Assembly: GCA_946482365.1 (NCBI GenBank)
Contig: CAMLQY010000005.1
Span: 1-64,000 of the forward strand
From: an uncultured Actinomycetes bacterium
Lineage (GTDB): Bacteria > Actinomycetota > Thermoleophilia > Solirubrobacterales > 70-9
DNA length: 64,000 nucleotides
Reading direction: 5' to 3'
The notes beneath the pieces are model-generated. The model worked only from the letters and a program-made list of their open reading frames with translations, was not told the DNA's origin and searched no databases. Position numbers and translations under genes: made by a program. Positions 1-64,000 of this stretch are shown here, in pieces (position 1 is the first letter of the stretch; the number at the start of each line of letters is the position of its first letter).

Positions 1-44
1 TCCCCAAAACGCTCGGCGGGAGCCTCGCTGGAGTGTTTTGGGGA
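1..44. repeat. Palindromic repeat, copy 1 of a REP-like pair
   Basis: Two 14-nt arms (1-14 and 31-44) are complementary except for one G-T wobble and enclose a 16-nt loop. Arms and loop match, in opposite orientation, the centre of the larger hairpin at 253-328; the loops differ at only two positions. Arms plus loop conserved together suggest a dispersed palindromic element rather than two unrelated terminators. The element begins at the window edge and may extend further left. Confidence 0.6.
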
Positions 45-252
45 GGGGTGCCGGCGTCCCCTCGACAGCGCACTGGCTTCGGAAACTCTTTCCCTGAGGC
101 GTTACCGGCTCCCCGAAAGCTCCACATGTTCCGAGAGGCGTTACGGGCGCCCCAAGCTCTTTTAAAAGCTTGGGGACTCTGAGGCCGGCTTCGCAGTCTG
201 GGCCTCGCTCGGTGACGTGTGAGGAGCCTTTCGAAGCTTGTTGCGTTCGAGA
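45..252. other. Non-coding spacer with a small hairpin and a short direct repeat
   Basis: I see no convincing gene here. There is a hairpin at 150-175 (arms CCCCAAGCT and AGCTTGGGG around an A/T-rich loop). The 10-mer GAGGCGTTAC occurs at 96 and again at 135, each time followed within a few bases by CCCC. The long open frames crossing this spacer continue antisense through the metallo-hydrolase gene and are its shadows. Confidence 0.5.
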
Positions 253-328
253 GGGATGGCGGGCGCCCTTCCAAAAACACTCAAGCGAGGCTCCTGCCGA
301 GCGTTTTGGGAAGGGCGCCCGCCATCCC
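253..328. repeat. Long hairpin (30-nt arms), copy 2 of the REP-like pair; probable transcription end
   Basis: Arms 253-282 and 299-328 pair over 30 positions with only two imperfect pairs, around a 16-nt loop. The inner half repeats the element at 1-44 in inverse orientation; the outer half is unique. It lies 23 nt beyond the stop of the minus-strand metallo-hydrolase gene, where a terminator is expected, but no T tract follows, so a canonical intrinsic terminator is not shown. Confidence 0.65.
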
Positions 329-351
329 ACCCAACAAAAGCTCGCGGATTG

Positions 352-2175
352 CTACTCCGGCGTCACGATCGCGAAGGCGGGGTTGGGCTCGTCGAGCAGG
401 CCGAGCAGCTCGCCCAGCTTTGCCCCGTCGCCCTCGACGCGGAGGCGGCCGCTCTCGGCCAGCTCGGCGATGTCGGCGGTTTTGAGCAGGAGCTGGTCGA
501 GGGGCTTGCGGTCGACCACGAGAGCGGCGTCGGCGGCGGGCTCGTGCCGGCCCGGCTTGTGGCGCATGACGCCGTTGCGGACCGTGATCCTGTGCTCCTC
601 CTCGGGGTCCGCGATCCGCCAGTCGATCCGCAGGTGCGCGTCCCAGGCGCGCGGGCCGTCGAGTCGGATCGCCATCGCGTCGAGAAGCTGGCTGACGGTG
701 AGGTGGGCGACCACGTCGGCCGGTGCGGGTGCAGTTGGCGTGCCGGAGATCCCCTCGCGCAGCTCCTTCGCGCCCATCAGGAAGAAGTTGCGCCAGGTCG
801 CGTTCTCGGCGCCGAAGCCGAGCTGCTCGAGCGCGTCGGCCTGCAGCTCGCGCGCCTCGCGGTTCTCCGGCTCGGCGAAGACGAGGTGGTTGACGACCTC
901 CGCCACCCAGCGGAAGTCCCCTCGCTCGAAGCTGGCACGGGCCTTCTCCAGCAGGGCCCCGGCGCCGCCGGCGAGCTCGACGTAGCGGCGCGCCTGCTCG
1001 ACCGGCGGGTGCTGCCAGAGGTGGGCCGGGTTGCCGTCGAACCAGCCCATGTAGCGCTGGTAGATGGCCTTGGTGTTGTGGCTGACCGAGCCGTAGTACT
1101 CGCGGCAGTGCCACTCCTCGGCGAGGCTGGGCGGCAGCTCGATCGTCTCGGCGATCTCCGGCCCGGTGAGGCCCTGGTTCAGCAGCCGCAGGGTCTGGTC
1201 GTGCAGGTAGGTGTAGAGGTCGCGCTGCTTCTCGAGGTACTCGACGATCTGCTCGCGGCCCCAGCAGGGCCAGTGGTGACCGGCGAAGAGCACGTCGGTC
1301 TCGGCGCCGAAGAGGTCGATCGCCTGGTCGAGGTAGTGCGCCCAGATGCGCGGGTCGCGGACCAGGGCGCCGCGCGGGGTGAGGACGTTGTGCATCGAGC
1401 GGGCGGCGTTGTCGGCGATGCAGAGCGCCCGCGTCTCGGGGAAGTGGATGTTCATCTCCGCCGGCGCCTCGGTCCCCGGGGTTAGCTGGAAGCGCATGCG
1501 CACGCCGTCCACCGTCTCCTCCTGGCCGGTCTCGGCCACGTCGAGGTTGGGGGGGAGGAGGGTGATCGTGCCCATCGAGGTGGTCTGGCCGAGGCCGGCG
1601 CCGAGCTGGCCCTCGGGGCCTCGCTCGAGCTTCGCCCCGAACATGTAGCCGGCCCGCCGCCCCATCGCCGTGCCGGCGAAAACGTTCTCGCTGACCGCGT
1701 GGTGGAGGAAGCCGGCGGGGGCGAGCACCGGGATGCCGCGGGCGTCGATCTCCTCCTGGGAGACGACGCCCTTGGCGCCGCCGAAGTGGTCGACGTGGCT
1801 GTGGGTGTAGATCAGGCCGGTGACCGGCCGCTCGCCGCGGTGCTCGCGGTAGAGGGCCAGCGCCGCCGCCGCCGTCTCGGCGGAGACGAGCGGGTCGATC
1901 ACGACGATCCCGTCGGTGCCCTCGACCACGTGCATGTTGGAGAGGTCGAAGCCGCGCAGCTGGTAGAGGCCCGGCGCCAGCTCGAAGGGGCCGGCGATGC
2001 GACCGAGGCGAGCCTGCCGCCAGAGGCTCGGGTTGGCGGTCGCCGGGGGGTCGTCGTCGAGGAACTCGTAGCTCTCCAGCTCCCAGACGGTGCGCCCGTT
2101 CTCGTCCTCGACCCGCGCCGGCTCGAAGGGCGCGACCAGCCCCCGGCGCGCTTCCTCGAAGTCGTCCGTTCTCAT
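352..2175 (-). CDS. Alkylsulfatase-type metallo-beta-lactamase-fold hydrolase
   Basis: 607 aa. The metal-binding motif THSHVDH lies at residues 124-130 in an N-terminal metallo-beta-lactamase fold. A helical middle part resembles the alkylsulfatase dimerisation domain, and the last ~120 residues look like the SCP2-type C-terminal domain of the SdsA1/BDS1 family. That family hydrolyses primary or secondary alkyl sulfates with two zinc ions. The ATG at 2175 was chosen because it overlaps the stop of the upstream dehydrogenase as ATGA; the open frame runs further upstream only by chance. No clear export signal is seen. As the last gene of a beta-oxidation operon it could release alcohols that feed the pathway; the substrate is inferred. 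Confidence 0.85.
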   Translation of the reverse strand: MRTDDFEEARRGLVAPFEPARVEDENGRTVWELESYEFLDDDPPATANPSLWRQARLGRIAGPFELAPGLYQLRGFDLSNMHVVEGTDGIVVIDPLVSAETAAAALALYREHRGERPVTGLIYTHSHVDHFGGAKGVVSQEEIDARGIPVLAPAGFLHHAVSENVFAGTAMGRRAGYMFGAKLERGPEGQLGAGLGQTTSMGTITLLPPNLDVAETGQEETVDGVRMRFQLTPGTEAPAEMNIHFPETRALCIADNAARSMHNVLTPRGALVRDPRIWAHYLDQAIDLFGAETDVLFAGHHWPCWGREQIVEYLEKQRDLYTYLHDQTLRLLNQGLTGPEIAETIELPPSLAEEWHCREYYGSVSHNTKAIYQRYMGWFDGNPAHLWQHPPVEQARRYVELAGGAGALLEKARASFERGDFRWVAEVVNHLVFAEPENREARELQADALEQLGFGAENATWRNFFLMGAKELREGISGTPTAPAPADVVAHLTVSQLLDAMAIRLDGPRAWDAHLRIDWRIADPEEEHRITVRNGVMRHKPGRHEPAADAALVVDRKPLDQLLLKTADIAELAESGRLRVEGDGAKLGELLGLLDEPNPAFAIVTPE

Positions 2176-3392
2176 CCCGCCGCGGCGGCGAGTCGTGGAG
2201 CCGGGCGGTAGGCCTCGCCGTGCTCCTCCCGCAGCTCTTCCAGCAGCGCCACCGCGCGCCCGGGGCCGATCAGCTCTGTCAGCTCCAGCGGCCCGCGCGG
2301 CCAGTTGAAGCCGAGCCGCATCGCCGTGTCCATGTCGGCCGGGGTGCCGACCTCCTCTTCGAGCGCGAAGGCGGCCTCGTTGGCGATCTGGGCGACGAGG
2401 CGGGGGAGGATCCACGGCGCGGCTGGGTCGATCCCGGCCAGCTCCTCGGGGTCGAGGGTCGTCTCTCCCGCTCCGCCGTTCGCCTGCCTCGCGATCTGGT
2501 GCGAAGGGGCGGTCGCGCCGGGGTTGGGCGGGTCGCCGTAGTCGTAGAAGCCCTGGCCGCTCTTGCGCCCGAGGCGGCCCGCGGCGACGAGCTCCTCCTG
2601 GATCGCGCTCGGTCGCCAGCGCTCGGGCTCGCCGCCCTGCGCGTAGAAGGAGCGGGCGACGCTGAGGTTGACGTCGAGGCCGATCAGGTCGATCAGCTCG
2701 AACGGGCCCATGCGGAAGCCGCCGCCGGCACGGCAGACGCGGTCGATCGTCTCGGCGTCGGCGACCCCCTGCTCCAGCATCCGCAGCGACTCCAGGGTGA
2801 AGGGGCGGGCGAGGCGGTTGGCGATGAAGCCGGGGCTGTCCTTGGCCCGGATCGGCGTGCGGCCCATGCGCCTGCCGACCTCCGTCGTCGTCTCCAGCGC
2901 CTCGGGGGAGGAGTCCGCGGTGGCGACGACCTCGACCAGCTTCATCAGCGCCGGCGGGTTGAAGAAGTGCATGCCGACCACGCGCTCGCGACCGGGGACG
3001 TCGGCGGCGATCGCGGTGACCGGCAGCGAGGAGGTGTTGCTGGCGAGGACCGCCCCCGGCTTGCAGGCAGCGGCCAGGGCGGCGAAGAGGTCGCGCTTCA
3101 GGCCGAGGTCCTCGGGCGCCGCCTCGATCACCATGTCGCATTCGGCCAGGTCGCCGATGCTCTGGGCGGCGCCGACGCGGGTGCCGGCGTGGTCGGCTTC
3201 CTCTGCGCTCCACATGCCCTTCGCCGCCCCCTTCGCCAGGGCCCGGTGGAGGCGGTCGTTGGCGGCTTCGAGCGCCGCGGGGACCGGGTCGTGCAGGCGG
3301 GTCTCGTAGCCGCCCAGCGCCGCGACCTGGGCGATCCCGGCGCCCATCGTGCCGGCGCCGACGACGCCGATGCAGGCGACGTCCGCGGTCAC
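2172..3392 (-). CDS. 3-hydroxyacyl-CoA dehydrogenase
   Basis: 406 aa. It oxidises 3-hydroxyacyl-CoA to 3-oxoacyl-CoA with NAD, the third step of beta-oxidation. The Rossmann motif GAGTMGAGIA opens the protein, followed by SNTSS and HFFNP motifs typical of FadB2/Hbd dehydrogenases. Two C-terminal helical domains follow; the second contains an LGFNWPRGP stretch. At ~400 residues it is longer than the ~285-residue single-C-domain enzymes because that domain is duplicated. The GTG start at 3392 overlaps the crotonase stop as GTGA, so the genes are translationally coupled. A role in mid- or long-chain fatty acid degradation is inferred from the neighbours. Confidence 0.9.
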   Translation of the reverse strand: MTADVACIGVVGAGTMGAGIAQVAALGGYETRLHDPVPAALEAANDRLHRALAKGAAKGMWSAEEADHAGTRVGAAQSIGDLAECDMVIEAAPEDLGLKRDLFAALAAACKPGAVLASNTSSLPVTAIAADVPGRERVVGMHFFNPPALMKLVEVVATADSSPEALETTTEVGRRMGRTPIRAKDSPGFIANRLARPFTLESLRMLEQGVADAETIDRVCRAGGGFRMGPFELIDLIGLDVNLSVARSFYAQGGEPERWRPSAIQEELVAAGRLGRKSGQGFYDYGDPPNPGATAPSHQIARQANGGAGETTLDPEELAGIDPAAPWILPRLVAQIANEAAFALEEEVGTPADMDTAMRLGFNWPRGPLELTELIGPGRAVALLEELREEHGEAYRPAPRLAAAAG

Positions 3393-4159
3393 TTTCCCTC
3401 GAACTTCGGCTCGCGCTTCTCGAGGAAGGCCCGCATCCCCTCCACCCGGTCCTCGGTCGCCATCGCCAGCTCGTACAGGCGGCGCTCGTTCTCCAGGCCG
3501 GCGCTGAGCGAGGTCTCCTCGGCGGCGAGCACCGCCTGCTTGGCGAGCCTCGTCGCGATCGGCGGGCGCTCGGCGACGGTCTGGGCGAGGGCCATCGCCT
3601 CCTGCAGCCATTCGCCCTTCTTCACGACCTTGTTGACGATTCCCATCTTCAGTCCCATCTCGGCGTCGAAGCGGCGGCCGGTCAGCACGTACTCCATCGC
3701 CAGCTGCTTGCCGAGCACGCGGGCGAGGCGCTGGGTGCCGCCCCCGCCGGGGATGATCCCAAGGGTGATCTCCGGCTGGCCGAAGAGGGCCGTGTCGGAG
3801 GCGACGATCATGTCGCAGGCCAGGGCCAGCTCGCAGCCGCCGCCCAGGGCGTAGCCGGAGACGGCGGCGATCGTCGGCGTCTTGACCGCGCCGAGGCGGC
3901 GCCAGAAGGAGGCGGCCGGGTGGCGCAGCGCCTCGGCGAAGCTGCGTTCGCTCATCGCCTTGATGTCGGCGCCGGCGGCGAAGACCTTCTCGGAGCCGGC
4001 GATGACGACGCAGCGGATGTCGGGGTCGGGGTCGAAGGCCTCCAGGGCCGCGGCGATCTGTTCCATCATCTCCGGCGAGAGGGCGTTGCGCGCCTCGGGC
4101 CGGTTGAGCTGGAGAAGGGCGACGTGGCCGTCGCGCGAGATCTCGACCGGATCGGGCAA
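3389..4159 (-). CDS. Enoyl-CoA hydratase/isomerase (crotonase family)
   Basis: 256 aa, the usual crotonase length. It hydrates trans-2-enoyl-CoA. The oxyanion-hole stretch (AGADIKAM), the GGGCELALACD segment and the QPEI segment carry the two glutamates of active hydratases, so it should be catalytic rather than a decayed homologue. The gene is 4 nt downstream of the acyl-CoA dehydrogenase and overlaps the 3-hydroxyacyl-CoA dehydrogenase start. Order and spacing give three consecutive beta-oxidation steps in one transcript. Confidence 0.92.
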   Translation of the reverse strand: MPDPVEISRDGHVALLQLNRPEARNALSPEMMEQIAAALEAFDPDPDIRCVVIAGSEKVFAAGADIKAMSERSFAEALRHPAASFWRRLGAVKTPTIAAVSGYALGGGCELALACDMIVASDTALFGQPEITLGIIPGGGGTQRLARVLGKQLAMEYVLTGRRFDAEMGLKMGIVNKVVKKGEWLQEAMALAQTVAERPPIATRLAKQAVLAAEETSLSAGLENERRLYELAMATEDRVEGMRAFLEKREPKFEGK

Positions 4160-4163
4160 GGGC

Positions 4164-5333
4164 TCAGGCCTCCGTCATCGGGGTCATCGCGTTGACCCCC
4201 GTCGCGGCGCGGCCGATGATCAGCTTCTGGATCTGCGAGGTCCCCTCGTAGAGGGTGGTGACGCGGGCGTCGCGCAGGTAGCGCTCGACCGGGTAGTCGT
4301 CGACGTAGCCGGAGCCGCCGTGGACCTGGATCGCGAGGTTGGCGCACTCCACGGCCGACTCGGTCGCGTACAGCTTGGCCACCGAGGTCTCCAGCGTGTT
4401 CGGCTTTCCTTCGTCCTTGAGCGCGCCGGCGCGGTAGACGAGCATCCGCGAGGCGTCGCGCTTGAGGATCATGTCGGCGATCATCTCCTGCACCAGCTGG
4501 AAGCGGGCCAGCGGGACGCCGAACTGCTTGCGCTCCTTGGAGTAGGCGACCGACGCTTCGACGCAACCTTCGCAGATGCCGACGCAGCCGGCGGCGACGC
4601 TGTAGCGGCCGTTGTCTAGAGCGCTCATCGCGACCTTGAAGCCGTCGCCGATCTCGCCGAGCATCGCGTCGTCGCCGACCTCGACGCCGTCGAGCGAGAT
4701 CTCGCCGGTGTCGGAGGAGCGCAGCCCGAGCTTGCCGTGGATCTCCTGGGTGCTGAAGCCCTCGCTGTCGGTGGGGACGAGGAAGCAGGCGAGCCCCTTG
4801 TGCTTCTTCTCGGGGTCGGTCTGGGCGAAGATCAGCGCCACCTCGGAGAAGTTGGCGAGGCTGATCCACATCTTCTGGCCGCTGATCGACCAGCCGTTGT
4901 CGGTCTTGGTCGCACGGGTGCGCAGGTTGGCGGCGTCGGAGCCGGTGTCGGGCTCGGTCAGGCCGAAGCAGCCGAGCGCCTCCCCGGTGCACATCCGCGG
5001 CAGCCACTTCTGCTTCTGCTCCTCGCTGCCCCACCTCTCGATCGAGCCGGCGACCAGCGAGGTCTGCACCGAGACGACCGTGCGGGCGGAGGAGTCGGCG
5101 CGGCCGACCTGCTCGACGATCAGCCCGTAGCCGAGGTAGTCGAGCCCGCGGCCGCCGTACTCCTCGGAGACCGGCGCGCCGAGGTAGCCGACCTCGCCCA
5201 GCTTGCTCGCCAGCTCGCGGTCGAAGCGAGCGGCGCGGTCGTTGTCCCTGACGCGCGGGATGATCTCCTTGTCGGCGAATTCGCGCGCGGTTTCGGAGAT
5301 AAGCCGCTGCTCGTCGGTCAGCTGGAAGTCCAT
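4164..5333 (-). CDS. Acyl-CoA dehydrogenase
   Basis: 389 aa, full length. It introduces the alpha-beta double bond into acyl-CoA using FAD and passes electrons to electron-transfer flavoprotein. Visible signatures are the GCFGLTEPDTGSD flavin/substrate segment, the W-I-S loop and the C-terminal LYEGTSQIQK motif, whose glutamate is the catalytic base of short- and medium-chain enzymes. The product begins MDFQLTDEQ, typical of the family. It is the second gene of the operon after the class IV aminotransferase, with a 39-nt gap. Chain-length preference cannot be read from sequence alone. Confidence 0.93.
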   Translation of the reverse strand: MDFQLTDEQRLISETAREFADKEIIPRVRDNDRAARFDRELASKLGEVGYLGAPVSEEYGGRGLDYLGYGLIVEQVGRADSSARTVVSVQTSLVAGSIERWGSEEQKQKWLPRMCTGEALGCFGLTEPDTGSDAANLRTRATKTDNGWSISGQKMWISLANFSEVALIFAQTDPEKKHKGLACFLVPTDSEGFSTQEIHGKLGLRSSDTGEISLDGVEVGDDAMLGEIGDGFKVAMSALDNGRYSVAAGCVGICEGCVEASVAYSKERKQFGVPLARFQLVQEMIADMILKRDASRMLVYRAGALKDEGKPNTLETSVAKLYATESAVECANLAIQVHGGSGYVDDYPVERYLRDARVTTLYEGTSQIQKLIIGRAATGVNAMTPMTEA

Positions 5334-5372
5334 CTCACCCCTGCTTTCTCGGGTCTGGGTTCGGGTCGTACG

Positions 5373-6167
5373 TCATCGAAGTTCGCGTCCCAGGGTCGCG
5401 GCGAAGGCCTCTTGGGCTTCGCGGGTGCGGGGGCCGGGCGCCTCGGGAAGCTCGCTGCCGTCGATCGCCGACACCGCCTGGATCTCCCGCGTCGTCGAGG
5501 CGAGAAAGGCCTCGTGGGCGGCGCGCAGGTCGGCCACCGGCCAGGCGCCCTCCTCCACGTCGAGCGCCTTGACCAGCCTGTCGCGGGTGATCGACTCGAG
5601 CACGCCGTTGTCGAGCGCGGGCGTGCGCAGGCCGCCCTGCGGCGAGACCCAGAAGATCGAGGATGTGGGGGGCTCCAGCACCGTGCCGTCGGGCTGGACG
5701 AGGACGGCCTCGTCGGCGCTCTGGCCCTGGGCGAGCCGGGTCGCCTGCATATTTGCGGCGTAGGAAAGGGACTTGACCCCGTTGAGGATCACGCTTGGGC
5801 AGTAGGTGACGGTGGCGACGCTGATGGTCTCGGCGTGGGCCGGGATCGGCTCGGTCATCGCAAGGCGGCGGCCGCCGCGGGTGACGATCAGCCGCAGCTG
5901 CCCGTCGGCGTCGCCGAGCTCCGTCAGCAGGGCCTCGATCTCGCCTTCGAGCGCGCCGCGATCGAACTCGAGCTCGATCGCCGAGCCGGAGCGCTGGAGC
6001 CGGTCGAGGTGGTCGACGAGGGCGAACGGCTTGCCCTCATAGAGGCGGATCACCTCGAAGGCGCCGTCGCCGCGGTAGAGCCCGTCGTCCTTCAGCGGCA
6101 CGGTCGCCTCGGCGGTTGCCGTGATCCGCCCGTCGACGCTAGCCAGCTCTCTCAGCTCACTCGCCAT
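5373..6167 (-). CDS. PLP-dependent class IV aminotransferase / aminodeoxychorismate lyase-like
   Basis: 264 aa. The fold-type IV pattern is clear: [12 protein letters not shown] near the N-terminus, the PLP lysine in NGVKSLSY, and EPPTSSIF in the phosphate-cup region. The family contains 4-amino-4-deoxychorismate lyase, branched-chain and D-amino-acid transaminases; the short length and the LSYAANMQA segment fit the lyase/D-amino-acid side better than IlvE. ATG at 6167 was chosen over an upstream in-frame GTG because the DGRI segment lies at the usual distance from it. It opens the minus-strand operon, separated from the thiolase by a strong hairpin, so it probably has its own promoter. Its link to beta-oxidation is unclear. 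Confidence 0.8.
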
Positions 6168-6192
6168 TCCGACGCGCGAGGCTACTAAGCCC

Positions 6193-6247
6193 CCCGTTCC
6201 GGTGCGCTTTATCCCCCTATAGAGGGGCAAAGGCGCACCGGAACGGG
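6193..6247. terminator. Long hairpin between thiolase and aminotransferase genes
   Basis: Arms 6193-6207 and 6233-6247 are perfect 15-nt complements, and the stem extends inward with small bulges through CTTTATCCCC paired to AGGGGCAAAG. It starts 11 nt after the thiolase stop, so termination of the thiolase transcript is the simplest role. There is no T tract on either side. Confidence 0.6.
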
Positions 6248-6258
6248 TTGGGTCGGAT

Positions 6259-7458
<1,200 letters not shown>

Positions 7459-7504
7459 CTGCGGGATTTAAGTCGACCCGCGGGCCGGGCGTATTCTTCA
7501 AGCC

Positions 7505-7792
7505 GTGTGGTTCGTGCTCGGAACGGTTGCGATGGTGCTGCTGATGGTCGGGGTCCTCTTCCTGATCGAGCACTTCTACACGGGCGGCAACGCCGAGCTG
7601 CTCGACTGGAAGCCGACCCGCTCGGCCGAGGTCGAGGCGCAGAACGAGATCGACGACGTGCAGCAGATGCTCGCGGCGCAGAACGAGATGCGCCGCCGGC
7701 GCGGAGCCCCGGAGCGCAGCGAGCAGGAGCTGCGCGAAGAAGTCGAAGCCGAGGAGCTGGAGCGGTTGCGCCAGCGCTCCCGGGCCTCCTAG
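7505..7792 (+). CDS. Small single-pass membrane protein with charged helical tail
   Basis: 95 aa, GTG start. One hydrophobic segment (residues ~2-21) is followed by an acidic/basic helical tail rich in Glu, Arg and Gln (EAQNEIDD..., REEVEAEELERLRQ), probably a cytoplasmic coiled coil. I do not recognise a family. It is 7 nt upstream of the Rossmann-fold gene and shares a short divergent promoter region with the thiolase. Confidence 0.6.
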   Translation: MWFVLGTVAMVLLMVGVLFLIEHFYTGGNAELLDWKPTRSAEVEAQNEIDDVQQMLAAQNEMRRRRGAPERSEQELREEVEAEELERLRQRSRAS

Positions 7793-7799
7793 GGCCGGC

Positions 7800-8231
7800 G
7801 TGGCGCGAGCGCTGATCGTCGGTTGCGGCTGTCGCGGCCGGGCCCTCGGACAGCGATTGCTGGGAGAGGGCTGGGCCGTGCGGGGGACGAGCCGCCGGCA
7901 GGAGGGCTTGGCGGCGATCGAGGCAGCGGGCCTCGACGCGTCCCTCGCCGACCCGGCGCAGCCCGGGACCCTGCTCGAGCTGGTCGCCGACGTCGCCGAG
8001 GTCTACTGGCTGCTGGGCTCCGCCGCCGGCAGCGAGGAAAACCTCGAAGCGATCCACGGCCCACGACTGGAACGCTTCCTGGAGCGCCTGGTCGAAACGC
8101 CGGTGCGTCGCTTCGTCTACGAGGCGGGCGGCTCGGTCGATCCGGAGGTCCTGGCGGGGGGATCCGCCGTCGTGCGGGCTGCCTCGGAGCGCTGGCGCAT
8201 CCCGATCGAGATCGTCGACCGTCCGATCTAG
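7800..8231 (+). CDS. Short NAD(P)-binding Rossmann-fold protein
   Basis: 143 aa, GTG start. The N-terminus ALIVGCGCRGRALG is a GxGxxG-type dinucleotide-binding turn, followed by an RxxE-type second strand and a VYWLLGS segment reminiscent of atypical SDR/epimerase proteins (YeeZ-like). It is about half the length of those enzymes and lacks a YxxxK motif, so it may be a binding or regulatory protein or a shortened epimerase. Its TAG stop lies inside a shared CTAG with the convergent Nudix gene stop. Confidence 0.6.
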   Translation: MARALIVGCGCRGRALGQRLLGEGWAVRGTSRRQEGLAAIEAAGLDASLADPAQPGTLLELVADVAEVYWLLGSAAGSEENLEAIHGPRLERFLERLVETPVRRFVYEAGGSVDPEVLAGGSAVVRAASERWRIPIEIVDRPI

Positions 8232-8734
8232 CCGAGGCGCTCGAGCAGGTCGCCGAGGATCCGCGCCGTCGCCCCCCAGATCAGGTGGCCGTCGACCTCG
8301 TAGGCCGGGGTGTGGATCGGGACGCCGCGGCGGACCAGGCGGCGCATCTGGTAGCCGTCGCGCAGGCCCTGTAGGGAGAAGGCGAGGACCGTCTCCACCT
8401 CCGCGGGGTTGGGCTCGAGGCCGAGCTCCCGCGGGTCGGGGACGATCCCGACGTAGGGGTGGATCCGGTAGCCGGTGACGAAGGTCGCGGCCGGGGGGAG
8501 GGCGCCGCAGAGCTCGACCTGCCCGGGGTCGAGGCCGATCTCCTCCTGCGCCTCGCGCAGCGCGGTCGCCGTCAGGTCGGCGTCGGTGTCGTCCCTGCGG
8601 CCGCCGGGGAACGAGATCTCGCCGGCGTGCCGGCGCATGTCGGCGCGCCGCTCGGTGAAGATCAGCCCCGGCTCGTCGGGCCAGCCGTGCAGGGGCACGA
8701 GCACCGCGGCGTCGGTGCTGCCGCGCGCGTCCAT
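8228..8734 (-). CDS. Nudix hydrolase, CoA-pyrophosphatase (NudL/YeaB) type
   Basis: 168 aa from the ATG at 8734. The Nudix region SFPGGRRDD...TALREAQEEIGL is present, with the REAQEEIG catalytic helix, and the context (LIFTERRADMRRHAGEISFPGG) matches CoA diphosphatases that cleave CoA and acyl-CoA to 4'-phosphopantetheine and 3',5'-ADP. An upstream in-frame ATG at 8812 would start inside the hairpin at 8761-8820 and adds residues with no family match, so I prefer 8734. Turnover of CoA esters fits the neighbouring acyl-CoA genes; the substrate is inferred from family. Confidence 0.82.
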   Translation of the reverse strand: MDARGSTDAAVLVPLHGWPDEPGLIFTERRADMRRHAGEISFPGGRRDDTDADLTATALREAQEEIGLDPGQVELCGALPPAATFVTGYRIHPYVGIVPDPRELGLEPNPAEVETVLAFSLQGLRDGYQMRRLVRRGVPIHTPAYEVDGHLIWGATARILGDLLERLG

Positions 8735-8760
8735 CGCGTATGCCTCCTCCGGGGAGAGGA

Positions 8761-8820
8761 GACGATCGGCGAGTGGTCGATTGACCCCCTTATGAGGTGG
8801 TAAATGCTCCACTCGTCGTC
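8761..8820. terminator. 60-nt near-palindromic hairpin after the SDR gene
   Basis: Outer arms GACGA/TCGTC and CGAGTGG/CCACTCG pair with a 4-nt bulge, and the inner part (ATTGACCCCCT against AGGTGGTAAAT) continues the stem with two mismatches around a TATG loop. It overlaps the last bases of the SDR gene and precedes the Nudix gene on the same strand. Termination or mRNA-end protection is likely; no T tract is seen. Confidence 0.5.
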
Positions 8821-9631
8821 AGATGATGACCTGCACCGTGCCGCCGTCGACCGACCAGGCGGCGCCGGCGACGTAGGAGGCCCGCTCGGAGCAGAGGAAG
8901 ACGATCGCGGCCGCGATCTCCCCGGCTTTGGCGAGGCGGCCGATCGGGCGCTTGGAGCCGGCGGTCGCCAGCGCCTCCTCGCGGCTCGCCGCGCCGGACA
9001 TCGCCTGGGACTGGTCGAGCAGGCCGCCCGGCTCCATCCACATCTCCGATTCGACAGGTCCGGGGCAGATCGCGTTGACGAGCACGCCATCGCTTGCATG
9101 ACGGTCGGCGAAGAGCCGCGAGAGGGAGAGCTCGGCCGCCTTCGCCACCGAGTACTCGGGCATCGCCGCCGAGGGACGCTTGCCCGCGGTCGAGCAGACG
9201 TTGACGATCCGCCCCCAGCCGCGCTCGGCCATCGGCGGGATCGCGGCGCGCATCGCCCGCAGCGGCGCCATCACGTTGAGCTCGTACTGGGCGCGCCAGT
9301 CTTCGTCGGGGACGTCGTCGAGGTCGCGCCATTGCGCGGTCCCGGCGTTGTTGACCAGCACGTCGAGGGCGCCGAAGCGCTCCTCGGCGGCCGCGAGCAT
9401 CCGTTCGCCGGCGTCCCCGGCGGTGACGTCGAGGGGGAGGGTCTCGGCGCGGCCGCCCGCCTCGGCCCCGGCCGCAGATGCCTCCCGCGCGGCGGCGGCC
9501 AGGCGCTCTTCGCCACGCGCCACCAGCAGCACGCTCGCCCCCTCGGCGCAGAGCAGCCGCGCGGTCTCGGCCCCGATCCCGCGGCTGGCGCCGGTGACCA
9601 CGCAGGCCCGTCCCTTCAGGCCGAGGTCCAT
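8819..9631 (-). CDS. Short-chain dehydrogenase/reductase (classical SDR)
   Basis: 270 aa. The cofactor turn TGASRGIG lies near residue 14, NNAG in the middle, a serine in NVCSTAG, and the catalytic YSVAK. It is therefore a complete classical SDR such as a 3-oxoacyl reductase or a hydroxy-acid/steroid-type dehydrogenase; the substrate cannot be named. Its ATG overlaps the stop of the upstream adenosyltransferase by one base (TGATG), so the two are co-translated. Confidence 0.85.
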   Translation of the reverse strand: MDLGLKGRACVVTGASRGIGAETARLLCAEGASVLLVARGEERLAAAAREASAAGAEAGGRAETLPLDVTAGDAGERMLAAAEERFGALDVLVNNAGTAQWRDLDDVPDEDWRAQYELNVMAPLRAMRAAIPPMAERGWGRIVNVCSTAGKRPSAAMPEYSVAKAAELSLSRLFADRHASDGVLVNAICPGPVESEMWMEPGGLLDQSQAMSGAASREEALATAGSKRPIGRLAKAGEIAAAIVFLCSERASYVAGAAWSVDGGTVQVII

Positions 9632-10200
9632 CAGGACGACTTGCGGCGGCCTTCGAACAGCGCCGGGCCCTCGACGTCGGCGAAGCGGGCCATCGCGTAG
9701 GCGAGGTCGGAGGCGCGGTTGACGAAGTGGATCACGGTCTCGCTCGCCAGCTCCCCGGCTTCGGCGAGGGCGGCGATGCGGCGCTCGGCGCGGCGGATCG
9801 CGGTGCGGGCGACGTCGAGCTGGGCCGAGAGCTGGTTGCCGCCGGGGATGACGAACTGCGGCGGCAGCTCGACCTCGGACATGTAGCGGTCGATCCGCTG
9901 CTCCAGCTCGGCGACCATCGCCTCGGTGGTGCGGCTGACGCCGTCCTCGAGCCGCTCGGCGGCCTCCGGCGCGGTCGCCAGCTCGGCGCCGGCGACGAAG
10001 AGGTCGTCCTGCAGGCGCAGGATGTCGGCGGCCAGCTCGGCCTCGCCGGCGTCGCAGAGGGCGCGGGCGACGCCGAGGTGCGAGCAGGCCTCGTCGAGCG
10101 AGCCGTAGGCCTCGGTGCGGCCGTGATGCTTGGGGACGCGGCCGCCGTACCAGAGCGAGGTCGTCCCGTCGTCGCCCTTCTTCGTGTAGATCTTCACCAC
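9631..10200 (-). CDS. pduO: ATP:cob(I)alamin adenosyltransferase, PduO type
   Basis: 189 aa. It transfers the adenosyl group of ATP to cob(I)alamin to make coenzyme B12. The N-terminal KIYTKKGDDGTTSLW is the ATP-binding TKxGDxGxTxL signature, with Y-GSLDE next and the R..IRRAERR helix later; the FVIPGG segment is also conserved. Length matches single-domain PduO/MMAB enzymes. A likely client is an adenosylcobalamin-dependent mutase elsewhere in the genome, since none is in view. Confidence 0.92.
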   Translation of the reverse strand: MVKIYTKKGDDGTTSLWYGGRVPKHHGRTEAYGSLDEACSHLGVARALCDAGEAELAADILRLQDDLFVAGAELATAPEAAERLEDGVSRTTEAMVAELEQRIDRYMSEVELPPQFVIPGGNQLSAQLDVARTAIRRAERRIAALAEAGELASETVIHFVNRASDLAYAMARFADVEGPALFEGRRKSS

Positions 10201-10223
10201 GCGCTCATCCTAAGCGCGTGCCC

Positions 10224-11510
10224 TCAAGCAAGCGGGTTGAAGACGAGCCCGGTCAGCACCTTGGGGAAGAAGTAGGTCGACTTCGGCGGCATGTTGGCGT
10301 CGCTTTCGCAGATCGCCTTGGTCTGGTCGACCGGGATCGGGCGCAGGACGAAGGCGACGTCGTAGGTGCCGTCGTCGATCAGGCGCAGCGAGTCCTCGAC
10401 GCTCTTGGCGTAGCCGATCCCGCGCTTGGCGAGGATGTCGTCCTCGCTGAGCCCGGCGATGCCCTTCAGCACCAGGGTCTCGAGGATCGCCGCGTCGAGG
10501 CGTCGGTAGGCCTCGGGCTGGCCCTCTAGCAGCCGGTCGAGCTCGGCAGTGTCCTTCAGCCGCAACCGGAAGGCGCGCTTGTGGTGGGAGTCGTAGAGGC
10601 CGAAGACGCCGACCCCGTCCTCGCCGAGCGGGTCGAGGCGGTCGACCTCGACCTCGGTCACCTCGAAGATCTCACGCAGGCCCTCGCCGAGGCGCTGCTG
10701 GCGCTCGGGGTCCCCGGCGAAGCCGGAGAGCAGGCGGTGGGTGGGGAAGATCGAGAGGCCGGGGTCGTCGAGGCCGGTCAGCGCCATCAGCGTGTAGCCG
10801 TGGTTGCCCTCGCCGCCGATCTCGTCGCGGTAGGAGATCGCGGTCTCGTAGCGGTGGTGGCCGTCGGCGATCAGCAGCTGGGCGCCGGCGAGCAGCTCGG
10901 TGACGTCGTCGTGGATCCCCGGGTCCCTGATCTTCCAGATCCGCGTGACGGTCCCGCTTGCGTCGGTCGCCTCTCCCCAGGGGTCTTCGATCTCCGTCTG
11001 CCGGGCCACGAGCGGCCACGGGTCGAGCGTGCTGAGCGAGAAGATCGGCGAGAGGTTGCAGCGGGTGGCGCGCATCAGTTCCAGGCGGTCCTGCTTGGGG
11101 CCGGGGAGCGTGCGCTCGTGGGGGAGGACCTGGCCCGTGTCGAAGTCCTCGACCCGGACGCGGGCGAGGATGCCGTGGCGCGTGTGGGCGGAGCCGCCGG
11201 GGCCGGTGTACTCCTGCTCCATCGCCCAGATCGAGGGCTCGGAGTCGGCGACGAGGGCGCCGGCCTGCTTCCAGGCCTCGATCGTCCGGGCGGCGCCGGC
11301 ATAGGGGTCGCCGCCGCCCTCGGCCTGCGGCCCGGTCTCCCCGTAGGGCTTGGGCAGGTCGACGGCGACCGCGTTGTAGGGCGAGCGCTGCAGCAGCTCG
11401 GCCCGCGTCGCGGTGTCGATCACGTCGTACGGAGGAGCGACGACGTCCTGCAGCGAGCCGACCGCGTCGAGGTCGTAGTGCAGGGCTTTGAGGGGAAGGA
11501 CCTCGGCCAT
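10224..11510 (-). CDS. DUF1015 family protein (SbnI-like)
   Basis: 428 aa from the ATG at 11510. Characteristic DUF1015 blocks are VAPPYDVI near the N-terminus, the RSPYNAVAVDLP stretch, YRRLD, and the IADGHHRYETA segment with paired histidines. The family includes SbnI-type proteins with a ParB/sulfiredoxin-like nucleotide-binding fold and reported free-serine kinase activity; in most bacteria the function is unknown. The gene follows the minus-strand tRNA-Leu and precedes pduO with a 23-nt gap. Confidence 0.85.
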   Translation of the reverse strand: MAEVLPLKALHYDLDAVGSLQDVVAPPYDVIDTATRAELLQRSPYNAVAVDLPKPYGETGPQAEGGGDPYAGAARTIEAWKQAGALVADSEPSIWAMEQEYTGPGGSAHTRHGILARVRVEDFDTGQVLPHERTLPGPKQDRLELMRATRCNLSPIFSLSTLDPWPLVARQTEIEDPWGEATDASGTVTRIWKIRDPGIHDDVTELLAGAQLLIADGHHRYETAISYRDEIGGEGNHGYTLMALTGLDDPGLSIFPTHRLLSGFAGDPERQQRLGEGLREIFEVTEVEVDRLDPLGEDGVGVFGLYDSHHKRAFRLRLKDTAELDRLLEGQPEAYRRLDAAILETLVLKGIAGLSEDDILAKRGIGYAKSVEDSLRLIDDGTYDVAFVLRPIPVDQTKAICESDANMPPKSTYFFPKVLTGLVFNPLA

Positions 11511-11548
11511 CGGCCGAAACCTAGCGGTTCCCGCGGCCGGGACCTCGA

Positions 11549-11632
11549 TGCGGCTGAGAGGAGTCGAACCTCCACGGAGTTTCCTCCACACGGACCTGAA
11601 CCGTGCGCGTCTACCAGTTCCGCCACAGCCGC
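11549..11632 (-). tRNA. tRNA-Leu (anticodon CAG)
   Basis: 84 nt on the minus strand. The acceptor stem GCGGCTG pairs with CAGCCGC, the anticodon stem CACGG/CCGTG holds loop TTCAGGT (CAG), and there is a class II variable arm and a TTCGACTCC T-arm. The discriminator is A; CCA is not encoded. Confidence 0.95.
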
Positions 11633-11724
11633 GGGGGCAGGCAATTTAGCGCTTCCCCGATCCCGACCCGGGGACCCCTGGCAAGACGGACCACCCGCCC
11701 CGCTCGCTAGAATGCCCCTTCCTC

Positions 11725-11797
11725 GCCGCTATCGTCTAGGGGACTAGGACGCCGGATTCTCAGTCCGGAAACCGGGGTTCGAATCCCCGTAGCGGTA
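11725..11797 (+). tRNA. tRNA-Glu (anticodon CTC)
   Basis: 73 nt. The acceptor GCCGCTA pairs with TAGCGGT (first pair G-T), the anticodon stem CCGGA/TCCGG holds loop TTCTCAG (CTC), and the T-arm GGTTCGAATCC is canonical. CCA is not encoded after the discriminator A. It lies at the left border of the accessory region. Confidence 0.95.
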
Positions 11798-11813
11798 CCT
11801 GAATAGTAGAGCC

Positions 11814-11843
11814 AAAAACACCGTCCTAAGGGCGGTGTTTTTT
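11814..11843 (+). terminator. Intrinsic terminator of tRNA-Glu
   Basis: AAAAACACCGTCC and GGGCGGTGTTTTTT form a strong stem with a tiny loop and a T run, 17 nt after the tRNA end. This is the clearest intrinsic terminator in the window. Confidence 0.9.
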
Positions 11844-11987
11844 CGTTCAGGTCAAGGCCTGGGTCAAGGCGATGCAAGCACGATGTATATGCGGGGCGGA
11901 CCGGGGGCATCGGTTAGCTCACGGCAGCAGATGGAAAGCGACCTCATGCCGCGGGGGGACCGACTTGACCCGCCGACCCCTGCGCGC

Positions 11988-13088
11988 CTAGCGTTCGGGT
12001 CCGAGGATCTCGGTCAGATACTCGATGGTCGTCGCCGCGATCAAGACCGTCGCTCGGGCTTCGGCTTCACCGAGGTGTTTGCCCTGCCTGTGGTGGGCGG
12101 CGCTGCTCAGGTCGCTGAGCGTCTTCCAGAGGTTGTCGAGAAGGACCCTGGCGGGTGAATCAACTGGCCATCGGAGCCTTTCGCCAACGCACTCGGCGAT
12201 TGACCTGCCGTCAGCGCCGAGACGATCCGCGACGGCGTCGCGCAGGTCCCGACAGGTTTGAATCGCGCCGCGATAGTCGCCTTCGTCATATCGCCGGCGC
12301 GCCGCGCCGATCGCGGCGGCTGTTTCAGGGCCGAGAGCCCGAGAAGCCTGGGGGAGGCGTACGGCGATCAGGCGAACCTCGTCAGCGCCGATGCCCGGAA
12401 GCACCTGGGTGGCCCAGTCCTCGCGACGGAGGCGGAGCTCGAGAACTTCGATCTTGGCGCCCCCCAGCGACCAGAGCTCTGATGCCAGCCCGAGCGCTGC
12501 GGCGACAGGATGCCCGGATGGGCCAGGGCGTGGAGCGTTCTCGGTTTGCCGGACCCAGGCGGTAGCTGCGTGGATGCGCAGGCCGACTCGAACCTGCTCC
12601 TCGCTCATTCGCTGAGCATGATCTTCCAGTAGCCGAACTTGCTCGCGCGCGAGCGGAAAACGAAAAGTCACCTGATGTTCGACCGGACTGGAGGGGATTG
12701 AGGACCACATGCCGCCCTGGGTCCTCATTCCGGAGACCCTCGCAGGCGCGCCAACTCCAGGGCCAAGCGCTGCATCTGAGTTGGTCGGCAAGACAAGCTC
12801 GGCCTCGATCTCGGTGATCGCTATTGCCTCGCCCTCCTGTCGTGGGTCCAGCTGGAGCGAGCCTGGGACCACCAGGGCGGGGCTGAGGCATCCGCCCTCG
12901 CCGCGAACCAAGGCCGGGTCGGCACGGAGCCAACCGACCCTGAAGTTGCCGATCGAGATGCTTGCCTGTCCGTTCACCGCTTGTAGGTTGAAGCAAGCAG
13001 CGCCGAGCTGCCGTCTACGAGCGACGCAGCGTGCCAGCGAGTCGACGATCGGCCCAGGTGAGGTGTACAAGGTGCTCGGCGAGCTCAA
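11988..13088 (-). CDS. Uncharacterised protein encoded behind a TOPRIM gene
   Basis: 366 aa if the TTG at 13088 is used; this overlaps the upstream gene by 74 nt in another frame, so the true start is probably internal (a GTG at 12977 gives 329 aa). I recognise no family. The N-terminal half is beta-rich. The C-terminal third is helical with RRYDEGDYRGAIQTCRDL, an RxxYxxGxYxxAI pattern seen in helical domains of AbiJ/HEPN-like and TPR-like proteins, and ends in a basic/acidic helix. No transmembrane segment is visible. It follows the TOPRIM-like gene in what is probably one transcript, so it may be a partner in the same system. Confidence 0.65.
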   Translation of the reverse strand: MSSPSTLYTSPGPIVDSLARCVARRRQLGAACFNLQAVNGQASISIGNFRVGWLRADPALVRGEGGCLSPALVVPGSLQLDPRQEGEAIAITEIEAELVLPTNSDAALGPGVGAPARVSGMRTQGGMWSSIPSSPVEHQVTFRFPLAREQVRLLEDHAQRMSEEQVRVGLRIHAATAWVRQTENAPRPGPSGHPVAAALGLASELWSLGGAKIEVLELRLRREDWATQVLPGIGADEVRLIAVRLPQASRALGPETAAAIGAARRRYDEGDYRGAIQTCRDLRDAVADRLGADGRSIAECVGERLRWPVDSPARVLLDNLWKTLSDLSSAAHHRQGKHLGEAEARATVLIAATTIEYLTEILGPER

Positions 13089-14829
13089 GGATGGGACGCC
13101 GCTCCTTCCCTTGTGGCTCTGGGTTCTCTAGCGCAAACTGGGCGAGCCGTTCTGCAAATTCAGGCTTCGAGAGGTGGAAACGCGAGTCCTTTCGCGCTGC
13201 GGCGTCGAGCACGACCGAGGCGATGGCCTTTCCCTCCTCGTGCTGCGCTGCCTCGGCGCCGGCTGTGAGCTCAGCAGGCTCCAAGGAGAAGCTCTCCAGA
13301 CCAATCTCGGCTGCGAACTGCTCGGCTACCTGGCACAGCTCGCGAATCGTGAAGTTGTCAGCCTCGAAGTTGTCCTTCCAAAGAACGAACTCGGGCGCCG
13401 TGCCGGGCGCTTGGCTCAGCTCGTTGGCAGCATCCAACGCGGCTCGAAGTGCGGCCCGGCGTGCCTCCGGGTCCGTGATCTGCTTCGCCGCCCGAGCCGC
13501 CTCGTCCCGGATCGCCTTTCGCTGCTTCTCACCTGGACCCTCGATCACCTCAGCACGGACGAGCGCTTTGATCAGCTCTTCGGCCCGCCCCTCATTGTCG
13601 AAGACGAGTAGGAAGTAGTTGGCGTAGCCGCGAAAGGATCTCAGCAGCATGTCGGCGTTCTTGGGTATGTCCGAGCCGCCCATGTCCGTCACGGCGATGC
13701 CCAGCTTCTCGAAGGAAAGGCCGTAGCCCTCAGCGAGGATCACTCGCATGGCGGTGATCTCCGAGTCTCCCTCTCCGATCAGCTGTACCCGCCACGGGTA
13801 GAGCCCGTGTTCCTCCAAGAGGATCGGAAGGACTGCCCGGTTTCCTCGCACATCGAGCGTCCCATAGCGACGCAGCTTCAGCTCGGCGCTGCTCGCCCCC
13901 CCGTACTCGTCCACGTCTGGCAAGGGATCACCTCCGGTGAGTCGCTGGTGCCAGAGGCGCAAGATGCGCGCGGCATCGTAGTAGTCGAGGGCGAGCTGGG
14001 CGGCGCCCCGCAGGCGCTCCCGGCTCGACCTGTTGATCTGATCGAGAAGGTCGAACAGACCCGAGGTCGGATCGATTCGGAGGCCGATGTGGACAAGCTG
14101 ACCGTAGTGCTCCTCCAGCTCGGTCGCATCGACGTCGCATTCGGCGGCGAGGGCCGCGTAGTCAAGGGTGCGCGACTGCTTGATCGTCCAATCCGCAGCG
14201 TCCTCGGTCAGTCCCGGGATCACTCCACCGAGCCATCGGCTCTGCCGCGGCCCGCCTCGCTGGCGCGGGTAGAAGACGTTCTGCACGCGCACCAACAGCA
14301 GCTCGGTCTTCCGCCACCGCTCGGCTGCGGCTTGCCAGTCCTCTCGTGGCAGAGGGTCGGGTCGAGCCGCGAGCTTTGCCCGAACCTCGAAGAAGGGGTC
14401 GAGACCTTCACCGAGCTGTCCCCAGGCTACGTGCGGTTGGAGCAGATTCTGCAGCTCAGCCAGCCAGAAGAGCTGCCAGTGGTGGTAGAGGAACTGCGGA
14501 GCGGCCTCTTGGCCATGAATGGCCTCCGCTTCCTCTCGCAGCTCAGCCCACGGACGATGGCCGACCTCCTCACGCACCATGAGGTCGCCGTCCTCAAGGC
14601 AGCCGAGCTGATCGTGTTGCCACATGCCGTGTCGCGCGTAGGCGACGGGAACGAAGATCTCCTCCCGGTCGAGCGTCTCCCAGGGGTCGGTGTCGAAGAG
14701 GCCGAGATCAGAGAGGCTCCGCGATTTCGCCTCTTTGCGGAATTTGCCGACGTCGAGCAAGGGCAGCTGGACGAAGCACCAGCTTCGGAGCGCGCGCGAA
14801 AAGTTGAAGTCACCCGACGACGGCTTCAT
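13015..14829 (-). CDS. TOPRIM-domain protein, OLD-nuclease-like, candidate defence component
   Basis: 604 aa. Residues ~345-430 read as a TOPRIM fold: a glutamate in LIGEGDSEITAM, a glycine turn in TDMGGSDIP, and an aspartate strand in LLVFDNEG, as in OLD-family and DnaG-like TOPRIM nucleases. The N-terminal ~340 residues are mostly helical and unassigned; no Walker A motif is visible, unlike OLD proteins, so an ATPase partner would be separate or absent. The C-terminus is helical. The gene is divergent from a DUF4365-like nuclease gene across 58 nt. Nucleic-acid cleavage in an anti-phage setting is inference from fold and context. Confidence 0.75.
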   Translation of the reverse strand: MKPSSGDFNFSRALRSWCFVQLPLLDVGKFRKEAKSRSLSDLGLFDTDPWETLDREEIFVPVAYARHGMWQHDQLGCLEDGDLMVREEVGHRPWAELREEAEAIHGQEAAPQFLYHHWQLFWLAELQNLLQPHVAWGQLGEGLDPFFEVRAKLAARPDPLPREDWQAAAERWRKTELLLVRVQNVFYPRQRGGPRQSRWLGGVIPGLTEDAADWTIKQSRTLDYAALAAECDVDATELEEHYGQLVHIGLRIDPTSGLFDLLDQINRSSRERLRGAAQLALDYYDAARILRLWHQRLTGGDPLPDVDEYGGASSAELKLRRYGTLDVRGNRAVLPILLEEHGLYPWRVQLIGEGDSEITAMRVILAEGYGLSFEKLGIAVTDMGGSDIPKNADMLLRSFRGYANYFLLVFDNEGRAEELIKALVRAEVIEGPGEKQRKAIRDEAARAAKQITDPEARRAALRAALDAANELSQAPGTAPEFVLWKDNFEADNFTIRELCQVAEQFAAEIGLESFSLEPAELTAGAEAAQHEEGKAIASVVLDAAARKDSRFHLSKPEFAERLAQFALENPEPQGKERRPILELAEHLVHLTWADRRLAGTLRRS

Positions 14830-14887
14830 TGGGGGAACACTTCCACCTAGGTCATGCGAACGTCAGATTGATGCTTGACTGACCGGC
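14830..14887. promoter_or_regulatory. Divergent intergenic region of the putative defence locus
   Basis: Only 58 nt separate the minus-strand TOPRIM gene from the plus-strand nuclease-repeat gene, so both promoters must overlap here or lie within coding sequence. I see no clear -10/-35 pair. The GTG start at 14888 has no strong ribosome-binding site, which would fit leaderless translation. Confidence 0.4.
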
Positions 14888-17674
14888 GTGCGGGCACCCA
14901 AGACGGAGGCAAAGGGAACGGGCGGCCAGAGCGAGGTCCGGTCCAAGTTCGAGTACCTGGGCTGGGCGGTGATGCCGAATCCAGATCACGACAACGGGAC
15001 CGACCTTGTCATCTCGCCGCGTGACGAGCGCCGTTTTGAGCTCGGCATGTACATGGGCGTTCAGGTCAAGACCGGGACCTCCTACTTCAAGCGGAAAAAG
15101 AAGGACGCGAATGGTGAGGTGACCGGCTGGTGGTACGTCGATGACGATGGCACGGAGCTTGGGAGTTGGGCCCGGTTCCCGGCCCCACAACTCGTCGTCC
15201 TACACAACCCGAAGACCCACATCTCTTACTGGGAGCACGTCACCCCGTCCGCGATTCGCTCCACAGGCAAAGGGGCGAAGATCTTCGTTCCCGCCGCGCA
15301 GACGATCGACGCCGAGCATCAGGACGAGTTGCTAGCGGTCGCGGCAACCTTCGATTCCAGCCCTTCACTCGAGGGGAGCTGGGGCGGCGACATCGAGATC
15401 CCTCCGCCGGACAGGCTCCGTCACGCCCTGCTTGCACCGAGGCTGATCGCCCCTCATCCGAACCTTGGATCTGGAGAGCTGACTCCGGAGCAAGCGCTGG
15501 CGATGCTGGCGCAGATGCGGATCTCCGAGCTAGAGCGCTACGCCGAAGAGCAGGAGGAGGTACCTGGGCTCGACGACGCGCTGGAGTCCGAGTACTGGAG
15601 GTGGCGGTTTGTAGGTGCGCTTTGGCGGCGAATGTGGGAGAACGAGGCCGATCCCCTTCGGGGGGTTCTGCGAGATGCTCAGCACAGCGATGAGCGAGTG
15701 GCCGCGGCGGTCTGCCTGGCGAGTCTCGCGATCGGAGCTGGCCGCCCTGAAGACGGCCTGGAGGTTCTGGAGGAGGAGATCGCCCGCGATGAGGCCGCTA
15801 CGGTCGATGATGCCTGGCTGAATGTGCAACGGGCTCGCGCCCTGGCCGAGCTCGGAAAACTGGAGGACGCAAAGGCAGCCGCGACATCCCTCAAGAATCT
15901 GCGTAGCAAGGCTCCCAACGACGTCACCGCCAGCACGATCACGGCCTCGGCGGGCACGCTGATCCTCAATATCTCCAGATGGGACGAGCCGGATCTGAAG
16001 CAGGCAATCCTGGCATCCGACACCCCAACCGGCTGGTGGCGATCGCAGACGGTAAAGAACGGCCTCAACGACGTCGTGGAACGGACTTTCGAGGACTGGG
16101 CACGGGACTCACGCATCAAGTGGACCAGCGAAGACGCCGCGCACAACCGGCTCTTTGCGGCGGCAGTTGAGGCAAGCCACAGCGCCGACCAAGGCGGCTG
16201 GCGGCGTCTCTGCGCCCTTGTCGGTCACGACGAACTGCTGCGATTGGATAGATACGTCGACCCTGATCAGGTGGCGTCGGGACTGACCACCCTGCGAGTA
16301 GCCGGCGATGACAAAGGCCTTAAGTTGTCTCTCCCCCACCTCAGGGCCGATGGCCCCTGCGATGCAATTACCGAAGCCCTTGCGGAGATTCGGCCCGAGC
16401 TCTCCACCCGTACTACTGGCCTCTCGGACCTGACCTTTGTCGAGTTTGGCGGCGATCTTGCCGACACCCAAACGGCGGAGCGGTTGTGCGGCTGGTTGCT
16501 GGAGACGATCGACGATCACCAGGAGTTCGCGCGACGGACGTCTCCTCACTACCTGGTGGATGTGCAACTTGTCTACGCCTTGGCGGGTGTCGCTCCCGCC
16601 GCTGGTCAGGCGATGCAGCGCCAGGTACTCGAGCGGGCGTTCCGACTGGAGAGGTTCGATGGAAACCAGCTGCTGGAAGATGGCTGGGCACGGGCGCTGA
16701 CCGCCATCTCGACCGAGACTTGGAACGGCGATCTGGCGGAGGCGGCCCGAGAGGCGGGGGAACGACACAACCTCGGGCTCGCGAGGGTTCTCGTCGGTTT
16801 GGCAGCACGCAACGGGGACGAGCAGGCCCGCGCCCACCTCGTGGCCGAGGCTGAAGGCGGCAGCACCGATGCGCTCTGGGGTTTGGGGGCAGCCCGCGAG
16901 CTTCCGGAGGCGGTTGTAAAGGCCGCTGTGACGTCGCTCGGCGAGGAAGTGGGCCAGATGACTAAAGACGCGAGGGAGGGGTCGATCGGCATTGGTCCCG
17001 GTGATCCGGCCCAAAATCTCACCACCCTCAGTGCTTGGCATCCCGAGTTGGCCGACTGGGATCCACTGCTTGAGTTGCTTTCTGAGCCGGTGGTTCCCGC
17101 GAGGCTGAAGCGCGGCGCTTTGTTGACTTTGTCTTGGCGCAGCTCGCAGCTTCCCGATGGAGTAGCCGAGCGCCTGATTCCAATAGCGAATGCGATAAGC
17201 AGTAGTGAGGTCGAGCCCAGTCCGTTCGAACTGAGCCACGAGTCCGACCTGATGGCCTCCGGCGCGGTCCTGGCGGCCGCCCTCGGGCACTTGGAGAACG
17301 CCGACCGGCATCTGGTGAAGTTTCTCGGGGGTGATGGCCGCGAACGCCGTCACGCTGCCCTACTGGCAGCCCAGCTCGACGGCGCCCAGTACCGAGGCGT
17401 ACTTGCAGCTCTTGCTCGGGACCCTGATCCCCAAGCTCGCGCCACTGCCGCAGGTGCCGTTGCTCGGCTGGTGGCTGCCGGAGAGGACGAAAGTCAGGTG
17501 GAGGTCTTTGAAGCTTGCCTTGAAGATCGCGGCAGGAGCGTGCCGCTCGCGATCGCCAGCACGCTGGTAGGGCTGGATTGGGGCAGTGATCGCATCGAGT
17601 CTGCTCTGAGTGGTCTCGCCGATCACCGCTCGGCGGCGGTGCGGGAGGCGGCCCGAGAAGCCCTGCGCGGCTAG
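14888..17674 (+). CDS. DUF4365-like nuclease domain fused to a helical-repeat array, candidate defence effector
   Basis: 928 aa, GTG start. Residues ~10-180 resemble DUF4365/PD-(D/E)XK nucleases: an early glutamate in KFEYLGW, aspartate in NGTDLVI, and the GVQVKTG motif, followed by PAPQLVVLH and YWEHV. The remaining ~700 residues are an alanine- and leucine-rich helical array: TPR-like around 290-340 (DAWLNVQRARALAELGKLEDA) and HEAT-like at the C-terminus (AALLAAQLD, AVREAAREAL). Such arrays usually bind protein or nucleic acid and could act as sensor. No transmembrane or ATPase motif is seen. It resembles repeat-fused nucleases of defence islands, but I cannot name the system. Confidence 0.78.
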   Translation: MRAPKTEAKGTGGQSEVRSKFEYLGWAVMPNPDHDNGTDLVISPRDERRFELGMYMGVQVKTGTSYFKRKKKDANGEVTGWWYVDDDGTELGSWARFPAPQLVVLHNPKTHISYWEHVTPSAIRSTGKGAKIFVPAAQTIDAEHQDELLAVAATFDSSPSLEGSWGGDIEIPPPDRLRHALLAPRLIAPHPNLGSGELTPEQALAMLAQMRISELERYAEEQEEVPGLDDALESEYWRWRFVGALWRRMWENEADPLRGVLRDAQHSDERVAAAVCLASLAIGAGRPEDGLEVLEEEIARDEAATVDDAWLNVQRARALAELGKLEDAKAAATSLKNLRSKAPNDVTASTITASAGTLILNISRWDEPDLKQAILASDTPTGWWRSQTVKNGLNDVVERTFEDWARDSRIKWTSEDAAHNRLFAAAVEASHSADQGGWRRLCALVGHDELLRLDRYVDPDQVASGLTTLRVAGDDKGLKLSLPHLRADGPCDAITEALAEIRPELSTRTTGLSDLTFVEFGGDLADTQTAERLCGWLLETIDDHQEFARRTSPHYLVDVQLVYALAGVAPAAGQAMQRQVLERAFRLERFDGNQLLEDGWARALTAISTETWNGDLAEAAREAGERHNLGLARVLVGLAARNGDEQARAHLVAEAEGGSTDALWGLGAARELPEAVVKAAVTSLGEEVGQMTKDAREGSIGIGPGDPAQNLTTLSAWHPELADWDPLLELLSEPVVPARLKRGALLTLSWRSSQLPDGVAERLIPIANAISSSEVEPSPFELSHESDLMASGAVLAAALGHLENADRHLVKFLGGDGRERRHAALLAAQLDGAQYRGVLAALARDPDPQARATAAGAVARLVAAGEDESQVEVFEACLEDRGRSVPLAIASTLVGLDWGSDRIESALSGLADHRSAAVREAAREALRG

Positions 17675-17700
17675 CTTCGCCACTCGCTCGGTGGTCGCGG

Positions 17701-17994
17701 TTGGCTAACGATGGGGTCTTAGTAGCCGAGTCGCTTGAGGTCGCTGCAAGTGATGTAGCCGGCCTTTTCCGCAGCGGGGTTATATGCCCAGTATTGGGTT
17801 CGGACCTGAGTGAGCTGCGCGAGGCGATTGCGCACGGTGCGCAGATCGTCGAACTCAGGTTCCGCGGTGCCGCCGTCTACGTCACCGGAGGCATGAGCCA
17901 TGGCGATGCCCCCACCGAGGTCTGGGACGTGATCGACCGGCTGCGTGCCGTGCGCGGCGTTCTTGCCGCGGTCGGCTTCGAAGAGGAGTCCTGA
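17701..17994 (+). CDS. Hypothetical small protein
   Basis: 97 aa from a TTG start with no strong ribosome-binding site. The sequence has a beta-rich centre (AQIVELRFRGAAVYVTGG) and a C-terminal helix (EVWDVIDRLRAVRGVLAAV). No family recognised. It lies 26 nt after the nuclease-repeat gene and is followed at once by a perfect palindrome. A 60-codon frame on the opposite strand (17719-17901) is also open, so the assignment is moderate. Confidence 0.45.
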   Translation: MANDGVLVAESLEVAASDVAGLFRSGVICPVLGSDLSELREAIAHGAQIVELRFRGAAVYVTGGMSHGDAPTEVWDVIDRLRAVRGVLAAVGFEEES

Positions 17995-17999
17995 GAACG

Positions 18000-18037
18000 A
18001 CTCCCCGGGGGTGGGCAGCTGCCCACCCCCGGGGAGT
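18000..18037. terminator. Perfect 38-bp palindrome, bidirectional terminator candidate
   Basis: 18000-18018 is the exact reverse complement of 18019-18037 with no loop. It sits between two convergent genes (stops at 17994 and 18041), the expected place for a shared terminator. T tracts are lacking, and a perfect palindrome could equally be a protein-binding site. Confidence 0.6.
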
Positions 18038-18040
18038 GAG

Positions 18041-18247
18041 TCAGTTTGAGCCAGGAGTCTCGGCTGCCCCGCTCCAAGCCTCCCGCAAGGGTTTGCGGTA
18101 GAGCAGGAACACGGGCGCGATCAGGATCAGCACGATCTCATCGACGGGACCCGGGATCGGAAGCAAGGCGATCCCAGCGGTCCAGCGAAGAGGTTTCGGA
18201 ATCCGGTCGTCACGCGCGAGGGTCTTCATGGCCCGGATCAATCGCAT
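18041..18247 (-). CDS. Small membrane protein
   Basis: 68 aa from the ATG at 18247. A basic N-terminus (MRLIRAMKTLARDD) precedes a hydrophobic hairpin (GIALLPIPGPVDEIVLILIAPVFLLY) and a short polar tail, giving one or two membrane passes. The LPIPGPVDEI turn resembles small DUF1232-like membrane proteins, but I do not assign it. The open frame continues upstream without any protein-like pattern. Confidence 0.6.
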   Translation of the reverse strand: MRLIRAMKTLARDDRIPKPLRWTAGIALLPIPGPVDEIVLILIAPVFLLYRKPLREAWSGAAETPGSN

Positions 18248-18502
18248 CAGGAATCCCTTAGACCCATCGGCCGAATATAGCTCCGCCCTTCCGAGCTGCT
18301 CAGTCCAGCAGCGAGCTCGACGACGAGCCGGGCTTACGCGAGCTCGTGGTGCGCGAGTTCGGTGCGGCCGAGGCCGCAGTTCTGCTCGACCCCGGCGCGT
18401 GAGGTGGGGGAAGAGCGAGGGCGCCTCTTGGGCGCCTGGGCTGACCCGGGCGCCGGTGTGCGCCCAGTTTGGCCACCAGCTTCCAGATCGAAAGGAACGC
18501 AG
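18248..18502. other. Spacer with a possible gene remnant
   Basis: Between divergent genes. In one plus frame a stretch ending at a TGA near 18402 (SELDDEPGLRELVVREFGAAEAAVLL) has protein-like composition but no start codon and a stop a short way upstream, suggesting the tail of a truncated gene. Nothing else is seen. Confidence 0.25.
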
Positions 18503-18928
18503 ATGAGAGAGTTGAGACGACGGCTTGCGCTGGTGCGCGAGCTCTGGGCGGCCAGCAAGGGTGGGCTTCGCGACGTCGCCCTCTACCCTGACCTCAGGGA
18601 AGATCAGCCCCTGGCCGCTGGCCCGTTGCGCGGGTTCGGCCCCCGTGCCGCGCGTGTTGGCGGGGTACGAGTGCCCTGGTCGGTGGTCGGGCAGGTGCTG
18701 GCTTGGCCGGATGTGCGCTGCCAGAACTGCCTGCGCGAGCACGACGCATTGGATGCCTGTTTCCTTGGAGTGATCGCCGGCGTCCTCGCCGATCGGGAGA
18801 CGTTTCAAGTCCGTCCCGATCTGCTGGCGCGCGTCCACGTTGACGAGATGTGGGACCGCTACGGTGGCCCCGCCGCCGACTGGCTCGAAGGCCACCTGCG
18901 CTGGCTGGAGGCGAACGATGCAGTGTGA
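18503..18928 (+). CDS. Hypothetical protein with a CxxC pair
   Basis: 141 aa. The ATG at 18503 follows GAAAGGAACGCAG, a good ribosome-binding site, and removes an upstream open stretch lacking protein character. CQNCLREHDALDAC near the middle could bind a metal. No family recognised. Its stop lies 11 nt inside the next gene, so the two form a coupled pair of unknown function. Confidence 0.6.
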   Translation: MRELRRRLALVRELWAASKGGLRDVALYPDLREDQPLAAGPLRGFGPRAARVGGVRVPWSVVGQVLAWPDVRCQNCLREHDALDACFLGVIAGVLADRETFQVRPDLLARVHVDEMWDRYGGPAADWLEGHLRWLEANDAV

Positions 18929-19280
18929 ACACTGCGGGTCGCCGGATCTGAGCTATGAGCGAGACGCTCTTCTCGTCGCGACGCCGCTTCGCCTCGAGGG
19001 CGAAGTTCTCGTCTTGGACGTGGCACCCCGTCCGGCGCCGCTTGACGACGTCCGGGTGTGCTGTCGGAAATGCGGCCGGGAGCAGCGCGGGGTGCAGTGG
19101 GAAGAGTGGCGCCCCGAGCAAGCCCCGGCCGAGTCCGTCGTGGTCGAGGGCGAGAACGCCTTGGACATGATTGCCGCGCGCATCAACGAGCCGGGCGAAT
19201 GCCAGGGTGCCGACTTCGTCGAATTCGTCTCCCAACTGCTGCCTCGAACCGGCCGCGAGATCATCGACGCCGATGTGTAG
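18918..19280 (+). CDS. Zinc-ribbon hypothetical protein
   Basis: 120 aa. It opens with CEHCGSPDL and has CRKCGREQRG about 45 residues later: two CxxC knuckles of a zinc ribbon. The remainder is acidic. The ATG at 18918 precedes the stop of the previous gene, indicating translational coupling. No catalytic motif; a protein- or nucleic-acid-binding adaptor is possible. Confidence 0.6.
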   Translation: MQCEHCGSPDLSYERDALLVATPLRLEGEVLVLDVAPRPAPLDDVRVCCRKCGREQRGVQWEEWRPEQAPAESVVVEGENALDMIAARINEPGECQGADFVEFVSQLLPRTGREIIDADV

Positions 19281-19380
19281 AGAAGACGCAGAGGCGCCAG
19301 AGAGCTCTAGCTCGCGATGTCCTCGAAAGCGGAGGCGCTTCCGAGTGAAGAGCATCTGGTGAGGTCAGCCTAGCCTGGCG

Positions 19381-19420
19381 ACCGACAGGGAGTAAGCCGA
19401 CGGGCTTGCTCCCTGTCGGT
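19381..19420 (+). terminator. Hairpin terminator after the zinc-ribbon gene
   Basis: ACCGACAGGGAG pairs perfectly with CTCCCTGTCGGT, and the stem continues with AAGCC/GGCTT around a four-base loop. It is 100 nt beyond the gene stop; only a short TTAAT follows, so termination efficiency is uncertain. Confidence 0.6.
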
Positions 19421-19626
19421 TAATCCGAAGCGAAATCCATCCCTCCCTTTTTTTGCCCAAAATCAGACGGGAGGTGACGCTGGGTTGCCAGCAAACTGGC
19501 TGGCGCTTCCTTAATCGCCCTGCAGTGGCATGGGTTTACGATCCTCGTCTCGGTCCTTGACCTTGGTGGCTTCTAGAAGCCCCAGAATCTCGATGTCACC
19601 GGTAGCAAGGGCAAAGTTTGGGTTTC

Positions 19627-19643
19627 ACGTTAAAACGGTTAAC
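19627..19643. promoter_or_regulatory. Candidate operator, copy 1
   Basis: ACGTTAAAACGGTTAAC contains the inverted repeat GTTAA-AACGG-TTAAC. A closely related motif (AACGTTAAACGGTA) lies at 20011-20024, so the two flank the XRE regulator gene and may be its binding sites. Confidence 0.35.
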
Positions 19644-19674
19644 CCGCCGGGCCTTCGACGGGAAGGCTGCCGCC

Positions 19675-19941
19675 GTGCCCCCCCGCCGTCGAGTCAAACC
19701 GCGGTCCACTGCCCACAAGGCGCTCGGCGAAGCGATTGAGGAATTGCGCAACGAGGCGGGGATGACCCATGAGGAGCTAGCCGATCGCCTTGAGATGTCG
19801 TTCCAGCGGATCAGCGAGCTGGAGCGTGGCGTCGCCAATCCGACCTTTGCCACCCTGGTTCGGGTTACCAACGGCCTTGGCGTCGAGTTGAGCGAGCTGG
19901 CGGAGCGGATGGAGAAGCTCCGCGATTCTCGACGCCCCTAG
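19675..19941 (+). CDS. XRE-family helix-turn-helix regulator
   Basis: 88 aa from GTG at 19675. A basic N-terminus is followed by a full XRE/Cro fold: LRNEAGMTHEELADRLEMS (helices 1-2), QRISELERGVANP (recognition helix and turn) and ATLVRVTNGLGVELSEL. There is no ligand domain, so it is probably a simple repressor. Paired candidate operators lie upstream and downstream, consistent with autoregulation. An alternative TTG start at 19618 would give 107 aa. Confidence 0.85.
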   Translation: MPPRRRVKPRSTAHKALGEAIEELRNEAGMTHEELADRLEMSFQRISELERGVANPTFATLVRVTNGLGVELSELAERMEKLRDSRRP

Positions 19942-20008
19942 CGAAGCGGGGGTCGCCCAGTCGCGCTCAACCCGACTTCCGTCGGCTAGCCCCTGTTTGA
20001 TACACGTT

Positions 20009-20028
20009 GGAACGTTAAACGGTATTCC
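20009..20028. promoter_or_regulatory. Candidate operator, copy 2
   Basis: The core AACGTTAAACGGTA resembles 19627-19643, and the outer bases GGAA...TTCC are inverted repeats. Its position upstream of the PucR-type gene suggests the XRE protein could also control that gene. Confidence 0.35.
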
Positions 20029-20065
20029 GCGGGTCGTGCTGCATACGGATTGCAGGAAATGGCCC

Positions 20066-20094
20066 CAGGGCCAACGATGCCCCTGAATTTTTTT
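20066..20094 (+). terminator. Weak intrinsic terminator
   Basis: CAGGG and CCCTG form a short stem around ~10 nt, followed by AA and a run of seven T. It lies 125 nt after the XRE gene and could end that transcript. Confidence 0.4.
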
Positions 20095-20206
20095 CTGACC
20101 AGAGCGATTCTCGTCCGATGCAAAGGAGAACTCAAGGCTGTCTGCGGAGCTTGTCTGTTGTTGGGTACGTTCCGAGTTGTCGAGCAACTGGCAGGAGGAG
20201 ATCTCG

Positions 20207-20449
20207 ATGCGCCGTTACGGACGTGAGTGCGCTTGCCTAATCACTGAGAAGCGAGGCCAAAGGCGCCACGGAGCTAACCCCCCGCTCTGCACCGGATCGT
20301 CGGCCAAGCCAGGCACACGTAGGGGTAGTTCGTGGTGCGACATACGAGATCGATCCCATTCTTGTTTCGAGATCCGCGCCCCTTTGGGGGGTACCCCGCC
20401 AATGAAAGGCGGTCGGCTTTGCCGTGACAAGGCGCAAGGACAGCAATAA
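20207..20449 (+). CDS. Doubtful small ORF with strong ribosome-binding site
   Basis: 80 aa. ATG at 20207 follows GGAGGAG at a good distance, and the frame overlaps the start of the PucR-type regulator by 26 nt, an arrangement seen in coupled leader ORFs. The product is rich in Arg, Cys and Gly with no recognisable fold, so it may be untranslated or only a leader peptide. Confidence 0.2.
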   Translation: MRRYGRECACLITEKRGQRRHGANPPLCTGSSAKPGTRRGSSWCDIRDRSHSCFEIRAPLGGTPPMKGGRLCRDKAQGQQ

Positions 20450-21608
20450 AGCTTCGCAGACCATTATCCGCGCTGAGCTTGCCTCTCGGCTGCGGGGAAA
20501 GTCAGCCGAGATAGAAGGAAGGATCGTTACGCGAATCCGCGGTATGTCTGAGCCCATTGGGGACGAGGACACCTCCTATCTCGAGGGTCTTCGAGTTGCC
20601 GTTTCCGAGGCCCTTAGCTACGGCGTCGACTGCGTCGAAAAGGGGGGGAGCTGGTCGGCTCCAATTCCGCCGGGCGTGATCCAACAGGCTCACCGAGCGG
20701 CCCGAGAGAGGGTGAGACTGGACACGGTCTTGCGACGCTATGCCGCAGGGAACAAGATGCTGGAGGAGTTCATCGTGGCAGAGGCCGGTGATATCCCGCG
20801 CGAGACTCTCTGCCGAATATTGAGCGATCAGGGCCCACAGTTCGATCGACTCATGGGATCTGTCGCTGCCGAGTACGAACGTGAAATGGAGCGGGTAGGC
20901 CGCTCGTCGGCGCAAAAGCGCGTTGATTGCGTCCTCCGTTTGCTTTCAGGCGACGACCTGGAGGATGGTGCAGATCTCGATTACGACTTCGATGTCTGGC
21001 ACATCGGCGTGATCTTCGCTGGCGGCAAAGCCGAGGCAACAGCGCGCCTGCTATCTGAGCGGCTGGGGTATCGGCTGCTGCATATCCAGCGCGACAGCGA
21101 CATCGTTTGGGGCTGGCTTGGTAGCAAGCGGCAGCCAGCCATTGCGACTCTTGTCGACACTCTTCCCGAGAGCCTGCCTTCGGGGATTTCCATGGCGATG
21201 GGAGAGCCCCGTGAGGGTCTCGAGGGATGGCGCCTGACGCACCTTGAAGCACAGATGGCGCTGCGGGTAATGCGGCGTAAGCCCGAGAGATTGACTCGCG
21301 GTCGCGATGTCGTCCTCCTCGCCGGCATCTTGAGAGACGAGACGCTTGTCAGGTCTCTTTTGGATGCGTACCTCGTGCCACTTGAGAGGCGTGGCAGGTC
21401 GGCGACGACATTGCCCGAGACTCTGCGTGCCTATTTCTCTGTTGGCGAAAGCACCTCGGCGGCAGCAGAAGACCTTGGGGTCACTCGCCATACTGTTCGC
21501 CAGCGGATACGCACCGTTGAGGAGACCCTCGAACAGCCTCTCCACACATGCAGTGCAGAGCTGCAGGTGGCCCTACGGCTCGACGAGCTCAATAGCTCTC
21601 ATCGATAA
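20424..21608 (+). CDS. PucR-type helix-turn-helix transcriptional regulator
   Basis: 394 aa, GTG start. The last ~60 residues are the PucR C-terminal HTH: LRAYFSVGESTSAAAEDLGVTRHTV followed by RQRIRTVEE and a QVALRLDEL tail. The middle (~170-300) is a degenerate GGDEF-like sensor as in CdaR/PucR proteins, and the N-terminal 160 residues are helical (RsbRD-like). Such proteins activate nearby catabolic or biosynthetic genes; here the downstream cluster from 21.8 kb is the obvious candidate, but this is inference. Confidence 0.8.
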   Translation: MTRRKDSNKASQTIIRAELASRLRGKSAEIEGRIVTRIRGMSEPIGDEDTSYLEGLRVAVSEALSYGVDCVEKGGSWSAPIPPGVIQQAHRAARERVRLDTVLRRYAAGNKMLEEFIVAEAGDIPRETLCRILSDQGPQFDRLMGSVAAEYEREMERVGRSSAQKRVDCVLRLLSGDDLEDGADLDYDFDVWHIGVIFAGGKAEATARLLSERLGYRLLHIQRDSDIVWGWLGSKRQPAIATLVDTLPESLPSGISMAMGEPREGLEGWRLTHLEAQMALRVMRRKPERLTRGRDVVLLAGILRDETLVRSLLDAYLVPLERRGRSATTLPETLRAYFSVGESTSAAAEDLGVTRHTVRQRIRTVEETLEQPLHTCSAELQVALRLDELNSSHR

Positions 21609-21817
21609 GGGGCAGCGCTGTTGATACTGGTAAGTGGGTAGAAACTAACCATAGGGTAGATATGGCGAAGGATAACTCACCAAATGGATAGCCACGGGAC
21701 CTGGCTACGTTGGTTTGATTCTCGGTGAGATGGCGCATTGGCGTGGCACTACGCGTTGAGCGCATTTCCATCGGGCTACAGGGAGGTTCTACTTGCGCCT
21801 GGCGGGTATCGATCTGA

Positions 21818-22402
21818 ATGGGCTCTGTAGCGACAACTGACCAATCGCAGTCTTCGACGGCTGCGCGAGCATCAACGCTCAGCTACGTTGCGTGGACGCC
21901 CGCTGGAGAACTCGACGCCCGCGAGTGGGCGACGGCTGGGCGCCGTATTGGTGCAGTAGGTCGAAATATTCAGTGGCTTCTCGGTGACTGGATTGCCTAT
22001 GGCAATCAGAAGTTCGGTGAGCGGTATGCCAGAGCGTCAAAGATCACCGGGTACGACACCCAGACCCTGATGAACATGGTTTATGTAGCTTCACGTTTTG
22101 AAATCTCCCGACGTCGGGAGGATCTCTCATGGAGCCACCACGAGACGCTGGCGTCTCTGGAGCCCGACGAGCAAGACCGCTGGCTTGATCAAGCTATTGC
22201 TGATAGGTGGGCTGTTTCTGATCTGCGAATGATGTTGCGCGTAGCGCGTAAGGGCGATAGCGCAGGAGCAAGCGAAGAGGAGAAAGCTGAAACTCAAGAA
22301 CCCGGCTCGAGCGGAGGCAGGCGCCAGCTCTCTCGACAGCCGCTTGCAGTGATGTGTCCTCATTGCGGTGAGGAGGTGCCGCTGCACGCTGCTAGTAGTT
22401 AG
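21818..22402 (+). CDS. LmbU-like transcriptional regulator
   Basis: 194 aa. The pattern W-x-x-AGRRIG...IQWLLGDWIAYG...YARASKITGYDTQTLMN, then ASRFEISRRREDLSWSHHE and a WLDQAIADRW helix, matches the LmbU family, founded by the lincomycin-cluster activator. A C-terminal tail with CPHCGEEVPL adds a single CxxC knuckle, enough for metal binding only if paired with another chain. It is the first gene of the metabolite cluster and its best candidate pathway-specific activator. Confidence 0.75.
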   Translation: MGSVATTDQSQSSTAARASTLSYVAWTPAGELDAREWATAGRRIGAVGRNIQWLLGDWIAYGNQKFGERYARASKITGYDTQTLMNMVYVASRFEISRRREDLSWSHHETLASLEPDEQDRWLDQAIADRWAVSDLRMMLRVARKGDSAGASEEEKAETQEPGSSGGRRQLSRQPLAVMCPHCGEEVPLHAASS

Positions 22403-22609
22403 AAAGACCTTGCGGGTTGGCTGTAGATCTCATGAAACGCCATCGGATTCGACGGCCACGATCAGGTGTCAGCGGTAACACTCGGTTCACGGCGGGGCCG
22501 AGACAGACTGTTGCTGGCCCTGCTCACGTTGAGTATCTATTGGCAGCGCCAGAGGGCAGGGCGGTATAAGTGCTTGACCGCATTGCCGGGCTGTCGAGAG
22601 AGGTTCGCC

Positions 22610-23734
22610 TTGAAATTCCTAGTTGAAGATCGACGCACCCTTGAGGAGTTTCTGCCAGGCTTCGACGCGGAGATTGCATCGATTCCGTTGGCCGAAATGG
22701 AGGCGCGGGACAGCCATGTCATCGAGCTGTTCCGGGACGCAGGAGGCGCGGGCCTGGTCATTCCCCATGACTTCAAGGGTCACGGTGCCTCACCATCAGC
22801 TGCGATCCGGGTCCAGCGTGCGATCGGTTCGCGCTCACCGTCTCTGGCGGTGGCAACGACGATGCATCATTTCTCGACTGCAAGCCTGATCGAACTTCAG
22901 AGGGCCGACAGCGGCTTCGAGTGGCTACTGTTGCAGGCGATCGCCGAACAGGGCCGGCTGCTCGCTTCCGGATTCGCGGAGGGTGTCCACGGCCAGGGAG
23001 TCTTTTCACCGACGATGCGGGCCAGGTGGGTCGATGGGAAGTTCTTAGTCAGCGGTACGAAGAGGCCGTGCAGCCTGTCGCGGTCGATGGACGTACTGAC
23101 GGCGTCCGTGGCAGTTATCGGCGAGGCGCCCGACGCGGAGCCGGAGTTCGCCATCGCCCTTGTGCCCGCCGGCGCACCGGGTCTGGAGGTCTCCGATTTC
23201 TGGGGATCTTCCGTCCTTGCCGGTGCCCAGAGCGAGGCGGTGACTCTGAGTGACGTCCCTGTGGATCCCGACCTGGTGGTTGGGGTCGACAACGTCGACG
23301 CAGTGCAAACCGCGAGCTTCCTGTGGTTCGAGCTCTTGATCACGGCGTCCTACATCGGCATGGCCAGCTCGCTTGTCGAGCGGGTGATCGCAGCAGAGCG
23401 TGGAGATCCCGCGCTTCGTACCGCGATGGTGGCCGACCTCGAGTCGGCGATGGCCAGCCTCGCCGCGGTCGCGTATCGGATGGAGGAGGGGGACCGCAGC
23501 GAATCACTCCTGGTGCAGTTGTTGCTCTACCGCTACTCGGCCCAGGACGCGATCAGTCGCTCGGTGACCTCGGCCGTCGAGCAGCTCGGCGGCATGGCGT
23601 TCATCGGCGGGGAAGACGTCTCCTACTTCGCATCGGCCTCGCGGGCACTCGCCTTTCACCCCCCGCAACGCCAGGGCGCTGGCTCGGACGCGATTCTCGC
23701 CGCGCTCGCCGGCGCGCCGCTGAAGATCGACTGA
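22610..23734 (+). CDS. Acyl-CoA-dehydrogenase-fold flavoprotein lacking the catalytic glutamate motif
   Basis: 374 aa from TTG at 22610, which follows GAGAGAGG; an upstream GTG at 22466 would add a non-homologous leader. The N-terminus (FRDAGGAGLVIPHDFKGHG) and the flavin-region GFAEG.../VSGTKRPCS segments follow the ACAD fold. The C-terminal YEGTxxI motif of true dehydrogenases is absent; it reads FHPPQRQGAGSDAILAAL. This places it with cluster-associated ACAD-like enzymes, which include N- or C-oxygenases and carrier-bound substrate oxidases. The exact reaction is unknown. Confidence 0.75.
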   Translation: MKFLVEDRRTLEEFLPGFDAEIASIPLAEMEARDSHVIELFRDAGGAGLVIPHDFKGHGASPSAAIRVQRAIGSRSPSLAVATTMHHFSTASLIELQRADSGFEWLLLQAIAEQGRLLASGFAEGVHGQGVFSPTMRARWVDGKFLVSGTKRPCSLSRSMDVLTASVAVIGEAPDAEPEFAIALVPAGAPGLEVSDFWGSSVLAGAQSEAVTLSDVPVDPDLVVGVDNVDAVQTASFLWFELLITASYIGMASSLVERVIAAERGDPALRTAMVADLESAMASLAAVAYRMEEGDRSESLLVQLLLYRYSAQDAISRSVTSAVEQLGGMAFIGGEDVSYFASASRALAFHPPQRQGAGSDAILAALAGAPLKID

Positions 23735-23878
23735 GGTGGCCGGGGCTGGCTCCGCGGGCTCGGTCGCAATCGGGTCTCGGCCCCGAGCGCGGGGAGTGCC
23801 GCGGTTGGCTACCTCGTTTCGTCGCCGCGAAATTTCGGGCGTTTGGGTTTCCCTACGGTATCGGCGAGCCTGTGGCCG

Positions 23879-24961
23879 ATGACCGAACGCCGCCGCGAGC
23901 TAGGCCTGCAGATAGAGGAATTTTATGGCGTCACCCTGGAGCAGGTGCTCGGAGAAATCGAGTACCTGCGAGACGCCGGGGACACCGTGATCGCGGGGGG
24001 ATCGCTCGCCTACGGGCTCGGAAACGGCCGCAGCGACCTCGACATCGTCGTCACCGGCCCCACCACGGTCGAGTCTTCCCGGGTTCCTCTGGAGCACTTT
24101 CTCGGATCGCTGCGGGTCGATGTCTGGAAGCTGTCTCAGGAGCTGATCGAAGCTTCCTTTCGGCGCGCCGAAAAGGCGCTCGCCAGCGAGGAAGAAGTTC
24201 TGGGCGACTTTGGCGACATCGACAACGAGGACGGGTTCAAGCTCCTCCACCGGATCGCCTTCGGCCTCGTCATCGACGGCCGCGAGCTTCAGTTCGAGGC
24301 GCTGGATTGCCGGGAGGTGGCGTCCGGCCTCGTCACGCGGGAGTACGCAGAGCGGATGCGCGCTTCGGCGCTGACGGCCCAGCTGACCCTGCGCGCGAGC
24401 CGGTCGATCGCCGCCGTCTTCAACGCCCGGCTTGCGGTTGAGAGCGCCCTTAACATTGCGGTCCTACGGCGCGGCTTTCCGTTCTGCAGCGAGAAGTGGT
24501 TGGGCGAGCGGCTCGATGCCGAGCTGCCTGAGCTCGCCAGCCTCTACGAGCCCTTCCGGCGACTGCCGGCGGACCCGGCTCGCGACGGCGCGGGGTTCGT
24601 CGAGGCTGCGCTCAGGGTCTGCACGGAGATGTGGGGCCTCGAGCTCGAGTTCGAGGCCCTCGCCGAGCTGGCTCGCTGGCACAACGCCGAGGACATTCGG
24701 CTGGTGGAGATCGGTGCCGACCGTTTCCTGCTGGCGCCGCGCTCCGGAGCCCTCTGGGAGTTCGACGAGAGCGACACCAATGTGTGGCGCCGGCTAACGG
24801 CGGAGACCGGCGAGCAGGATGACGGTTGGGGGCCCGCCGACTGCGATCCGGAGGGGCTGACGTTGTGCGTGCGCTTGTACGAGCACGGACTGCTGGGCCT
24901 CAGGTGGACCGAAGGCGTGCCGATCGGAATGCTCGATGCCGAGCGGAGGGTGCGGGTATGA
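23879..24961 (+). CDS. Nucleotidyltransferase-fold protein with PqqD-like C-terminus
   Basis: 360 aa from ATG at 23879 (start not certain; a TTG at 23843 is in frame). GGSLAYGLGNGRSDLDIVV is the GSxxxG...SDxD signature of the pol-beta nucleotidyltransferase superfamily, near residue 40. Residues ~270-330 (VEIGADRFLLAP, GALWEFDESDTNVWRRL) resemble a PqqD-type peptide-binding module. The combination suggests NMP transfer to a peptide or amino substrate, which is inference. The stop overlaps the next gene as ATGA, so the two proteins are made together. Confidence 0.65.
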   Translation: MTERRRELGLQIEEFYGVTLEQVLGEIEYLRDAGDTVIAGGSLAYGLGNGRSDLDIVVTGPTTVESSRVPLEHFLGSLRVDVWKLSQELIEASFRRAEKALASEEEVLGDFGDIDNEDGFKLLHRIAFGLVIDGRELQFEALDCREVASGLVTREYAERMRASALTAQLTLRASRSIAAVFNARLAVESALNIAVLRRGFPFCSEKWLGERLDAELPELASLYEPFRRLPADPARDGAGFVEAALRVCTEMWGLELEFEALAELARWHNAEDIRLVEIGADRFLLAPRSGALWEFDESDTNVWRRLTAETGEQDDGWGPADCDPEGLTLCVRLYEHGLLGLRWTEGVPIGMLDAERRVRV

Positions 24962-25458
24962 AGGTGGTTGAGGCCGACGCGCGCCGCTATGCCTGGTGCA
25001 GAAGTCACGCCCTCTGGATCGTCGGCACGACGACCCGCAGCTTTCTCGAGGACGCTCATGGAGCGAAGCAGGCCGACCAGGGGGCCCTACTTCGCTTCGT
25101 CGCGCGGATGATCGGAGAGACCTGCGCCGTCGCCCTCAACGTCGCGCTCAACCGTGACCGACCGATTCCGAGTCCCGCCATGCGCTGCTCCTGGGCTCTG
25201 GAGCGGCTTGAAGGACATAAGCTCTGGCAGTCCTGTTGGGAGCTGATCCGGGGCATCGAAGACGTTCCAGCAGAAGAGATCGTCGAACGTTGCGAGTTGT
25301 TGGTGACGGAGGTGAGTGCCGTGGTCGGGGAGATGCCTAACCCGATCACTCCGGAGGGTCACCTGCCGGCGATCGCGCTGGCACGAGACTGGATCAAGCT
25401 GATGGACGCGGTCGGCGAGGAGCCGCCGGTGCCGTACGACTGGACCCTGCCGACCTGA
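24958..25458 (+). CDS. Hypothetical helical partner of the nucleotidyltransferase
   Basis: 166 aa. All-helical prediction with several Cys and Trp; blocks such as GAKQADQGALLRFVARMIGETC and WQSCWELIRGIEDVP. I do not recognise the family. An ATGA overlap with the upstream nucleotidyltransferase implies a stoichiometric partner. MNT/HEPN toxin-antitoxin pairs have a similar two-gene layout, but the conserved HEPN RxxxxH motif at the right place is not evident. Confidence 0.6.
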   Translation: MKVVEADARRYAWCRSHALWIVGTTTRSFLEDAHGAKQADQGALLRFVARMIGETCAVALNVALNRDRPIPSPAMRCSWALERLEGHKLWQSCWELIRGIEDVPAEEIVERCELLVTEVSAVVGEMPNPITPEGHLPAIALARDWIKLMDAVGEEPPVPYDWTLPT

Positions 25459-25539
25459 GAGCCACGTGGGATCCCGTCCAGGCTTCTAGATGGTGCGCAG
25501 GGTAGCCGGCTTCGAGCTCCGGACGAGGCATAGCCCCTG

Positions 25540-26247
25540 TCATGCAGATCGGAACCGCTCCAGGTCTGAATCGAATTGCTCTTGCGCGGCCAAGCTGAGT
25601 GGGTGCTCTGCCATATCTCGAAGCACGTCTAGCGGAGCGGAGATCGCGCAACTTCCCTGTTCGAGCGCCTCGATGGCCTGCGCCGGAGACTTGATGCTTG
25701 CTGCAAGGATTCTTGGTGAATTATCTAGTGGATCCAGTGCGTCGGCAAGCGCTCTGACCGTCGTGGCAGACCCCGATCCGTGCCTGGCGGCACGGTCGAC
25801 ATAGGGGATGACCCAGTCATACCCCGCCTCGTGCGCGACCAGAGCTTGAGCCGGTGAGAAGACAGCCGTCATCGCAGTCTGAATGCCCTCGTCGTGCAAG
25901 CTCCTCGCGACAGGCAGGAAGCATCTCCTGGCCAGGAGCTTGACCACGACACGCTTTGGCTCGTGTTCGGCGAGCTTCCGTGCTTGCCGGAGGACCTCGT
26001 CAGGATCGGAGGAGAACGGCTGTACGAACACGAGGCCTGGCGCGAGCTCTATCAGCGCCCTGGCATGCGTCAGCAGCACTGGGGTGTCGTGATCGGCTCC
26101 AGTCTCCAGTCCGCGAGCGATCAGGCTTGGATTCGTGGTGAGGCTGTCGACAAGACAATCGCCCACTGCTGCGCGGACATCGGAAAGAGATCCCGAATCG
26201 AGCAGTAGAGCTGGTTCACGATTGGCCTCAAAATCGGGTGCGCTCAT
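25540..26247 (-). CDS. Transaldolase/fructose-6-phosphate-aldolase-like protein
   Basis: 235 aa from ATG at 26247, preceded by AAGGAG. The class I aldolase (alpha/beta)8 family is visible: LLLDSGSLSDV with Asp17, LTTNPSLIA, the Schiff-base lysine Lys103 in RVVVKLL, and EGIQTAMTAVFSPAQAL with DWVIPYVDRA. It should be able to cleave or form dihydroxyacetone/aldose adducts like TalC/FSA or the LmbR transaldolase of lincosamide pathways. It is divergent from the aldehyde dehydrogenase operon and sits in a cluster rich in C-C bond enzymes. Confidence 0.75.
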   Translation of the reverse strand: MSAPDFEANREPALLLDSGSLSDVRAAVGDCLVDSLTTNPSLIARGLETGADHDTPVLLTHARALIELAPGLVFVQPFSSDPDEVLRQARKLAEHEPKRVVVKLLARRCFLPVARSLHDEGIQTAMTAVFSPAQALVAHEAGYDWVIPYVDRAARHGSGSATTVRALADALDPLDNSPRILAASIKSPAQAIEALEQGSCAISAPLDVLRDMAEHPLSLAAQEQFDSDLERFRSA

Positions 26248-26479
26248 CAGCGATCTCCTTACCCACCAAGTTGGACTAATCCCCACATGTGCCTACTCGA
26301 GTGAAGGCTAGAGGAGGCAGGGCGTCCCCAAAAAGAGGCGCCCGCCTGGAAGGTGCGACCCGTCACCGATCCTCTCTTGCCACCAGTTGGTTTCGCTTTT
26401 TGACCGGGATGTCGCCGGCTTGTAGAACTGGCGACGGACGACATGATTCTGCATCGAGCCCACACTGAGGCGGCAAGAG
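26248..26479. promoter_or_regulatory. Divergent control region of the ThDP/aldolase cluster
   Basis: 232 nt between the transaldolase-like gene (minus) and the acylating aldehyde dehydrogenase gene (plus), likely holding both promoters. AAGGAG at 26255-26260 (minus) is the ribosome-binding site of the transaldolase-like gene. I see no clear operator. Confidence 0.4.
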
Positions 26480-27391
26480 GTGTCTGATGTAAAAGCTCCC
26501 CTCAGGGCTGCTGTGCTCGGGAGCGGCAACATCGCCGCTGATCTAGTGGCCAAGCTCCAGAGAACCCCGAATGTCGATTGCTGTCTTGTTGCGGGGCGCC
26601 GAAACGGGTCACATGGCCTGGACTTCGCACACAGATTGGGATTGAAGACCTCCACGTCGGGATTGGCAGCTGTACTCGAGGAACCAGACGCGTTCGATGT
26701 GGTCTTCGACACGACTTCGGCGGATGCAGCCAAAGCTAGCTGGCCAGAGTTGCGCAACGCAGGACTTAGAGCCATCGACCTGACGCCCTCGAAGCAGGGT
26801 GTGATGTGCGTGCCGGCCCTAAACATCGGTGATACTAGGACGAGTCAGAACGTCAACCTCGTAACCTGTGGCGGGCAGGCGACGCTGCCGTTTATTTTCG
26901 ACATTGCAGCTCACAGTGCAATCTCGTATCTGGAGGTTGTTACGACCAACGCTTCGCGGAGTCTAGGTCCCGCGAGTCGCGAGTACGTAGATGAATACGT
27001 CGCCACCACTGAAGCAGCGATAAGCGAGTTTTCCGGAGTTGACGCTGTCAAGGCGATCCACATCGTCAACCCCGCCGAACCGCCGCAGGTGATGCAAAAC
27101 ACGGTTTTCGCTGAGGTTTCGACCTGCGATCTCGGCGCGATTGCTCAGGCGGTCGCCGAGCGGACCCGGCGCGTGAAGTCCTATATCCCTGGGTTTGAGA
27201 TTGCTGTCGGCCCGGTTATAGATGGCGACCGTCTTTTGCTTACGAGTCGGGTTGCGGGAGCTGGGGACTATCTGCCGACTTACGCAGGCAATCTAGACAT
27301 TATTACCTGCGCTGCTGTAGCGGTCGCCGAGTTTTGGGCCAACGCGGGGGTATTCTCTGGTTCTAGGGCGAAGGCTGAAGTTTCGGCATGA
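26480..27391 (+). CDS. mhpF: Acetaldehyde dehydrogenase (acylating), MhpF/DmpF type
   Basis: 303 aa, GTG start with GGCAAGAGG just upstream. It interconverts short aldehydes and acyl-CoA with NAD. GSGNIAADL is the dinucleotide turn, the catalytic cysteine is in NLVTCGGQATLP, and IVNPAEPP with the QNTVFAEV block is typical of DmpF/BphJ. In the meta-cleavage pathway it forms a channelling complex with the aldolase; the next gene overlaps it by ATGA, so that complex is expected here too. Confidence 0.88.
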   Translation: MSDVKAPLRAAVLGSGNIAADLVAKLQRTPNVDCCLVAGRRNGSHGLDFAHRLGLKTSTSGLAAVLEEPDAFDVVFDTTSADAAKASWPELRNAGLRAIDLTPSKQGVMCVPALNIGDTRTSQNVNLVTCGGQATLPFIFDIAAHSAISYLEVVTTNASRSLGPASREYVDEYVATTEAAISEFSGVDAVKAIHIVNPAEPPQVMQNTVFAEVSTCDLGAIAQAVAERTRRVKSYIPGFEIAVGPVIDGDRLLLTSRVAGAGDYLPTYAGNLDIITCAAVAVAEFWANAGVFSGSRAKAEVSA

Positions 27392-28404
27392 AAGCGAACT
27401 CTCCCGTCCAGCTACTCGACACGTCTCTTCGGGACGGGAACCACGCCGTCGGTCACAGCATCTCGTGCGATCAGATACGGCGCTATGCCCAAGCTGCCGA
27501 CGCTGCCGGTATCGACATGATCGAGTGCGGCCACGGTAACGGACTCGGAGCCTCATCTCTGCAAGTAGGGCGCGCTAGGGAGACGGATCCCGAGATGCTC
27601 GCCGCAGCTCGTGAGGCGGTGACCCGCGGGAGGCTGGTCACCTTGGCGTTGGCTGGGTTTGCGACGCGTAAGCGCGACATCGCGCCGGCTCTGGCGTTGG
27701 GCGTCGACGTCGTGCGGCTGGGTGCCCACTGCACCGAGGCGGATGTCGCGGTTCCGCACATCGACTTCGTGCGGTCTCATGACTGCGAAGCCCACGGAGT
27801 TCTGATGATGGCCCATTACGCACCGGCCGAGTTCCTCTGTGAGCAGGCTCGCCTCTTGGCCGACGCAGGCGCGCAGGCGATCATCGTCATGGATTCGGCC
27901 GGAACGCTTACTCCGGGCTCCGTAGCGGATCGGATAGCTGCGCTGAGCAACATGATCGAAGTTCCGATTGGCTTTCATGCACACAACAATCTCCACCTCG
28001 CCGTCGCCAACGCGGTCGCAGCAGTGTCCGCTGGCGCGACCATCCTCGACGGATCTGCTCGCGGCTTCGGTGCGGGCGCCGGCAACGCCCCGATCGAGGT
28101 CCTCGTCACGGCGATGGACCATCTCGGCATCCCGTGGAACGGCGATACTTACGGAGTCCTCGACGCTGCCGAGTGCGCAGAGGAGCACCTCGTTCCATCG
28201 GTGCCTCACACTGATTCCCTGACCATCCTCAGCGGTTTGTCCGCTGTCTTCTCGGGATTTGTTCCGCACGTCAGACGTGCCGCAACTTGTTACTCGGTCG
28301 ATCCACGGGACATTCTCGTAGAGCTCGGACGGCGGCGAGTAGTCGCCGGGCAGGAGGACGTCGTGGTTGATGTGGCACTGGCCTTGGCCGGAGAATCCAC
28401 TTGA
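27388..28404 (+). CDS. mhpE: 4-hydroxy-2-oxovalerate aldolase, MhpE/DmpG type
   Basis: 338 aa. It reversibly cleaves 4-hydroxy-2-oxoacids to pyruvate and an aldehyde. DTSLRDGNHAVGH carries the LRDG arginine and the catalytic histidine; GFHAHNNLHLAVAN supplies metal-binding histidines; ARGFGAGAGNAP closes the barrel. The length matches DmpG/BphI, including the C-terminal communication domain that receives the dehydrogenase. No ring-cleavage genes lie nearby, so the aldol direction (pyruvate plus aldehyde) in a biosynthetic pathway is as likely as catabolism. Confidence 0.88.
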   Translation: MKANSPVQLLDTSLRDGNHAVGHSISCDQIRRYAQAADAAGIDMIECGHGNGLGASSLQVGRARETDPEMLAAAREAVTRGRLVTLALAGFATRKRDIAPALALGVDVVRLGAHCTEADVAVPHIDFVRSHDCEAHGVLMMAHYAPAEFLCEQARLLADAGAQAIIVMDSAGTLTPGSVADRIAALSNMIEVPIGFHAHNNLHLAVANAVAAVSAGATILDGSARGFGAGAGNAPIEVLVTAMDHLGIPWNGDTYGVLDAAECAEEHLVPSVPHTDSLTILSGLSAVFSGFVPHVRRAATCYSVDPRDILVELGRRRVVAGQEDVVVDVALALAGEST

Positions 28405-28421
28405 TGAGGAGGTGTTGAGCA

Positions 28422-30464
28422 GTGGCAATTAGCGGCATTCCCGATCATGCTCTCCAAGAGGCAATGGCCCTGAACGATGCTTCTGATCGAGTCCGGAAAG
28501 CGCTCGAATGGCGTGGCCGGCCAGACGGATTGGCAGTGGCCTCTGTCAAGTTGCTCGGCAGTTCTGACCTCGCTCATGCGCTTGCGGGCGACTCGCTTGA
28601 CGCCGGCGAGTGCGAACTCGCAATAGACGGATACCTGAAGGAAGTCGGAGATATCCAGCTGACCGGCGCAGATGTTGTAGCGTTGGTGTCACGCTGCCAT
28701 GGCATCGATGTGGCGTTCGCGTACGGGGGCACCTCCGAGCTCGTGCTTTGCGATCGGCTGTCGCGGGTCGGAAACCTCAACCTGGTGAATAGTCGTGGCG
28801 ACAAGGAGGCCGCATTCTTTGCCGCCGGCGCATCGCTGCTTAGGCCGTGGCGTGCCCTGGCGGTGATCCACGGAGCTCGTGGTCTCACCAACGCCTGTGG
28901 AGCTATTGCGGACGCCCGCAGAAGCGAGTTGGCGACGGTATGCATGGTGGGATTGCCGTCGACGGGCTCCGCTCCGTTTCTTCCTCCCCACGGTGAGGAT
29001 GGCCTGCTGGGAGCCATCTCGCATTTCACCAAGGGCTGGTGGCAAGCCCCTCCGGTGAGCGACGATCCAGCCGAGCGCCGGAGCCAAGCGATCACCTTTG
29101 TGCAGTCCCTTCAGTCCGCTTTTGCCGACGCTTCGACGCACCCCCACGGGCCCCGCCTGTTCGGAATACCCCAGGACGTCGCCGAGGCTCCGTGGCTGGA
29201 GCTGGAGGCCGTCGCCGAGACGCTCGACATCGCGCCGTCACCGCCTCGACGGGAACCGGACCCCGATGCCGTCGCGGCTGCAGCGACGCTGATCAGGGGG
29301 GCGGCCAGTCCGGTGGTCATGATCGACGACTACGCCCTTCGCTATCCGGCCATTCGCCCCCTCTTGGCGAGTCTCGCGGATATAGCCGACGCTCCTGTGC
29401 TCCAGCTGAGGTACACGCGTGGCCCAATGATGCACGAGCGCCTGTCGTCGCACGACGTGCCTCGATTCCTCGGTTGGTATGACGCCGGGCGGCCTGAGCA
29501 CGTTGCTGCGATGGAAGGCGCAGACCTTCTTATCACCGTCGAGGATCGCAACATGTACCCGCGCGTCGTCGGCCCGCTCCCGCCGTGTCGAAAGTTGGCT
29601 CTCACTGCGGACCTGTCTAAGGTCGAAAAGAACAAGTACCTCACCGCTGACGACCTCGCGGTCGAGGGTGATGTGGACCTTGTGCTCAGCGAGATCCTGG
29701 GCCAGCTCGGGTCACCCCACGTCCCTGGCGGTGCGCCCGTCTATGGAGATGAGAGCTCGTCGGAGCGTGCCGTAGCGATCGACCTGGGGATGGTCGACGG
29801 TGAGGACATAGCTCGCACGGTGCGGAGGAGAATCGGCCAAGCCATCGGCGAGGCGCTCGATCTGCATCGAACTCCAGTGCTCGTAGATGACAGCTCGATG
29901 TTCGGCGGGCTGATGTCCGACGAGTACGACTCCCTGCCAACCCGTACGCGCGTTCTCGGTGCTCACGGCGGCTTCATAGGGTCGTCGCTGCCGCTCGCCG
30001 CGGGGCTGGCCTTCGGCGACCCCGAGGCCAGCGTGCTGTGTTTCACGGGAGACCAGGGGTTTACGAATAGCTGCCAGGCATTGGTCGCGGCCGGAGAGTG
30101 CGGGGTGGGGCCGGTTTGCGTCGTGGCCAACAACGGAGAGGCGGTTTCGCTGCTGAAGCAGGGCACCGCACAGGACCCGACACTCTTCGACTACCAGGGA
30201 TATCCCCACCTACGCAACGGCGGTGCCTTTTCCTATACGGGCGTCGCGAAGAACATGGGAGTTGACTGCACGACGATCGATCTCTCTGACCTCAGCTCGC
30301 CGGAGAAGGTTGATGGGGAACTCCGCAGGTTCAAGCACCAACTGGTCACAGGTTTGCGGGACACCGCGCCCCGGATGATCGAGCTACGTCTTCCCGGGCT
30401 GTCCGACTTCTGGTCGGGAATATGGGAGGTGGGGGGCCGTGAAGCCGTACGAGTCCCCGCCTGA
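28422..30464 (+). CDS. ThDP-dependent enzyme, acetolactate-synthase/2-oxoacid-decarboxylase-like, with extra N-terminal domain
   Basis: 680 aa; GTG start after GAGGAGG. The ThDP site is intact: Glu129 in SRGDKEAAFFAAG and the cofactor motif GDQ(543-545)-x24-NN(570-571). The central domain (~270-440) resembles the dimer-interface domain of the POX/ALS family. About 80 residues before the first ThDP domain are additional and helical; I find no match for them. ALS-family enzymes decarboxylate a 2-oxoacid and can ligate the remaining acyl anion to an aldehyde or ketone. With a pyruvate aldolase upstream and a DXS-like gene overlapping downstream, carboligation of a C3-C5 oxoacid is plausible. Substrate unknown. 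Confidence 0.78.
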   Translation: MAISGIPDHALQEAMALNDASDRVRKALEWRGRPDGLAVASVKLLGSSDLAHALAGDSLDAGECELAIDGYLKEVGDIQLTGADVVALVSRCHGIDVAFAYGGTSELVLCDRLSRVGNLNLVNSRGDKEAAFFAAGASLLRPWRALAVIHGARGLTNACGAIADARRSELATVCMVGLPSTGSAPFLPPHGEDGLLGAISHFTKGWWQAPPVSDDPAERRSQAITFVQSLQSAFADASTHPHGPRLFGIPQDVAEAPWLELEAVAETLDIAPSPPRREPDPDAVAAAATLIRGAASPVVMIDDYALRYPAIRPLLASLADIADAPVLQLRYTRGPMMHERLSSHDVPRFLGWYDAGRPEHVAAMEGADLLITVEDRNMYPRVVGPLPPCRKLALTADLSKVEKNKYLTADDLAVEGDVDLVLSEILGQLGSPHVPGGAPVYGDESSSERAVAIDLGMVDGEDIARTVRRRIGQAIGEALDLHRTPVLVDDSSMFGGLMSDEYDSLPTRTRVLGAHGGFIGSSLPLAAGLAFGDPEASVLCFTGDQGFTNSCQALVAAGECGVGPVCVVANNGEAVSLLKQGTAQDPTLFDYQGYPHLRNGGAFSYTGVAKNMGVDCTTIDLSDLSSPEKVDGELRRFKHQLVTGLRDTAPRMIELRLPGLSDFWSGIWEVGGREAVRVPA

Positions 30465-32337
30465 GCTCCTCGCGCATGAGGGTCCGGTGCTCCGCCGCAC
30501 GCGAGACCTGGCTGCCCTCAAGGCTCTGTCGTTGCCCGAGACGCGTGAGCTCGCTGACGAGCTCCGGCAGTATCTGATTGCGCTGACCGGCATCACCGGC
30601 GGCCATCTCGGGGTGAATCTCGGAGCGGTGGAGCTCAATCTCGCCGCGTATCGCGTGTTTGACTCACCCGACGACGTCCTCATCTGGGCAGGCCATGAGA
30701 CCTATTGCCAGAAGCTCTTCACCGGACGGCGAGGCCAGATCGCCACGCTACGTCAGCCCGGGGGCCTGTCTGGATTCACGGAGCCGCGAGAGTCAGAGCA
30801 CGACTGGACGTGTAACACTCACGTTTCGATCGGCCTGAGCTATGGCGCCGGCGCCGCACATGCGCGCGACTGCACCGGCGACGACCACCATGTTGTGGTG
30901 TGTTGCGGGGACGGCGCCCTGACCGGCGGCATGGCCCTCGAGGCTCTGGTCAATATCGGCTACAGGGGCACGCGAGTCGTTATCTTGCTCAACGATAACG
31001 GCCGCTCTTACGCGCCGACCACGAGTCGTCTGAGCCTGCAGATCAACGAGTTGGCCGGCGACCCTACCTATGTGGCTGCCACCACCGGCGGCAGTCGTGA
31101 CGCCTGCCGAACCGCAGCCTCCGGTTCGCTTGCGCCGGCCGCACGAGTCCTCGGAGACAAGGACCAAGTCGATGTCGCGACTTTCTTCGAAACTCTGGGG
31201 ATTCGCTATCTCGACGTCGTCGACGGCCATGATGTCGCGGCGCTCGAATCCAGCTTGCGGGAAGCCATGGAGGTGGATGGGCCTGTAGTGGTCCACGCTC
31301 TCACCGAGAAGGGGCATGGATACGAACCGGCACGGGCCGATGATGAGAAGAGGTTCCATGACGTGAAGCCGACCAACGGTAAGGACGCGCCGGCACAGGC
31401 GAAGATGGCCTTCACGGACGTCTTCGGATCCGAGCTGATGGCAATTGCACGCGACGACCCCAGAGTTCATGCCATCGTCGCAGCCATGCCGGGCTCCACC
31501 GGCCTTTTGCCGTTCGCGCGTGAGTTCCCCCGGCGGTTCGTGGACGCCGGGATCGCCGAGCAGCACGCCGTGGGGCTCGCGGCGGGGATGGCCATGAGGG
31601 GCCTGCGACCGTTCGTCGCGATCTTCTCGACTTTCCTGATGCGCGCCTTCGATCAGATCAATCTCGATGTCGGACTGCTCGAACTACCGGTCGTCTTTTG
31701 CGTCGACCGGGCTGGTATCACGGGCTCGGATGGCCCGAGTCACCAGGGTGTGCTCGATGTGTCTCTGGCGACCAGAGTGCCGGGCATGACGGTCTTCGCG
31801 CCATCGTCGGCGCTCGAGCTACGTGCGATGATGCGAACGGCGCAGACGCTGACTGGACCTTCGATGATTCGGTTCCCGAAAGCGGTGGCCCCGCAGGGGT
31901 CGGACGCTGAAGTCGGAGTCGGACTCCATGCACGGCAGGCATATGCGACGGGGAACGACGTCGCCATCATCGCTACGGGCAGGCTTTTGGGGCCAGCCCT
32001 TCAGGCAGGGCGCGATCTGGCGGAGGAAGGAATCGGCGTCGCCGTGTGGGACGCTCGATTGGTTGCGCCGCTGGATGTCGAGATGATCGAGGCTGCGGCC
32101 AGTGCCTCTCTCGTCGTCACCGTCGAGGACGGGATGGTTCCAGGGGGCCTTGAATCGGAGGTCGTCCATGCGCTTCGTTCCTGCTGGCAACATGGCCGTC
32201 CCCGCGTTGTGGGACTTGGAACCCCTCGGGCATGGATTCCACAGGGCAAGCCAGAGACGATCCTTGCCGAACTCGGCTTGGATGCCGCCGGCATCGCCTC
32301 CTCAATCAAGGCCGCCCTCCAGACGGCGACCGTCTAG
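30439..32337 (+). CDS. Divergent 1-deoxy-D-xylulose-5-phosphate-synthase-like ThDP enzyme
   Basis: 632 aa, full DXS length. The ThDP motif GDGALTGG...NDN (157-187), GGHLG (His56), GHETYCQK (His86), the HGYEPARAD segment and GIAEQHAV (Glu374) are conserved, so it should bind ThDP and catalyse a decarboxylating or transketolase-like ligation. Several DXS-specific positions differ: the GHSSTS block reads NTHVSIG, and the conserved histidine after RAFDQ is replaced (INLDV). No terpene genes are near, so a precursor-supply role is unlikely; a changed acceptor is more plausible. The start overlaps the previous gene by 26 nt. Confidence 0.75.
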   Translation: MKPYESPPELLAHEGPVLRRTRDLAALKALSLPETRELADELRQYLIALTGITGGHLGVNLGAVELNLAAYRVFDSPDDVLIWAGHETYCQKLFTGRRGQIATLRQPGGLSGFTEPRESEHDWTCNTHVSIGLSYGAGAAHARDCTGDDHHVVVCCGDGALTGGMALEALVNIGYRGTRVVILLNDNGRSYAPTTSRLSLQINELAGDPTYVAATTGGSRDACRTAASGSLAPAARVLGDKDQVDVATFFETLGIRYLDVVDGHDVAALESSLREAMEVDGPVVVHALTEKGHGYEPARADDEKRFHDVKPTNGKDAPAQAKMAFTDVFGSELMAIARDDPRVHAIVAAMPGSTGLLPFAREFPRRFVDAGIAEQHAVGLAAGMAMRGLRPFVAIFSTFLMRAFDQINLDVGLLELPVVFCVDRAGITGSDGPSHQGVLDVSLATRVPGMTVFAPSSALELRAMMRTAQTLTGPSMIRFPKAVAPQGSDAEVGVGLHARQAYATGNDVAIIATGRLLGPALQAGRDLAEEGIGVAVWDARLVAPLDVEMIEAAASASLVVTVEDGMVPGGLESEVVHALRSCWQHGRPRVVGLGTPRAWIPQGKPETILAELGLDAAGIASSIKAALQTATV

Positions 32338-32373
32338 ATGTCTTGGGTATGCCTCTACATCTGGGCCGAGCGC

Positions 32374-32856
32374 TCAAAGCGGTCGTACCGTCACCTCGGA
32401 ATCACCAAGCATCTGGGCCAGCAGCAATCCCCGCGCTTCGCAGTGAAGAGGCAAAGCCGTTCCCATCGCCTCCTTGATTGTGTCGGCGCTCCTTCCGTTC
32501 GAACCGCGACACACAGTCAGGTGGATACGCCAGTGCTCGTCGAGTTCATCTACGACGCTCACGGCGTCGAGGATACTGGCTCGCCATTGCATCAGCGCAC
32601 TGTCCTCGTCGGGGAACAAGCAGATCGCGTCCCCGAGGGTGCCAACCGAGGCCAAGTTGTACTGGGTCCCACGGATCGCGATGCTCAGCCGACTGAGTGT
32701 CGGCAGGGGGAGAGGCACAGACAGCGTCCAAGGGCCCGCGATGGTCATGTGCGCCGGAATGCCGTGGGCACTGGACCAGTCGCCGACCTGCCGAAACGGT
32801 TTGACCAGCGTTTCGGCCTCTGCCACAGGCATCAGGATCGATTGGAACTGGGGCAT
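32374..32856 (-). CDS. 2H phosphoesterase / 2'-5' RNA-ligase-like protein
   Basis: 160 aa on the strand opposite to its neighbours. Two H-x-T motifs, AHMTIAG (residue ~36) and IHLTVCR (residue ~111), define the 2H phosphoesterase superfamily, which cleaves 2',3'-cyclic phosphates or related diesters. The length fits single-domain LigT/YjcG-like proteins. It is convergent with the DXS-like gene and divergent from the hydratase gene (38-nt gap). A role on a cyclic phosphate intermediate is possible but not shown. Confidence 0.75.
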   Translation of the reverse strand: MPQFQSILMPVAEAETLVKPFRQVGDWSSAHGIPAHMTIAGPWTLSVPLPLPTLSRLSIAIRGTQYNLASVGTLGDAICLFPDEDSALMQWRASILDAVSVVDELDEHWRIHLTVCRGSNGRSADTIKEAMGTALPLHCEARGLLLAQMLGDSEVTVRPL

Positions 32857-32894
32857 CGCTCAGGTAACTCGATGTTACTGCCGGACCACGCGAG

Positions 32895-33698
32895 TTGACG
32901 AAGATGCCCTGCTCGCCTGAGCCGACCCCTGCCCACACTAGAGGGACCGATCACCTAGCAGCCGAACTGCTCGAAGCAGCGCGGTCTGCTCAGCCGATCC
33001 AGCCTCTGAGAACGCGCTTTCCCACGCTAACCATCGCGGACGCCTACGAAATCCAAAAGGCCATTCGCGAAGCGAGGATCCAGGACGGCGAGGCGGTAGT
33101 GGGACAAAAGATCGGGCTGACGAGCGTTGCCATGCAGAGGCAACTCGGTATCCGGCAGCCGGACTTCGGCTTCATTACGGATCGAATGCTCATGCAGTCC
33201 CCCGCGGTGCTTTCACGGCAACAGCTGATCAACCCGATGATTGAGGCAGAGATCGCATTCTTCTTCGACGAGGCGCTTCCGGCCGACATCTCGGCTTCCG
33301 AAGTGATGAGTCGCTGCTCGGCCATCGCGCCGGCGCTCGAGGTCATCGACAGTCGCATCGCCGAGTGGGACATAGGGATCGTCGACACGATCGCTGACAA
33401 TGCTTCATGTGGGGCTGTGGCTTTGGGCGATCCGTGCGAGCCCCCGGAGCGCCTCGAATCGTGCGAGATGACGCTTCGGGTCGCCGATGTCTCTGCGACG
33501 GGGTCGGGCTCCGCCGTGCTCGGCCATCCTGTCCGGCCGATCGCTTGGCTGGTCCGAACGCTGGCCGCTCTCGGTGAGCAGGTTGGACCAGGAATCGTGA
33601 TCTCGGGCGCCTGGACGCGGGCGCTTCCAATCGATGCCGGATCGGGCGCCGATGCAGTCTTCGAGAATGTCGGCGCGGTATCGCTGGAGGTCCGTTGA
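32895..33698 (+). CDS. mhpD: 2-oxopent-4-enoate hydratase family protein (MhpD-like)
   Basis: 267 aa from TTG at 32895; an ATG at 32904 is an equal alternative. The family hydrates 2-hydroxypenta-2,4-dienoate to 4-hydroxy-2-oxovalerate, the substrate of the aldolase encoded at 27388. Signatures are VGQKIGLTS, PDFGFITDRM, the metal-binding MIEAEIAF glutamates, and the C-terminal GIVISGAW...ENVGAVSLEV. 4-Oxalocrotonate decarboxylase is a close relative and cannot be excluded. Hydratase, aldolase and dehydrogenase together reproduce the mhpDEF set but are split by other cluster genes. Confidence 0.82.
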   Translation: MTKMPCSPEPTPAHTRGTDHLAAELLEAARSAQPIQPLRTRFPTLTIADAYEIQKAIREARIQDGEAVVGQKIGLTSVAMQRQLGIRQPDFGFITDRMLMQSPAVLSRQQLINPMIEAEIAFFFDEALPADISASEVMSRCSAIAPALEVIDSRIAEWDIGIVDTIADNASCGAVALGDPCEPPERLESCEMTLRVADVSATGSGSAVLGHPVRPIAWLVRTLAALGEQVGPGIVISGAWTRALPIDAGSGADAVFENVGAVSLEVR

Positions 33699-35065
33699 AC
33701 TCGGTCATCGACCCGAGCATCTTCACGCTGTGCGACGTACGGGCCGATGACAACAGGCTCGACGAGGCCACTGCGCGAGCTCTTGGTACCGCGTTCGCCC
33801 TCCGTCTGCGCTCGGACAGCGGAGCCGTCGTTGTCGGCCGCGATGCACGGGCGGGTTCGGCCGCCCTCTCCGCCGCCGTCATCGATGGTCTCGTCTTCGG
33901 CGGCGCGAACGTCTGCGATATCGGTCTCGCGCCCACGGAGGTAGCGCACTGGTTCGCCATGCAGAATGACTGGCCCGGGGCGATCTCGGTGACCGCCTCG
34001 CACTGGCCGCCGGAGTTCCTCGGCCTGAAGTTCCTGCTTCCCGAAGGACAGGTGCTTCACGGAGTTGCCCTTTCCGCCCTCGCTCATCCCCCAGAAGGAG
34101 TCGACGTAGGTCGCGGCACCGTGGCGAGATGCTCGGTGGTCGACGAGTACGTGTCGTTTCTGACGTCACTCCATGCGCCCGTTGACCTTCGTGGAACCAG
34201 CGTCCTTGCCGACGCCGCCTGCGGAGCGATGAGCCGATATGCGGACGCGCTTTTCGCTGAGCTGGGAGTCGCTGTCGTCCGGCGCTGCTGGGGCCTCGGC
34301 GATGACAGCAAGGAGGCTTACATCGCGGATCCAGCAACGCCCGAGAGTCGCACCGAGATGTCTGCGGCAGTCCTCCGGAGCGATGTAGACATCGGAATTG
34401 CTTGGGACGGGGACGGCGATCGCTGCATAGTCACCGACAACGAAGGCCAGTCGATCGTCTCAGCGCATCTGGGTGCATTGCTCGCGATCGATGAGCTCCG
34501 CCGCGCGTCTCAGCGGGTCATTGTCCACGATGTCACCTTCGGTCCCTCGCTGACAGTGCCGGCACGAGACCTCGGCGCCCAGGTGGTCGTCACGGCTGTG
34601 GGGAATCCCTTTATGAAGTCTGCGATTCGCCGCAACTCCGCCTGTTATGCCGCAGAGGCTTCCGGTCACCACTACTTTCGCGCGCTGGGTGGAATCGACT
34701 CGGGACTCCTTTGCGCGGCGAAGGTGCTTTTGGCGTGCGCTCGCGCTCAGGTGAGCATCGCCGATCTGGTGCGGCCGTTCCGTGAGAAGTATTTCGTCGC
34801 CGAGCAGGAGACGGTGAAGACCGCCGATCCCCCAGCGGCGCTACACCGGGCCCGTACCGTGCTGGGCGAGCCGTCGAGTGAACTCGACGGATTGAGCTAC
34901 ACGACTGACAACTCTTATCTCACCCTGCGTGCTTCGTTGTCGGGAGGCGCCGTCCGAGTGCATGCCGAGTCCACGTTGGGGCAAGACCACCTCGAGACGC
35001 TCAGAGATCGAGCCTGCCGTTCACTCGATCCAACTGGGTCGGCAGCTTTGCGTGGTCAGCGATGA
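33695..35065 (+). CDS. Phosphoglucomutase/phosphomannomutase family protein
   Basis: 456 aa; TTG start at 33695 with GGAGG six bases upstream, overlapping the hydratase stop. All four active-site loops are recognisable: phosphoserine Ser102 in VTASHWPP, magnesium loop DGDGDR (238-243), sugar loop AEASGHHYF, and a C-terminal TTDNSY...RVHAEST phosphate loop. It should move phosphate between the C1 and C6/C5 hydroxyls of a sugar. The phosphoserine loop lacks the usual NP after TASH, and the sugar loop has EASGH rather than EESGH, suggesting a non-standard sugar. Confidence 0.8.
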   Translation: MNSVIDPSIFTLCDVRADDNRLDEATARALGTAFALRLRSDSGAVVVGRDARAGSAALSAAVIDGLVFGGANVCDIGLAPTEVAHWFAMQNDWPGAISVTASHWPPEFLGLKFLLPEGQVLHGVALSALAHPPEGVDVGRGTVARCSVVDEYVSFLTSLHAPVDLRGTSVLADAACGAMSRYADALFAELGVAVVRRCWGLGDDSKEAYIADPATPESRTEMSAAVLRSDVDIGIAWDGDGDRCIVTDNEGQSIVSAHLGALLAIDELRRASQRVIVHDVTFGPSLTVPARDLGAQVVVTAVGNPFMKSAIRRNSACYAAEASGHHYFRALGGIDSGLLCAAKVLLACARAQVSIADLVRPFREKYFVAEQETVKTADPPAALHRARTVLGEPSSELDGLSYTTDNSYLTLRASLSGGAVRVHAESTLGQDHLETLRDRACRSLDPTGSAALRGQR

Positions 35066-35934
35066 TCGCCTCTGCCCTTCAAAGCGTTCTCGACGAGCGA
35101 GACAGTCTCGAGAGGTATGAACGGGACACGTATTTCCTAGAGGCCATCGCTGACTGGCCCGAGCACGAGGAGCCAGCGTCGCTTGCCCTACTGCTGGTCA
35201 AGCCAGAGGCGTTTGTTGGCGGCCGGCTCGAGGCAATTCTGGACTTCCTCGCCGAGAATCACTTCACCACTTTGGCGTGGCGGGAGGTCACGTTCACGCG
35301 CCATCTGTGCCGCGCCCTGTGGCTGCACGAGTGGTGGCATGCCAGCCTGACCCGGATGGTCCTGGTTGAAGCGCTGATGCAGGCGGGGCCGAGCGTCGTC
35401 TTGATTCTCGAAGACGCCGATGCGGCCATGAACCACAGCGGTTCGAGTCGCCTACAGGCGCTCAAGGGCCCGACCATCCCGTCACATCGCCGATCTCACC
35501 AGCTCCGCGCCCGACTCGACTCGCCGAGCATGATGCTCAACTTCGTGCACACAGCGGACGGAAGCGCCGAGCTGCTTCGTGAGGTCGCTGTGCTGTTCGC
35601 TGCCGATGAGCGCCCCGAACTGTTCTCCGACATAGCTCTCGGACGGAAACTGGGCCGGAACGCGGTCGAGGCCCCGCTTCGCAAGGAGTTTGGTGCAGAC
35701 GCTTGGGCGCACCGGCGGCATGATCTCGCCTATCGACCTGCGGCGGAACGCGTGCTGCGGAGCGGAGTTGGCCAAGAGCTTCCAGACCTCGATGACGTCC
35801 TACTCCGAACGCCCCCAGAGTACTTTCCGCTCAGTGATCTAGAGCCGCTTCGGGCTGCTGTGACGGACGAGGCAAGTCAGTGGGACTGGCTCATCGTTGC
35901 GACGACAATCGCATCGCTGCGAGAGTCGGACTGA
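35062..35934 (+). CDS. Nucleoside-diphosphate-kinase-like protein with C-terminal extension
   Basis: 290 aa, ATGA overlap with the mutase gene. Residues ~40-185 follow the NDPK fold: LLLVKPEAF with Lys47, an ALKGPTIP segment, and NFVHTAD with His163 at the phosphohistidine position, then a LLREVAVLF helix in place of the usual SA..E...FF. About 100 extra residues follow. If active it would phosphorylate an NDP or a phosphorylated small molecule through a phosphohistidine. Pairing with a phosphohexomutase points to a sugar-phosphate or nucleotide intermediate. It is the last gene of the plus-strand run. Confidence 0.68.
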   Translation: MIASALQSVLDERDSLERYERDTYFLEAIADWPEHEEPASLALLLVKPEAFVGGRLEAILDFLAENHFTTLAWREVTFTRHLCRALWLHEWWHASLTRMVLVEALMQAGPSVVLILEDADAAMNHSGSSRLQALKGPTIPSHRRSHQLRARLDSPSMMLNFVHTADGSAELLREVAVLFAADERPELFSDIALGRKLGRNAVEAPLRKEFGADAWAHRRHDLAYRPAAERVLRSGVGQELPDLDDVLLRTPPEYFPLSDLEPLRAAVTDEASQWDWLIVATTIASLRESD

Positions 35935-36047
35935 CTCAAGGCCGAAGTTCTCCGGGTGAGCCCTAGATCACGTCATGCGGCGAATCTCGGGTTCGGATCG
36001 AACCGCAAATTCCGAGTCTTTCGCAGAGCATGCCGACGGCGCTGTAG

Positions 36048-37322
36048 TTAGGCCTGAACGTAGGGCTCTAGCTCGGGCAACGTCGCGGACAGGATCGCGA
36101 GCGCATCCGCCGCTTGGTCGGGCGAGGTCACCATCGGCGGCAGCAGTCGTACCGTGCTGGTTGAACTGAGGCATGGCGAGACCAGCAGCCCTTTTTGCGC
36201 CAGGTCGATCAGTGCCGCCCCGGCGGCCCCGGGGCTGGCGAACTCGATGCCCCAGATCAGACCGGCGCCGCGAACCTCGGCGATCACCGCAGGATGAGCG
36301 GCGGCCAGCTCATGCAGGCCGGCGGAGACGGTCTCCGCAACCGCACCGCTGTTCTCTGCCTCCGCCTCGATCGCCACCAAGGCCGCCCGGCCGGCGGCGC
36401 AGGCGAGCGGATGACCGCTGAAGGTTGCGCTGTGCCAGGTCGGATCGGCAATCAGCGGCGCCGCCAGTGCCTCGGTCGCGACCAAGGCCGAGATCGGCAT
36501 CAGGCCGCCTCCCAGGGCCTTGCCAAAGAGGACCGCGTCGGGCTCGAGGCCGGCGGCGAGCGACGGAGAGAAGGGTCCGCTGCGCCGCAGGCCGACCTGA
36601 ATCTCGTCGCTGATTAGGAAGGCTCCCGCCGCGCGGGCGTCGGTACCCCAGCGGGTGAGGATCGCCGGGTCGAGAACGCGGACTCCCGCCTCGCCCTGGA
36701 TCGGCTCGACGACGAGGGCGGCGACGTCGCCAGCAGCAGCCTCGCGTCGCACCGCCTCGGGGTCGTTGCGCGGAAGCTCGGCGACCGGCCCCAGCAGCGA
36801 CTCGAGGCCCTCGCGGAAGGCGGGGTTGCGGGTCAGGGCGAGAGCTCCGAGCGTCTTGCCGTGGAAGGCGCCCTCGACGACCAAGACTCTCATCCGGCCG
36901 CTGCTGCGGCGAGCCAGCTTCAGCGCCGCCTCGACCGCGTCGGCACCGTCGCTGCCGAGCCAGACGCGCTGCAGGGGGCTCCCACAGCGCTCGCTCAGTT
37001 CGGCGGCGAAGGCGGCCGTCACCGGGTTGGCGAGGACCCGGGTGGTGGTCGGCATCTTTGCCAAGCCGTCCGCGACCGCTGCGAGGACGGTCGGGTGACG
37101 GTGACCGAGCAGAGTCACCGCGTAGGAGCCGAAGTCGAGCAGCTCGCGGCCGTCGGAGAGGGTGACAACGGCGCCGCTCGCCGCCACCTCGACGCTGCCG
37201 CCGCCGAGGACCTTGGCGCTCAGCGCTGCTCCGGGGGAGACGTGGCGCTCGATCTGTTGCAGCGTCAGCCGTGCTTCGTCCTTTTCGAGACCCGTCGGGT
37301 CGACTCGCGGTGTCTCAGTCAC
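36048..37322 (-). CDS. Class III PLP aminotransferase
   Basis: 424 aa. Fold type I class III signatures: VEPIQGEAGV, ISDEIQVGLRR with the PLP-ring aspartate, and the Schiff-base lysine in LFGKALGGG. Related to acetylornithine, ornithine and putrescine aminotransferases. As the last gene of the acyl ligase-ACP-reductase operon it could convert an aldehyde or ketone end of an acyl chain to an amine, as class III enzymes do in several lipid- and polyketide-amine pathways. This role is inferred from neighbours. It overlaps the SRPBCC gene by 8 nt. Confidence 0.85.
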   Translation of the reverse strand: MTETPRVDPTGLEKDEARLTLQQIERHVSPGAALSAKVLGGGSVEVAASGAVVTLSDGRELLDFGSYAVTLLGHRHPTVLAAVADGLAKMPTTTRVLANPVTAAFAAELSERCGSPLQRVWLGSDGADAVEAALKLARRSSGRMRVLVVEGAFHGKTLGALALTRNPAFREGLESLLGPVAELPRNDPEAVRREAAAGDVAALVVEPIQGEAGVRVLDPAILTRWGTDARAAGAFLISDEIQVGLRRSGPFSPSLAAGLEPDAVLFGKALGGGLMPISALVATEALAAPLIADPTWHSATFSGHPLACAAGRAALVAIEAEAENSGAVAETVSAGLHELAAAHPAVIAEVRGAGLIWGIEFASPGAAGAALIDLAQKGLLVSPCLSSTSTVRLLPPMVTSPDQAADALAILSATLPELEPYVQA

Positions 37323-37758
37323 TGGCGACCGAGCGCTCGAGTCCGCGCAGCATCTCCGCGCAGTTCTCTTCCAGCGACCTCTGCGCCACCGGATTCAGCA
37401 TCTCGGCCAGCATCGGGATCCCGATCTCGAAATTGAGCTCGAAGTGAGCGCGGGTCTCGTTCGGGCTGAGTTCTTCGAGTGTCCAGTAGCCGTCGAAGAA
37501 CTCGAGGTCGCCGCGCAGCTGCTTGAAAACGACTTTGTGGGCGTCGTGGTCGAGCTGCTCTTCCTCTTCCCACTCGAGGATTGAACCCTTCAGCAGCACG
37601 GACCATTCGACGCGGCGGGTGTGCTCGTCGTCGGGTCCGACCAGCCGGGCCCAGCGCACGTTTTCCATTGACTCCTCGTAGCTTTCGACGTCCAGCACCG
37701 AATCCCAGACGCGCTCGATCGGCGCGCGGATGTCCTGGTCGATGTTCACTCTTGGCAT
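37315..37758 (-). CDS. SRPBCC (polyketide cyclase / START-like) protein
   Basis: 147 aa from the ATG at 37758. The helix-grip fold is indicated by an N-terminal strand (NIDQDIRAPIERVWDSVLDVESYEE) with the RVWD helix, alternating strands and a long C-terminal helix (NPVAQRSLEENCAEMLRGLE). Such proteins bind hydrophobic ligands and some cyclise polyketides. It lies between the reductase and aminotransferase genes of the operon and may hold or shape the acyl intermediate. Confidence 0.78.
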   Translation of the reverse strand: MPRVNIDQDIRAPIERVWDSVLDVESYEESMENVRWARLVGPDDEHTRRVEWSVLLKGSILEWEEEEQLDHDAHKVVFKQLRGDLEFFDGYWTLEELSPNETRAHFELNFEIGIPMLAEMLNPVAQRSLEENCAEMLRGLERSVASD

Positions 37759-37765
37759 GGTTCGG

Positions 37766-38830
37766 TCACCTCTCCTCGACGGTGGTCTCGGGATTCGGGG
37801 AACGCCATGCCCGCGGCGCCAGCGCCGCAACACGGGGGTTTGCCCCGGCCCAGTAGATGGTTGACGTCCGTAGGCAGGGGAGAACCTCGCCGACCTCGAG
37901 GTCGGGCCGCAGCGGCTCAGCCAGCGCCAAGTAGGGCTCGAAGCTCTCCAGCAGCTCCATGATCAGCAGTTGACGGGGGCTGAGGTGCTGCTGGGCGAAC
38001 GGGCGGTGGAAACGCCGCCAGCGCTCCGGCTCGATCAGGGGCGGGCATGCGAGCGGCTCGTGGCCACGCGCCTGCCTCCACTCGTTGAGTGAGCCGACGA
38101 TGCCCGCGATCGCCTCCTCGACGCGCGGCGCTGTCTCGCCGGCGGCGATGGTCAGCACCGCCTCGTCCGCTCTGGCGCCGCCCGTCGCGAGCTCTACCAG
38201 CAGGCGGCAGAGGTCATCGACCGGGATCGCGTCAAAGCGGGCCTCGGGGTCGGCGACCACCGCCGGCACAGTGCCGATCGTCAGCCCCCGGATTAGCGTG
38301 TACATGCCCGCGAAGCGGGCGGCGCGTCCGTCGCTGCGGCGGCCGACGATCAACGGCGGTCGCACCACGGTCAGGCGGGGGAAGGCGTCGCGCGCGACCC
38401 GCTCGGCGTGCGCCTTCGACCACTCGTAAGTGTTGCGATAGTCGGCCGGATCCGCCGATTCGACATCGCCGCGCAGCCCGACCGCGTACGCGGTCGAGAC
38501 ATGGACGACGCGGGTCTCGGCTCCCACCAGCGGTTCCAGCGCGAGGACGCTCGCGACGTTTGCCGCCGTCGCTTCCTCCTCGCTCATCGTCCAGCGGGTG
38601 TTGGCGGCGGCGTTGACGATCACGTCCCAGCGGCGATGCAGCGGAACCGGTGCTGGCTCGCCGCTCATATCCCAGGCGATGACGTCTGGGTCATGCGGGG
38701 CGCCGCGGCGGCTGACGCCGACAACCTCGGCGTCTCCCTCGCGCAAATGCCCGACCACCTCGCTCCCAACCAGGCCGGTGGCGCCAGTGACCAGCACGGT
38801 GGAGCCCGACAACGACTGCGAAGCGCTCAC
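37766..38830 (-). CDS. Extended SDR, thioester-reductase/epimerase-like
   Basis: 354 aa. TGATGLVGSEV is the NAD(P) turn; STAY and YEWSK provide the catalytic Ser/Tyr/Lys. Residues after 250 form a substrate domain (ERWRRFHRPFAQQHLSPRQ). The arrangement resembles the NAD-binding_4 family, which includes thioester reductases that release carrier-bound acyl chains as aldehydes, though nucleotide-sugar epimerases are also related. The ATGA overlap with the ACP gene supports action on an ACP-bound substrate. Confidence 0.72.
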   Translation of the reverse strand: MSASQSLSGSTVLVTGATGLVGSEVVGHLREGDAEVVGVSRRGAPHDPDVIAWDMSGEPAPVPLHRRWDVIVNAAANTRWTMSEEEATAANVASVLALEPLVGAETRVVHVSTAYAVGLRGDVESADPADYRNTYEWSKAHAERVARDAFPRLTVVRPPLIVGRRSDGRAARFAGMYTLIRGLTIGTVPAVVADPEARFDAIPVDDLCRLLVELATGGARADEAVLTIAAGETAPRVEEAIAGIVGSLNEWRQARGHEPLACPPLIEPERWRRFHRPFAQQHLSPRQLLIMELLESFEPYLALAEPLRPDLEVGEVLPCLRTSTIYWAGANPRVAALAPRAWRSPNPETTVEER

Positions 38831-39099
38831 CCGAGTAGCGCCCGGGCGGCCTGAGCTTCCTTGGCAATGCGTTCGAGGTCGGCGACCCGTTCGATTCCAA
38901 TCAGCGCCTGCTCCTCTAGCGGCGGTAGGCCGAGTCTGGCCTCGATCACAACCAGCAGCTCGACGAGGCCGAGGGAGTCGAAGCCGAGCTCGGCGACCAG
39001 CGTGGTCTCGGGCGTCACCTCCGTGACCCCGAGCGGCGACATCTCCACGATCACCTCGCGGACCGCAGCCACGGCGCCTGCCTCGGGGTCCGAGTTCAC
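38827..39099 (-). CDS. Acyl carrier protein
   Basis: 90 aa from GTG at 39099, preceded by AAGGAG. The phosphopantetheine site is GFDSLGLVEL, followed by a helix II/III pattern (VVIEARLGLPPLEEQ). It overlaps the reductase gene. It likely receives the acyl chain from the acyl-AMP ligase of the same operon and is activated by the phosphopantetheinyl transferase encoded at 43568. Confidence 0.9.
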   Translation of the reverse strand: MNSDPEAGAVAAVREVIVEMSPLGVTEVTPETTLVAELGFDSLGLVELLVVIEARLGLPPLEEQALIGIERVADLERIAKEAQAARALLG

Positions 39100-39160
39100 G
39101 GCTCCTTGATAACAGCCGCGCGCCGGAATTCCGAAAACTGCGGCGGGGATGCGAGCACGC

Positions 39161-39925
39161 TCAGGTGGGTCCGATCTTAGGGTCGTCGACGCGGAAGCGG
39201 GAGACGGCGACGATTGCAGAGAGGAGAGAAAATCCAAGGAGCACCAGGACGGACATCAGGACGGTTTGACCGCCGAAGATCGCGTGCTTGTAACCCTGCA
39301 TCGCCCAGTAGCTCGGCACCAACGGCGCGACGCTCTGCGCCCATGGCGGTAGGAGGGCGTAGGGAACGAGGGCGCCGGCGCACCCGCCCATCACGAGGGC
39401 GCCCACTGCGACCGCGGCGTTAGCCTGCATGTAGGTTCGGCAAACGCCGGTGACGGCGATCCCTGTCGTCACCAGGAAGACGGCGAACGAGCAGCCGACG
39501 GCACCCAGCCCCAGCCACGACCCCCGCACGTGCAGGCCCATCAACAGGCCGGCGAAGCCGAAGAGGAGTACGAACTGAAGCGTTATCTCTACCAGCGGCG
39601 TCACCATCTTCCCGAGCAGGATCTCGGCTGTCCCCGCCGGGCTCGCCCGGAGCCGATCCCAGGTTCTCCATGTGTGTTCTCGAAAGAACCCGCTGCAGGT
39701 GTTCATGACGAGGAAGAAGCCGAATGTGACCGCCATTCCGGGGACCACCTGCTCGGCGCCGGTAGCCCTGGGCAAGCCCGCGAAGTGGAAGGCAGCTTTG
39801 AAAGCAGGCTGCAGGAACGGCGCCACGACAAGCGGTAGCACGATGAGCGGGACCACCGCCATCGGATCGGTGCGGAGGATGCGCAGGTCCTGCCTGGCGA
39901 TTGCGGCGATTCGTCCCAGGCTCAC
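39161..39925 (-). CDS. ABC-2 type transporter permease
   Basis: 254 aa with about six hydrophobic segments (for example VVPLIVLPLVVAPFL, FGFFLVMNTCSGFF, LQFVLLFGFAGLLMG, SVLVLLGFSLLSAIV). The N-terminal cytoplasmic RQDLRILRTDP and the central FFREH...WDRLRASP coupling segment match ABC-2 exporters of drugs or lipids. It overlaps the ATPase gene by 4 nt. Confidence 0.88.
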   Translation of the reverse strand: MSLGRIAAIARQDLRILRTDPMAVVPLIVLPLVVAPFLQPAFKAAFHFAGLPRATGAEQVVPGMAVTFGFFLVMNTCSGFFREHTWRTWDRLRASPAGTAEILLGKMVTPLVEITLQFVLLFGFAGLLMGLHVRGSWLGLGAVGCSFAVFLVTTGIAVTGVCRTYMQANAAVAVGALVMGGCAGALVPYALLPPWAQSVAPLVPSYWAMQGYKHAIFGGQTVLMSVLVLLGFSLLSAIVAVSRFRVDDPKIGPT

Positions 39926-40845
39926 GGCGGCCCTCCGTTCGCGGCGCCAGCGGTGACCGATAGGAAGACGCTCTCGAGGCTCGGCTGCAGCAACTTGATC
40001 TCCCGCAGCTCTGCCCCGGACCGACCGAGCCCGCCGACGAGATCGGCCGCGGTGATCGCAGGCGAGTCATCGGCCGGGACCCGGAGGATATTTTCGGCGA
40101 CGACGACGGCTCCCGCCGGCAGGTCGAGGCTAGCGGGGAGCTCGTCGAAGCTAAGTTCGACGAAGGAGCCGCCGAAGTTGCTGATCAGATGGGGGATTGA
40201 GCCGGTGGTGAGTACCCGGCCTTCATGCAGGATCACCACCCGGTGAGCCTCGAGCGTTTCGATCTCGTGCAGGTAGTGGGTCGAATAGACCACTGCCGAG
40301 CCTTGGTCGGCCAGCGACCTGACCAAGTCAAGGAGCTGGTTGCGGGTCTGGACGTCGACTCCGGCCGTCACCTCGTCGAGCAGGAGCAGGGGCGGGCGGT
40401 GGAGGACGATCATCGCCGTGTGCAGGCGTCTCACCTCGCCACCGGAGAGGTGTCGGGCGCGGCGATCGAGTAGGTCGCTGAGCGAGAACGCCTCGGCCAC
40501 CTCATCGATCCGTCGCTTGAGCTCGTGCCTGCGCAATCCTGCGAGTTCACCGAAGAAACGCAGATTGTCGAAAACCGAGACGGTCGGGTAGATCCCCGTC
40601 TCCTGCGGGGCCAAGCCGAGTTGTCGTCGGGCCAGATCGGGATGTGTGGCCGCGTCGATCCCTTTCAGCCAGACATTGCCCCGGTCCGGTTTGCGCAGAC
40701 CCGCTATGGCGGAGACCAGCGTTGACTTTCCTGCTCCGTTCTGGCCCAAGAGGGCGACAATCTCGCCCCGGTCCACGTCGAGGTCGACACCGTTTAGTGC
40801 TTTGACCGGCCCATAGCTCTTATGGACCCCCCTCACCTTCAGCAC
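39922..40845 (-). CDS. ABC transporter ATP-binding protein
   Basis: 307 aa. Walker A GQNGAGKST, Q-loop LAPQETG, signature LSGGEVRRL, Walker B LLLLDEVTAGVD and the H-loop STHYLHE are all present. The C-terminal ~90 residues form the extra domain of DrrA-type exporters. With the adjacent permease it forms an exporter, presumably for the cluster product. It overlaps the acyl-AMP ligase gene by 7 nt. Confidence 0.92.
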   Translation of the reverse strand: MLKVRGVHKSYGPVKALNGVDLDVDRGEIVALLGQNGAGKSTLVSAIAGLRKPDRGNVWLKGIDAATHPDLARRQLGLAPQETGIYPTVSVFDNLRFFGELAGLRRHELKRRIDEVAEAFSLSDLLDRRARHLSGGEVRRLHTAMIVLHRPPLLLLDEVTAGVDVQTRNQLLDLVRSLADQGSAVVYSTHYLHEIETLEAHRVVILHEGRVLTTGSIPHLISNFGGSFVELSFDELPASLDLPAGAVVVAENILRVPADDSPAITAADLVGGLGRSGAELREIKLLQPSLESVFLSVTAGAANGGPP

Positions 40846-42512
40846 TGAGGCGACCCAGTCTGTTGGTGGGAGGTGGCCGGTGTTGTGTTCCGACCGCTCA
40901 GTCTCACTCGGATGCCGATTCCGGGGTCGCCAGCTATCTCGCGGCAGCGGTAGCGCTGGGCCTTGCCGCTGGGCGTCTTCGGAAACTGCCCACGGCTGAG
41001 GAAGACGAAGTCCTTGATCGAGAGACCGCAGGCTTCGACCGTGCGGCGGTAGAGGCGCGCGGCCAGCGCCTCGGCGTCGAGCTCTGTGTTGAGGACCTCG
41101 GCGACCAGGGTCACCTGGCGGACGCCGCCGACGTGGACGTCGACTATCGCGCAGTTGCCCTCCTGGATCGTTTCCTCCTCCGCGAGGGTGCGCTCGACGT
41201 CCTGGACGTAGACATTCCGCCCATGGGTGGTGAGAAGATCGTCGTTGCGGCCGCTGATGAACAGCTTTCCCTCATGGAGGAAGCCGATGTCGCCGGTGTA
41301 AAGCTCGCCCCCGCGGAAGCGGGCGGCGGTCAGCTCCGGGTTGCTGAAGTAGCGCGTTCCGAGCGCGGTGCTGCGGACCACGATTTCGCTGTTCTCGGGC
41401 TCGATCCTGACTGCGACGTCGCGCAGCTCGTCGCCAGTCGAGACCAGGCGGCGGGCGCTCGGATGGTCCGGCTCGACCGGCTCGACCCGGCCCGCGGCGA
41501 GGGCGGTGACGTCGACGTCGAGGTACTCGGGTGCGGTGTCAAGGTCGTCGATCGTGACCGCCAGGGTCGCCTCGGCGAGGCCGTAGGCGGGGGTCAGCGC
41601 CTCCATGGTCAGGCCGCGCGGCGCGAACGTGCGGGCCGCATCGGTCAGCGTCGGCCAGAGGATCTCCTCGGCCCCGACCAAGCAGAGACGTAGCTTCAGC
41701 GGCTTGCCGCTCGAGCGCACCCGCTCCAATCGGGTGGCGACGTCGAGGGCGAAGGGCGGCGCGGCGGTGATCGTGGCGCCGAAGTCGGAGCAGTCATCAA
41801 ACCAGGAGCGGGGCGCTCCGAGGAACCGCTCGGGCGATCCGACGACGCCGGGGATCCCGTTGTACCAGCCCATCATCAGGCAGCCGAAGAAGCCCATGTC
41901 GTGCGACATCGGCAGCCACGAGCAGCCCAAGTCACGCTCCGGATCGATCCCCATCTTCTCCGAGAGGGCGCTGAGGTGGGCGTCGATGGCCCTGCCGGTG
42001 AGCTCGACCCCGCGCGGTTCGCTGGTCGTCCCCGAGGAGAACTGAATGAATAGCGTCTCGTCTTCCGGCGGTGGCGAGAGGTCCCTCGTTCCCGGAGTTT
42101 CGAGCAGGCTGCGGCAGCCGACGATGTCGACGCCGATCTCGGTGTCGGGGGGCATGAAGGCGAGGAACCGATCTTCGGCAACCAGACACTTGGCGTCGAG
42201 CAGGGAGCAGAGCCGGCGCAGCTGCGCTGTGTACTGGGCGACGTCCATTCCCCGCGCGATGATCGGCAGCGAGGCGACCCTGGCGCCGAGCATCCAGGCA
42301 CCGCCGGCGGCCGGCAGGGCATCGGGGCCATTGGTCAGCACCGCGGCGACGACGTCTCCCTGTCGCACCCCGCGTTTGTATAGGCCGGCGGCCGCGTGCC
42401 TCGTTTCTGCGATGCCCTCGCCCCAGGTCCGTCGCCGGAAGGCGGATCCATCCCACTGCCACGTCTCTTGCGACAGCGCTTTCGGCAGCAGCAGCCGATC
42501 CCACAGGTTCAT
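40839..42512 (-). CDS. Fatty acyl-AMP ligase (FAAL-type)
   Basis: 557 aa. Adenylate-forming motifs: QFSSGTTSEPRG (P-loop), SWLPMSHDMGF (a FAAL hallmark), YGLAEATLAVT, YTGDIGFLHEGKLFISGR, and the C-terminal catalytic lysine in PKTPSGKAQR. FAALs activate fatty acids as acyl-adenylates and load them onto an ACP rather than CoA. It is the first gene of the minus-strand operon and is divergent from the hydrolase gene. The chain loaded is unknown. Confidence 0.88.
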   Translation of the reverse strand: MNLWDRLLLPKALSQETWQWDGSAFRRRTWGEGIAETRHAAAGLYKRGVRQGDVVAAVLTNGPDALPAAGGAWMLGARVASLPIIARGMDVAQYTAQLRRLCSLLDAKCLVAEDRFLAFMPPDTEIGVDIVGCRSLLETPGTRDLSPPPEDETLFIQFSSGTTSEPRGVELTGRAIDAHLSALSEKMGIDPERDLGCSWLPMSHDMGFFGCLMMGWYNGIPGVVGSPERFLGAPRSWFDDCSDFGATITAAPPFALDVATRLERVRSSGKPLKLRLCLVGAEEILWPTLTDAARTFAPRGLTMEALTPAYGLAEATLAVTIDDLDTAPEYLDVDVTALAAGRVEPVEPDHPSARRLVSTGDELRDVAVRIEPENSEIVVRSTALGTRYFSNPELTAARFRGGELYTGDIGFLHEGKLFISGRNDDLLTTHGRNVYVQDVERTLAEEETIQEGNCAIVDVHVGGVRQVTLVAEVLNTELDAEALAARLYRRTVEACGLSIKDFVFLSRGQFPKTPSGKAQRYRCREIAGDPGIGIRVRLSGRNTTPATSHQQTGSPQC

Positions 42513-42652
42513 CGCGCCTGCCCCCCGGCGGTTGTTTGCGCTGGGGACTTCACCGTAGGCGCGCGCGCGAAGTCAAAACGCCGGCGCCGTCAGGCGTGGA
42601 TTTGAACGTGGGCCGGGGTCACCGTACCGTCGGCCAGGGAGATACCGGAGAG
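42513..42652. promoter_or_regulatory. Divergent promoter region of the PKS cluster
   Basis: 140 nt separate the acyl-AMP ligase gene (minus) and hydrolase gene (plus). Both seven-gene and three-gene transcripts must begin near here. GGAGAG directly precedes the ATG at 42653. No obvious sigma-factor box is visible. Confidence 0.4.
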
Positions 42653-43507
42653 ATGATCCTCAACACGCGCAGATGGGGTGAGGAAAGGCAGGAGGGCGTC
42701 GTCTGCATCCACGGTGTCGGGCAGCACGGCGGGGTCTTCGCGGAACTCGGAGAACACCTCGCGGAGCATGGGCACGCGGTCACCGCTGTCGACCTCCGGG
42801 GTCACGGTGATTCGGGGCGCGAGCCGCCCTGGAACGTCGAGCGCCACCTGCAGGACCTGCTCGAGACCTTCGACGCCCGCGGGATCCGCCGCGCCACCCT
42901 GGTCGGCCACAGCTTTGGCGGCCGGGTTGCGGCGGCGCTCGCCGCCGCTGCCGGCGAGCGGACCGCGTGTCTGGTCCTGCTCGAGCCCGGTCTCCAGATC
43001 CCCCCTGACCGGGCGCTGCAGGGGGCTGAAATGGATCGGCTTGACTGGAGCTTCGAGACCCCCGAGGGCGCGGTCAATGCGCTGCTCGGCCGCGACGACG
43101 CGGCGGCGACCCCGCGCGAGGTGGTCGAGAGCTATGTCCGCGATGACGTCCGCCAAGGCCCCGATGGGCGCTATCGGTTCCGCTTCTGCCCCTGCGCCGC
43201 GGTCACTGCCTGGAGCGAGATGGCGCTGCCGGCACCGCCGATCGCACTGGTGCCGACCCTGATCATCCGCACCGAGGTCTCACTGGTCAGCTTCGGGGTC
43301 GAACAGCGCTACCGCGAAGAGCTGGGGGCGGGGCTGACAGTGGCCAAGGTGCCGAACGGGCACAACGTCCTCTGGGAGAGCCCGGCGGAGACGATCGCCG
43401 CGACCGCCGGCTTCCTCGAGGTCGGGGTCGAGGCCGCCGGCGGTGTCCTGGAGGGGCCGGTGCCGGGCTACTTCGAGGGCTCGGGAGCGTTCCGGCCACT
43501 GGTCTGA
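42653..43507 (+). CDS. Alpha/beta hydrolase (possible type II thioesterase)
   Basis: 284 aa from the ATG at 42653. VCIHGVGQHGG (oxyanion hole), DLRGHGDS, the nucleophile elbow GHSFGG and a late histidine in PNGHNVLWE make a complete hydrolase triad. A lid domain occupies ~130-210. The tail after residue 255 is glycine- and proline-rich. Preceding the PPTase and PKS genes, it may edit or release acyl chains, since the PKS has no thioesterase domain. Confidence 0.78.
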   Translation: MILNTRRWGEERQEGVVCIHGVGQHGGVFAELGEHLAEHGHAVTAVDLRGHGDSGREPPWNVERHLQDLLETFDARGIRRATLVGHSFGGRVAAALAAAAGERTACLVLLEPGLQIPPDRALQGAEMDRLDWSFETPEGAVNALLGRDDAAATPREVVESYVRDDVRQGPDGRYRFRFCPCAAVTAWSEMALPAPPIALVPTLIIRTEVSLVSFGVEQRYREELGAGLTVAKVPNGHNVLWESPAETIAATAGFLEVGVEAAGGVLEGPVPGYFEGSGAFRPLV

Positions 43508-43521
43508 GGATGGAGACCGGC

Positions 43522-43556
43522 GCGGTGGCCCACCGCATTTCTCCCGACATCGGGAG
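43522..43556 (+). promoter_or_regulatory. Two tandem hairpins upstream of the PPTase start
   Basis: GCGGTG-GCC-CACCGC (43522-43536) is followed by the 16-bp palindrome CTCCCGACATCGGGAG (43541-43556), which overlaps the likely ribosome-binding site (GGGAGG) of the gene starting at 43568. Folding would hide that site, or the palindrome could be a regulator's binding site. Confidence 0.35.
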
Positions 43557-43567
43557 GTCGAGTCGGG

Positions 43568-44320
43568 ATGGTTGAGCGAGTCCTGCCGCCGCACATCGTC
43601 GCTGCGGTCAGCACCAGGAGCGAGATTCAGGTGGAGCTGGCGGCGACGGAGCTGGCGGCGATCCGACGGGCGGTGGCCCCGCGGCGCCGCGAGTTCACCA
43701 CCGCTCGCGCCTGCGCCCACACCGCGCTTTCCCGGCTCGGCCTGTCGCCGGGGTCGATTCCCCCGGGCCCCGCCGGCGAGCCGCGCTGGCCGGCGGGCAT
43801 CGTTGGCAGCATCACCCACTGTGAGGGCTACCGGGCGGCCGCGGTTGCGCGGGCGGCGGACCTTGGCGCGCTCGCGATCGACGCCGAGCCGAACCGTCCG
43901 CTGCCGTCCGGCGTCCTCGCTGCGATCGCCGCGCCCGAAGAGCGGTTGCGACTGCGGCGGTGCCAGGAGGGGGCGGTGGCCGTCTGCTGGGACCGACTCC
44001 TGTTCAGCGCCAAGGAGGCGGTCTTCAAGCTCTGGTTCCCGCTGACGGGCGACAAGCTCAGATTCGAGGACGCCAGCGTCGAGTTCGACCTCGCCGCTAG
44101 GACCTTTCACGCCCGCCTGAGCACCGGCCATCCCACCCTGCGGGGCCGCTGGCTGGCCGACGATGGCCTCCTCGTGACCGGAATTTGCCTCTCCCCGGGG
44201 CAGTCACTTCAATGCTCCGCGACCTCGAATCGAGCGGGAGAGCCGAATGGCAACGAAGGACAAAACGACCGATCCAGAGCGCGTTGCGGAGGCTCTGCGG
44301 GAATCGCTGAAGACGTCTGA
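43568..44320 (+). CDS. 4'-phosphopantetheinyl transferase
   Basis: 250 aa. The Sfp/EntD-type motifs are present: RREFTTAR near residue 40, [11 protein letters not shown], the magnesium-binding AIDAEP and the [10 protein letters not shown] signature. It activates carrier domains by attaching phosphopantetheine. The last ~40 residues lie beyond the usual fold and overlap the first 74 nt of the PKS gene in another frame, so an ancestral stop was probably lost or moved. Its clients here would be the free ACP, the PKS ACP and the AT-ACP protein. Confidence 0.9.
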
Positions 44321-47300
44321 GAGGCTGCAGCGAGAAAACGAGCGGCTGCGCTTGCGGCAGAGCGAGCCGATCGCAATCGTCGGCATGAGCTGTCGCTTTC
44401 CGGGCGGGGTGCGGAACCCGCAGGAGCTCTGGGACCTGGTTGCCGCTGAGGGCGACGCCGTATGTGAGTTCCCGACCGATCGCGGATGGCCGCTGGAGAC
44501 GCTCTTTCACCCAGACCCTGAGCACCCGCGCACGGTCTACGCCCACGAGGGCGGCTTCATGCGCGAGCCCTACATGTTCGACGCCCCCTTCTTCTCGATC
44601 GGCCCGCGCGAGGCGCTGGCGATGGACCCTCAGCAGCGGGTCCTGCTGGAAACCGCCTGGGAGGCGTTCGAGAGCGCCGGCATCGACCCCGATGGCCTGC
44701 GCGGCAGCGACACCGGCGTCTTTGCCGGAATCGCGGCGACCAACTACGGCCTCTACTTCGACACCCCGGAGGAGCTTGAGGGCCACCTCCTGACCGGGAC
44801 GACGACCAGCGTCGCCTCGGGCCGGGTCGCCTATGCCTTCGGGCTCGAGGGGCCGACGATCTCGATCGACACCGCCTGCTCATCCTCACTGGTCGCCCTT
44901 CATCTCGCCTGCCAGGCCCTGCGCCAGGGCGAATGCAGCCTCGCGCTCGCCGGTGGGGCGACGATCTATGCGACGCCGGAGCTGTTCATCTCCTTCTCCC
45001 GCCAGCGCGGTCTCGCCGAGGACGGGCGCTGCAAGTCCTTTGCGGCCAGCGCCGACGGCGTGGGTTGGGCCGAGGGTGCGGCGCTGCTGGCCCTGGAGCG
45101 GCTCTCCGATGCGGAAGCGAGAGGGCACCGGGTCCTGGGCCTGGTCCGCGGCACAGCGGTCAACCAGGACGGCGCCAGCAACGGGCTCAGCGCCCCCAAC
45201 GGTCCGGCGCAGGAACGGGTGATCCGCGACGCGCTCGCCAATGCTGGCCTGACCGTGGCGGATGTGGAAGTGGTCGAGGCGCACGGGACGGGGACGGCGC
45301 TTGGCGACCCGATCGAGGGCCAGGCGCTGCTTGCCACCTACGGACAGGACCGTCGCGGCGGCCCGGTGAAGCTAGGCTCGGTCAAGTCCAACATCGGCCA
45401 CACCGTCTGCGCGGCGGGGGCCGCCGGGATCATCAAGATGATCCTGGCGATGCGCGAGGGGTTCCTCCCGCGCACGCTGCACCTCGACGAGCCGACCCCT
45501 CACGTCGACTGGTCGAAGGGAGACGCGAAGCTGCTGAGCGAGGCGGAGCCATGGCTGCGCGGGGAGAGTCCGCGGCGGGCGGCGGTCTCCTCGTTCGGGA
45601 TCAGCGGCACCAACTCACACGCGATCCTCGAAGAAGCGCCGGCCGGGCTCGCCGCCTCCGGCGCGCCCGAGCGTGAGCGCGAGGGCGGGACCGGCCCCCT
45701 CCCGTTCCTGGTCTCGGCGAAGAGCGAAGGGGCGCTGAAGGCGCAGGCCCAGCGGCTGCACACGCACCTGCAGGCGAACCCGGAGATCGACCAGGCCGAC
45801 CTTGCCTTCACGCTGGCACGCGGGCGCGCTCAGCTCGAGCATCGGGCCGTGGGCCTTGCGTCCGACCGCGAGGAGCTGCTGCGGGCGCTCGACGTGATCC
45901 GGATCGGCGCTCCCAGCAGCAGCGTCGTGCGCAGCACCGTCGGCGAGGGCAAGATCGCCTTCCTGTTCACTGGCCAGGGCGCGCAGCGGGCCGGGATGGG
46001 GCAGGGTCTCTACGACGGCTTCCCGGCTTTCGCCGCCGCCCTCGACGAGGTCTGCGCCGAGCTCGATCCGCACCTCGCGCAGCCGCTGAAAGAGATGATG
46101 TTTGCCGCCGAGGGCAGCCCGGAGGCGGAGCTGCTCGACGTGACCGAGTTCGCGCAGCCGGCGCTGTTCGCGCTCGAGGTTGCGCTCTTCCGGCTGCTCG
46201 AGGACCTTGGGGTGAAGCCCGATGTGCTGATCGGCCACTCGATCGGCGAGCTCTCGGCCGCTCATGTCGCCGGTGTCCTCTCTCTGTCCGAAGCCGCGAC
46301 GCTTGTCGCTGCCCGCGGGCGCCTGATGGGAGCGCTGCCTGAGGGTGGCGCGATGCTCGCGGTTGAGGCCTCCGAGGAGGAAGTGGCGAAGGCGATGGAG
46401 GAGTTTGACGGCGAGCTCGCGATCGCCGGCGTCAACGCCCCGCTGGCGAGCGTCGTCTCAGGTTCGGTGGTGGAGGTCGAGCGCTTCGAGGAAGTCTGGA
46501 AGGAGCGCGGCCGTCGCACCAACCGCCTCCGGGTCAGCCACGCTTTCCACTCGCCGCTGATGGAGCCGATGCTGGAGGAGTTTGGCGCGATCGCGGCCGG
46601 CCTCGAGTTCGGACCGGCGCGGATCCCGATCGTCTCCAACGTCAGCGGCGAGCTCGCGGGTGAGGAGCTCTCGCAGCCCGACTACTGGGTCCGCCATGTC
46701 CGCTCCACTGTCCGCTATGCCGACGGGGTTGCCGCTCTCGAACGGATCGGGGTGACGCGCTTTCTAGAGCTTGGCCCCGACGGTGTCTTGGCGGCGATGA
46801 CCCAGCAGTCACTTGCCCCCGAGCTCGCAGCCGATGTCCTCGCGGTGCCGACGCTGCGCGCCAAGGACGAGGACGAGCCGGTCTCATTCATGACCTTCCT
46901 CGCCGCCCTCCACACCCACGGCATCGTGGTCGACTGGAATGCTTTCCTCGCGCCGTACGAGCCGCGCTTGGTCGAGCTTCCGACCTATGCCTTCCAGCGC
47001 GAACGCTACTGGCTCGAAGACCCGGGCATGGTCGGCGACGTCGCCCTCGTCGGCCAGGCGCCGACCGAGCACGGACTGCTCGGTGCCGCCGTGCGCCGGG
47101 CCGACGACGACGGTTGGATCCTCACCGGTCGGCTCTCGCTGAAGGACCAGCCTTGGCTCGCCGATCACGCGGTGATGGGAGTCGTGCTCCTGCCCGGCAC
47201 CGGCTTCATAGAGCTGGCCCTGGCGACCGGTCGGCAGGTCGGTGCCGAGTTGGTCGAGGAACTGTCCTTCGAGGCGCCGCTGATCCTGACCGAGGACGCC

Positions 47301-50300
47301 GCCGTCCAGATCCAGGTAGTGGCCGACGAGCGCGAGGAGGACGGGACTCGCCGGATCGCGATCTACTCGCGTCTGCAGGACGATGGCGATGCCGCCTGGG
47401 TGCGCCACGCCAGCGGCGCCCTTTCCTCGGCCCCGGCCGAGGCCGAGGAGGAGCTGTCGGAGTGGCCCCCCGAGGGAGCGGAGCCGGTCGACATTGGGTT
47501 CCTCTATGACCGCCTGGCCGAGGCCGGCTACGACTACGGGCCCGCGTTCCAGGGGTTGCACGCCGCCTGGCACCGCGGCGAGGAGCTGTTTGCAGAAGTC
47601 GCGCTCGACGACCAACAGGCGCGGGAAGCCGAGCGCTTCTGCACTCACCCGGCGCTGTTCGACTCGGCCCTGCACGCGGCGCTGCATGCCGCCCTCGCCG
47701 AGGAGGAGGGGAAGCTGGTGGTGCCGTTCTCAGTCCGCGGCGTGCGGCTGCGCAAGCGCGGCACCACGGCGCTGCGGGTTCGGCTCACCCGCGGAGAGGA
47801 CGACGCCCTGCGGCTCGAGGCTCGCGACGACGACGGCTCCTCCATACTCAGCGTCGAGGGCCTGATCGCGCGGCCGATCGACGTCAATGCCCTGCGCGGC
47901 GCCGGCGAGACGGTCCACAGCTCCCTCTACAAGGTCAACTGGGTGATCCTGGCGACGCCGGCGCCGGCCGAGGGGCCCGCCCGCCTGGCCCTCCTCGGCG
48001 ACCTCGAGCTGCCCGGGATCGAGCAGTGCCATGCCGACCTCGACGCGCTCGTCGCCGCCATCGAGAGCGGCGAGCCCGCGCCCGACTTCGTCCTCGTCGC
48101 GGTCGACGCTGAGGTGGGGGACGATCCCGCGGCCGCCGTCCACAACGCAGTTCGCGAGACTCTGGCGAGGGTCCAGGCCATGGTCGGGCAGAAGCTCCTC
48201 GCCGACTCTCGCCTCGTGTTCGTCACCCGGGGAGCGGTGAAGGCGGTCGAGGGCGAGGTGCCGGAGCAGGCGCAGGCCGCGGCCCTGGGCCTGCTGCGCA
48301 GCGCCCAGTCCGAGTACCTGGGGCGAATCGTGCTGCTCGACCTCGATCCGGCGACGAGCGGCGGCGAGCTCGACCTGCAGGGTCTGCTTGCCGCCGGGGA
48401 GTCACAGCTCGCCGTCCGCCAGAGGTCGGTCTACGCCCCGCGGCTGGCGGGCGTCGAGGCCGGCTCCTTCCTCACCCCGCCGGAGGGGGAGGCCTGGAAG
48501 CTGGCGAAGGGCGAGGAGGGGACGCTGGACGCCCTCTCCCTGGTCCCCAACCCGAAGATGGCCGAGCCGCTCGAAGACAGGCAGGTGAGGGTTGCCCTCC
48601 ATGCCGCCGGCCTCAACTTCCGCGACGTCCTGATCTCGCTCGGCACCTACCCTGGGGTCGCGGTGATCGGGAGCGAGGGTGCGGGGATCGTCACCGAGGC
48701 CGGTCCCGCGACCGAGAACCTGGCGGTCGGCGACCGGGTGATGGGAATGATCGGCGACGCCTTCGGCCCGGTCTCGGTTGCGGACGAGCGGTGGCTGATC
48801 AAGATGCCGGAGGGCTGGACGTTCGCGCGCGCCGCCTCGGTTCCACTCGTCTTCCTCACCGCCTTCTACGGGCTCGTCGACCTCGCCGAGCTGCAGTCCG
48901 GTGAGCGGGTCCTGATCCACGCTGGTGCCGGCGGCGTCGGCATGGCGGCGATCCAGATCGCCCACCGCCTCGGCGCCGAGGTCTTCGCGACCGCCAGCCC
49001 CGGCAAGTGGGAGGCGCTGCGGGAGATGGGGATCGACGAGGACCACATCGCCTCCTCGCGCGACCTCGGGTTCCGCGAGAAGTTGCTGGCGACGACCGGC
49101 GGCGAGGGTGTCGACGTCGTCCTCAACGCGCTCGCCGGCGATTTCATCGACGCCTCGCTCGAGCTGCTGCCGCGGGGCGGGCGGTTCATGGAGATGGGGA
49201 AGGCCGACGTCCGCGACGCCGGCACGCTCGCCACCGAGCACGCCGGTGTCACCTACCACGCCTTCGACCTGCAGGACGCCGGGATCGCCCGGATCGGAGA
49301 GATCCTCGAGGAGCTGATCGGCCTCTTCGAAGCGGGCGCCTTGACCCCGCCCCCGATCGCGACCTGGGACGTGCGGCGCGGGCGGGAGGCGTTCCGCTAT
49401 CTGCGCGACGGGCGCAACGTCGGCAAGGTCGTGCTGACGATCCCGCGCCCGCCCGATCCCGAGGGTACGACCCTGATCACCGGCGGGACGGGAGCGCTGG
49501 GAGGGCTGGTCGCTCGGCGCCTGGTGGCCCAGGGCGCCCGTCGCCTGCTGCTGCTGAGTCGCAGCGGTCCCGACTCCGAGGGCGCAAGGCGCCTGGGCGC
49601 GGAGCTGGCGGAGGCGGGCTGCGACGCGCGGATCGTCGCCTGCGACACCGCCGACCGCAGCCAGCTCGAAGCGGCGCTCGCGACCGTCCCCGAGGAGTAC
49701 CCGCTGACCGCGGTGGTCCATGCCGCCGGCGTCGTCGACGACGCCGCGATCGAGTCGCTCGACGCCGGGCAAATCGACCGCGTGCTGGCGCCGAAGGTCG
49801 ATACCGCGCTCCACCTGCACGAGTTGACCAAGGGCCTCGACCTGAAGCGGTTCGTCCTCTTCTCCTCGGCGGCGGCGACGTTCGGCAATCCCGGCCAGGG
49901 CAACTACGCGGCGGCGAACTCGTTCCTCGACGCGCTCGCCCAGCGCCGCCAGAGCGAAGGCCTGGCCGGCCAGTCGCTGGCCTGGGGCCTCTGGCTTCTG
50001 GAGGACAGCTCCGGGATGGGGGGCGGCCTCGACGAGGCGGCACTGGCCCGGCTCGGACGACTGGGGATCATCCCGATCTCCGGCGAAGAAGGGCTGCAGC
50101 TGCTCGACGCGGCGGCGGAGATCGATGAGGCGGTGCCGGTGCCGGTCCACCTCGACCACTCCGCGCTGCGCACCATCGCCCAGGCGGGGATCCTGCCGCC
50201 GCTTCTGCGGCAGCTCGTGCGGGCGCCGGTTCGCCGTAAGCGCGCCGGCGGCCGTTCGCTGGCGCGGCGCCTGGCCAGCCTGCCGGAAGATGAGTGGGGC

Positions 50301-50597
50301 GAGGTCGTGCTGGAGACCGTGCGCAGCGAGGTCGCGGCGGTGCTCGGCTACGACTCGCCGGAGGCGATCGACGCCGAGGTCGCCTTCAAGGACCTCGGCT
50401 TCGACTCGCTGGCGGCGGTCGAGCTCTACAACCGCCTCTGCCAGCTGACCGGGATGAGGCTGCCGACGACGCTCGGCTTCGATTACCCGACGCCGCTCGC
50501 CGTCTCCGAATACCTCTGCGAGAAGATGGGCGGCGAGGGGAAGGAGGGGATCAAAGAGGGCGAGCAGCTCGAAGCTCAGCCCGTCGAGGTCGGCTAA
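44247..50597 (+). CDS. Type I polyketide synthase, single fully reducing module KS-AT-DH-ER-KR-ACP
   Basis: 2116 aa. Residues 1-36 form a charged coiled coil like an N-terminal docking domain. KS (~38-465) has Cys211 in DTACSSS, His346 and His385. AT (~565-860) has Ser665 in GHSIGE and an HAFHS motif, predicting malonyl-CoA. DH (~940-1225) has His974 ([10 protein letters not shown]) and Asp1139. ER (~1415-1730) has LNFRDV and [10 protein letters not shown] (~1740-1920) has GGTGALGG and Tyr1887, with VDD suggesting B-type. ACP has Ser2054 in [10 protein letters not shown]. All domains look active, so each round gives a saturated two-carbon extension. No thioesterase or C-terminal docking helix follows; use as a single or iterative module is open. 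Confidence 0.95.
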
Positions 50598-50610
50598 GGG
50601 GGCCGACCTC
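50586..50610. terminator. Hairpin between convergent PKS and AT-ACP genes
   Basis: GAGGTCGGC (50586-50594) pairs perfectly with GCCGACCTC (50602-50610) around a 7-nt loop that contains the PKS stop codon. It fills the 13-nt gap between the two convergent stops and may terminate both transcripts. No T tract. Confidence 0.55.
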
Positions 50611-52350
50611 CTAGGAGACTTCCTCGAGCTCGTCCCGCTGGCGCCGGCTGAGCTCGACCAGGCTGGTGAGGTCGAGCTCGTCGATCGCCTCGACGGCCTC
50701 CTCGTCCGGGCTCGGGACGGTGGGCTCGGTCGCGACCTCCTCCTCGCCGTCGAGCTCGAGCAGCAGCTTGCGGGCGACGTCCCGCGGCGTCGGGTAGTCG
50801 AAGGCGACGGTCGTGCTGAGATCGAGGCCGGTCACCTCGATCAGCTGGTTGCACAGGTCGACTGCCTTCGGCGAGTCGAAGCCGAGATCCTTGAAGGGGC
50901 GCCCGGGGTCGATCTCGGCCGCCGAGCCGAGCCCGACCGTCCGCGCCACCTCGGCGCGGACGAGGTCGAGAACGACGGCTTCCCGTTCGATCTCGGGTAC
51001 GTCGGCGAGCAGCGCCGCTAGGGCAGCTCCGTCGCCGGTTGCGCCGCGCTGCGTCGGCCAGAACTCGGCCGGGATCAGCGGCTCTTCGCCGCAGATCGCC
51101 TCCCAGTCGACGTCGACGCCGCTGACGAAGAGCTCTGCTAGCGCCCGCAGCAGGTAGCCGGGGTCGGCCTGGTCGAGGGTCCCGACGACGATCGCGTCGG
51201 CACCCGCGTCGGCGATGGTTTCAGCGAGCACCTCGGCGAGGACGCGGCGCGGACCGACCTCGAGCAGCACATTGAAGCCGTCGGCGATGAGGGCGCGCAG
51301 AGCCGGCTCGAAGTAGACCCGCTGGCCCAGGTTACTGCTCCAGTAGAGCGCGTTGAGACCGGTCTGGTCGACCTCACGGCCGACGACCCCCGAGTAGAAC
51401 GGGATCGTGCCGGGTCGCGGCGAGATCGAAGGCAGCTCTTCCGCGAACCACTGGTGGATCACCGTCACGGCTGGCGAATGGCCCGGTGCCGAGATTCCCA
51501 TCGGTCGCCCGGCGATGCCCTCGGCGGCTAGTGCCGCGAGCAGCTCATCGACCGCCTCCTTCTCACCGGAGACTGAGGTCCAGCCGGGACCGTTGAGGGC
51601 CGAGATCCAGAGGCGCCCGCGCCAGGGCGCGACCCGCTCCTCCAGCTCGGCGGCCGGCAGCGCGATCGAGCCCATCTCCCCCTGGTTCTCGAAGCGCATC
51701 GCCGAGCGGCCCCAGGTATTGGTCACCCGCGCCGCTTCCTCGAGGGTCAGCGAGCCGCTGATCGCGGCAGCGGAAACCTCGCCGAGGCTGTGGCCGAGGA
51801 CCGCCTCTGGCTGCACTCCGAACCCTTCCCAGAGCCGCCCCAGCGAAACGCACGTCGCGAACAGGGCGTGTTGGCTGACGTCGAGGCGGTAGAGGCTGGG
51901 GGTGTCGGGGCGCCCGTGCAGGACGTCATCGAGGCACCATTCGGCGAACGGCTCCAGCGCCGTTTCGCAAGCGCGCATCTGCTCACGGAAGGCGGGCGAG
52001 GCGGCGAGTAGGTCGGTCGCCATCCCCTCGAACTCGGCCCGCAGCGGCGGGAAGACGAAAGCGACCCGAGCCGGGTCGCGGGCCTCTCCGCTAACCAGGT
52101 CGTCGCCGCGGCGCCCCGCCGCGAGGTCCTCTAGGCCGTGCCGGAGGTCGTCGCGGCTACCGCCGAGCAGCACCGCGCGGTGGGCTTCGGGCGCCGCCTC
52201 GGCGGCCAGCGCGGAGGAGATCGCGGCGAGCTCGGGAGCGGGCGTCCCGTCGAGGCGCTCCAGCAGCGCACGCGCTCGCCCCCGCAGCTCCTCTGCGCTG
52301 GGGGCGGTGAGAACCCAGGGGGCCGAGAGATGGTTCGTCTTCTGCTGCAT
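50611..52350 (-). CDS. Stand-alone acyltransferase-ACP didomain protein
   Basis: 579 aa from ATG at 52350. The AT (~110-430) has the nucleophile GHSLGE, TWGRS arginine and a PGHS histidine, but the N-terminal GQGxQ motif is replaced by FVFPPLRAEFE, removing the oxyanion-hole glutamine. The selectivity motif reads APGHS, not HAFH or YASH. The ACP (~475-545) has its serine in GFDSPKAV. The final helix (EAIDELDLTSLVELSRR) resembles C-terminal docking domains that contact the N-terminal coil of a downstream PKS. I read it as a detached loading module for the PKS encoded opposite; starter substrate unknown. Confidence 0.85.
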   Translation of the reverse strand: MQQKTNHLSAPWVLTAPSAEELRGRARALLERLDGTPAPELAAISSALAAEAAPEAHRAVLLGGSRDDLRHGLEDLAAGRRGDDLVSGEARDPARVAFVFPPLRAEFEGMATDLLAASPAFREQMRACETALEPFAEWCLDDVLHGRPDTPSLYRLDVSQHALFATCVSLGRLWEGFGVQPEAVLGHSLGEVSAAAISGSLTLEEAARVTNTWGRSAMRFENQGEMGSIALPAAELEERVAPWRGRLWISALNGPGWTSVSGEKEAVDELLAALAAEGIAGRPMGISAPGHSPAVTVIHQWFAEELPSISPRPGTIPFYSGVVGREVDQTGLNALYWSSNLGQRVYFEPALRALIADGFNVLLEVGPRRVLAEVLAETIADAGADAIVVGTLDQADPGYLLRALAELFVSGVDVDWEAICGEEPLIPAEFWPTQRGATGDGAALAALLADVPEIEREAVVLDLVRAEVARTVGLGSAAEIDPGRPFKDLGFDSPKAVDLCNQLIEVTGLDLSTTVAFDYPTPRDVARKLLLELDGEEEVATEPTVPSPDEEAVEAIDELDLTSLVELSRRQRDELEEVS

Positions 52351-52420
52351 GGGTGTTCTCGTCGCGTTGCCGGAAGCGACGATATGGCGGCCGCCGAGGT
52401 GACCCAAATAACGGCCCGAT

Positions 52421-54676
52421 TCAAGCGCCTTCGCCCGATCCCGTGACCGGCTCCGGCTCCGGCTCTTCCTCAGGCTTCACCAGGGAGCGGCTCGTGGCCG
52501 GGTCCGGCGCGGCGAAGGTCCAGTTCCAGCGCCCGAGCAGGACCATCAGTGACGGCACCAGGACCAGCCGGATTATGGTCGCGTCGAGGAACACCCCGGC
52601 GACCAGGCCCACGCCGAATTGCTGCAGGGCCACTACGCGACTGGTCGTGAAGCCGGCGAAGATCACGATCATCACCAGGGCGGAGGCGGTGACGACGCCG
52701 CTGATCCGGCGCAGGCCGACCAGGACCGCGCGGCGGTTGTTGCCGGAGCGCAGCCACTCCTCGCGCATCCGCGTCACCATGAAGATCTCGTAATCGGTGG
52801 AGATCCCGAACATCGCCGCGAACAGCAGGACGGGAACCCAGGCGACTATCCGGTCGCTGGCACCGAGGCCGAGGGCGGTTCCCCATCCAAGCTGGAAGAC
52901 GAGGACGAGGACGCCGCAGGCGGCGGCGACCGAGAGCGCGCTCATCGCGATCGCCTTCAGCGGCAACACCACCGAGCCCAGCAGCGCTGCCAGCAGGCAG
53001 AACATGGCAATGACGAGCACGAGCGCGAAGGGGGGAACGCTGGCGGTGATCGCGTGGACGAAGTCGTAGTCCGCTGCTGCCACGCCGCCGACCCGGACCG
53101 CCATCCCCCCACCGAAGTCGGCCGCCGGTACGTACACCTGGCGCAGGCGCTCGACTAGGGCGTCGGCCGGCTGCGAGCCGCTTTCCTCCGAGCCGGCGAT
53201 TCGGATCCGTGCGAAGCGCCCGTTTCCGTTGACGAGCCCGAGCCGCTCGGCTCGCCGCCTGACCCTGGCTCCGGGCGGGCGCGTCCGTGCCAGCTCGCTC
53301 GGTGCCTGCACCGTCGTCACCGCCGGGTCCGCCACGAGGCGCGCCACCAGGCGCCGCTCTGCCGCCAGCGTTGACGCCGCCCAGACACCGCCGGTGCGGC
53401 CGCTGTCGATCACGACTTCGGAGGGTGCCAGCGCCGCCCCCTCGCTGGCGCCCCCGGCCCCGGATGGGATGTGGGCGAGCCTGAGGAATTCACCGCTGCC
53501 GCCGGTGATGCTGAGGCCGAGCGCCGGCAGGGCGATCAGGACCATGACCGTGCCGGCGGTCAGAGCGGAGAGCAGCGGGCGCCCGATCACAACCCTCGCC
53601 AGGCGCTCGGAGAGCGGCCGGCCGCTGGAGCCGAGCCGCAGTCGGCGCGGGATCCGCACGGGCATCCGCTCGAGGTGGGGGCCGAGCAGCTCCAGCAGCG
53701 CCGGCAGCAGGGTCGCGGCGGCAAGGACGGAGGCGAGCGGGATCCCGACCGTCGCCAACCCCAGGCCGCTGAAGAAAGGAATCGGGATCAGGACCATGGG
53801 CAGGAGGCCGGCGGCGACGACCACGCCCGAGATCGTCAGCGCCCGCCCCGCGGTGCGGGTGGTCGCATACAGCGGGGGCGCCCGATCGGGCGCGCCGCCG
53901 CGGACCTCTTCGCGATAGCGGGCGACGTAGAGCATCGAGTAGTCAACGGCGAGCGCGATTCCGACCAGGGTTACGACGCTCGTCGCGTAGACCGGAATTT
54001 CGATGAAGGCGGCCTCGACCCAGACGATCCCCATCGCGACTGAGATCGTCGCCAAGGCGAACAGCAGCGGCACCGCGACGGCCGGGATCGACCCGAACAG
54101 CAGCAGCAGGATCACGGCCGTTATTGGGATCGCCACCATCTCGGCGCGGCGCAGGTCATGGGTGATGATCGAGCTCAGCTTTGCAGTGACGATCGGGAAG
54201 CCGGTTATCTCGACTCGCGCCCCTGGAACCCGCCCCGCCGCCTGCTCGATCGCCGCGGCGCGCTTGGTCGCCGCCGCCGCCGACAGCTCGGTCGGCAGCG
54301 CCGCGTAGGCCGCCCGGGGGCTGACGTTCAACAGGGGTGAGGAACGCCCGCCCGCCGCCCGCGCCGCGCGTCGCACCGAAGCCCTCACCGCCTTGACAAA
54401 GGCCGGCGAGCGCCAGCGGGTGGATGGCGCTTCGTAAAGGACCAGGAACGAGCCCGCGGCTGCTTCGCCGAAGTCGCCGCGAATGATCTCGGAGACCGTG
54501 TGCGACTCCGACTCGGGGGCTTCCCCGGCTCCGTTGAGGCGGCCGTCGAGAGCGCTCCAGGCAAACATGCCTGCCAGCGCCGCCGCTGCCCAGAGCACGA
54601 GTAGCCATCTGCTCGGTTTGAACCTGTTGGCAATGATCCAAGGACTCTTCAGCCAGCGCCGGGCACGGTCAAAAAT
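52421..54676 (-). CDS. MMPL/RND-family lipid exporter
   Basis: About 751 aa; no ATG, GTG or TTG lies in frame near the N-terminus before the first membrane segment, so the start is uncertain (ATT at 54676 used; a GTG at 54598 gives 725 aa). Twelve hydrophobic segments form the two 6-helix halves of the MMPL family: one before residue ~50, then a large extracytoplasmic loop, a five-helix block with VGIALAVDYSMLYVARYREE, a second loop, and a block with FGISTDYEIFMVTRMREE. The paired DY motifs are the proton-relay aspartates. MMPLs export lipids and acylated polyketides, matching this cluster. Confidence 0.85.
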   Translation of the reverse strand: MFDRARRWLKSPWIIANRFKPSRWLLVLWAAAALAGMFAWSALDGRLNGAGEAPESESHTVSEIIRGDFGEAAAGSFLVLYEAPSTRWRSPAFVKAVRASVRRAARAAGGRSSPLLNVSPRAAYAALPTELSAAAATKRAAAIEQAAGRVPGARVEITGFPIVTAKLSSIITHDLRRAEMVAIPITAVILLLLFGSIPAVAVPLLFALATISVAMGIVWVEAAFIEIPVYATSVVTLVGIALAVDYSMLYVARYREEVRGGAPDRAPPLYATTRTAGRALTISGVVVAAGLLPMVLIPIPFFSGLGLATVGIPLASVLAAATLLPALLELLGPHLERMPVRIPRRLRLGSSGRPLSERLARVVIGRPLLSALTAGTVMVLIALPALGLSITGGSGEFLRLAHIPSGAGGASEGAALAPSEVVIDSGRTGGVWAASTLAAERRLVARLVADPAVTTVQAPSELARTRPPGARVRRRAERLGLVNGNGRFARIRIAGSEESGSQPADALVERLRQVYVPAADFGGGMAVRVGGVAAADYDFVHAITASVPPFALVLVIAMFCLLAALLGSVVLPLKAIAMSALSVAAACGVLVLVFQLGWGTALGLGASDRIVAWVPVLLFAAMFGISTDYEIFMVTRMREEWLRSGNNRRAVLVGLRRISGVVTASALVMIVIFAGFTTSRVVALQQFGVGLVAGVFLDATIIRLVLVPSLMVLLGRWNWTFAAPDPATSRSLVKPEEEPEPEPVTGSGEGA

Positions 54677-54747
54677 GCCCCGAAGGGCGGACGAGCCGAA
54701 ATTTGATGCCGCCGTGGGAGCCCACCTAACCTCGCCTCGGGATGGGA

Positions 54748-55710
54748 TTAGTGCCCGGGTCCCCGGGTCGAGCGCAGGAAGCTGTTGGACTGGAGATCCT
54801 GGAAGTCGCCGTGGCAGTGGCGGCCGTTGAGTCTGTACCGCATCAGGCACAGCTGGTTGAGCATGTTGGGCCAGACGTTGAGCGGCGCTCGCGCTCGCGT
54901 CTCGCCGGCAATTTCGTAGGTCTCGCCGCCGGTGTCGAGCAGCCTGACCTCGACCCCCTTCGGCGCGGCACCGTCGTTGCCACGACTGGTCCGCATCCAG
55001 GCGGCTTCCAGGGGTCTCGTCTCGCCGTCGCGCCAGACGTATCCCCAACTCAGCTTCTCCCTCTCGAGGCACTCGCCGTCGCGGGCGGAGAAGTGGAGTG
55101 CAAGGTCGGGGCCGAATACAGCGCCCACCCAGGCCAGCGGGGCGGTCGGTCCGTCGTCCTCGAGCCGCACCGCGGACCAGCGGCGCTCACGCGTGAAGTA
55201 GTCGTCGATCTCGATCCGCTCGCCGTCGAGTACGAGCTCGCCGCGGGTGCGCATCGCCTGGGTGAAGCGGCCGCCGCCGGGCTTTCCTGCTGCCGGCATC
55301 AGCGCCTCCAGGACGAGTTCGAACCGCAGTCGGCCGCCCGGCGGGGCATAGCTCAGCTCGATCATCTCCAGGGGCTCGACGACCCGAACCCGGACGCCGC
55401 TCGGATAGACGACGTCATCGAGGTCACCCCTTGTCATCGGCATGAAGGCGTGGTGGTCGATGTAGTCGGCGAAGGCCGCGTTCTCGGCCTCGCCGCGGAT
55501 CAGGACCACGCCGCCGCTGACCAGCCCGAGGACTGGGTGGAGCCAGTGGTGGATTGCGCAGTTGAGGTCACGCTCCGGGACGTTGAAGCCAAGAGAAGAG
55601 GTCTCCGCTGCGGTGGGGTCGTCTGGGACGACGAGTGGGTGCAGCAGCTCGTCGGCGGGGTCGACAGCCACCACGCCGACGCTGTCCACGAGCGGTTCTG
55701 TATCAGCCAC
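54748..55710 (-). CDS. Unknown lipocalin/CrtC-like protein (DUF7064-type)
   Basis: 320 aa. It begins VAVDPADELLHPLV and is rich in beta strands with many Trp/Tyr/Arg pairs (RERRWSAVR, LSWGYVWRDG, CLMRYRLNGRHCHGDFQ). The pattern resembles large beta-barrel proteins annotated as hydroxyneurosporene-synthase (CrtC)- or DUF7064/7065-like, which bind or modify hydrophobic molecules; the assignment is tentative. It lies upstream of the MMPL exporter and AT-ACP genes on the same strand and is probably co-transcribed with them. Confidence 0.65.
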   Translation of the reverse strand: MADTEPLVDSVGVVAVDPADELLHPLVVPDDPTAAETSSLGFNVPERDLNCAIHHWLHPVLGLVSGGVVLIRGEAENAAFADYIDHHAFMPMTRGDLDDVVYPSGVRVRVVEPLEMIELSYAPPGGRLRFELVLEALMPAAGKPGGGRFTQAMRTRGELVLDGERIEIDDYFTRERRWSAVRLEDDGPTAPLAWVGAVFGPDLALHFSARDGECLEREKLSWGYVWRDGETRPLEAAWMRTSRGNDGAAPKGVEVRLLDTGGETYEIAGETRARAPLNVWPNMLNQLCLMRYRLNGRHCHGDFQDLQSNSFLRSTRGPGH

Positions 55711-55961
55711 GCGGCCAGCGTAGGACCGTCCCCGACCCAGGGGAAATCGGGGGCCTGGGTCCGCTCTCCTTCGACGCTCAGCGAAACCTCGAGGCCACTA
55801 TGGGTCTGGCTAGGTCTACTCTCGAATTTGCCAGTGTCCCTCTGCTGAATCTATTCTCGGCCCGACATGAGCAGAGGCCAGAATCTGCATCTAAACTGGG
55901 AAAACATCCGACTATTGGGCGGCCGGGGATACCCGACGTGCAATCGCCGATCTCGAACTTG
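55711..55961. other. Divergent spacer at the right edge of the PKS cluster
   Basis: 251 nt between the minus-strand DUF7064-type gene and the plus-strand lipoprotein gene. Base composition becomes visibly less GC-rich from about 55.8 kb, marking a change of region. An in-frame GTG at 55938 is an alternative lipoprotein start. Confidence 0.4.
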
Positions 55962-56741
55962 ATGCGAGTTCTGACAGGATGCATCCTGAGCGCCATGGTG
56001 CTTGCAGGATGCGGAGCTTCGGACTCAGGAGATAGCAATACCTCGATAACGGAGCCAGTAAAGCCATCGGCCGAGGACTGTGGCCTCGCTATTGCGCCTC
56101 CCTCGGCGAAAAGCGAAAAGAAAAGGTCGTCTGGACGAGAGCCAGTTCCTACGGCCGGGATCTACCGCTATTCCACGACGGGCAGCCAAGTCGTTCCTGG
56201 AGCGGGACTTCGAGTAAAGGATCTTCCAAGCTACAGCGAGCTGCTTGTTACGCCATCGAGAAAAGTTCGAGAAGTGACGTGCTTCAGAGTGCAGAGGCGC
56301 TTTGCACCAGATATCGTCAATACCAGCACATATGTGGTGCGAGGAGAGAATGTTTACCTAGTGGGCCTGCTGATTCAAGTGCTTGGCGAATCGCAAGAAG
56401 TAAGACCAAATCCACCAGTGCTTTTTGCAAGCAATTCGGGATCAAGTTGGTCCGGCCAGTTCGGTGGCTCCACCTATGGGAGCTATGCGTTTTCAGCGCT
56501 GGGAAAACGAACTTATCAAGTGGGCACTAAACGAGTGCGCGCAGTAGGAATATCGTCATCGGTTTCATTCCAAGGAGAAGTACGCGGGACACAAGCAGCT
56601 ACCGCCTGGATTTCTTTGGACGACAACGTGGTCGTAGCGGAAAAAGTGAAATCACGTCAGGATTTTGGCGTGAGCGCTCTTCAGCTACGTTCACGTAGTC
56701 ATCTAATTTCGCTTCAACCGAAGAAACTGCGTGAATCATGA
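55962..56741 (+). CDS. Exported lipoprotein of unknown function
   Basis: 259 aa from ATG at 55962. A signal sequence ends in the lipobox LAGC (MRVLTGCILSAMVLAGCGAS), so the mature protein is lipid-anchored at the Cys. The mature part is Ser/Gly-rich, basic and beta-rich, with no family recognised. It is coupled by an ATGA overlap to a membrane-anchored coiled-coil protein. Confidence 0.7.
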   Translation: MRVLTGCILSAMVLAGCGASDSGDSNTSITEPVKPSAEDCGLAIAPPSAKSEKKRSSGREPVPTAGIYRYSTTGSQVVPGAGLRVKDLPSYSELLVTPSRKVREVTCFRVQRRFAPDIVNTSTYVVRGENVYLVGLLIQVLGESQEVRPNPPVLFASNSGSSWSGQFGGSTYGSYAFSALGKRTYQVGTKRVRAVGISSSVSFQGEVRGTQAATAWISLDDNVVVAEKVKSRQDFGVSALQLRSRSHLISLQPKKLRES

Positions 56742-57460
56742 GTAGCGCAAAGCAACAGGCGGCTCAAAGAGATAATGATGTACTAGGTGCCTTGATTGCA
56801 CTATTGGGCGCCTTGATCGTAACGCTGCTCATTGTCGCCAACGTTCAGCTTGCCAACGTCGGAGACCAGGGTGGTCCGGGAACCTCCGCCGTGGGAGCGG
56901 CTGCTATTCCTCCTCCGGTTCAAGGAACTAGCAACGACGTACTGGCCGAGGAATTGCGTGGGTTGTCAGGAGATCTAACTGCTCCGTTGAACCTGCTGCG
57001 CAGGAGGCTGGACCCGCTCTCAGGCTTGTCGACAAGTCAGCTCGCCGTCGCGGACTCCTTCCAAGATGTCGCAGGCTCGGTTCGGAAACTAGGGTCGGTT
57101 CGGAAGGAACTTTCAGCTCTGAGCTCCGGAATAGGCGATGTGGTGGGAAATACTGAAGCCCTCAATGGTGTGGGTCAGGACATAAACTCTACGGGTCGCA
57201 TGACCAATGGGATGGCGAGAACCATGCGTCGGGTAGAGCAGTCAATAACGGCTACCGGCAAATCTGCGAATGAATCCATAGTGCAAATGACGGATGAAAT
57301 CAGAGCCATGCGTGAATCGTTCGTAGCGACATCCACCGAAACCCAGAAAATGGGTACGTCGCTTGTCGAACTTAACTCAAACATGGAGAAGTTTTTGACT
57401 CAGTTCTGCGTTCTTCTGACGAGCGAATCTGAATGTAATTCAACAGAAGCTGCTGAATGA
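56738..57460 (+). CDS. Membrane-anchored coiled-coil protein
   Basis: 240 aa. One transmembrane helix at residues ~16-36 (LGALIALLGALIVTLLIVANVQ) is followed by a proline-rich linker and long heptad-like stretches (for example NSTGRMTNGMARTMRRVEQSI, TSTETQKMGTSLVEL). A CVLLTSESEC pair near the C-terminus could form a disulfide. No enzyme motif. Together with the lipoprotein it suggests a small envelope complex. Confidence 0.7.
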   Translation: MSSAKQQAAQRDNDVLGALIALLGALIVTLLIVANVQLANVGDQGGPGTSAVGAAAIPPPVQGTSNDVLAEELRGLSGDLTAPLNLLRRRLDPLSGLSTSQLAVADSFQDVAGSVRKLGSVRKELSALSSGIGDVVGNTEALNGVGQDINSTGRMTNGMARTMRRVEQSITATGKSANESIVQMTDEIRAMRESFVATSTETQKMGTSLVELNSNMEKFLTQFCVLLTSESECNSTEAAE

Positions 57461-57904
57461 GGGCGTCTTGACGGCGGCGACCCTGGAAGTCCTGCCCTCC
57501 CGACGCTTGGAGAGGGGCCCCGCTGATTCAGCGCGTGTAGACGGCTCGGAGCCTCCGGACTGGGTTCAGTAACTCCCTGAAGATCTCCTCGAAGGCAGTC
57601 ACTTCTAGCTCCTCGTCGGCGATCAGACGCTTGAGCTGGCTGTTCTTTCGCTCTCGAGTGCTCGCCTCTCCGCCTTCGTTGAGTGTCCTTCATCCATTGT
57701 CTTGGCTGAGAGGAGCTTCATACGGCAGTGGACGGCTTCAGGAGATTCTGGACCAACACAGGGCGGGTCGGCGGAAATTGATTCTCCAGTTGCGTAACGC
57801 TAGCTTCGGGCATCGACCGGGGCTAGACCCTGAGGTCCCTAGGGATGGGCTATTGAGCTCTGGGCTATGGGATCGGCTGGCGTGGACAAGACAAGGAAGG
57901 GCAC
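57461..57904. other. Intergenic region containing an IS3-like remnant
   Basis: 444 nt. The left part holds a decayed transposase fragment on the minus strand (57528-57689). The right part (57700-57890) shows no gene; AAGGAAGG just before 57905 is the ribosome-binding site of the beta-propeller gene. Confidence 0.45.
57528..57689 (-). pseudogene. IS3-family OrfA remnant
   Basis: A 53-codon minus-strand frame without a start codon encodes RERKNSQLKRLIADEELEV followed by a TAFEEIFRELL helix. This matches the C-terminal leucine-zipper pattern of IS3-family OrfA proteins (EENxRLKRLxADxxLExxALKE). It is closed by stops on both ends, with no OrfB beside it and no visible terminal repeats, so it is a fragment. 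Confidence 0.4.
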
Positions 57905-60079
57905 ATGAAAGACACCGCGAAGGAACCGTATGCGAGCCCAATATTTGGCATTTGCGCGATCGCCATATGGGCGCTCCTAGCTCTTGTCGTCCCGACTGCT
58001 GCTTTGGCCAAAGCACCGCTGGGAGACGTTACGTATTTTCACGAGGGCCTCAATGCCGAAGCACAGCCCAACACGCTTACCACTGGGCCAGATGGCAACG
58101 TTTGGTTTATCGACGGCGGGGCCACGCCAGCTATTGGCCGCGTTACGCCGACAGGAGCCATCACTGAGTTCAACACCCCTGTTGGTGAACCCAGTGTCAT
58201 TACCGGTGGTCCAGACGGCAATGTTTGGTTCACGCTAGAAAGAGGCCAAAGCGAGACACAGACCATCAAAATCGAAGGGGAACCAGTTGGAGGCAGCTTC
58301 ACCCTGACCTTCAACAAAAACACGACGGAACAGATCGCGTTTGATGCGGATGCATTGACGGTTCGCATGGCACTCGAACAGCTACCGTCGGTTGGCCCTG
58401 ACAATGTCAATGTTAAAAAGACAGGGACCCTGCCGGGTCCCGTGACCTACACATTGGTATTCGTTGAAGGACTTGGTGAAACCAACGTACCGCAGACGAC
58501 CTGCGCCAGCTCTCTCACCGGAGATGCCCCCAAATGCACCGCAGCTACGAGTACGTCAGGGGTGTCCAATGCGATCGGTCGCATCACGCCCGCAGGGAAA
58601 ATCACTGAATTCAGCTCAGGCCTGAACTCAGCAGCACTGCCGCTCGGCATTGCCGAGGGTCCAGACGGCAACCTATGGTTTACCGACATTGGGCATACGC
58701 CCGCGATCGGTCGCATCACTCCCACCGGGGAAATCACCGAGTTCAGCACCGGCCTTGATGCCAGCGCGTTTCCGATCCTTATCGCTGCCGGCCCCGACGG
58801 CAATCTCTGGTTCACCATGTTCGGTGACCAAGGAGGGATTGGTCGCATCACTCCCACCGGGGAAATCACCAAGTTCACCTCCGGCCTCGCATCGGACGCC
58901 GTTCCCTTGACTATTGCCGCTGGCCCCGACGGCAACCTTTGGTTCACCTTCTTCCAGACGCAAGCCATCGGTCGCATCACTCCTACCGGTGAAATCTCCG
59001 AATTCAGCTCCGGCCTCAGCGAAAGCAGCGACCCGAGCACGATCATTGCCGGCGGTGACGGCAACCTGTGGTTCACAGACGCCGGAGCCGAACCGGCGAT
59101 TGGTCGCATTACGCCTACAGGGCTCATCACTGAGTTTAGTCTCGGGGAAGGCATCTACCCCGGACACCTCGCCGTGGGCTCAGATGAAAACCTATGGTTC
59201 ACCGTCCCCGACGGACCCGCAATAGGGCGGTTTGGTACACAGCCCATGGTCGATCTGACCCTCAACACCAATGGAACCGGTGTCGGCACGGTGCAATGCG
59301 CGGTGGAAGGGGGCCCCGTAGAAGCCTGCGCAGCTACATATCCCGAAGGAACTGACCTAACCCTTCTGGCTACCGCCAGCTCAGGCTCTGAATTTGTCGA
59401 ATGGTCGGGCGACTGCGAATTCGACGGGGAGTGCGAGATGACTATGGACGATGACAAGTCAGTCGCCGCCACTTTCAACCTCGAACCGGTGAATACGTTC
59501 ATCCTCGCTGTTGAAACAGACGGCAGTGGATCGGGTGTCGTGACTAGCTCACCCGGTGTGATCAGTTGCGGTGCCATTTGCACGGGCGAATTCGTGGCGG
59601 GCACTGAGGTAATTCTTACTGCCACTCCGGCTGCGGGCTCGAGCTTTAGCGGATGGTCCAGTGCGTGTTCGGGCGTCGGCACTTGCAAAGTGACGATGGC
59701 TCATTCTCACAGCGTTGGCGCGACCTTCGACAAGATCCCGCTGGGCCAGTCGGGACTGACATCAGCACGCGGAAAAGCCATTGTGTCCCGTACTGCCCAG
59801 ATCAAGGCCGGCAAAGCCCTTCTTAAAGTGTCGTGTCGCGGTCAGGGACCTTGTGAAGGCCTTCTGAAGTTGGTCGCCAAGCTTAGGGTTGGCAAGAGCG
59901 GGCACAGCAGGGCCGCGACAGTCGGGAAATCATCCTTTGGGATCGCCGCCGGTGCCTCCACGATGCTCAAAGTCTCTCTCAGTCTTCAGGCCAAACAGGT
60001 GCTTAAACGCGCCGGCTCCCTGAGAGCCAGGATCACGGGCACAGGCGTCAAGGTCGGCGGCGTGGAGCTGAAGAGCTAA
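57905..60079 (+). CDS. Secreted virginiamycin-B-lyase-like beta-propeller protein
   Basis: 724 aa. An N-terminal signal (ICAIAIWALLALVVPTAALA) is followed by repeats of GPDGNxWFT...AIGRITPTGxITEF, about 40 residues each, at ~40-100 and ~205-450, giving a seven-bladed propeller of the Vgb type. An unrelated ~95-residue insert (~115-210) splits the first blades. Two InlB/Listeria-Bacteroides-type repeats follow (~455-520 and ~525-600; FxGWSxxC...C, each with a Cys pair), then a basic C-terminal domain. Vgb cleaves streptogramin lactones, but environmental relatives like this are mostly of unknown function; an envelope or extracellular role is likely. Confidence 0.8.
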   Translation: MKDTAKEPYASPIFGICAIAIWALLALVVPTAALAKAPLGDVTYFHEGLNAEAQPNTLTTGPDGNVWFIDGGATPAIGRVTPTGAITEFNTPVGEPSVITGGPDGNVWFTLERGQSETQTIKIEGEPVGGSFTLTFNKNTTEQIAFDADALTVRMALEQLPSVGPDNVNVKKTGTLPGPVTYTLVFVEGLGETNVPQTTCASSLTGDAPKCTAATSTSGVSNAIGRITPAGKITEFSSGLNSAALPLGIAEGPDGNLWFTDIGHTPAIGRITPTGEITEFSTGLDASAFPILIAAGPDGNLWFTMFGDQGGIGRITPTGEITKFTSGLASDAVPLTIAAGPDGNLWFTFFQTQAIGRITPTGEISEFSSGLSESSDPSTIIAGGDGNLWFTDAGAEPAIGRITPTGLITEFSLGEGIYPGHLAVGSDENLWFTVPDGPAIGRFGTQPMVDLTLNTNGTGVGTVQCAVEGGPVEACAATYPEGTDLTLLATASSGSEFVEWSGDCEFDGECEMTMDDDKSVAATFNLEPVNTFILAVETDGSGSGVVTSSPGVISCGAICTGEFVAGTEVILTATPAAGSSFSGWSSACSGVGTCKVTMAHSHSVGATFDKIPLGQSGLTSARGKAIVSRTAQIKAGKALLKVSCRGQGPCEGLLKLVAKLRVGKSGHSRAATVGKSSFGIAAGASTMLKVSLSLQAKQVLKRAGSLRARITGTGVKVGGVELKS

Positions 60080-60172
60080 AGAGCGGATCTCCGTCGAAGC
60101 TGGCTGTTCCACCAGAGGAAACCAATACTCAATTTGCCAAAGAGTATCGGGTGGTTCTAGGCTCCCAATCAC

Positions 60173-63121
60173 ATGAGTATTCGTCCGTGCAAACATTTCT
60201 CGAACCGTCAATACAACGGTTTTCTCATGGGTGCCGTTGGAGCGATAGTGCTAATGCTGGCTGGCCTAGGAGCCACGCCAGCAATGGGCGCGCTTGGCGT
60301 TTTTCCCGGAACATTTAGCTACAAGCTTCACAGCACCGTTCCGCTTCTCGGCACGGGTAAAACTGAGCCTGAATTTGCCCGGGTTGCCGATTTCTATGCG
60401 CTTCGTGGCGCTCCTTTCTCGCGAGAGTCCGGATCGCACGCAGACGTCACGGCGATATACATACTGGACATCAGCAGTCAGGCAGCGGTGATCAACGGTA
60501 AAGAGATCCCGCAAGACACTCTTATCGACGCTCCACCAGGCGTGATAGGTAGCACTACTGCCGCTAGCCGCTGCAGTGGAAGCGCATTTACTAACAGCGC
60601 TGTCGGCAACCCTGTTGAAGGGTGCCCTCCTTCAAGTCAGGTTGGCGTGATGACCGCCTTTTTCGGCGGTGCTGTTCCAGATCGGACCTTTCCTATCTAC
60701 CAGCTCGCTCCAGAGCCTGGTCACGTTGCGACCTTTGGATTTCCCTATCGGCTTACGGAAAGGACCAGCGTCATTGTCAACGCAGACTTGCGTACGGACG
60801 GGGACTACGGCATCACTCTCTCTTCAACCGAAACGAAACTAGCGACATTTTTCCCGGCCATCGTTATGACGTTCTGGGGGGTCCCCGCCGATCCGATCCA
60901 CGATCAGGAACGCTGGAATCCCGAAACGCAAAAATGGGGCTACTCCCTCGATGAGCACCCCCAAGTACCCCTGGTCTCAAATGCCACCGGCTGCAGCTCC
61001 GGGGTATTGGAGGCCAGGCTGCGATTGCGTTACTGGCGCAATGAAGCCGATTATTGGCTGCCGAAAGACTCTGAAGACTTCGCATACCGGTCTTTTTACC
61101 CCGAGCCAATCGCGTGCGAAGAGCTGGTGTTCAAACCGCGCATCACGCTGAAGGCGTCTACTAGTAAACCTGAGTCCCCTACTGCGCTCAGTGCGCAGCT
61201 GAGCATGCCTGCTAATCATGACGTCGACGGGCCGGAAACGCCACCCATAAAACAGGCGACTCTTGCACTATCCGATGGAGTATCCATCAATCCAGCTGCC
61301 GCTCAGAAATTGACAGGCTGTAGTCCGGAAGAGATTGGACTCCAAGGTGTCGAGTTTGCCATGCCTAGTCCAATTCGCTTCGATGCAGGCGACGCTCAAT
61401 GCCCCGAATCTTCAAGGATCGGCACCGGCCTCATCAACACGCAGTTGATTGAAGAGCCAATCAAAGGGAACATTTACTTGGCTACGCCATACGAAAATCC
61501 GTTTCATACACCGATTGCGCTCTATCTTGTTTTTACTGGTCATGGGTTTACGATGAAGCTTCCAGTTAAAGTCGAGGCCGATGGCGAGACGGGTCGGCTT
61601 ATAGCCAGTTTGGATTCTTTGCCGCAGCTTGCCTTTGAAAAGGTGCGGCTGAAATTGTTCGGGGGCCCAGAAGCAGTCCTCGCGACGTCTTCGAACTGCA
61701 ATGAGAAAGTTGCTACGGCATATCTGACGCCGTGGTCGGCCTCGGGGCCCGAGGCGCCGATCGTCGTTCAAAACCCCGACGGGTCTGAAACGGAGCCGAC
61801 TGGGCCGGCGTGTGACGGTAGCTCTACGAATAGTGCCTTTGCTCCCGAAATGCACATCGGCGTCAAACATCCAGCAGACTCAACGCGCCTGGTGCTGAGC
61901 CTGCATCTCGGCCTGCCTGACGAAGGTCCAGAGGTCGACACGTTCGCTGTTACGTTGCCACCTGGTCTCACGGGAAGCATTCGAGGCGTCGCGTCTTGCA
62001 GTGAGGCCGGTATCGAGCAGGCCAGTGAAAGGGATAGGCTTGGTGACGGCGTCCTCGAGGCAACTGAACCGTCCTGCCCTGCCGACTCAAAAGTAGGTCT
62101 TCTGCGAATAGGTGTTGGGGTTGGCCCAAGGCCACTCTTCGTCGACGGCAGTGCTTATCTTGCCGGTCAATACAAAGGAGCGCCGCTGAGTCTTGTCATC
62201 GTAACCCCCGCTTTGGCGGGGGGTACGCCGATGGACCCAATCTTTGATCTTGGCACCGCTGTGAGTCGAGCTCCTCTCGATGTCGATCCACACACTGGGT
62301 CGGTCACTGCGAGGTTCGATTCGCTTCCCAGGGCTCTAAACGGGATCCCGCTGGACATGAGGGATATCCGTCTTGTCGTGGACCGGCCAGGAATCATTCG
62401 CACACCAAGCAGTTGCGAGAGCGTTCCGGTGACATTGGAGGCAATGAGCCGGGATGGGATGCAGAGAGAGTCCGGCAGTCGCTATCAACCCAGCGACTGC
62501 AAATCCTTTCGCTTTGGACCAAGGCTTGCCGCCCGACGAATGCTTGGTACCGCAGAAGGGGAGGGCCCGAAGTTGTGGCTTGCCCTGAGAGGGGGATCCA
62601 GCGATGCTGGTATCGCAAGGGCTCGCATAGACCTACCGAGCTCGGTGGTGGGGGAGCGCTGGCGTAGCGTTGCTTGTGTCGAAGGTGAGTTGTCGGGAAA
62701 TGGATGCGTAGGTCATTCAGTTGTTGGGCATGCTGCGGCGTGGACTACGCAACTTGAGAGGCCGCTCAGGGGGCCAATCTATTTGCGCGCGTCAGGCCAC
62801 GATCAGCGTCGGCCCGAGCTGGTGCTTGCTCTCGGTGGGCAACTTCAGATCCGCACGATTGGTCAAATAGAGATAAAGAAAGAACGAGTGCAGATAAGAC
62901 TTAGGAATCTTCCTGACGTACCAATGTCGAAGCTGGTACTGACCCTGAACGCATCCAAGAAAGGATGGCCTGTTCGCAGTCATGGCTTCTGTAGGCGCTC
63001 GAACTACATCGGGGCGCACTTTGCTGCTTACAACGGAAAGATCCACAATCACCGAACTGTCATTGCTGGCGCCTGTAGCACGCATAGGGCTGCTGTTGCT
63101 CGAAGGCCCGGCACAAGGTAG
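60173..63121 (+). CDS. Large secreted protein of unknown function
   Basis: 982 aa. A signal sequence (GAIVLMLAGLGATPAMGA) precedes the repeated motif CPxxSxVG/CPxSSRIGTG found at ~145, ~410 and ~645, each in a ~200-residue beta-rich unit, so the protein is built from about three related modules (CPPSSQVG, CPESSRIG, CPADSKVG). The protein ends in a basic tail. No catalytic motif seen. I recognise it only as a type common in soil actinobacteria; an adhesin or envelope role is inference. Confidence 0.75.
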   Translation: MSIRPCKHFSNRQYNGFLMGAVGAIVLMLAGLGATPAMGALGVFPGTFSYKLHSTVPLLGTGKTEPEFARVADFYALRGAPFSRESGSHADVTAIYILDISSQAAVINGKEIPQDTLIDAPPGVIGSTTAASRCSGSAFTNSAVGNPVEGCPPSSQVGVMTAFFGGAVPDRTFPIYQLAPEPGHVATFGFPYRLTERTSVIVNADLRTDGDYGITLSSTETKLATFFPAIVMTFWGVPADPIHDQERWNPETQKWGYSLDEHPQVPLVSNATGCSSGVLEARLRLRYWRNEADYWLPKDSEDFAYRSFYPEPIACEELVFKPRITLKASTSKPESPTALSAQLSMPANHDVDGPETPPIKQATLALSDGVSINPAAAQKLTGCSPEEIGLQGVEFAMPSPIRFDAGDAQCPESSRIGTGLINTQLIEEPIKGNIYLATPYENPFHTPIALYLVFTGHGFTMKLPVKVEADGETGRLIASLDSLPQLAFEKVRLKLFGGPEAVLATSSNCNEKVATAYLTPWSASGPEAPIVVQNPDGSETEPTGPACDGSSTNSAFAPEMHIGVKHPADSTRLVLSLHLGLPDEGPEVDTFAVTLPPGLTGSIRGVASCSEAGIEQASERDRLGDGVLEATEPSCPADSKVGLLRIGVGVGPRPLFVDGSAYLAGQYKGAPLSLVIVTPALAGGTPMDPIFDLGTAVSRAPLDVDPHTGSVTARFDSLPRALNGIPLDMRDIRLVVDRPGIIRTPSSCESVPVTLEAMSRDGMQRESGSRYQPSDCKSFRFGPRLAARRMLGTAEGEGPKLWLALRGGSSDAGIARARIDLPSSVVGERWRSVACVEGELSGNGCVGHSVVGHAAAWTTQLERPLRGPIYLRASGHDQRRPELVLALGGQLQIRTIGQIEIKKERVQIRLRNLPDVPMSKLVLTLNASKKGWPVRSHGFCRRSNYIGAHFAAYNGKIHNHRTVIAGACSTHRAAVARRPGTR

Positions 63122-63144
63122 ATCGATAGCTGACGGGAGGAGTC

Positions 63145-63780
63145 ATGTTCAGGCTAGTTCGTAAACATTTTGGGATCCCTGGGGTGGTCGCAATTGTCGC
63201 TCTGATTTTTGCGATGAGCGGCGGTGCATTGGCAGCTCATGATTATTTGGGCAGCCAAAGCAAGTCACACGAGCGGTACGCGAAGAAAACAATGCGCGGA
63301 CCGCGTGGGCCAAGGGGGATCCAAGGTCCGCAAGGACTCCCAGGTCAAAGCATAAGAGGACCCCAAGGAGAGACGGGGCAGACCGGCCCGCGAGGACCCG
63401 AAGGAAATCCGTGGATGGCTGGTGGAACATTGCCTTCAGGAAGGACCGAGTCAGGCACATGGATCGCCGGTGTGTTTGGCCCCGAAGTAGAACCGGGTGT
63501 CAGCGAAGGTGGGAGCTCCATATCATTCGGAATGAGGCTCACTCTTCCACCGGATGTGTACTTGATTGCGAAGGGCCAAGAAGGAAATGAACATGTGGCG
63601 GAATGTCCCGGTAGCGTGGCACTGCCACAAGCCTCGAAAGGAAGCCTCTGCCTTTACACTGCCGAAGACCAAGGCTTGGAAATTGGAGAAGTCTTTCCAT
63701 TTGTAAGCGGAGCTCTCCTTAAGTTTCGAGGTGAACCGAATACCGTTTCTGCTGGTACCTGGGCCGTGACGGCTCCGTAG
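63145..63780 (+). CDS. Exported collagen-like protein
   Basis: 211 aa, ATG after GGGAGGAG. A signal/anchor segment (GVVAIVALIFAMSGGALAA) is followed by about a dozen Gly-X-Y triplets (GPRGPRGIQGPQGLPG and GETGQTGPRGPEG; ~52-88), a short collagen-like stalk, then a ~120-residue beta-rich globular C-terminus with two Cys. Such proteins trimerise through the stalk and are displayed on the cell surface. Confidence 0.8.
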   Translation: MFRLVRKHFGIPGVVAIVALIFAMSGGALAAHDYLGSQSKSHERYAKKTMRGPRGPRGIQGPQGLPGQSIRGPQGETGQTGPRGPEGNPWMAGGTLPSGRTESGTWIAGVFGPEVEPGVSEGGSSISFGMRLTLPPDVYLIAKGQEGNEHVAECPGSVALPQASKGSLCLYTAEDQGLEIGEVFPFVSGALLKFRGEPNTVSAGTWAVTAP

Positions 63781-64000
63781 GGCTCAAGACAGAAGAGTGG
63801 GTCCTCGGTCGCGACGGGAGGCCGTGGTCGAGTAGACCGGCTTCGTTACCAAGCAGTTCAGGCAGGCCTGCAAAGAGGTTGGACTGATGTCTCGGGGCGC
63901 TATGCGGCAAGCGAGGAGCTCATCTGGAGGCGCTCGGTGCGCTTCGTGCAAGCGCCGGGCTCGTGGCGCGACACTGGCGCAGCACCATGCGTAGTCGGCG
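63781..64000. other. Right-edge sequence with a possible transposase trace
   Basis: 220 nt to the window end with no intact gene. One plus frame reads TGFVTKQFRQACKEVGL around 63835-63890, similar to the RFRQACREAGI stretch of IS3-family OrfB, then loses similarity. It may be a decayed fragment related to the OrfA remnant at 57.6 kb; the next gene, if any, lies beyond the window. Confidence 0.25.

Follow-up and report, generated by a model that had tools for sequence, protein, structure and literature searches.

A possible sugar-branching operon combining MhpD-, MhpE- and MhpF-type genes with two ThDP enzymes in an uncultured Actinomycetes bacterium

The DNA analysed here (the window, 64,000 nucleotides; its contig measures about 75.5 kb) was examined by profile searches of its ORFs, with the Pfam scan covering 49 of them, part of the total and including a few shadow frames. 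All nine genes named in the sequence-only reading were recovered at positions 25540-35934. They are listed below together with the genes upstream of them.

21818..22402, + strand: LmbU-like transcriptional regulator, a possible cluster regulator (NF038070, 118.3 bits, cut-off 125; assigned to the cluster by position only)
22466..23734, + strand: acyl-CoA-dehydrogenase-like protein, start codon uncertain, doubtful member (PF02770, 25.1 bits, below the cut-off of 33.3)
23879..24961, + strand: nucleotidyltransferase-domain protein upstream of the transaldolase-like gene, doubtful member (PF01909, 24.1 over 21; GC3 0.84; a later ATG taken as the start)
24958..25458, + strand: protein without an assigned family, its start overlapping the nucleotidyltransferase stop, doubtful member
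25540..26286, - strand: transaldolase/fructose-6-phosphate-aldolase-like protein (TAL) of the TalC/FSA type (PF00923, TIGR00875, alignment to solved structures)
26480..27391, + strand: MhpF, acylating acetaldehyde dehydrogenase (TIGR03215)
27388..28404, + strand: MhpE/DmpG, 4-hydroxy-2-oxopentanoate aldolase with a DmpG communication domain (TIGR03217, PF07836)
28422..30464, + strand: ThDP-dependent carboligase/decarboxylase-like enzyme (ThDP domains)
30439..32337, + strand: DXS-family enzyme (TIGR00204, alignment to solved DXS, tree)
32374..32856, - strand: 2H (LigT-like) phosphoesterase between the DXS gene and mhpD (PF13563, two HxT motifs)
32904..33698, + strand: divergent MhpD-family hydratase (TIGR03220, structure matches)
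33695..35065, + strand: divergent phosphohexomutase-family enzyme (PGM) with an altered C-terminal loop (PF02878/79/80)
35062..35934, + strand: NDPK-fold protein (PF00334, model compared with NDPK structures)

The LmbU-like regulator that had been read upstream of the cluster was thus matched as well, slightly below the cut-off. The closest solved structures to the product of 22466..23734 are DszC-type flavin monooxygenases (E 4e-11), and the longer frame of 24958..25458 gave no Pfam or NCBIfam match. The genes mhpF and mhpE overlap by 4 bases, mhpE and the ThDP gene are separated by 17 bases, and the ThDP and DXS genes overlap by 26 bases; mhpD overlaps the PGM gene, and the PGM gene overlaps the NDPK gene, by 4 bases each. 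A GC3 of 0.71-0.75 is common to the genes from mhpE through NDPK. Outside that range it is lower in mhpF (0.62) and TAL (0.64), and it is higher in two genes on the left (0.95-0.97) and in the PKS block on the right (0.81-0.90). By these overlaps, short gaps and even GC3, the grouping of the cluster genes exceeds chance. The TAL and 2H genes are encoded on the strand opposite to the other cluster genes. The PKS block includes an epimerase-family reductase (37766-38830) and an alpha/beta hydrolase (42536-43507).

The lower meta-cleavage trio MhpD, MhpE and MhpF is present in full, and only MhpD falls under its curated cut-off. MhpF scored 319.8 bits against TIGR03215 (cut-off 282) and 138 against AcetDehyd-dimer; MhpE scored 357.5 bits against TIGR03217 (cut-off 286), 147 against HMGL-like and 82 against DmpG_comm. 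MhpD had no Pfam match at E<=0.001 and reached 207 bits, below the cut-off of 408.8, with the 2-oxopent-4-enoate hydratase model TIGR03220; its structural matches are 2-keto-4-pentenoate hydratases (E 6e-47). The TAL protein matched TAL_FSA with 85 bits (cut-off 27) and TIGR00875 with 120 bits, below the cut-off of 246, and it aligns to solved transaldolases and FSA. The five C-C bond enzymes counted earlier are reduced to four once MhpF, a redox enzyme, and MhpD, a hydratase, are set aside, namely TAL, MhpE, the ThDP enzyme and DXS.

The domains, model and structural matches of the ThDP enzyme place it in the ThDP decarboxylase superfamily. Its N and C domains score above the Pfam cut-offs and its M domain below, and it carries an N-terminal helical extension (about residues 1-77). 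The glutamate at the position that we take to be catalytic is kept in 24 of the 25 family rows. Assignment as an acetolactate synthase was rejected, the best ALS model giving 81.8 bits against a cut-off of 870 and TIGR00118 giving 65.3 against 538; of the 35 models matched, 25 were listed, and the enzyme falls far short of the cut-off in every one of these. The earlier description "ALS-like" therefore holds for the ThDP decarboxylase fold and not for acetolactate synthase itself. Meanwhile, the DXS-family enzyme exceeded the TIGR00204 equivalog cut-off (507.8 against 465.95 bits), scored 248 bits with DXP_synthase_N and aligned well to solved DXS enzymes. It contains GDG, DRAG..DG..H and RFPK, presumably the functional motifs of DXS. 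Judged by these features, the DXS partner in the pair at 28422..32337 is a predicted 1-deoxy-D-xylulose-5-phosphate synthase.

PGM domains I-III were matched in the phosphohexomutase, which was aligned to solved phosphoglucomutase. The loops TASH, DGDGDR and EASGHH, which we take to be the catalytic serine, metal and sugar loops, are present, and what we take to be the C-terminal phosphate loop differs (RASLSGG). The NDPK-fold protein scored 41 bits with NDK (cut-off 27) and has about 110 extra C-terminal residues. Foldseek comparison of its model with NDPK chains gave a TMt of about 0.7-0.8 over ~144 columns, the best model having a pLDDT of 68.8 and the other four lying under 50. The candidate catalytic residue His163 occupies a column that is invariant in all rows of a six-row alignment. 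The modelled fold and this histidine are consistent with a predicted kinase of the NDPK type. The 2H phosphoesterase scored 30.9 bits with its family profile (cut-off 27).

The protein search for the ThDP family returned 313 matches, the window enzyme included, and 31 genome loci were found, distributed over Actinobacteria, Chloroflexi, a cyanobacterium, Alphaproteobacteria and Patescibacteria. Counting the starting genome both times, the family was present in 1 of 399 genomes from a single class and in 4 of 397 from a single order; such sparseness is as expected for accessory metabolism. No relative was found in viral contigs, plasmids gave no match at E<=1e-20, and our searches found no characterised member. 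A transaldolase-like gene lies near the ThDP gene in 13 of the 31 loci, as judged by a profile built from matches in these same loci and applied to flanks of up to 10 kb per side. By tblastn, it was found in 12 of the 31, always on the strand of the ThDP gene, and in none of 12 loci used for comparison, among them L079, itself a locus of the ThDP family. A candidate TAL at L025 (E 2.6e-6) was discounted, as it adjoins a DXS-profile match at the locus edge that was taken for a transketolase; with it the count would be 14 of 31. MhpD, MhpE, MhpF, PGM and NDPK were found in none of the 31 loci in the flanks examined, several of which end at contig ends.

The closest relatives were found on three metagenome contigs, which carry ThDP relatives of 75-79% identity together with MhpE or NDPK relatives. 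A contig of 21,989 bases has all three (ThDP 79%, NDPK 80%, MhpE 86% identical), one of 10,767 bases has ThDP (76%) and MhpE (83%), and one of 66,449 bases has ThDP (75%) and NDPK (77%); genes were assigned to one contig by equal base count and source only. These searches were for MhpE, ThDP and NDPK; MhpE from the 66,449-base contig was absent among the 120 matches listed. Several cluster genes are thus associated in relatives, MhpE, ThDP and NDPK on the metagenome contigs and ThDP with TAL in 13 of the 31 loci. The sequence-only reading had considered that the genes might have separate contexts in relatives, which agrees with the distant loci, where the Mhp genes were found in 0 of 31, and not with the contigs shared by the MhpE, ThDP and NDPK relatives. 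From this contrast between the closest relatives and the 31 distant loci, the link of ThDP with transaldolase appears to be older than the full gene set. As MhpF, MhpE and MhpD were not found in the flanks examined at those loci, the ThDP family also seems to work elsewhere without Mhp enzymes.

A neighbourhood search for the DXS/ALS-like pair with mhpE had been proposed earlier; mhpE was found in none of the 31 loci, and the ThDP-DXS pair was found in Svornostia abyssi. Its locus contains the gene row ThDP-HAD-hydrolase-DXS-TAL, with ThDP, DXS and TAL proteins 43%, 51% and 48% identical to those of the window. Mhp, PGM and NDPK genes were not detected there; a HAD-family protein and an alpha/beta hydrolase are encoded instead. 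The window DXS groups with this DXS in the tree (100/99), and the Svornostia abyssi genome encodes another, stronger DXS (743.6 against 540.5 bits).

MhpD adjoins MhpE-MhpF in four of eight MhpE loci of another order. MhpE also occurs in settings in which a search for certain types of ThDP gene found none: at L094 its neighbours are ATP-grasp-like and aminotransferase-like ORFs, and in Nostoc (L081) it lies beside an ArgS-like ORF and an SDR, the ORF names at both loci being our reading of the translations. In the MhpE tree (23 rows, of which 11 are protein matches picked from the 120 listed), the window MhpE forms a clade with three metagenome homologues (100/99). This clade is not placed with the MhpEs of the sugar loci described below; its nearest join, on long branches, is a weak one (82/71) to a clade holding MhpD-linked loci. 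On account of this weak join, the tree was not used to choose between a catabolic and a biosynthetic origin.

Two cyanobacterial CDP-dideoxysugar loci, L084 and L085, carry RfbF-RfbG-RfbH and a ThDP gene, with MhpF and MhpE beside or near the latter. We infer that they make branched sugars. According to a review, the branched-sugar enzyme ErwE uses 4-hydroxy-2-oxo acid donors, including the MhpE product (PMC12247030). The best blastp match of the window ThDP enzyme to those of L084 and L085 has an E of 7e-4 over 63 residues; the enzymes do not belong to the same close family, and the parallel in donors is therefore one of function alone. The YerE/ErwE-type pathways (yersiniose, erwiniose, caryophyllose) likewise use a carboligase of the ThDP decarboxylase fold, the likeness being by description, as sequences were compared with the L084/L085 enzymes only. 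The window differs from them in its extra DXS, TAL, PGM, MhpD, NDPK-like and 2H genes. Since RfbF- and RfbH-type families were unmatched in the 49 scanned ORFs, the window cluster is likened to this type in its working only and is not classed as a member; glycosyltransferases were unmatched in these ORFs too. The general idea of a pyruvate-based branched or extended sugar, put forward earlier, is supported by the L084/L085 grouping and by the donor range of ErwE as given in that review.

We tentatively propose, giving it a little less than an even chance, that the cluster is a specialised-metabolite operon building a branched or chain-extended deoxy sugar, in which MhpF and MhpE make 4-hydroxy-2-oxopentanoate for ThDP-dependent transfer to a keto sugar. 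All of the reactions that follow, their sequence and the end product are inferred. MhpF would reduce acetyl-CoA or another acyl-CoA to an aldehyde and hand it to MhpE, which with pyruvate would form 4-hydroxy-2-oxopentanoate. The ThDP enzyme would decarboxylate this 4-hydroxy-2-oxo acid and, like ErwE in the making of erwiniose, pass the acyl anion on to an acceptor that is a keto sugar or a ketose; optionally, MhpD could first dehydrate the donor to a 2-oxo-4-enoate. The DXS-like and transaldolase-like enzymes would make or rearrange the ketose-phosphate acceptor, and the phosphomutase, perhaps with the nucleotidyltransferase and the NDPK-like protein, would move the phosphate and activate the product. 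Counted in favour of this sugar model were the overlaps, short gaps and even GC3 of the genes, the relatives on the metagenome contigs, the sparseness of the ThDP family, its association with TAL, the Svornostia abyssi gene row with its second DXS, and the L084 and L085 loci. Counted against it were the distant relationship of the window ThDP enzyme to those of L084 and L085, the 31 loci in which no MhpF, MhpE or MhpD was found, the lack of RfbF-, RfbH- and glycosyltransferase matches among the 49 scanned ORFs, the GC3 of mhpF, below the rest of the operon, the fit of MhpD to a plain lower meta-cleavage trio and its presence in four of eight MhpE loci of another order, the MhpE tree, and the MhpE of the 66,449-base contig, which is not among the 120 matches listed.

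A biosynthetic operon could also consist of two separate parts, in which ThDP, DXS and TAL build a sugar-like fragment and MhpF, MhpE and MhpD make a short-chain unit that is joined later, for example 4-hydroxy-2-oxopentanoate or a pentadienoate, the ThDP donor then being something other than the Mhp product. This would agree with the distant ThDP-family loci, in none of which Mhp genes were detected (31 loci, with TAL in 13 and DXS in one), and with the MhpE genes of L094 and Nostoc. The contiguity of mhpF, mhpE, ThDP and DXS, with only 17 bases between mhpE and the ThDP gene, argues against it, as does the presence of MhpF, MhpE and a ThDP gene together in two sugar loci, and we regard this arrangement as possible though rather doubtful.

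Less probable still is a catabolic remnant, in which MhpD, MhpE and MhpF would form the lower part of a meta-cleavage pathway with its ring-cleavage genes outside the window, and would have nothing to do with the genes now around them. The three enzyme families are indeed those of that pathway, MhpD accompanies MhpE-MhpF in half of the eight loci of the other order, and the MhpE tree joins the window clade, weakly, to MhpD-linked loci; the alpha/beta hydrolase candidate at 42536-43507 has the fold of meta-cleavage hydrolases. The window covers only 64 of about 75.5 kb, which leaves room for the complete pathway just outside that had been considered earlier; no ring-cleavage gene was seen within the 64 kb. 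The earlier statement that such genes are lacking holds for the 49 scanned ORFs, none of which matched a ring-cleavage dioxygenase family of Pfam. Unlike in the lower meta-cleavage pathway, the Mhp genes here share an operon with genes for carboligases and for enzymes of sugar phosphates, interleaved with ThDP, DXS, PGM and NDPK genes; relatives of MhpE, ThDP and NDPK share one contig elsewhere, and an LmbU-like regulator lies upstream. A biosynthetic role is thus likelier than a catabolic one, and we consider the remnant improbable. The score and alignment of the DXS-like enzyme would also suit a precursor-supply island, in which it simply provides more 1-deoxyxylulose 5-phosphate for making isoprenoids, thiamine or pyridoxal. 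This we consider very improbable, as the IspC-H, ThiG and PdxJ families were unmatched in the 49 scanned ORFs and the enzyme groups with a ThDP-linked paralogue from a genome having another, stronger DXS.

An acylating aldehyde dehydrogenase and a 4-hydroxy-2-oxovalerate-aldolase homologue, NikA and NikB, are used in nikkomycin biosynthesis. We know of no ThDP, DXS or TAL partner there, and our literature search found no relevant paper on this parallel. Three proteins of the lincosamide clusters (lincomycin, celesticetin) have counterparts of like type in the window, namely the transaldolase LmbR, the nucleotidyltransferase LmbO and the regulator LmbU, and the gene descriptions examined in the source mention no ThDP, DXS or Mhp enzyme (PMC12945683). 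The earlier claim that no cluster with this gene set has been described agrees with our literature search, which took in few subscription journals and found none.

Another possibility, which we put forward with considerable doubt, is that the operon makes a natural product of a class not yet described, a single sugar backbone being worked on by both ThDP carboligases together with the pyruvate aldolase and the transaldolase. The large uncharacterised carboligase family would then serve sugar extension, often with a transaldolase, and the Mhp donor supply would be newly added in this lineage. If the sugar-operon model is correct, MhpF-MhpE would be a donor-making module for ThDP-dependent sugar branching, MhpD, MhpE and MhpF genes need not signal aromatic degradation, and the operon would provide a route to carbon-branched or extended sugars, drawing on an apparently unstudied family of ThDP carboligase-like enzymes that is often paired with transaldolases.

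The genes of the operon at 25540..35934 were checked against Pfam and NCBIfam, and the gene list of the sequence-only reading was borne out gene by gene, except for the "ALS-like" enzyme. Its top curated model gave only 81.8 bits versus a cut-off of 870, which ruled out acetolactate synthase, and it is called the ThDP enzyme here. MhpF and MhpE exceeded their curated NCBIfam equivalog cut-offs (319.8 bits versus 282 and 357.5 bits versus 286, respectively), and DXS passed its NCBIfam cut-off as well (507.8 bits, cut-off 466). MhpD is divergent (207 bits, below the cut-off of 409), and the solved structures closest to it are 2-keto-4-pentenoate hydratases (E 6e-47). The transaldolase-like protein belongs to the small TalC/FSA type (120 bits, below the cut-off of 246). 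The phosphomutase is divergent, with RASLSGG as its C-terminal loop in the aligned translation. The 2H phosphoesterase, encoded on the minus strand, exceeded the Pfam cut-off and carries two HxT motifs. The NDPK-like protein has a predicted NDPK fold in its AlphaFold2 model (Foldseek TMt ~0.7–0.8 over ~144 columns; best pLDDT 68.8, the other four models <50) and a long C-terminal tail of low structural confidence; its histidine is kept among relatives in the context NFVHTAD.

The window is high-GC DNA containing a lower-GC block from 12 to 36 kb (0.59–0.66 in 2-kb steps), at the right end of which the operon lies. Overlaps of 4 bases join mhpF to mhpE, mhpD to the phosphomutase gene and the latter to the NDPK gene; the ThDP and DXS genes overlap by 26 bases, and 17 bases separate mhpE from the ThDP gene. 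On the opposite strand, the 2H gene sits between DXS and mhpD; the transaldolase gene and mhpF point away from each other. The GC3 values were 0.71–0.75 from mhpE to NDPK, 0.56–0.66 for LmbU, MhpF, transaldolase and PucR, 0.77–0.84 for the acyl-CoA-dehydrogenase-like protein, the nucleotidyltransferase and an adjoining ORF, 0.81–0.90 for the PKS block and 0.95–0.97 for two genes near 4–7 kb. Because of these differences, the PKS block (36–55 kb) is best treated as separate from the operon, and membership of the nucleotidyltransferase is doubtful. The neighbouring cluster, likely distinct from the operon by GC3, contains the following genes:

36048-55072: class III aminotransferase, polyketide cyclase-like protein, reductase, ACP and ABC transporter pair
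36048-55072, further genes: fatty acyl-AMP-ligase-like protein, alpha/beta hydrolase, phosphopantetheinyl transferase and MMPL transporter
36048-55072, PKS genes: 2116-aa PKS (KS-AT-DH-ER-KR-ACP) and AT-ACP protein

The upstream LmbU-like regulator (118.3 bits, cut-off 125) and the upstream acyl-CoA-dehydrogenase-like protein, nearest to DszC flavin monooxygenases, are candidate members by position only. At its left edge (11549-17674), the low-GC block has two tRNA genes (Leu, Glu) and starts with two ORFs without a Pfam match and a 928-aa DUF4365 protein; it resembles a tRNA-associated island. Separately, 57905-60079, in a stretch of 0.55–0.59 GC, encodes a 724-aa protein that combines InlB-like repeats with a propeller of the virginiamycin B lyase type (Pfam 279 bits; below cut-off for the NCBIfam Vgb models), probably a surface protein, for which no resistance role is claimed.

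Searches with the MhpE, ThDP and NDPK proteins revealed a few close relatives of each. The ThDP protein has four at 74–79% identity, the next being at most 50% (best 120 of 313 matches); MhpE has one nearly identical relative (99%) and three at 80–86%, the next being 58% (best 120 of 5223 matches); and the NDPK-like protein has, besides itself, four at 70–80% and one at 33% among ~5.8 billion proteins. Among the matches listed, with shared contigs assigned by agreeing size and source, relatives of all three occurred together on a 21,989-base contig, those of MhpE and ThDP on a 10,767-base contig, and those of ThDP and NDPK on a 66,449-base contig.

The ThDP family was found at 31 genome loci, a lower bound because the scan was pattern-based. 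Its hosts include Streptomyces, Nonomuraea, Actinoplanes, Micromonospora, Nocardia, Actinosynnema and Svornostia, as well as a Chloroflexi bacterium, Nostoc, Ruegeria, an alphaproteobacterium and Patescibacteria. The family is sparse: at E<=1e-60, counting the starting genome, it was present in 1/399 genomes of the class of Svornostia and 4/397 of the order of Actinosynnema. In the order of Svornostia, 173 of the 232 genomes matched at E<=0.001, but only Svornostia exceeded 47 bits, and the weak matches are presumably ordinary ThDP enzymes. A transaldolase-like gene lay near the ThDP gene in 13 of the 31 loci (flanks of at most 10 kb on each side, several shorter); a fourteenth case (L025) was set aside. 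With tblastn as the sole method, such a gene was seen in 12/31, always in the same orientation as the ThDP gene, versus 0/12 comparison loci, which hold fewer bases in total and include one ThDP-family locus (L079). Among the neighbours scanned in six loci (L001, L002, L003, L006, L014 and L018) were HAD-family proteins, a rhamnulose-1-phosphate-aldolase-like protein, a TreT-like glycosyltransferase, an aldo/keto reductase, a GH13 enzyme, a CofD-family protein, a PurN-like protein and a radical SAM protein, along with a DUF4915/TIGR03032 domain carried on the ThDP protein itself; many of these point to sugar chemistry.

In three Patescibacteria loci (L014, L023, L027), the ThDP-family gene follows genes for a class III aminotransferase-like and a PurN-like protein (the latter 42.7 bits in L014, cut-off 150); its presence in such small genomes was unexpected. 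In Streptomyces and relatives (L003, L005, L009, L010, L017, L019, L031), it occurs with glycosyltransferase-like and CofD-family proteins, assignments scanned in L003 only, and, in L010, with a P-loop protein that looks RapZ-like from its sequence.

In Svornostia abyssi (L018), the ThDP gene is followed by those for a HAD-family protein, an alpha/beta hydrolase, DXS and transaldolase. This clustered DXS (540.5 bits, versus 743.6 for the other DXS of the genome) is 51% identical to the window DXS, versus 37–42% for the other DXS compared, and a tree of 10 rows joins the two with 100/99 support. Therefore, ThDP, DXS-like and transaldolase-like enzymes occur together as a trio at two places. As for the suggested neighbourhood search for the DXS-like/ALS-like pair with mhpE, the pair recurs in Svornostia; none of the 31 loci had MhpF, MhpE, MhpD, phosphomutase, NDPK, 2H or nucleotidyltransferase within the flanks searched. 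An Actinosynnema genome (G005) carries, besides its strong DXS (609 bits), two further divergent paralogues on contigs C18 and C28 (510 and 487.5 bits).

A strong MhpE match was present in 3/291 genomes of the class of Nostoc, and two of these sites are CDP-dideoxysugar loci with the gene orders RfbF-RfbG-RfbH-MhpF-MhpE-ORF-ThDP (L085) and RfbF-RfbG-RfbH-SDR-ThDP-MhpF-MhpE (L084). All five named Rfb and Mhp proteins of L085 exceeded curated cut-offs, as did RfbH, MhpF and MhpE of L084, where RfbF and RfbG come from tblastn; both ThDP enzymes scored below the acetolactate synthase cut-offs. The third site (Nostoc L081:1600-5520) adjoins an ArgS-like (arginyl-tRNA-synthetase-like) ORF and an SDR, named from translations, and is likely another biosynthetic use. 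In the order of Ruegeria, MhpE was found in 8/196 genomes: four loci with MhpD adjoining MhpE-MhpF, presumably catabolic, three similar ones with MhpF and without MhpD (L094–L096), and one with MhpF only. Of the three, gene content was read in L094 (8571-13112), where an ATP-grasp-like ORF, MhpE, MhpF and an aminotransferase-like ORF, named partly from translations, lie in a row and may make a hydroxylated amino acid or dipeptide. MhpF-MhpE therefore occurs in both MhpD-linked and biosynthetic settings, the latter including CDP-sugar loci that also encode a ThDP enzyme.

The claim that no described cluster has this gene set stood, in that no paper with it was found in the open-licence literature, covered mostly at listing level. 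MhpE converts pyruvate and acetaldehyde to 4-hydroxy-2-oxopentanoate. In the favoured model, the MhpF/MhpE product would be the donor for the ThDP enzyme, and a review reports that donors of the branched-sugar enzyme ErwE include 4-hydroxy-2-oxo acids, MhpE's product among them (PMC12247030). If the model holds, the operon would work like the ErwE-type branching pathway; it differs in the RfbF-RfbG-RfbH set for CDP-4-keto-3,6-dideoxyglucose, of which no RfbF- or RfbH-type family was hit among the 49 window ORFs scanned, and, because of this difference, it would be a variant of the ErwE-type pathway rather than a member of it.
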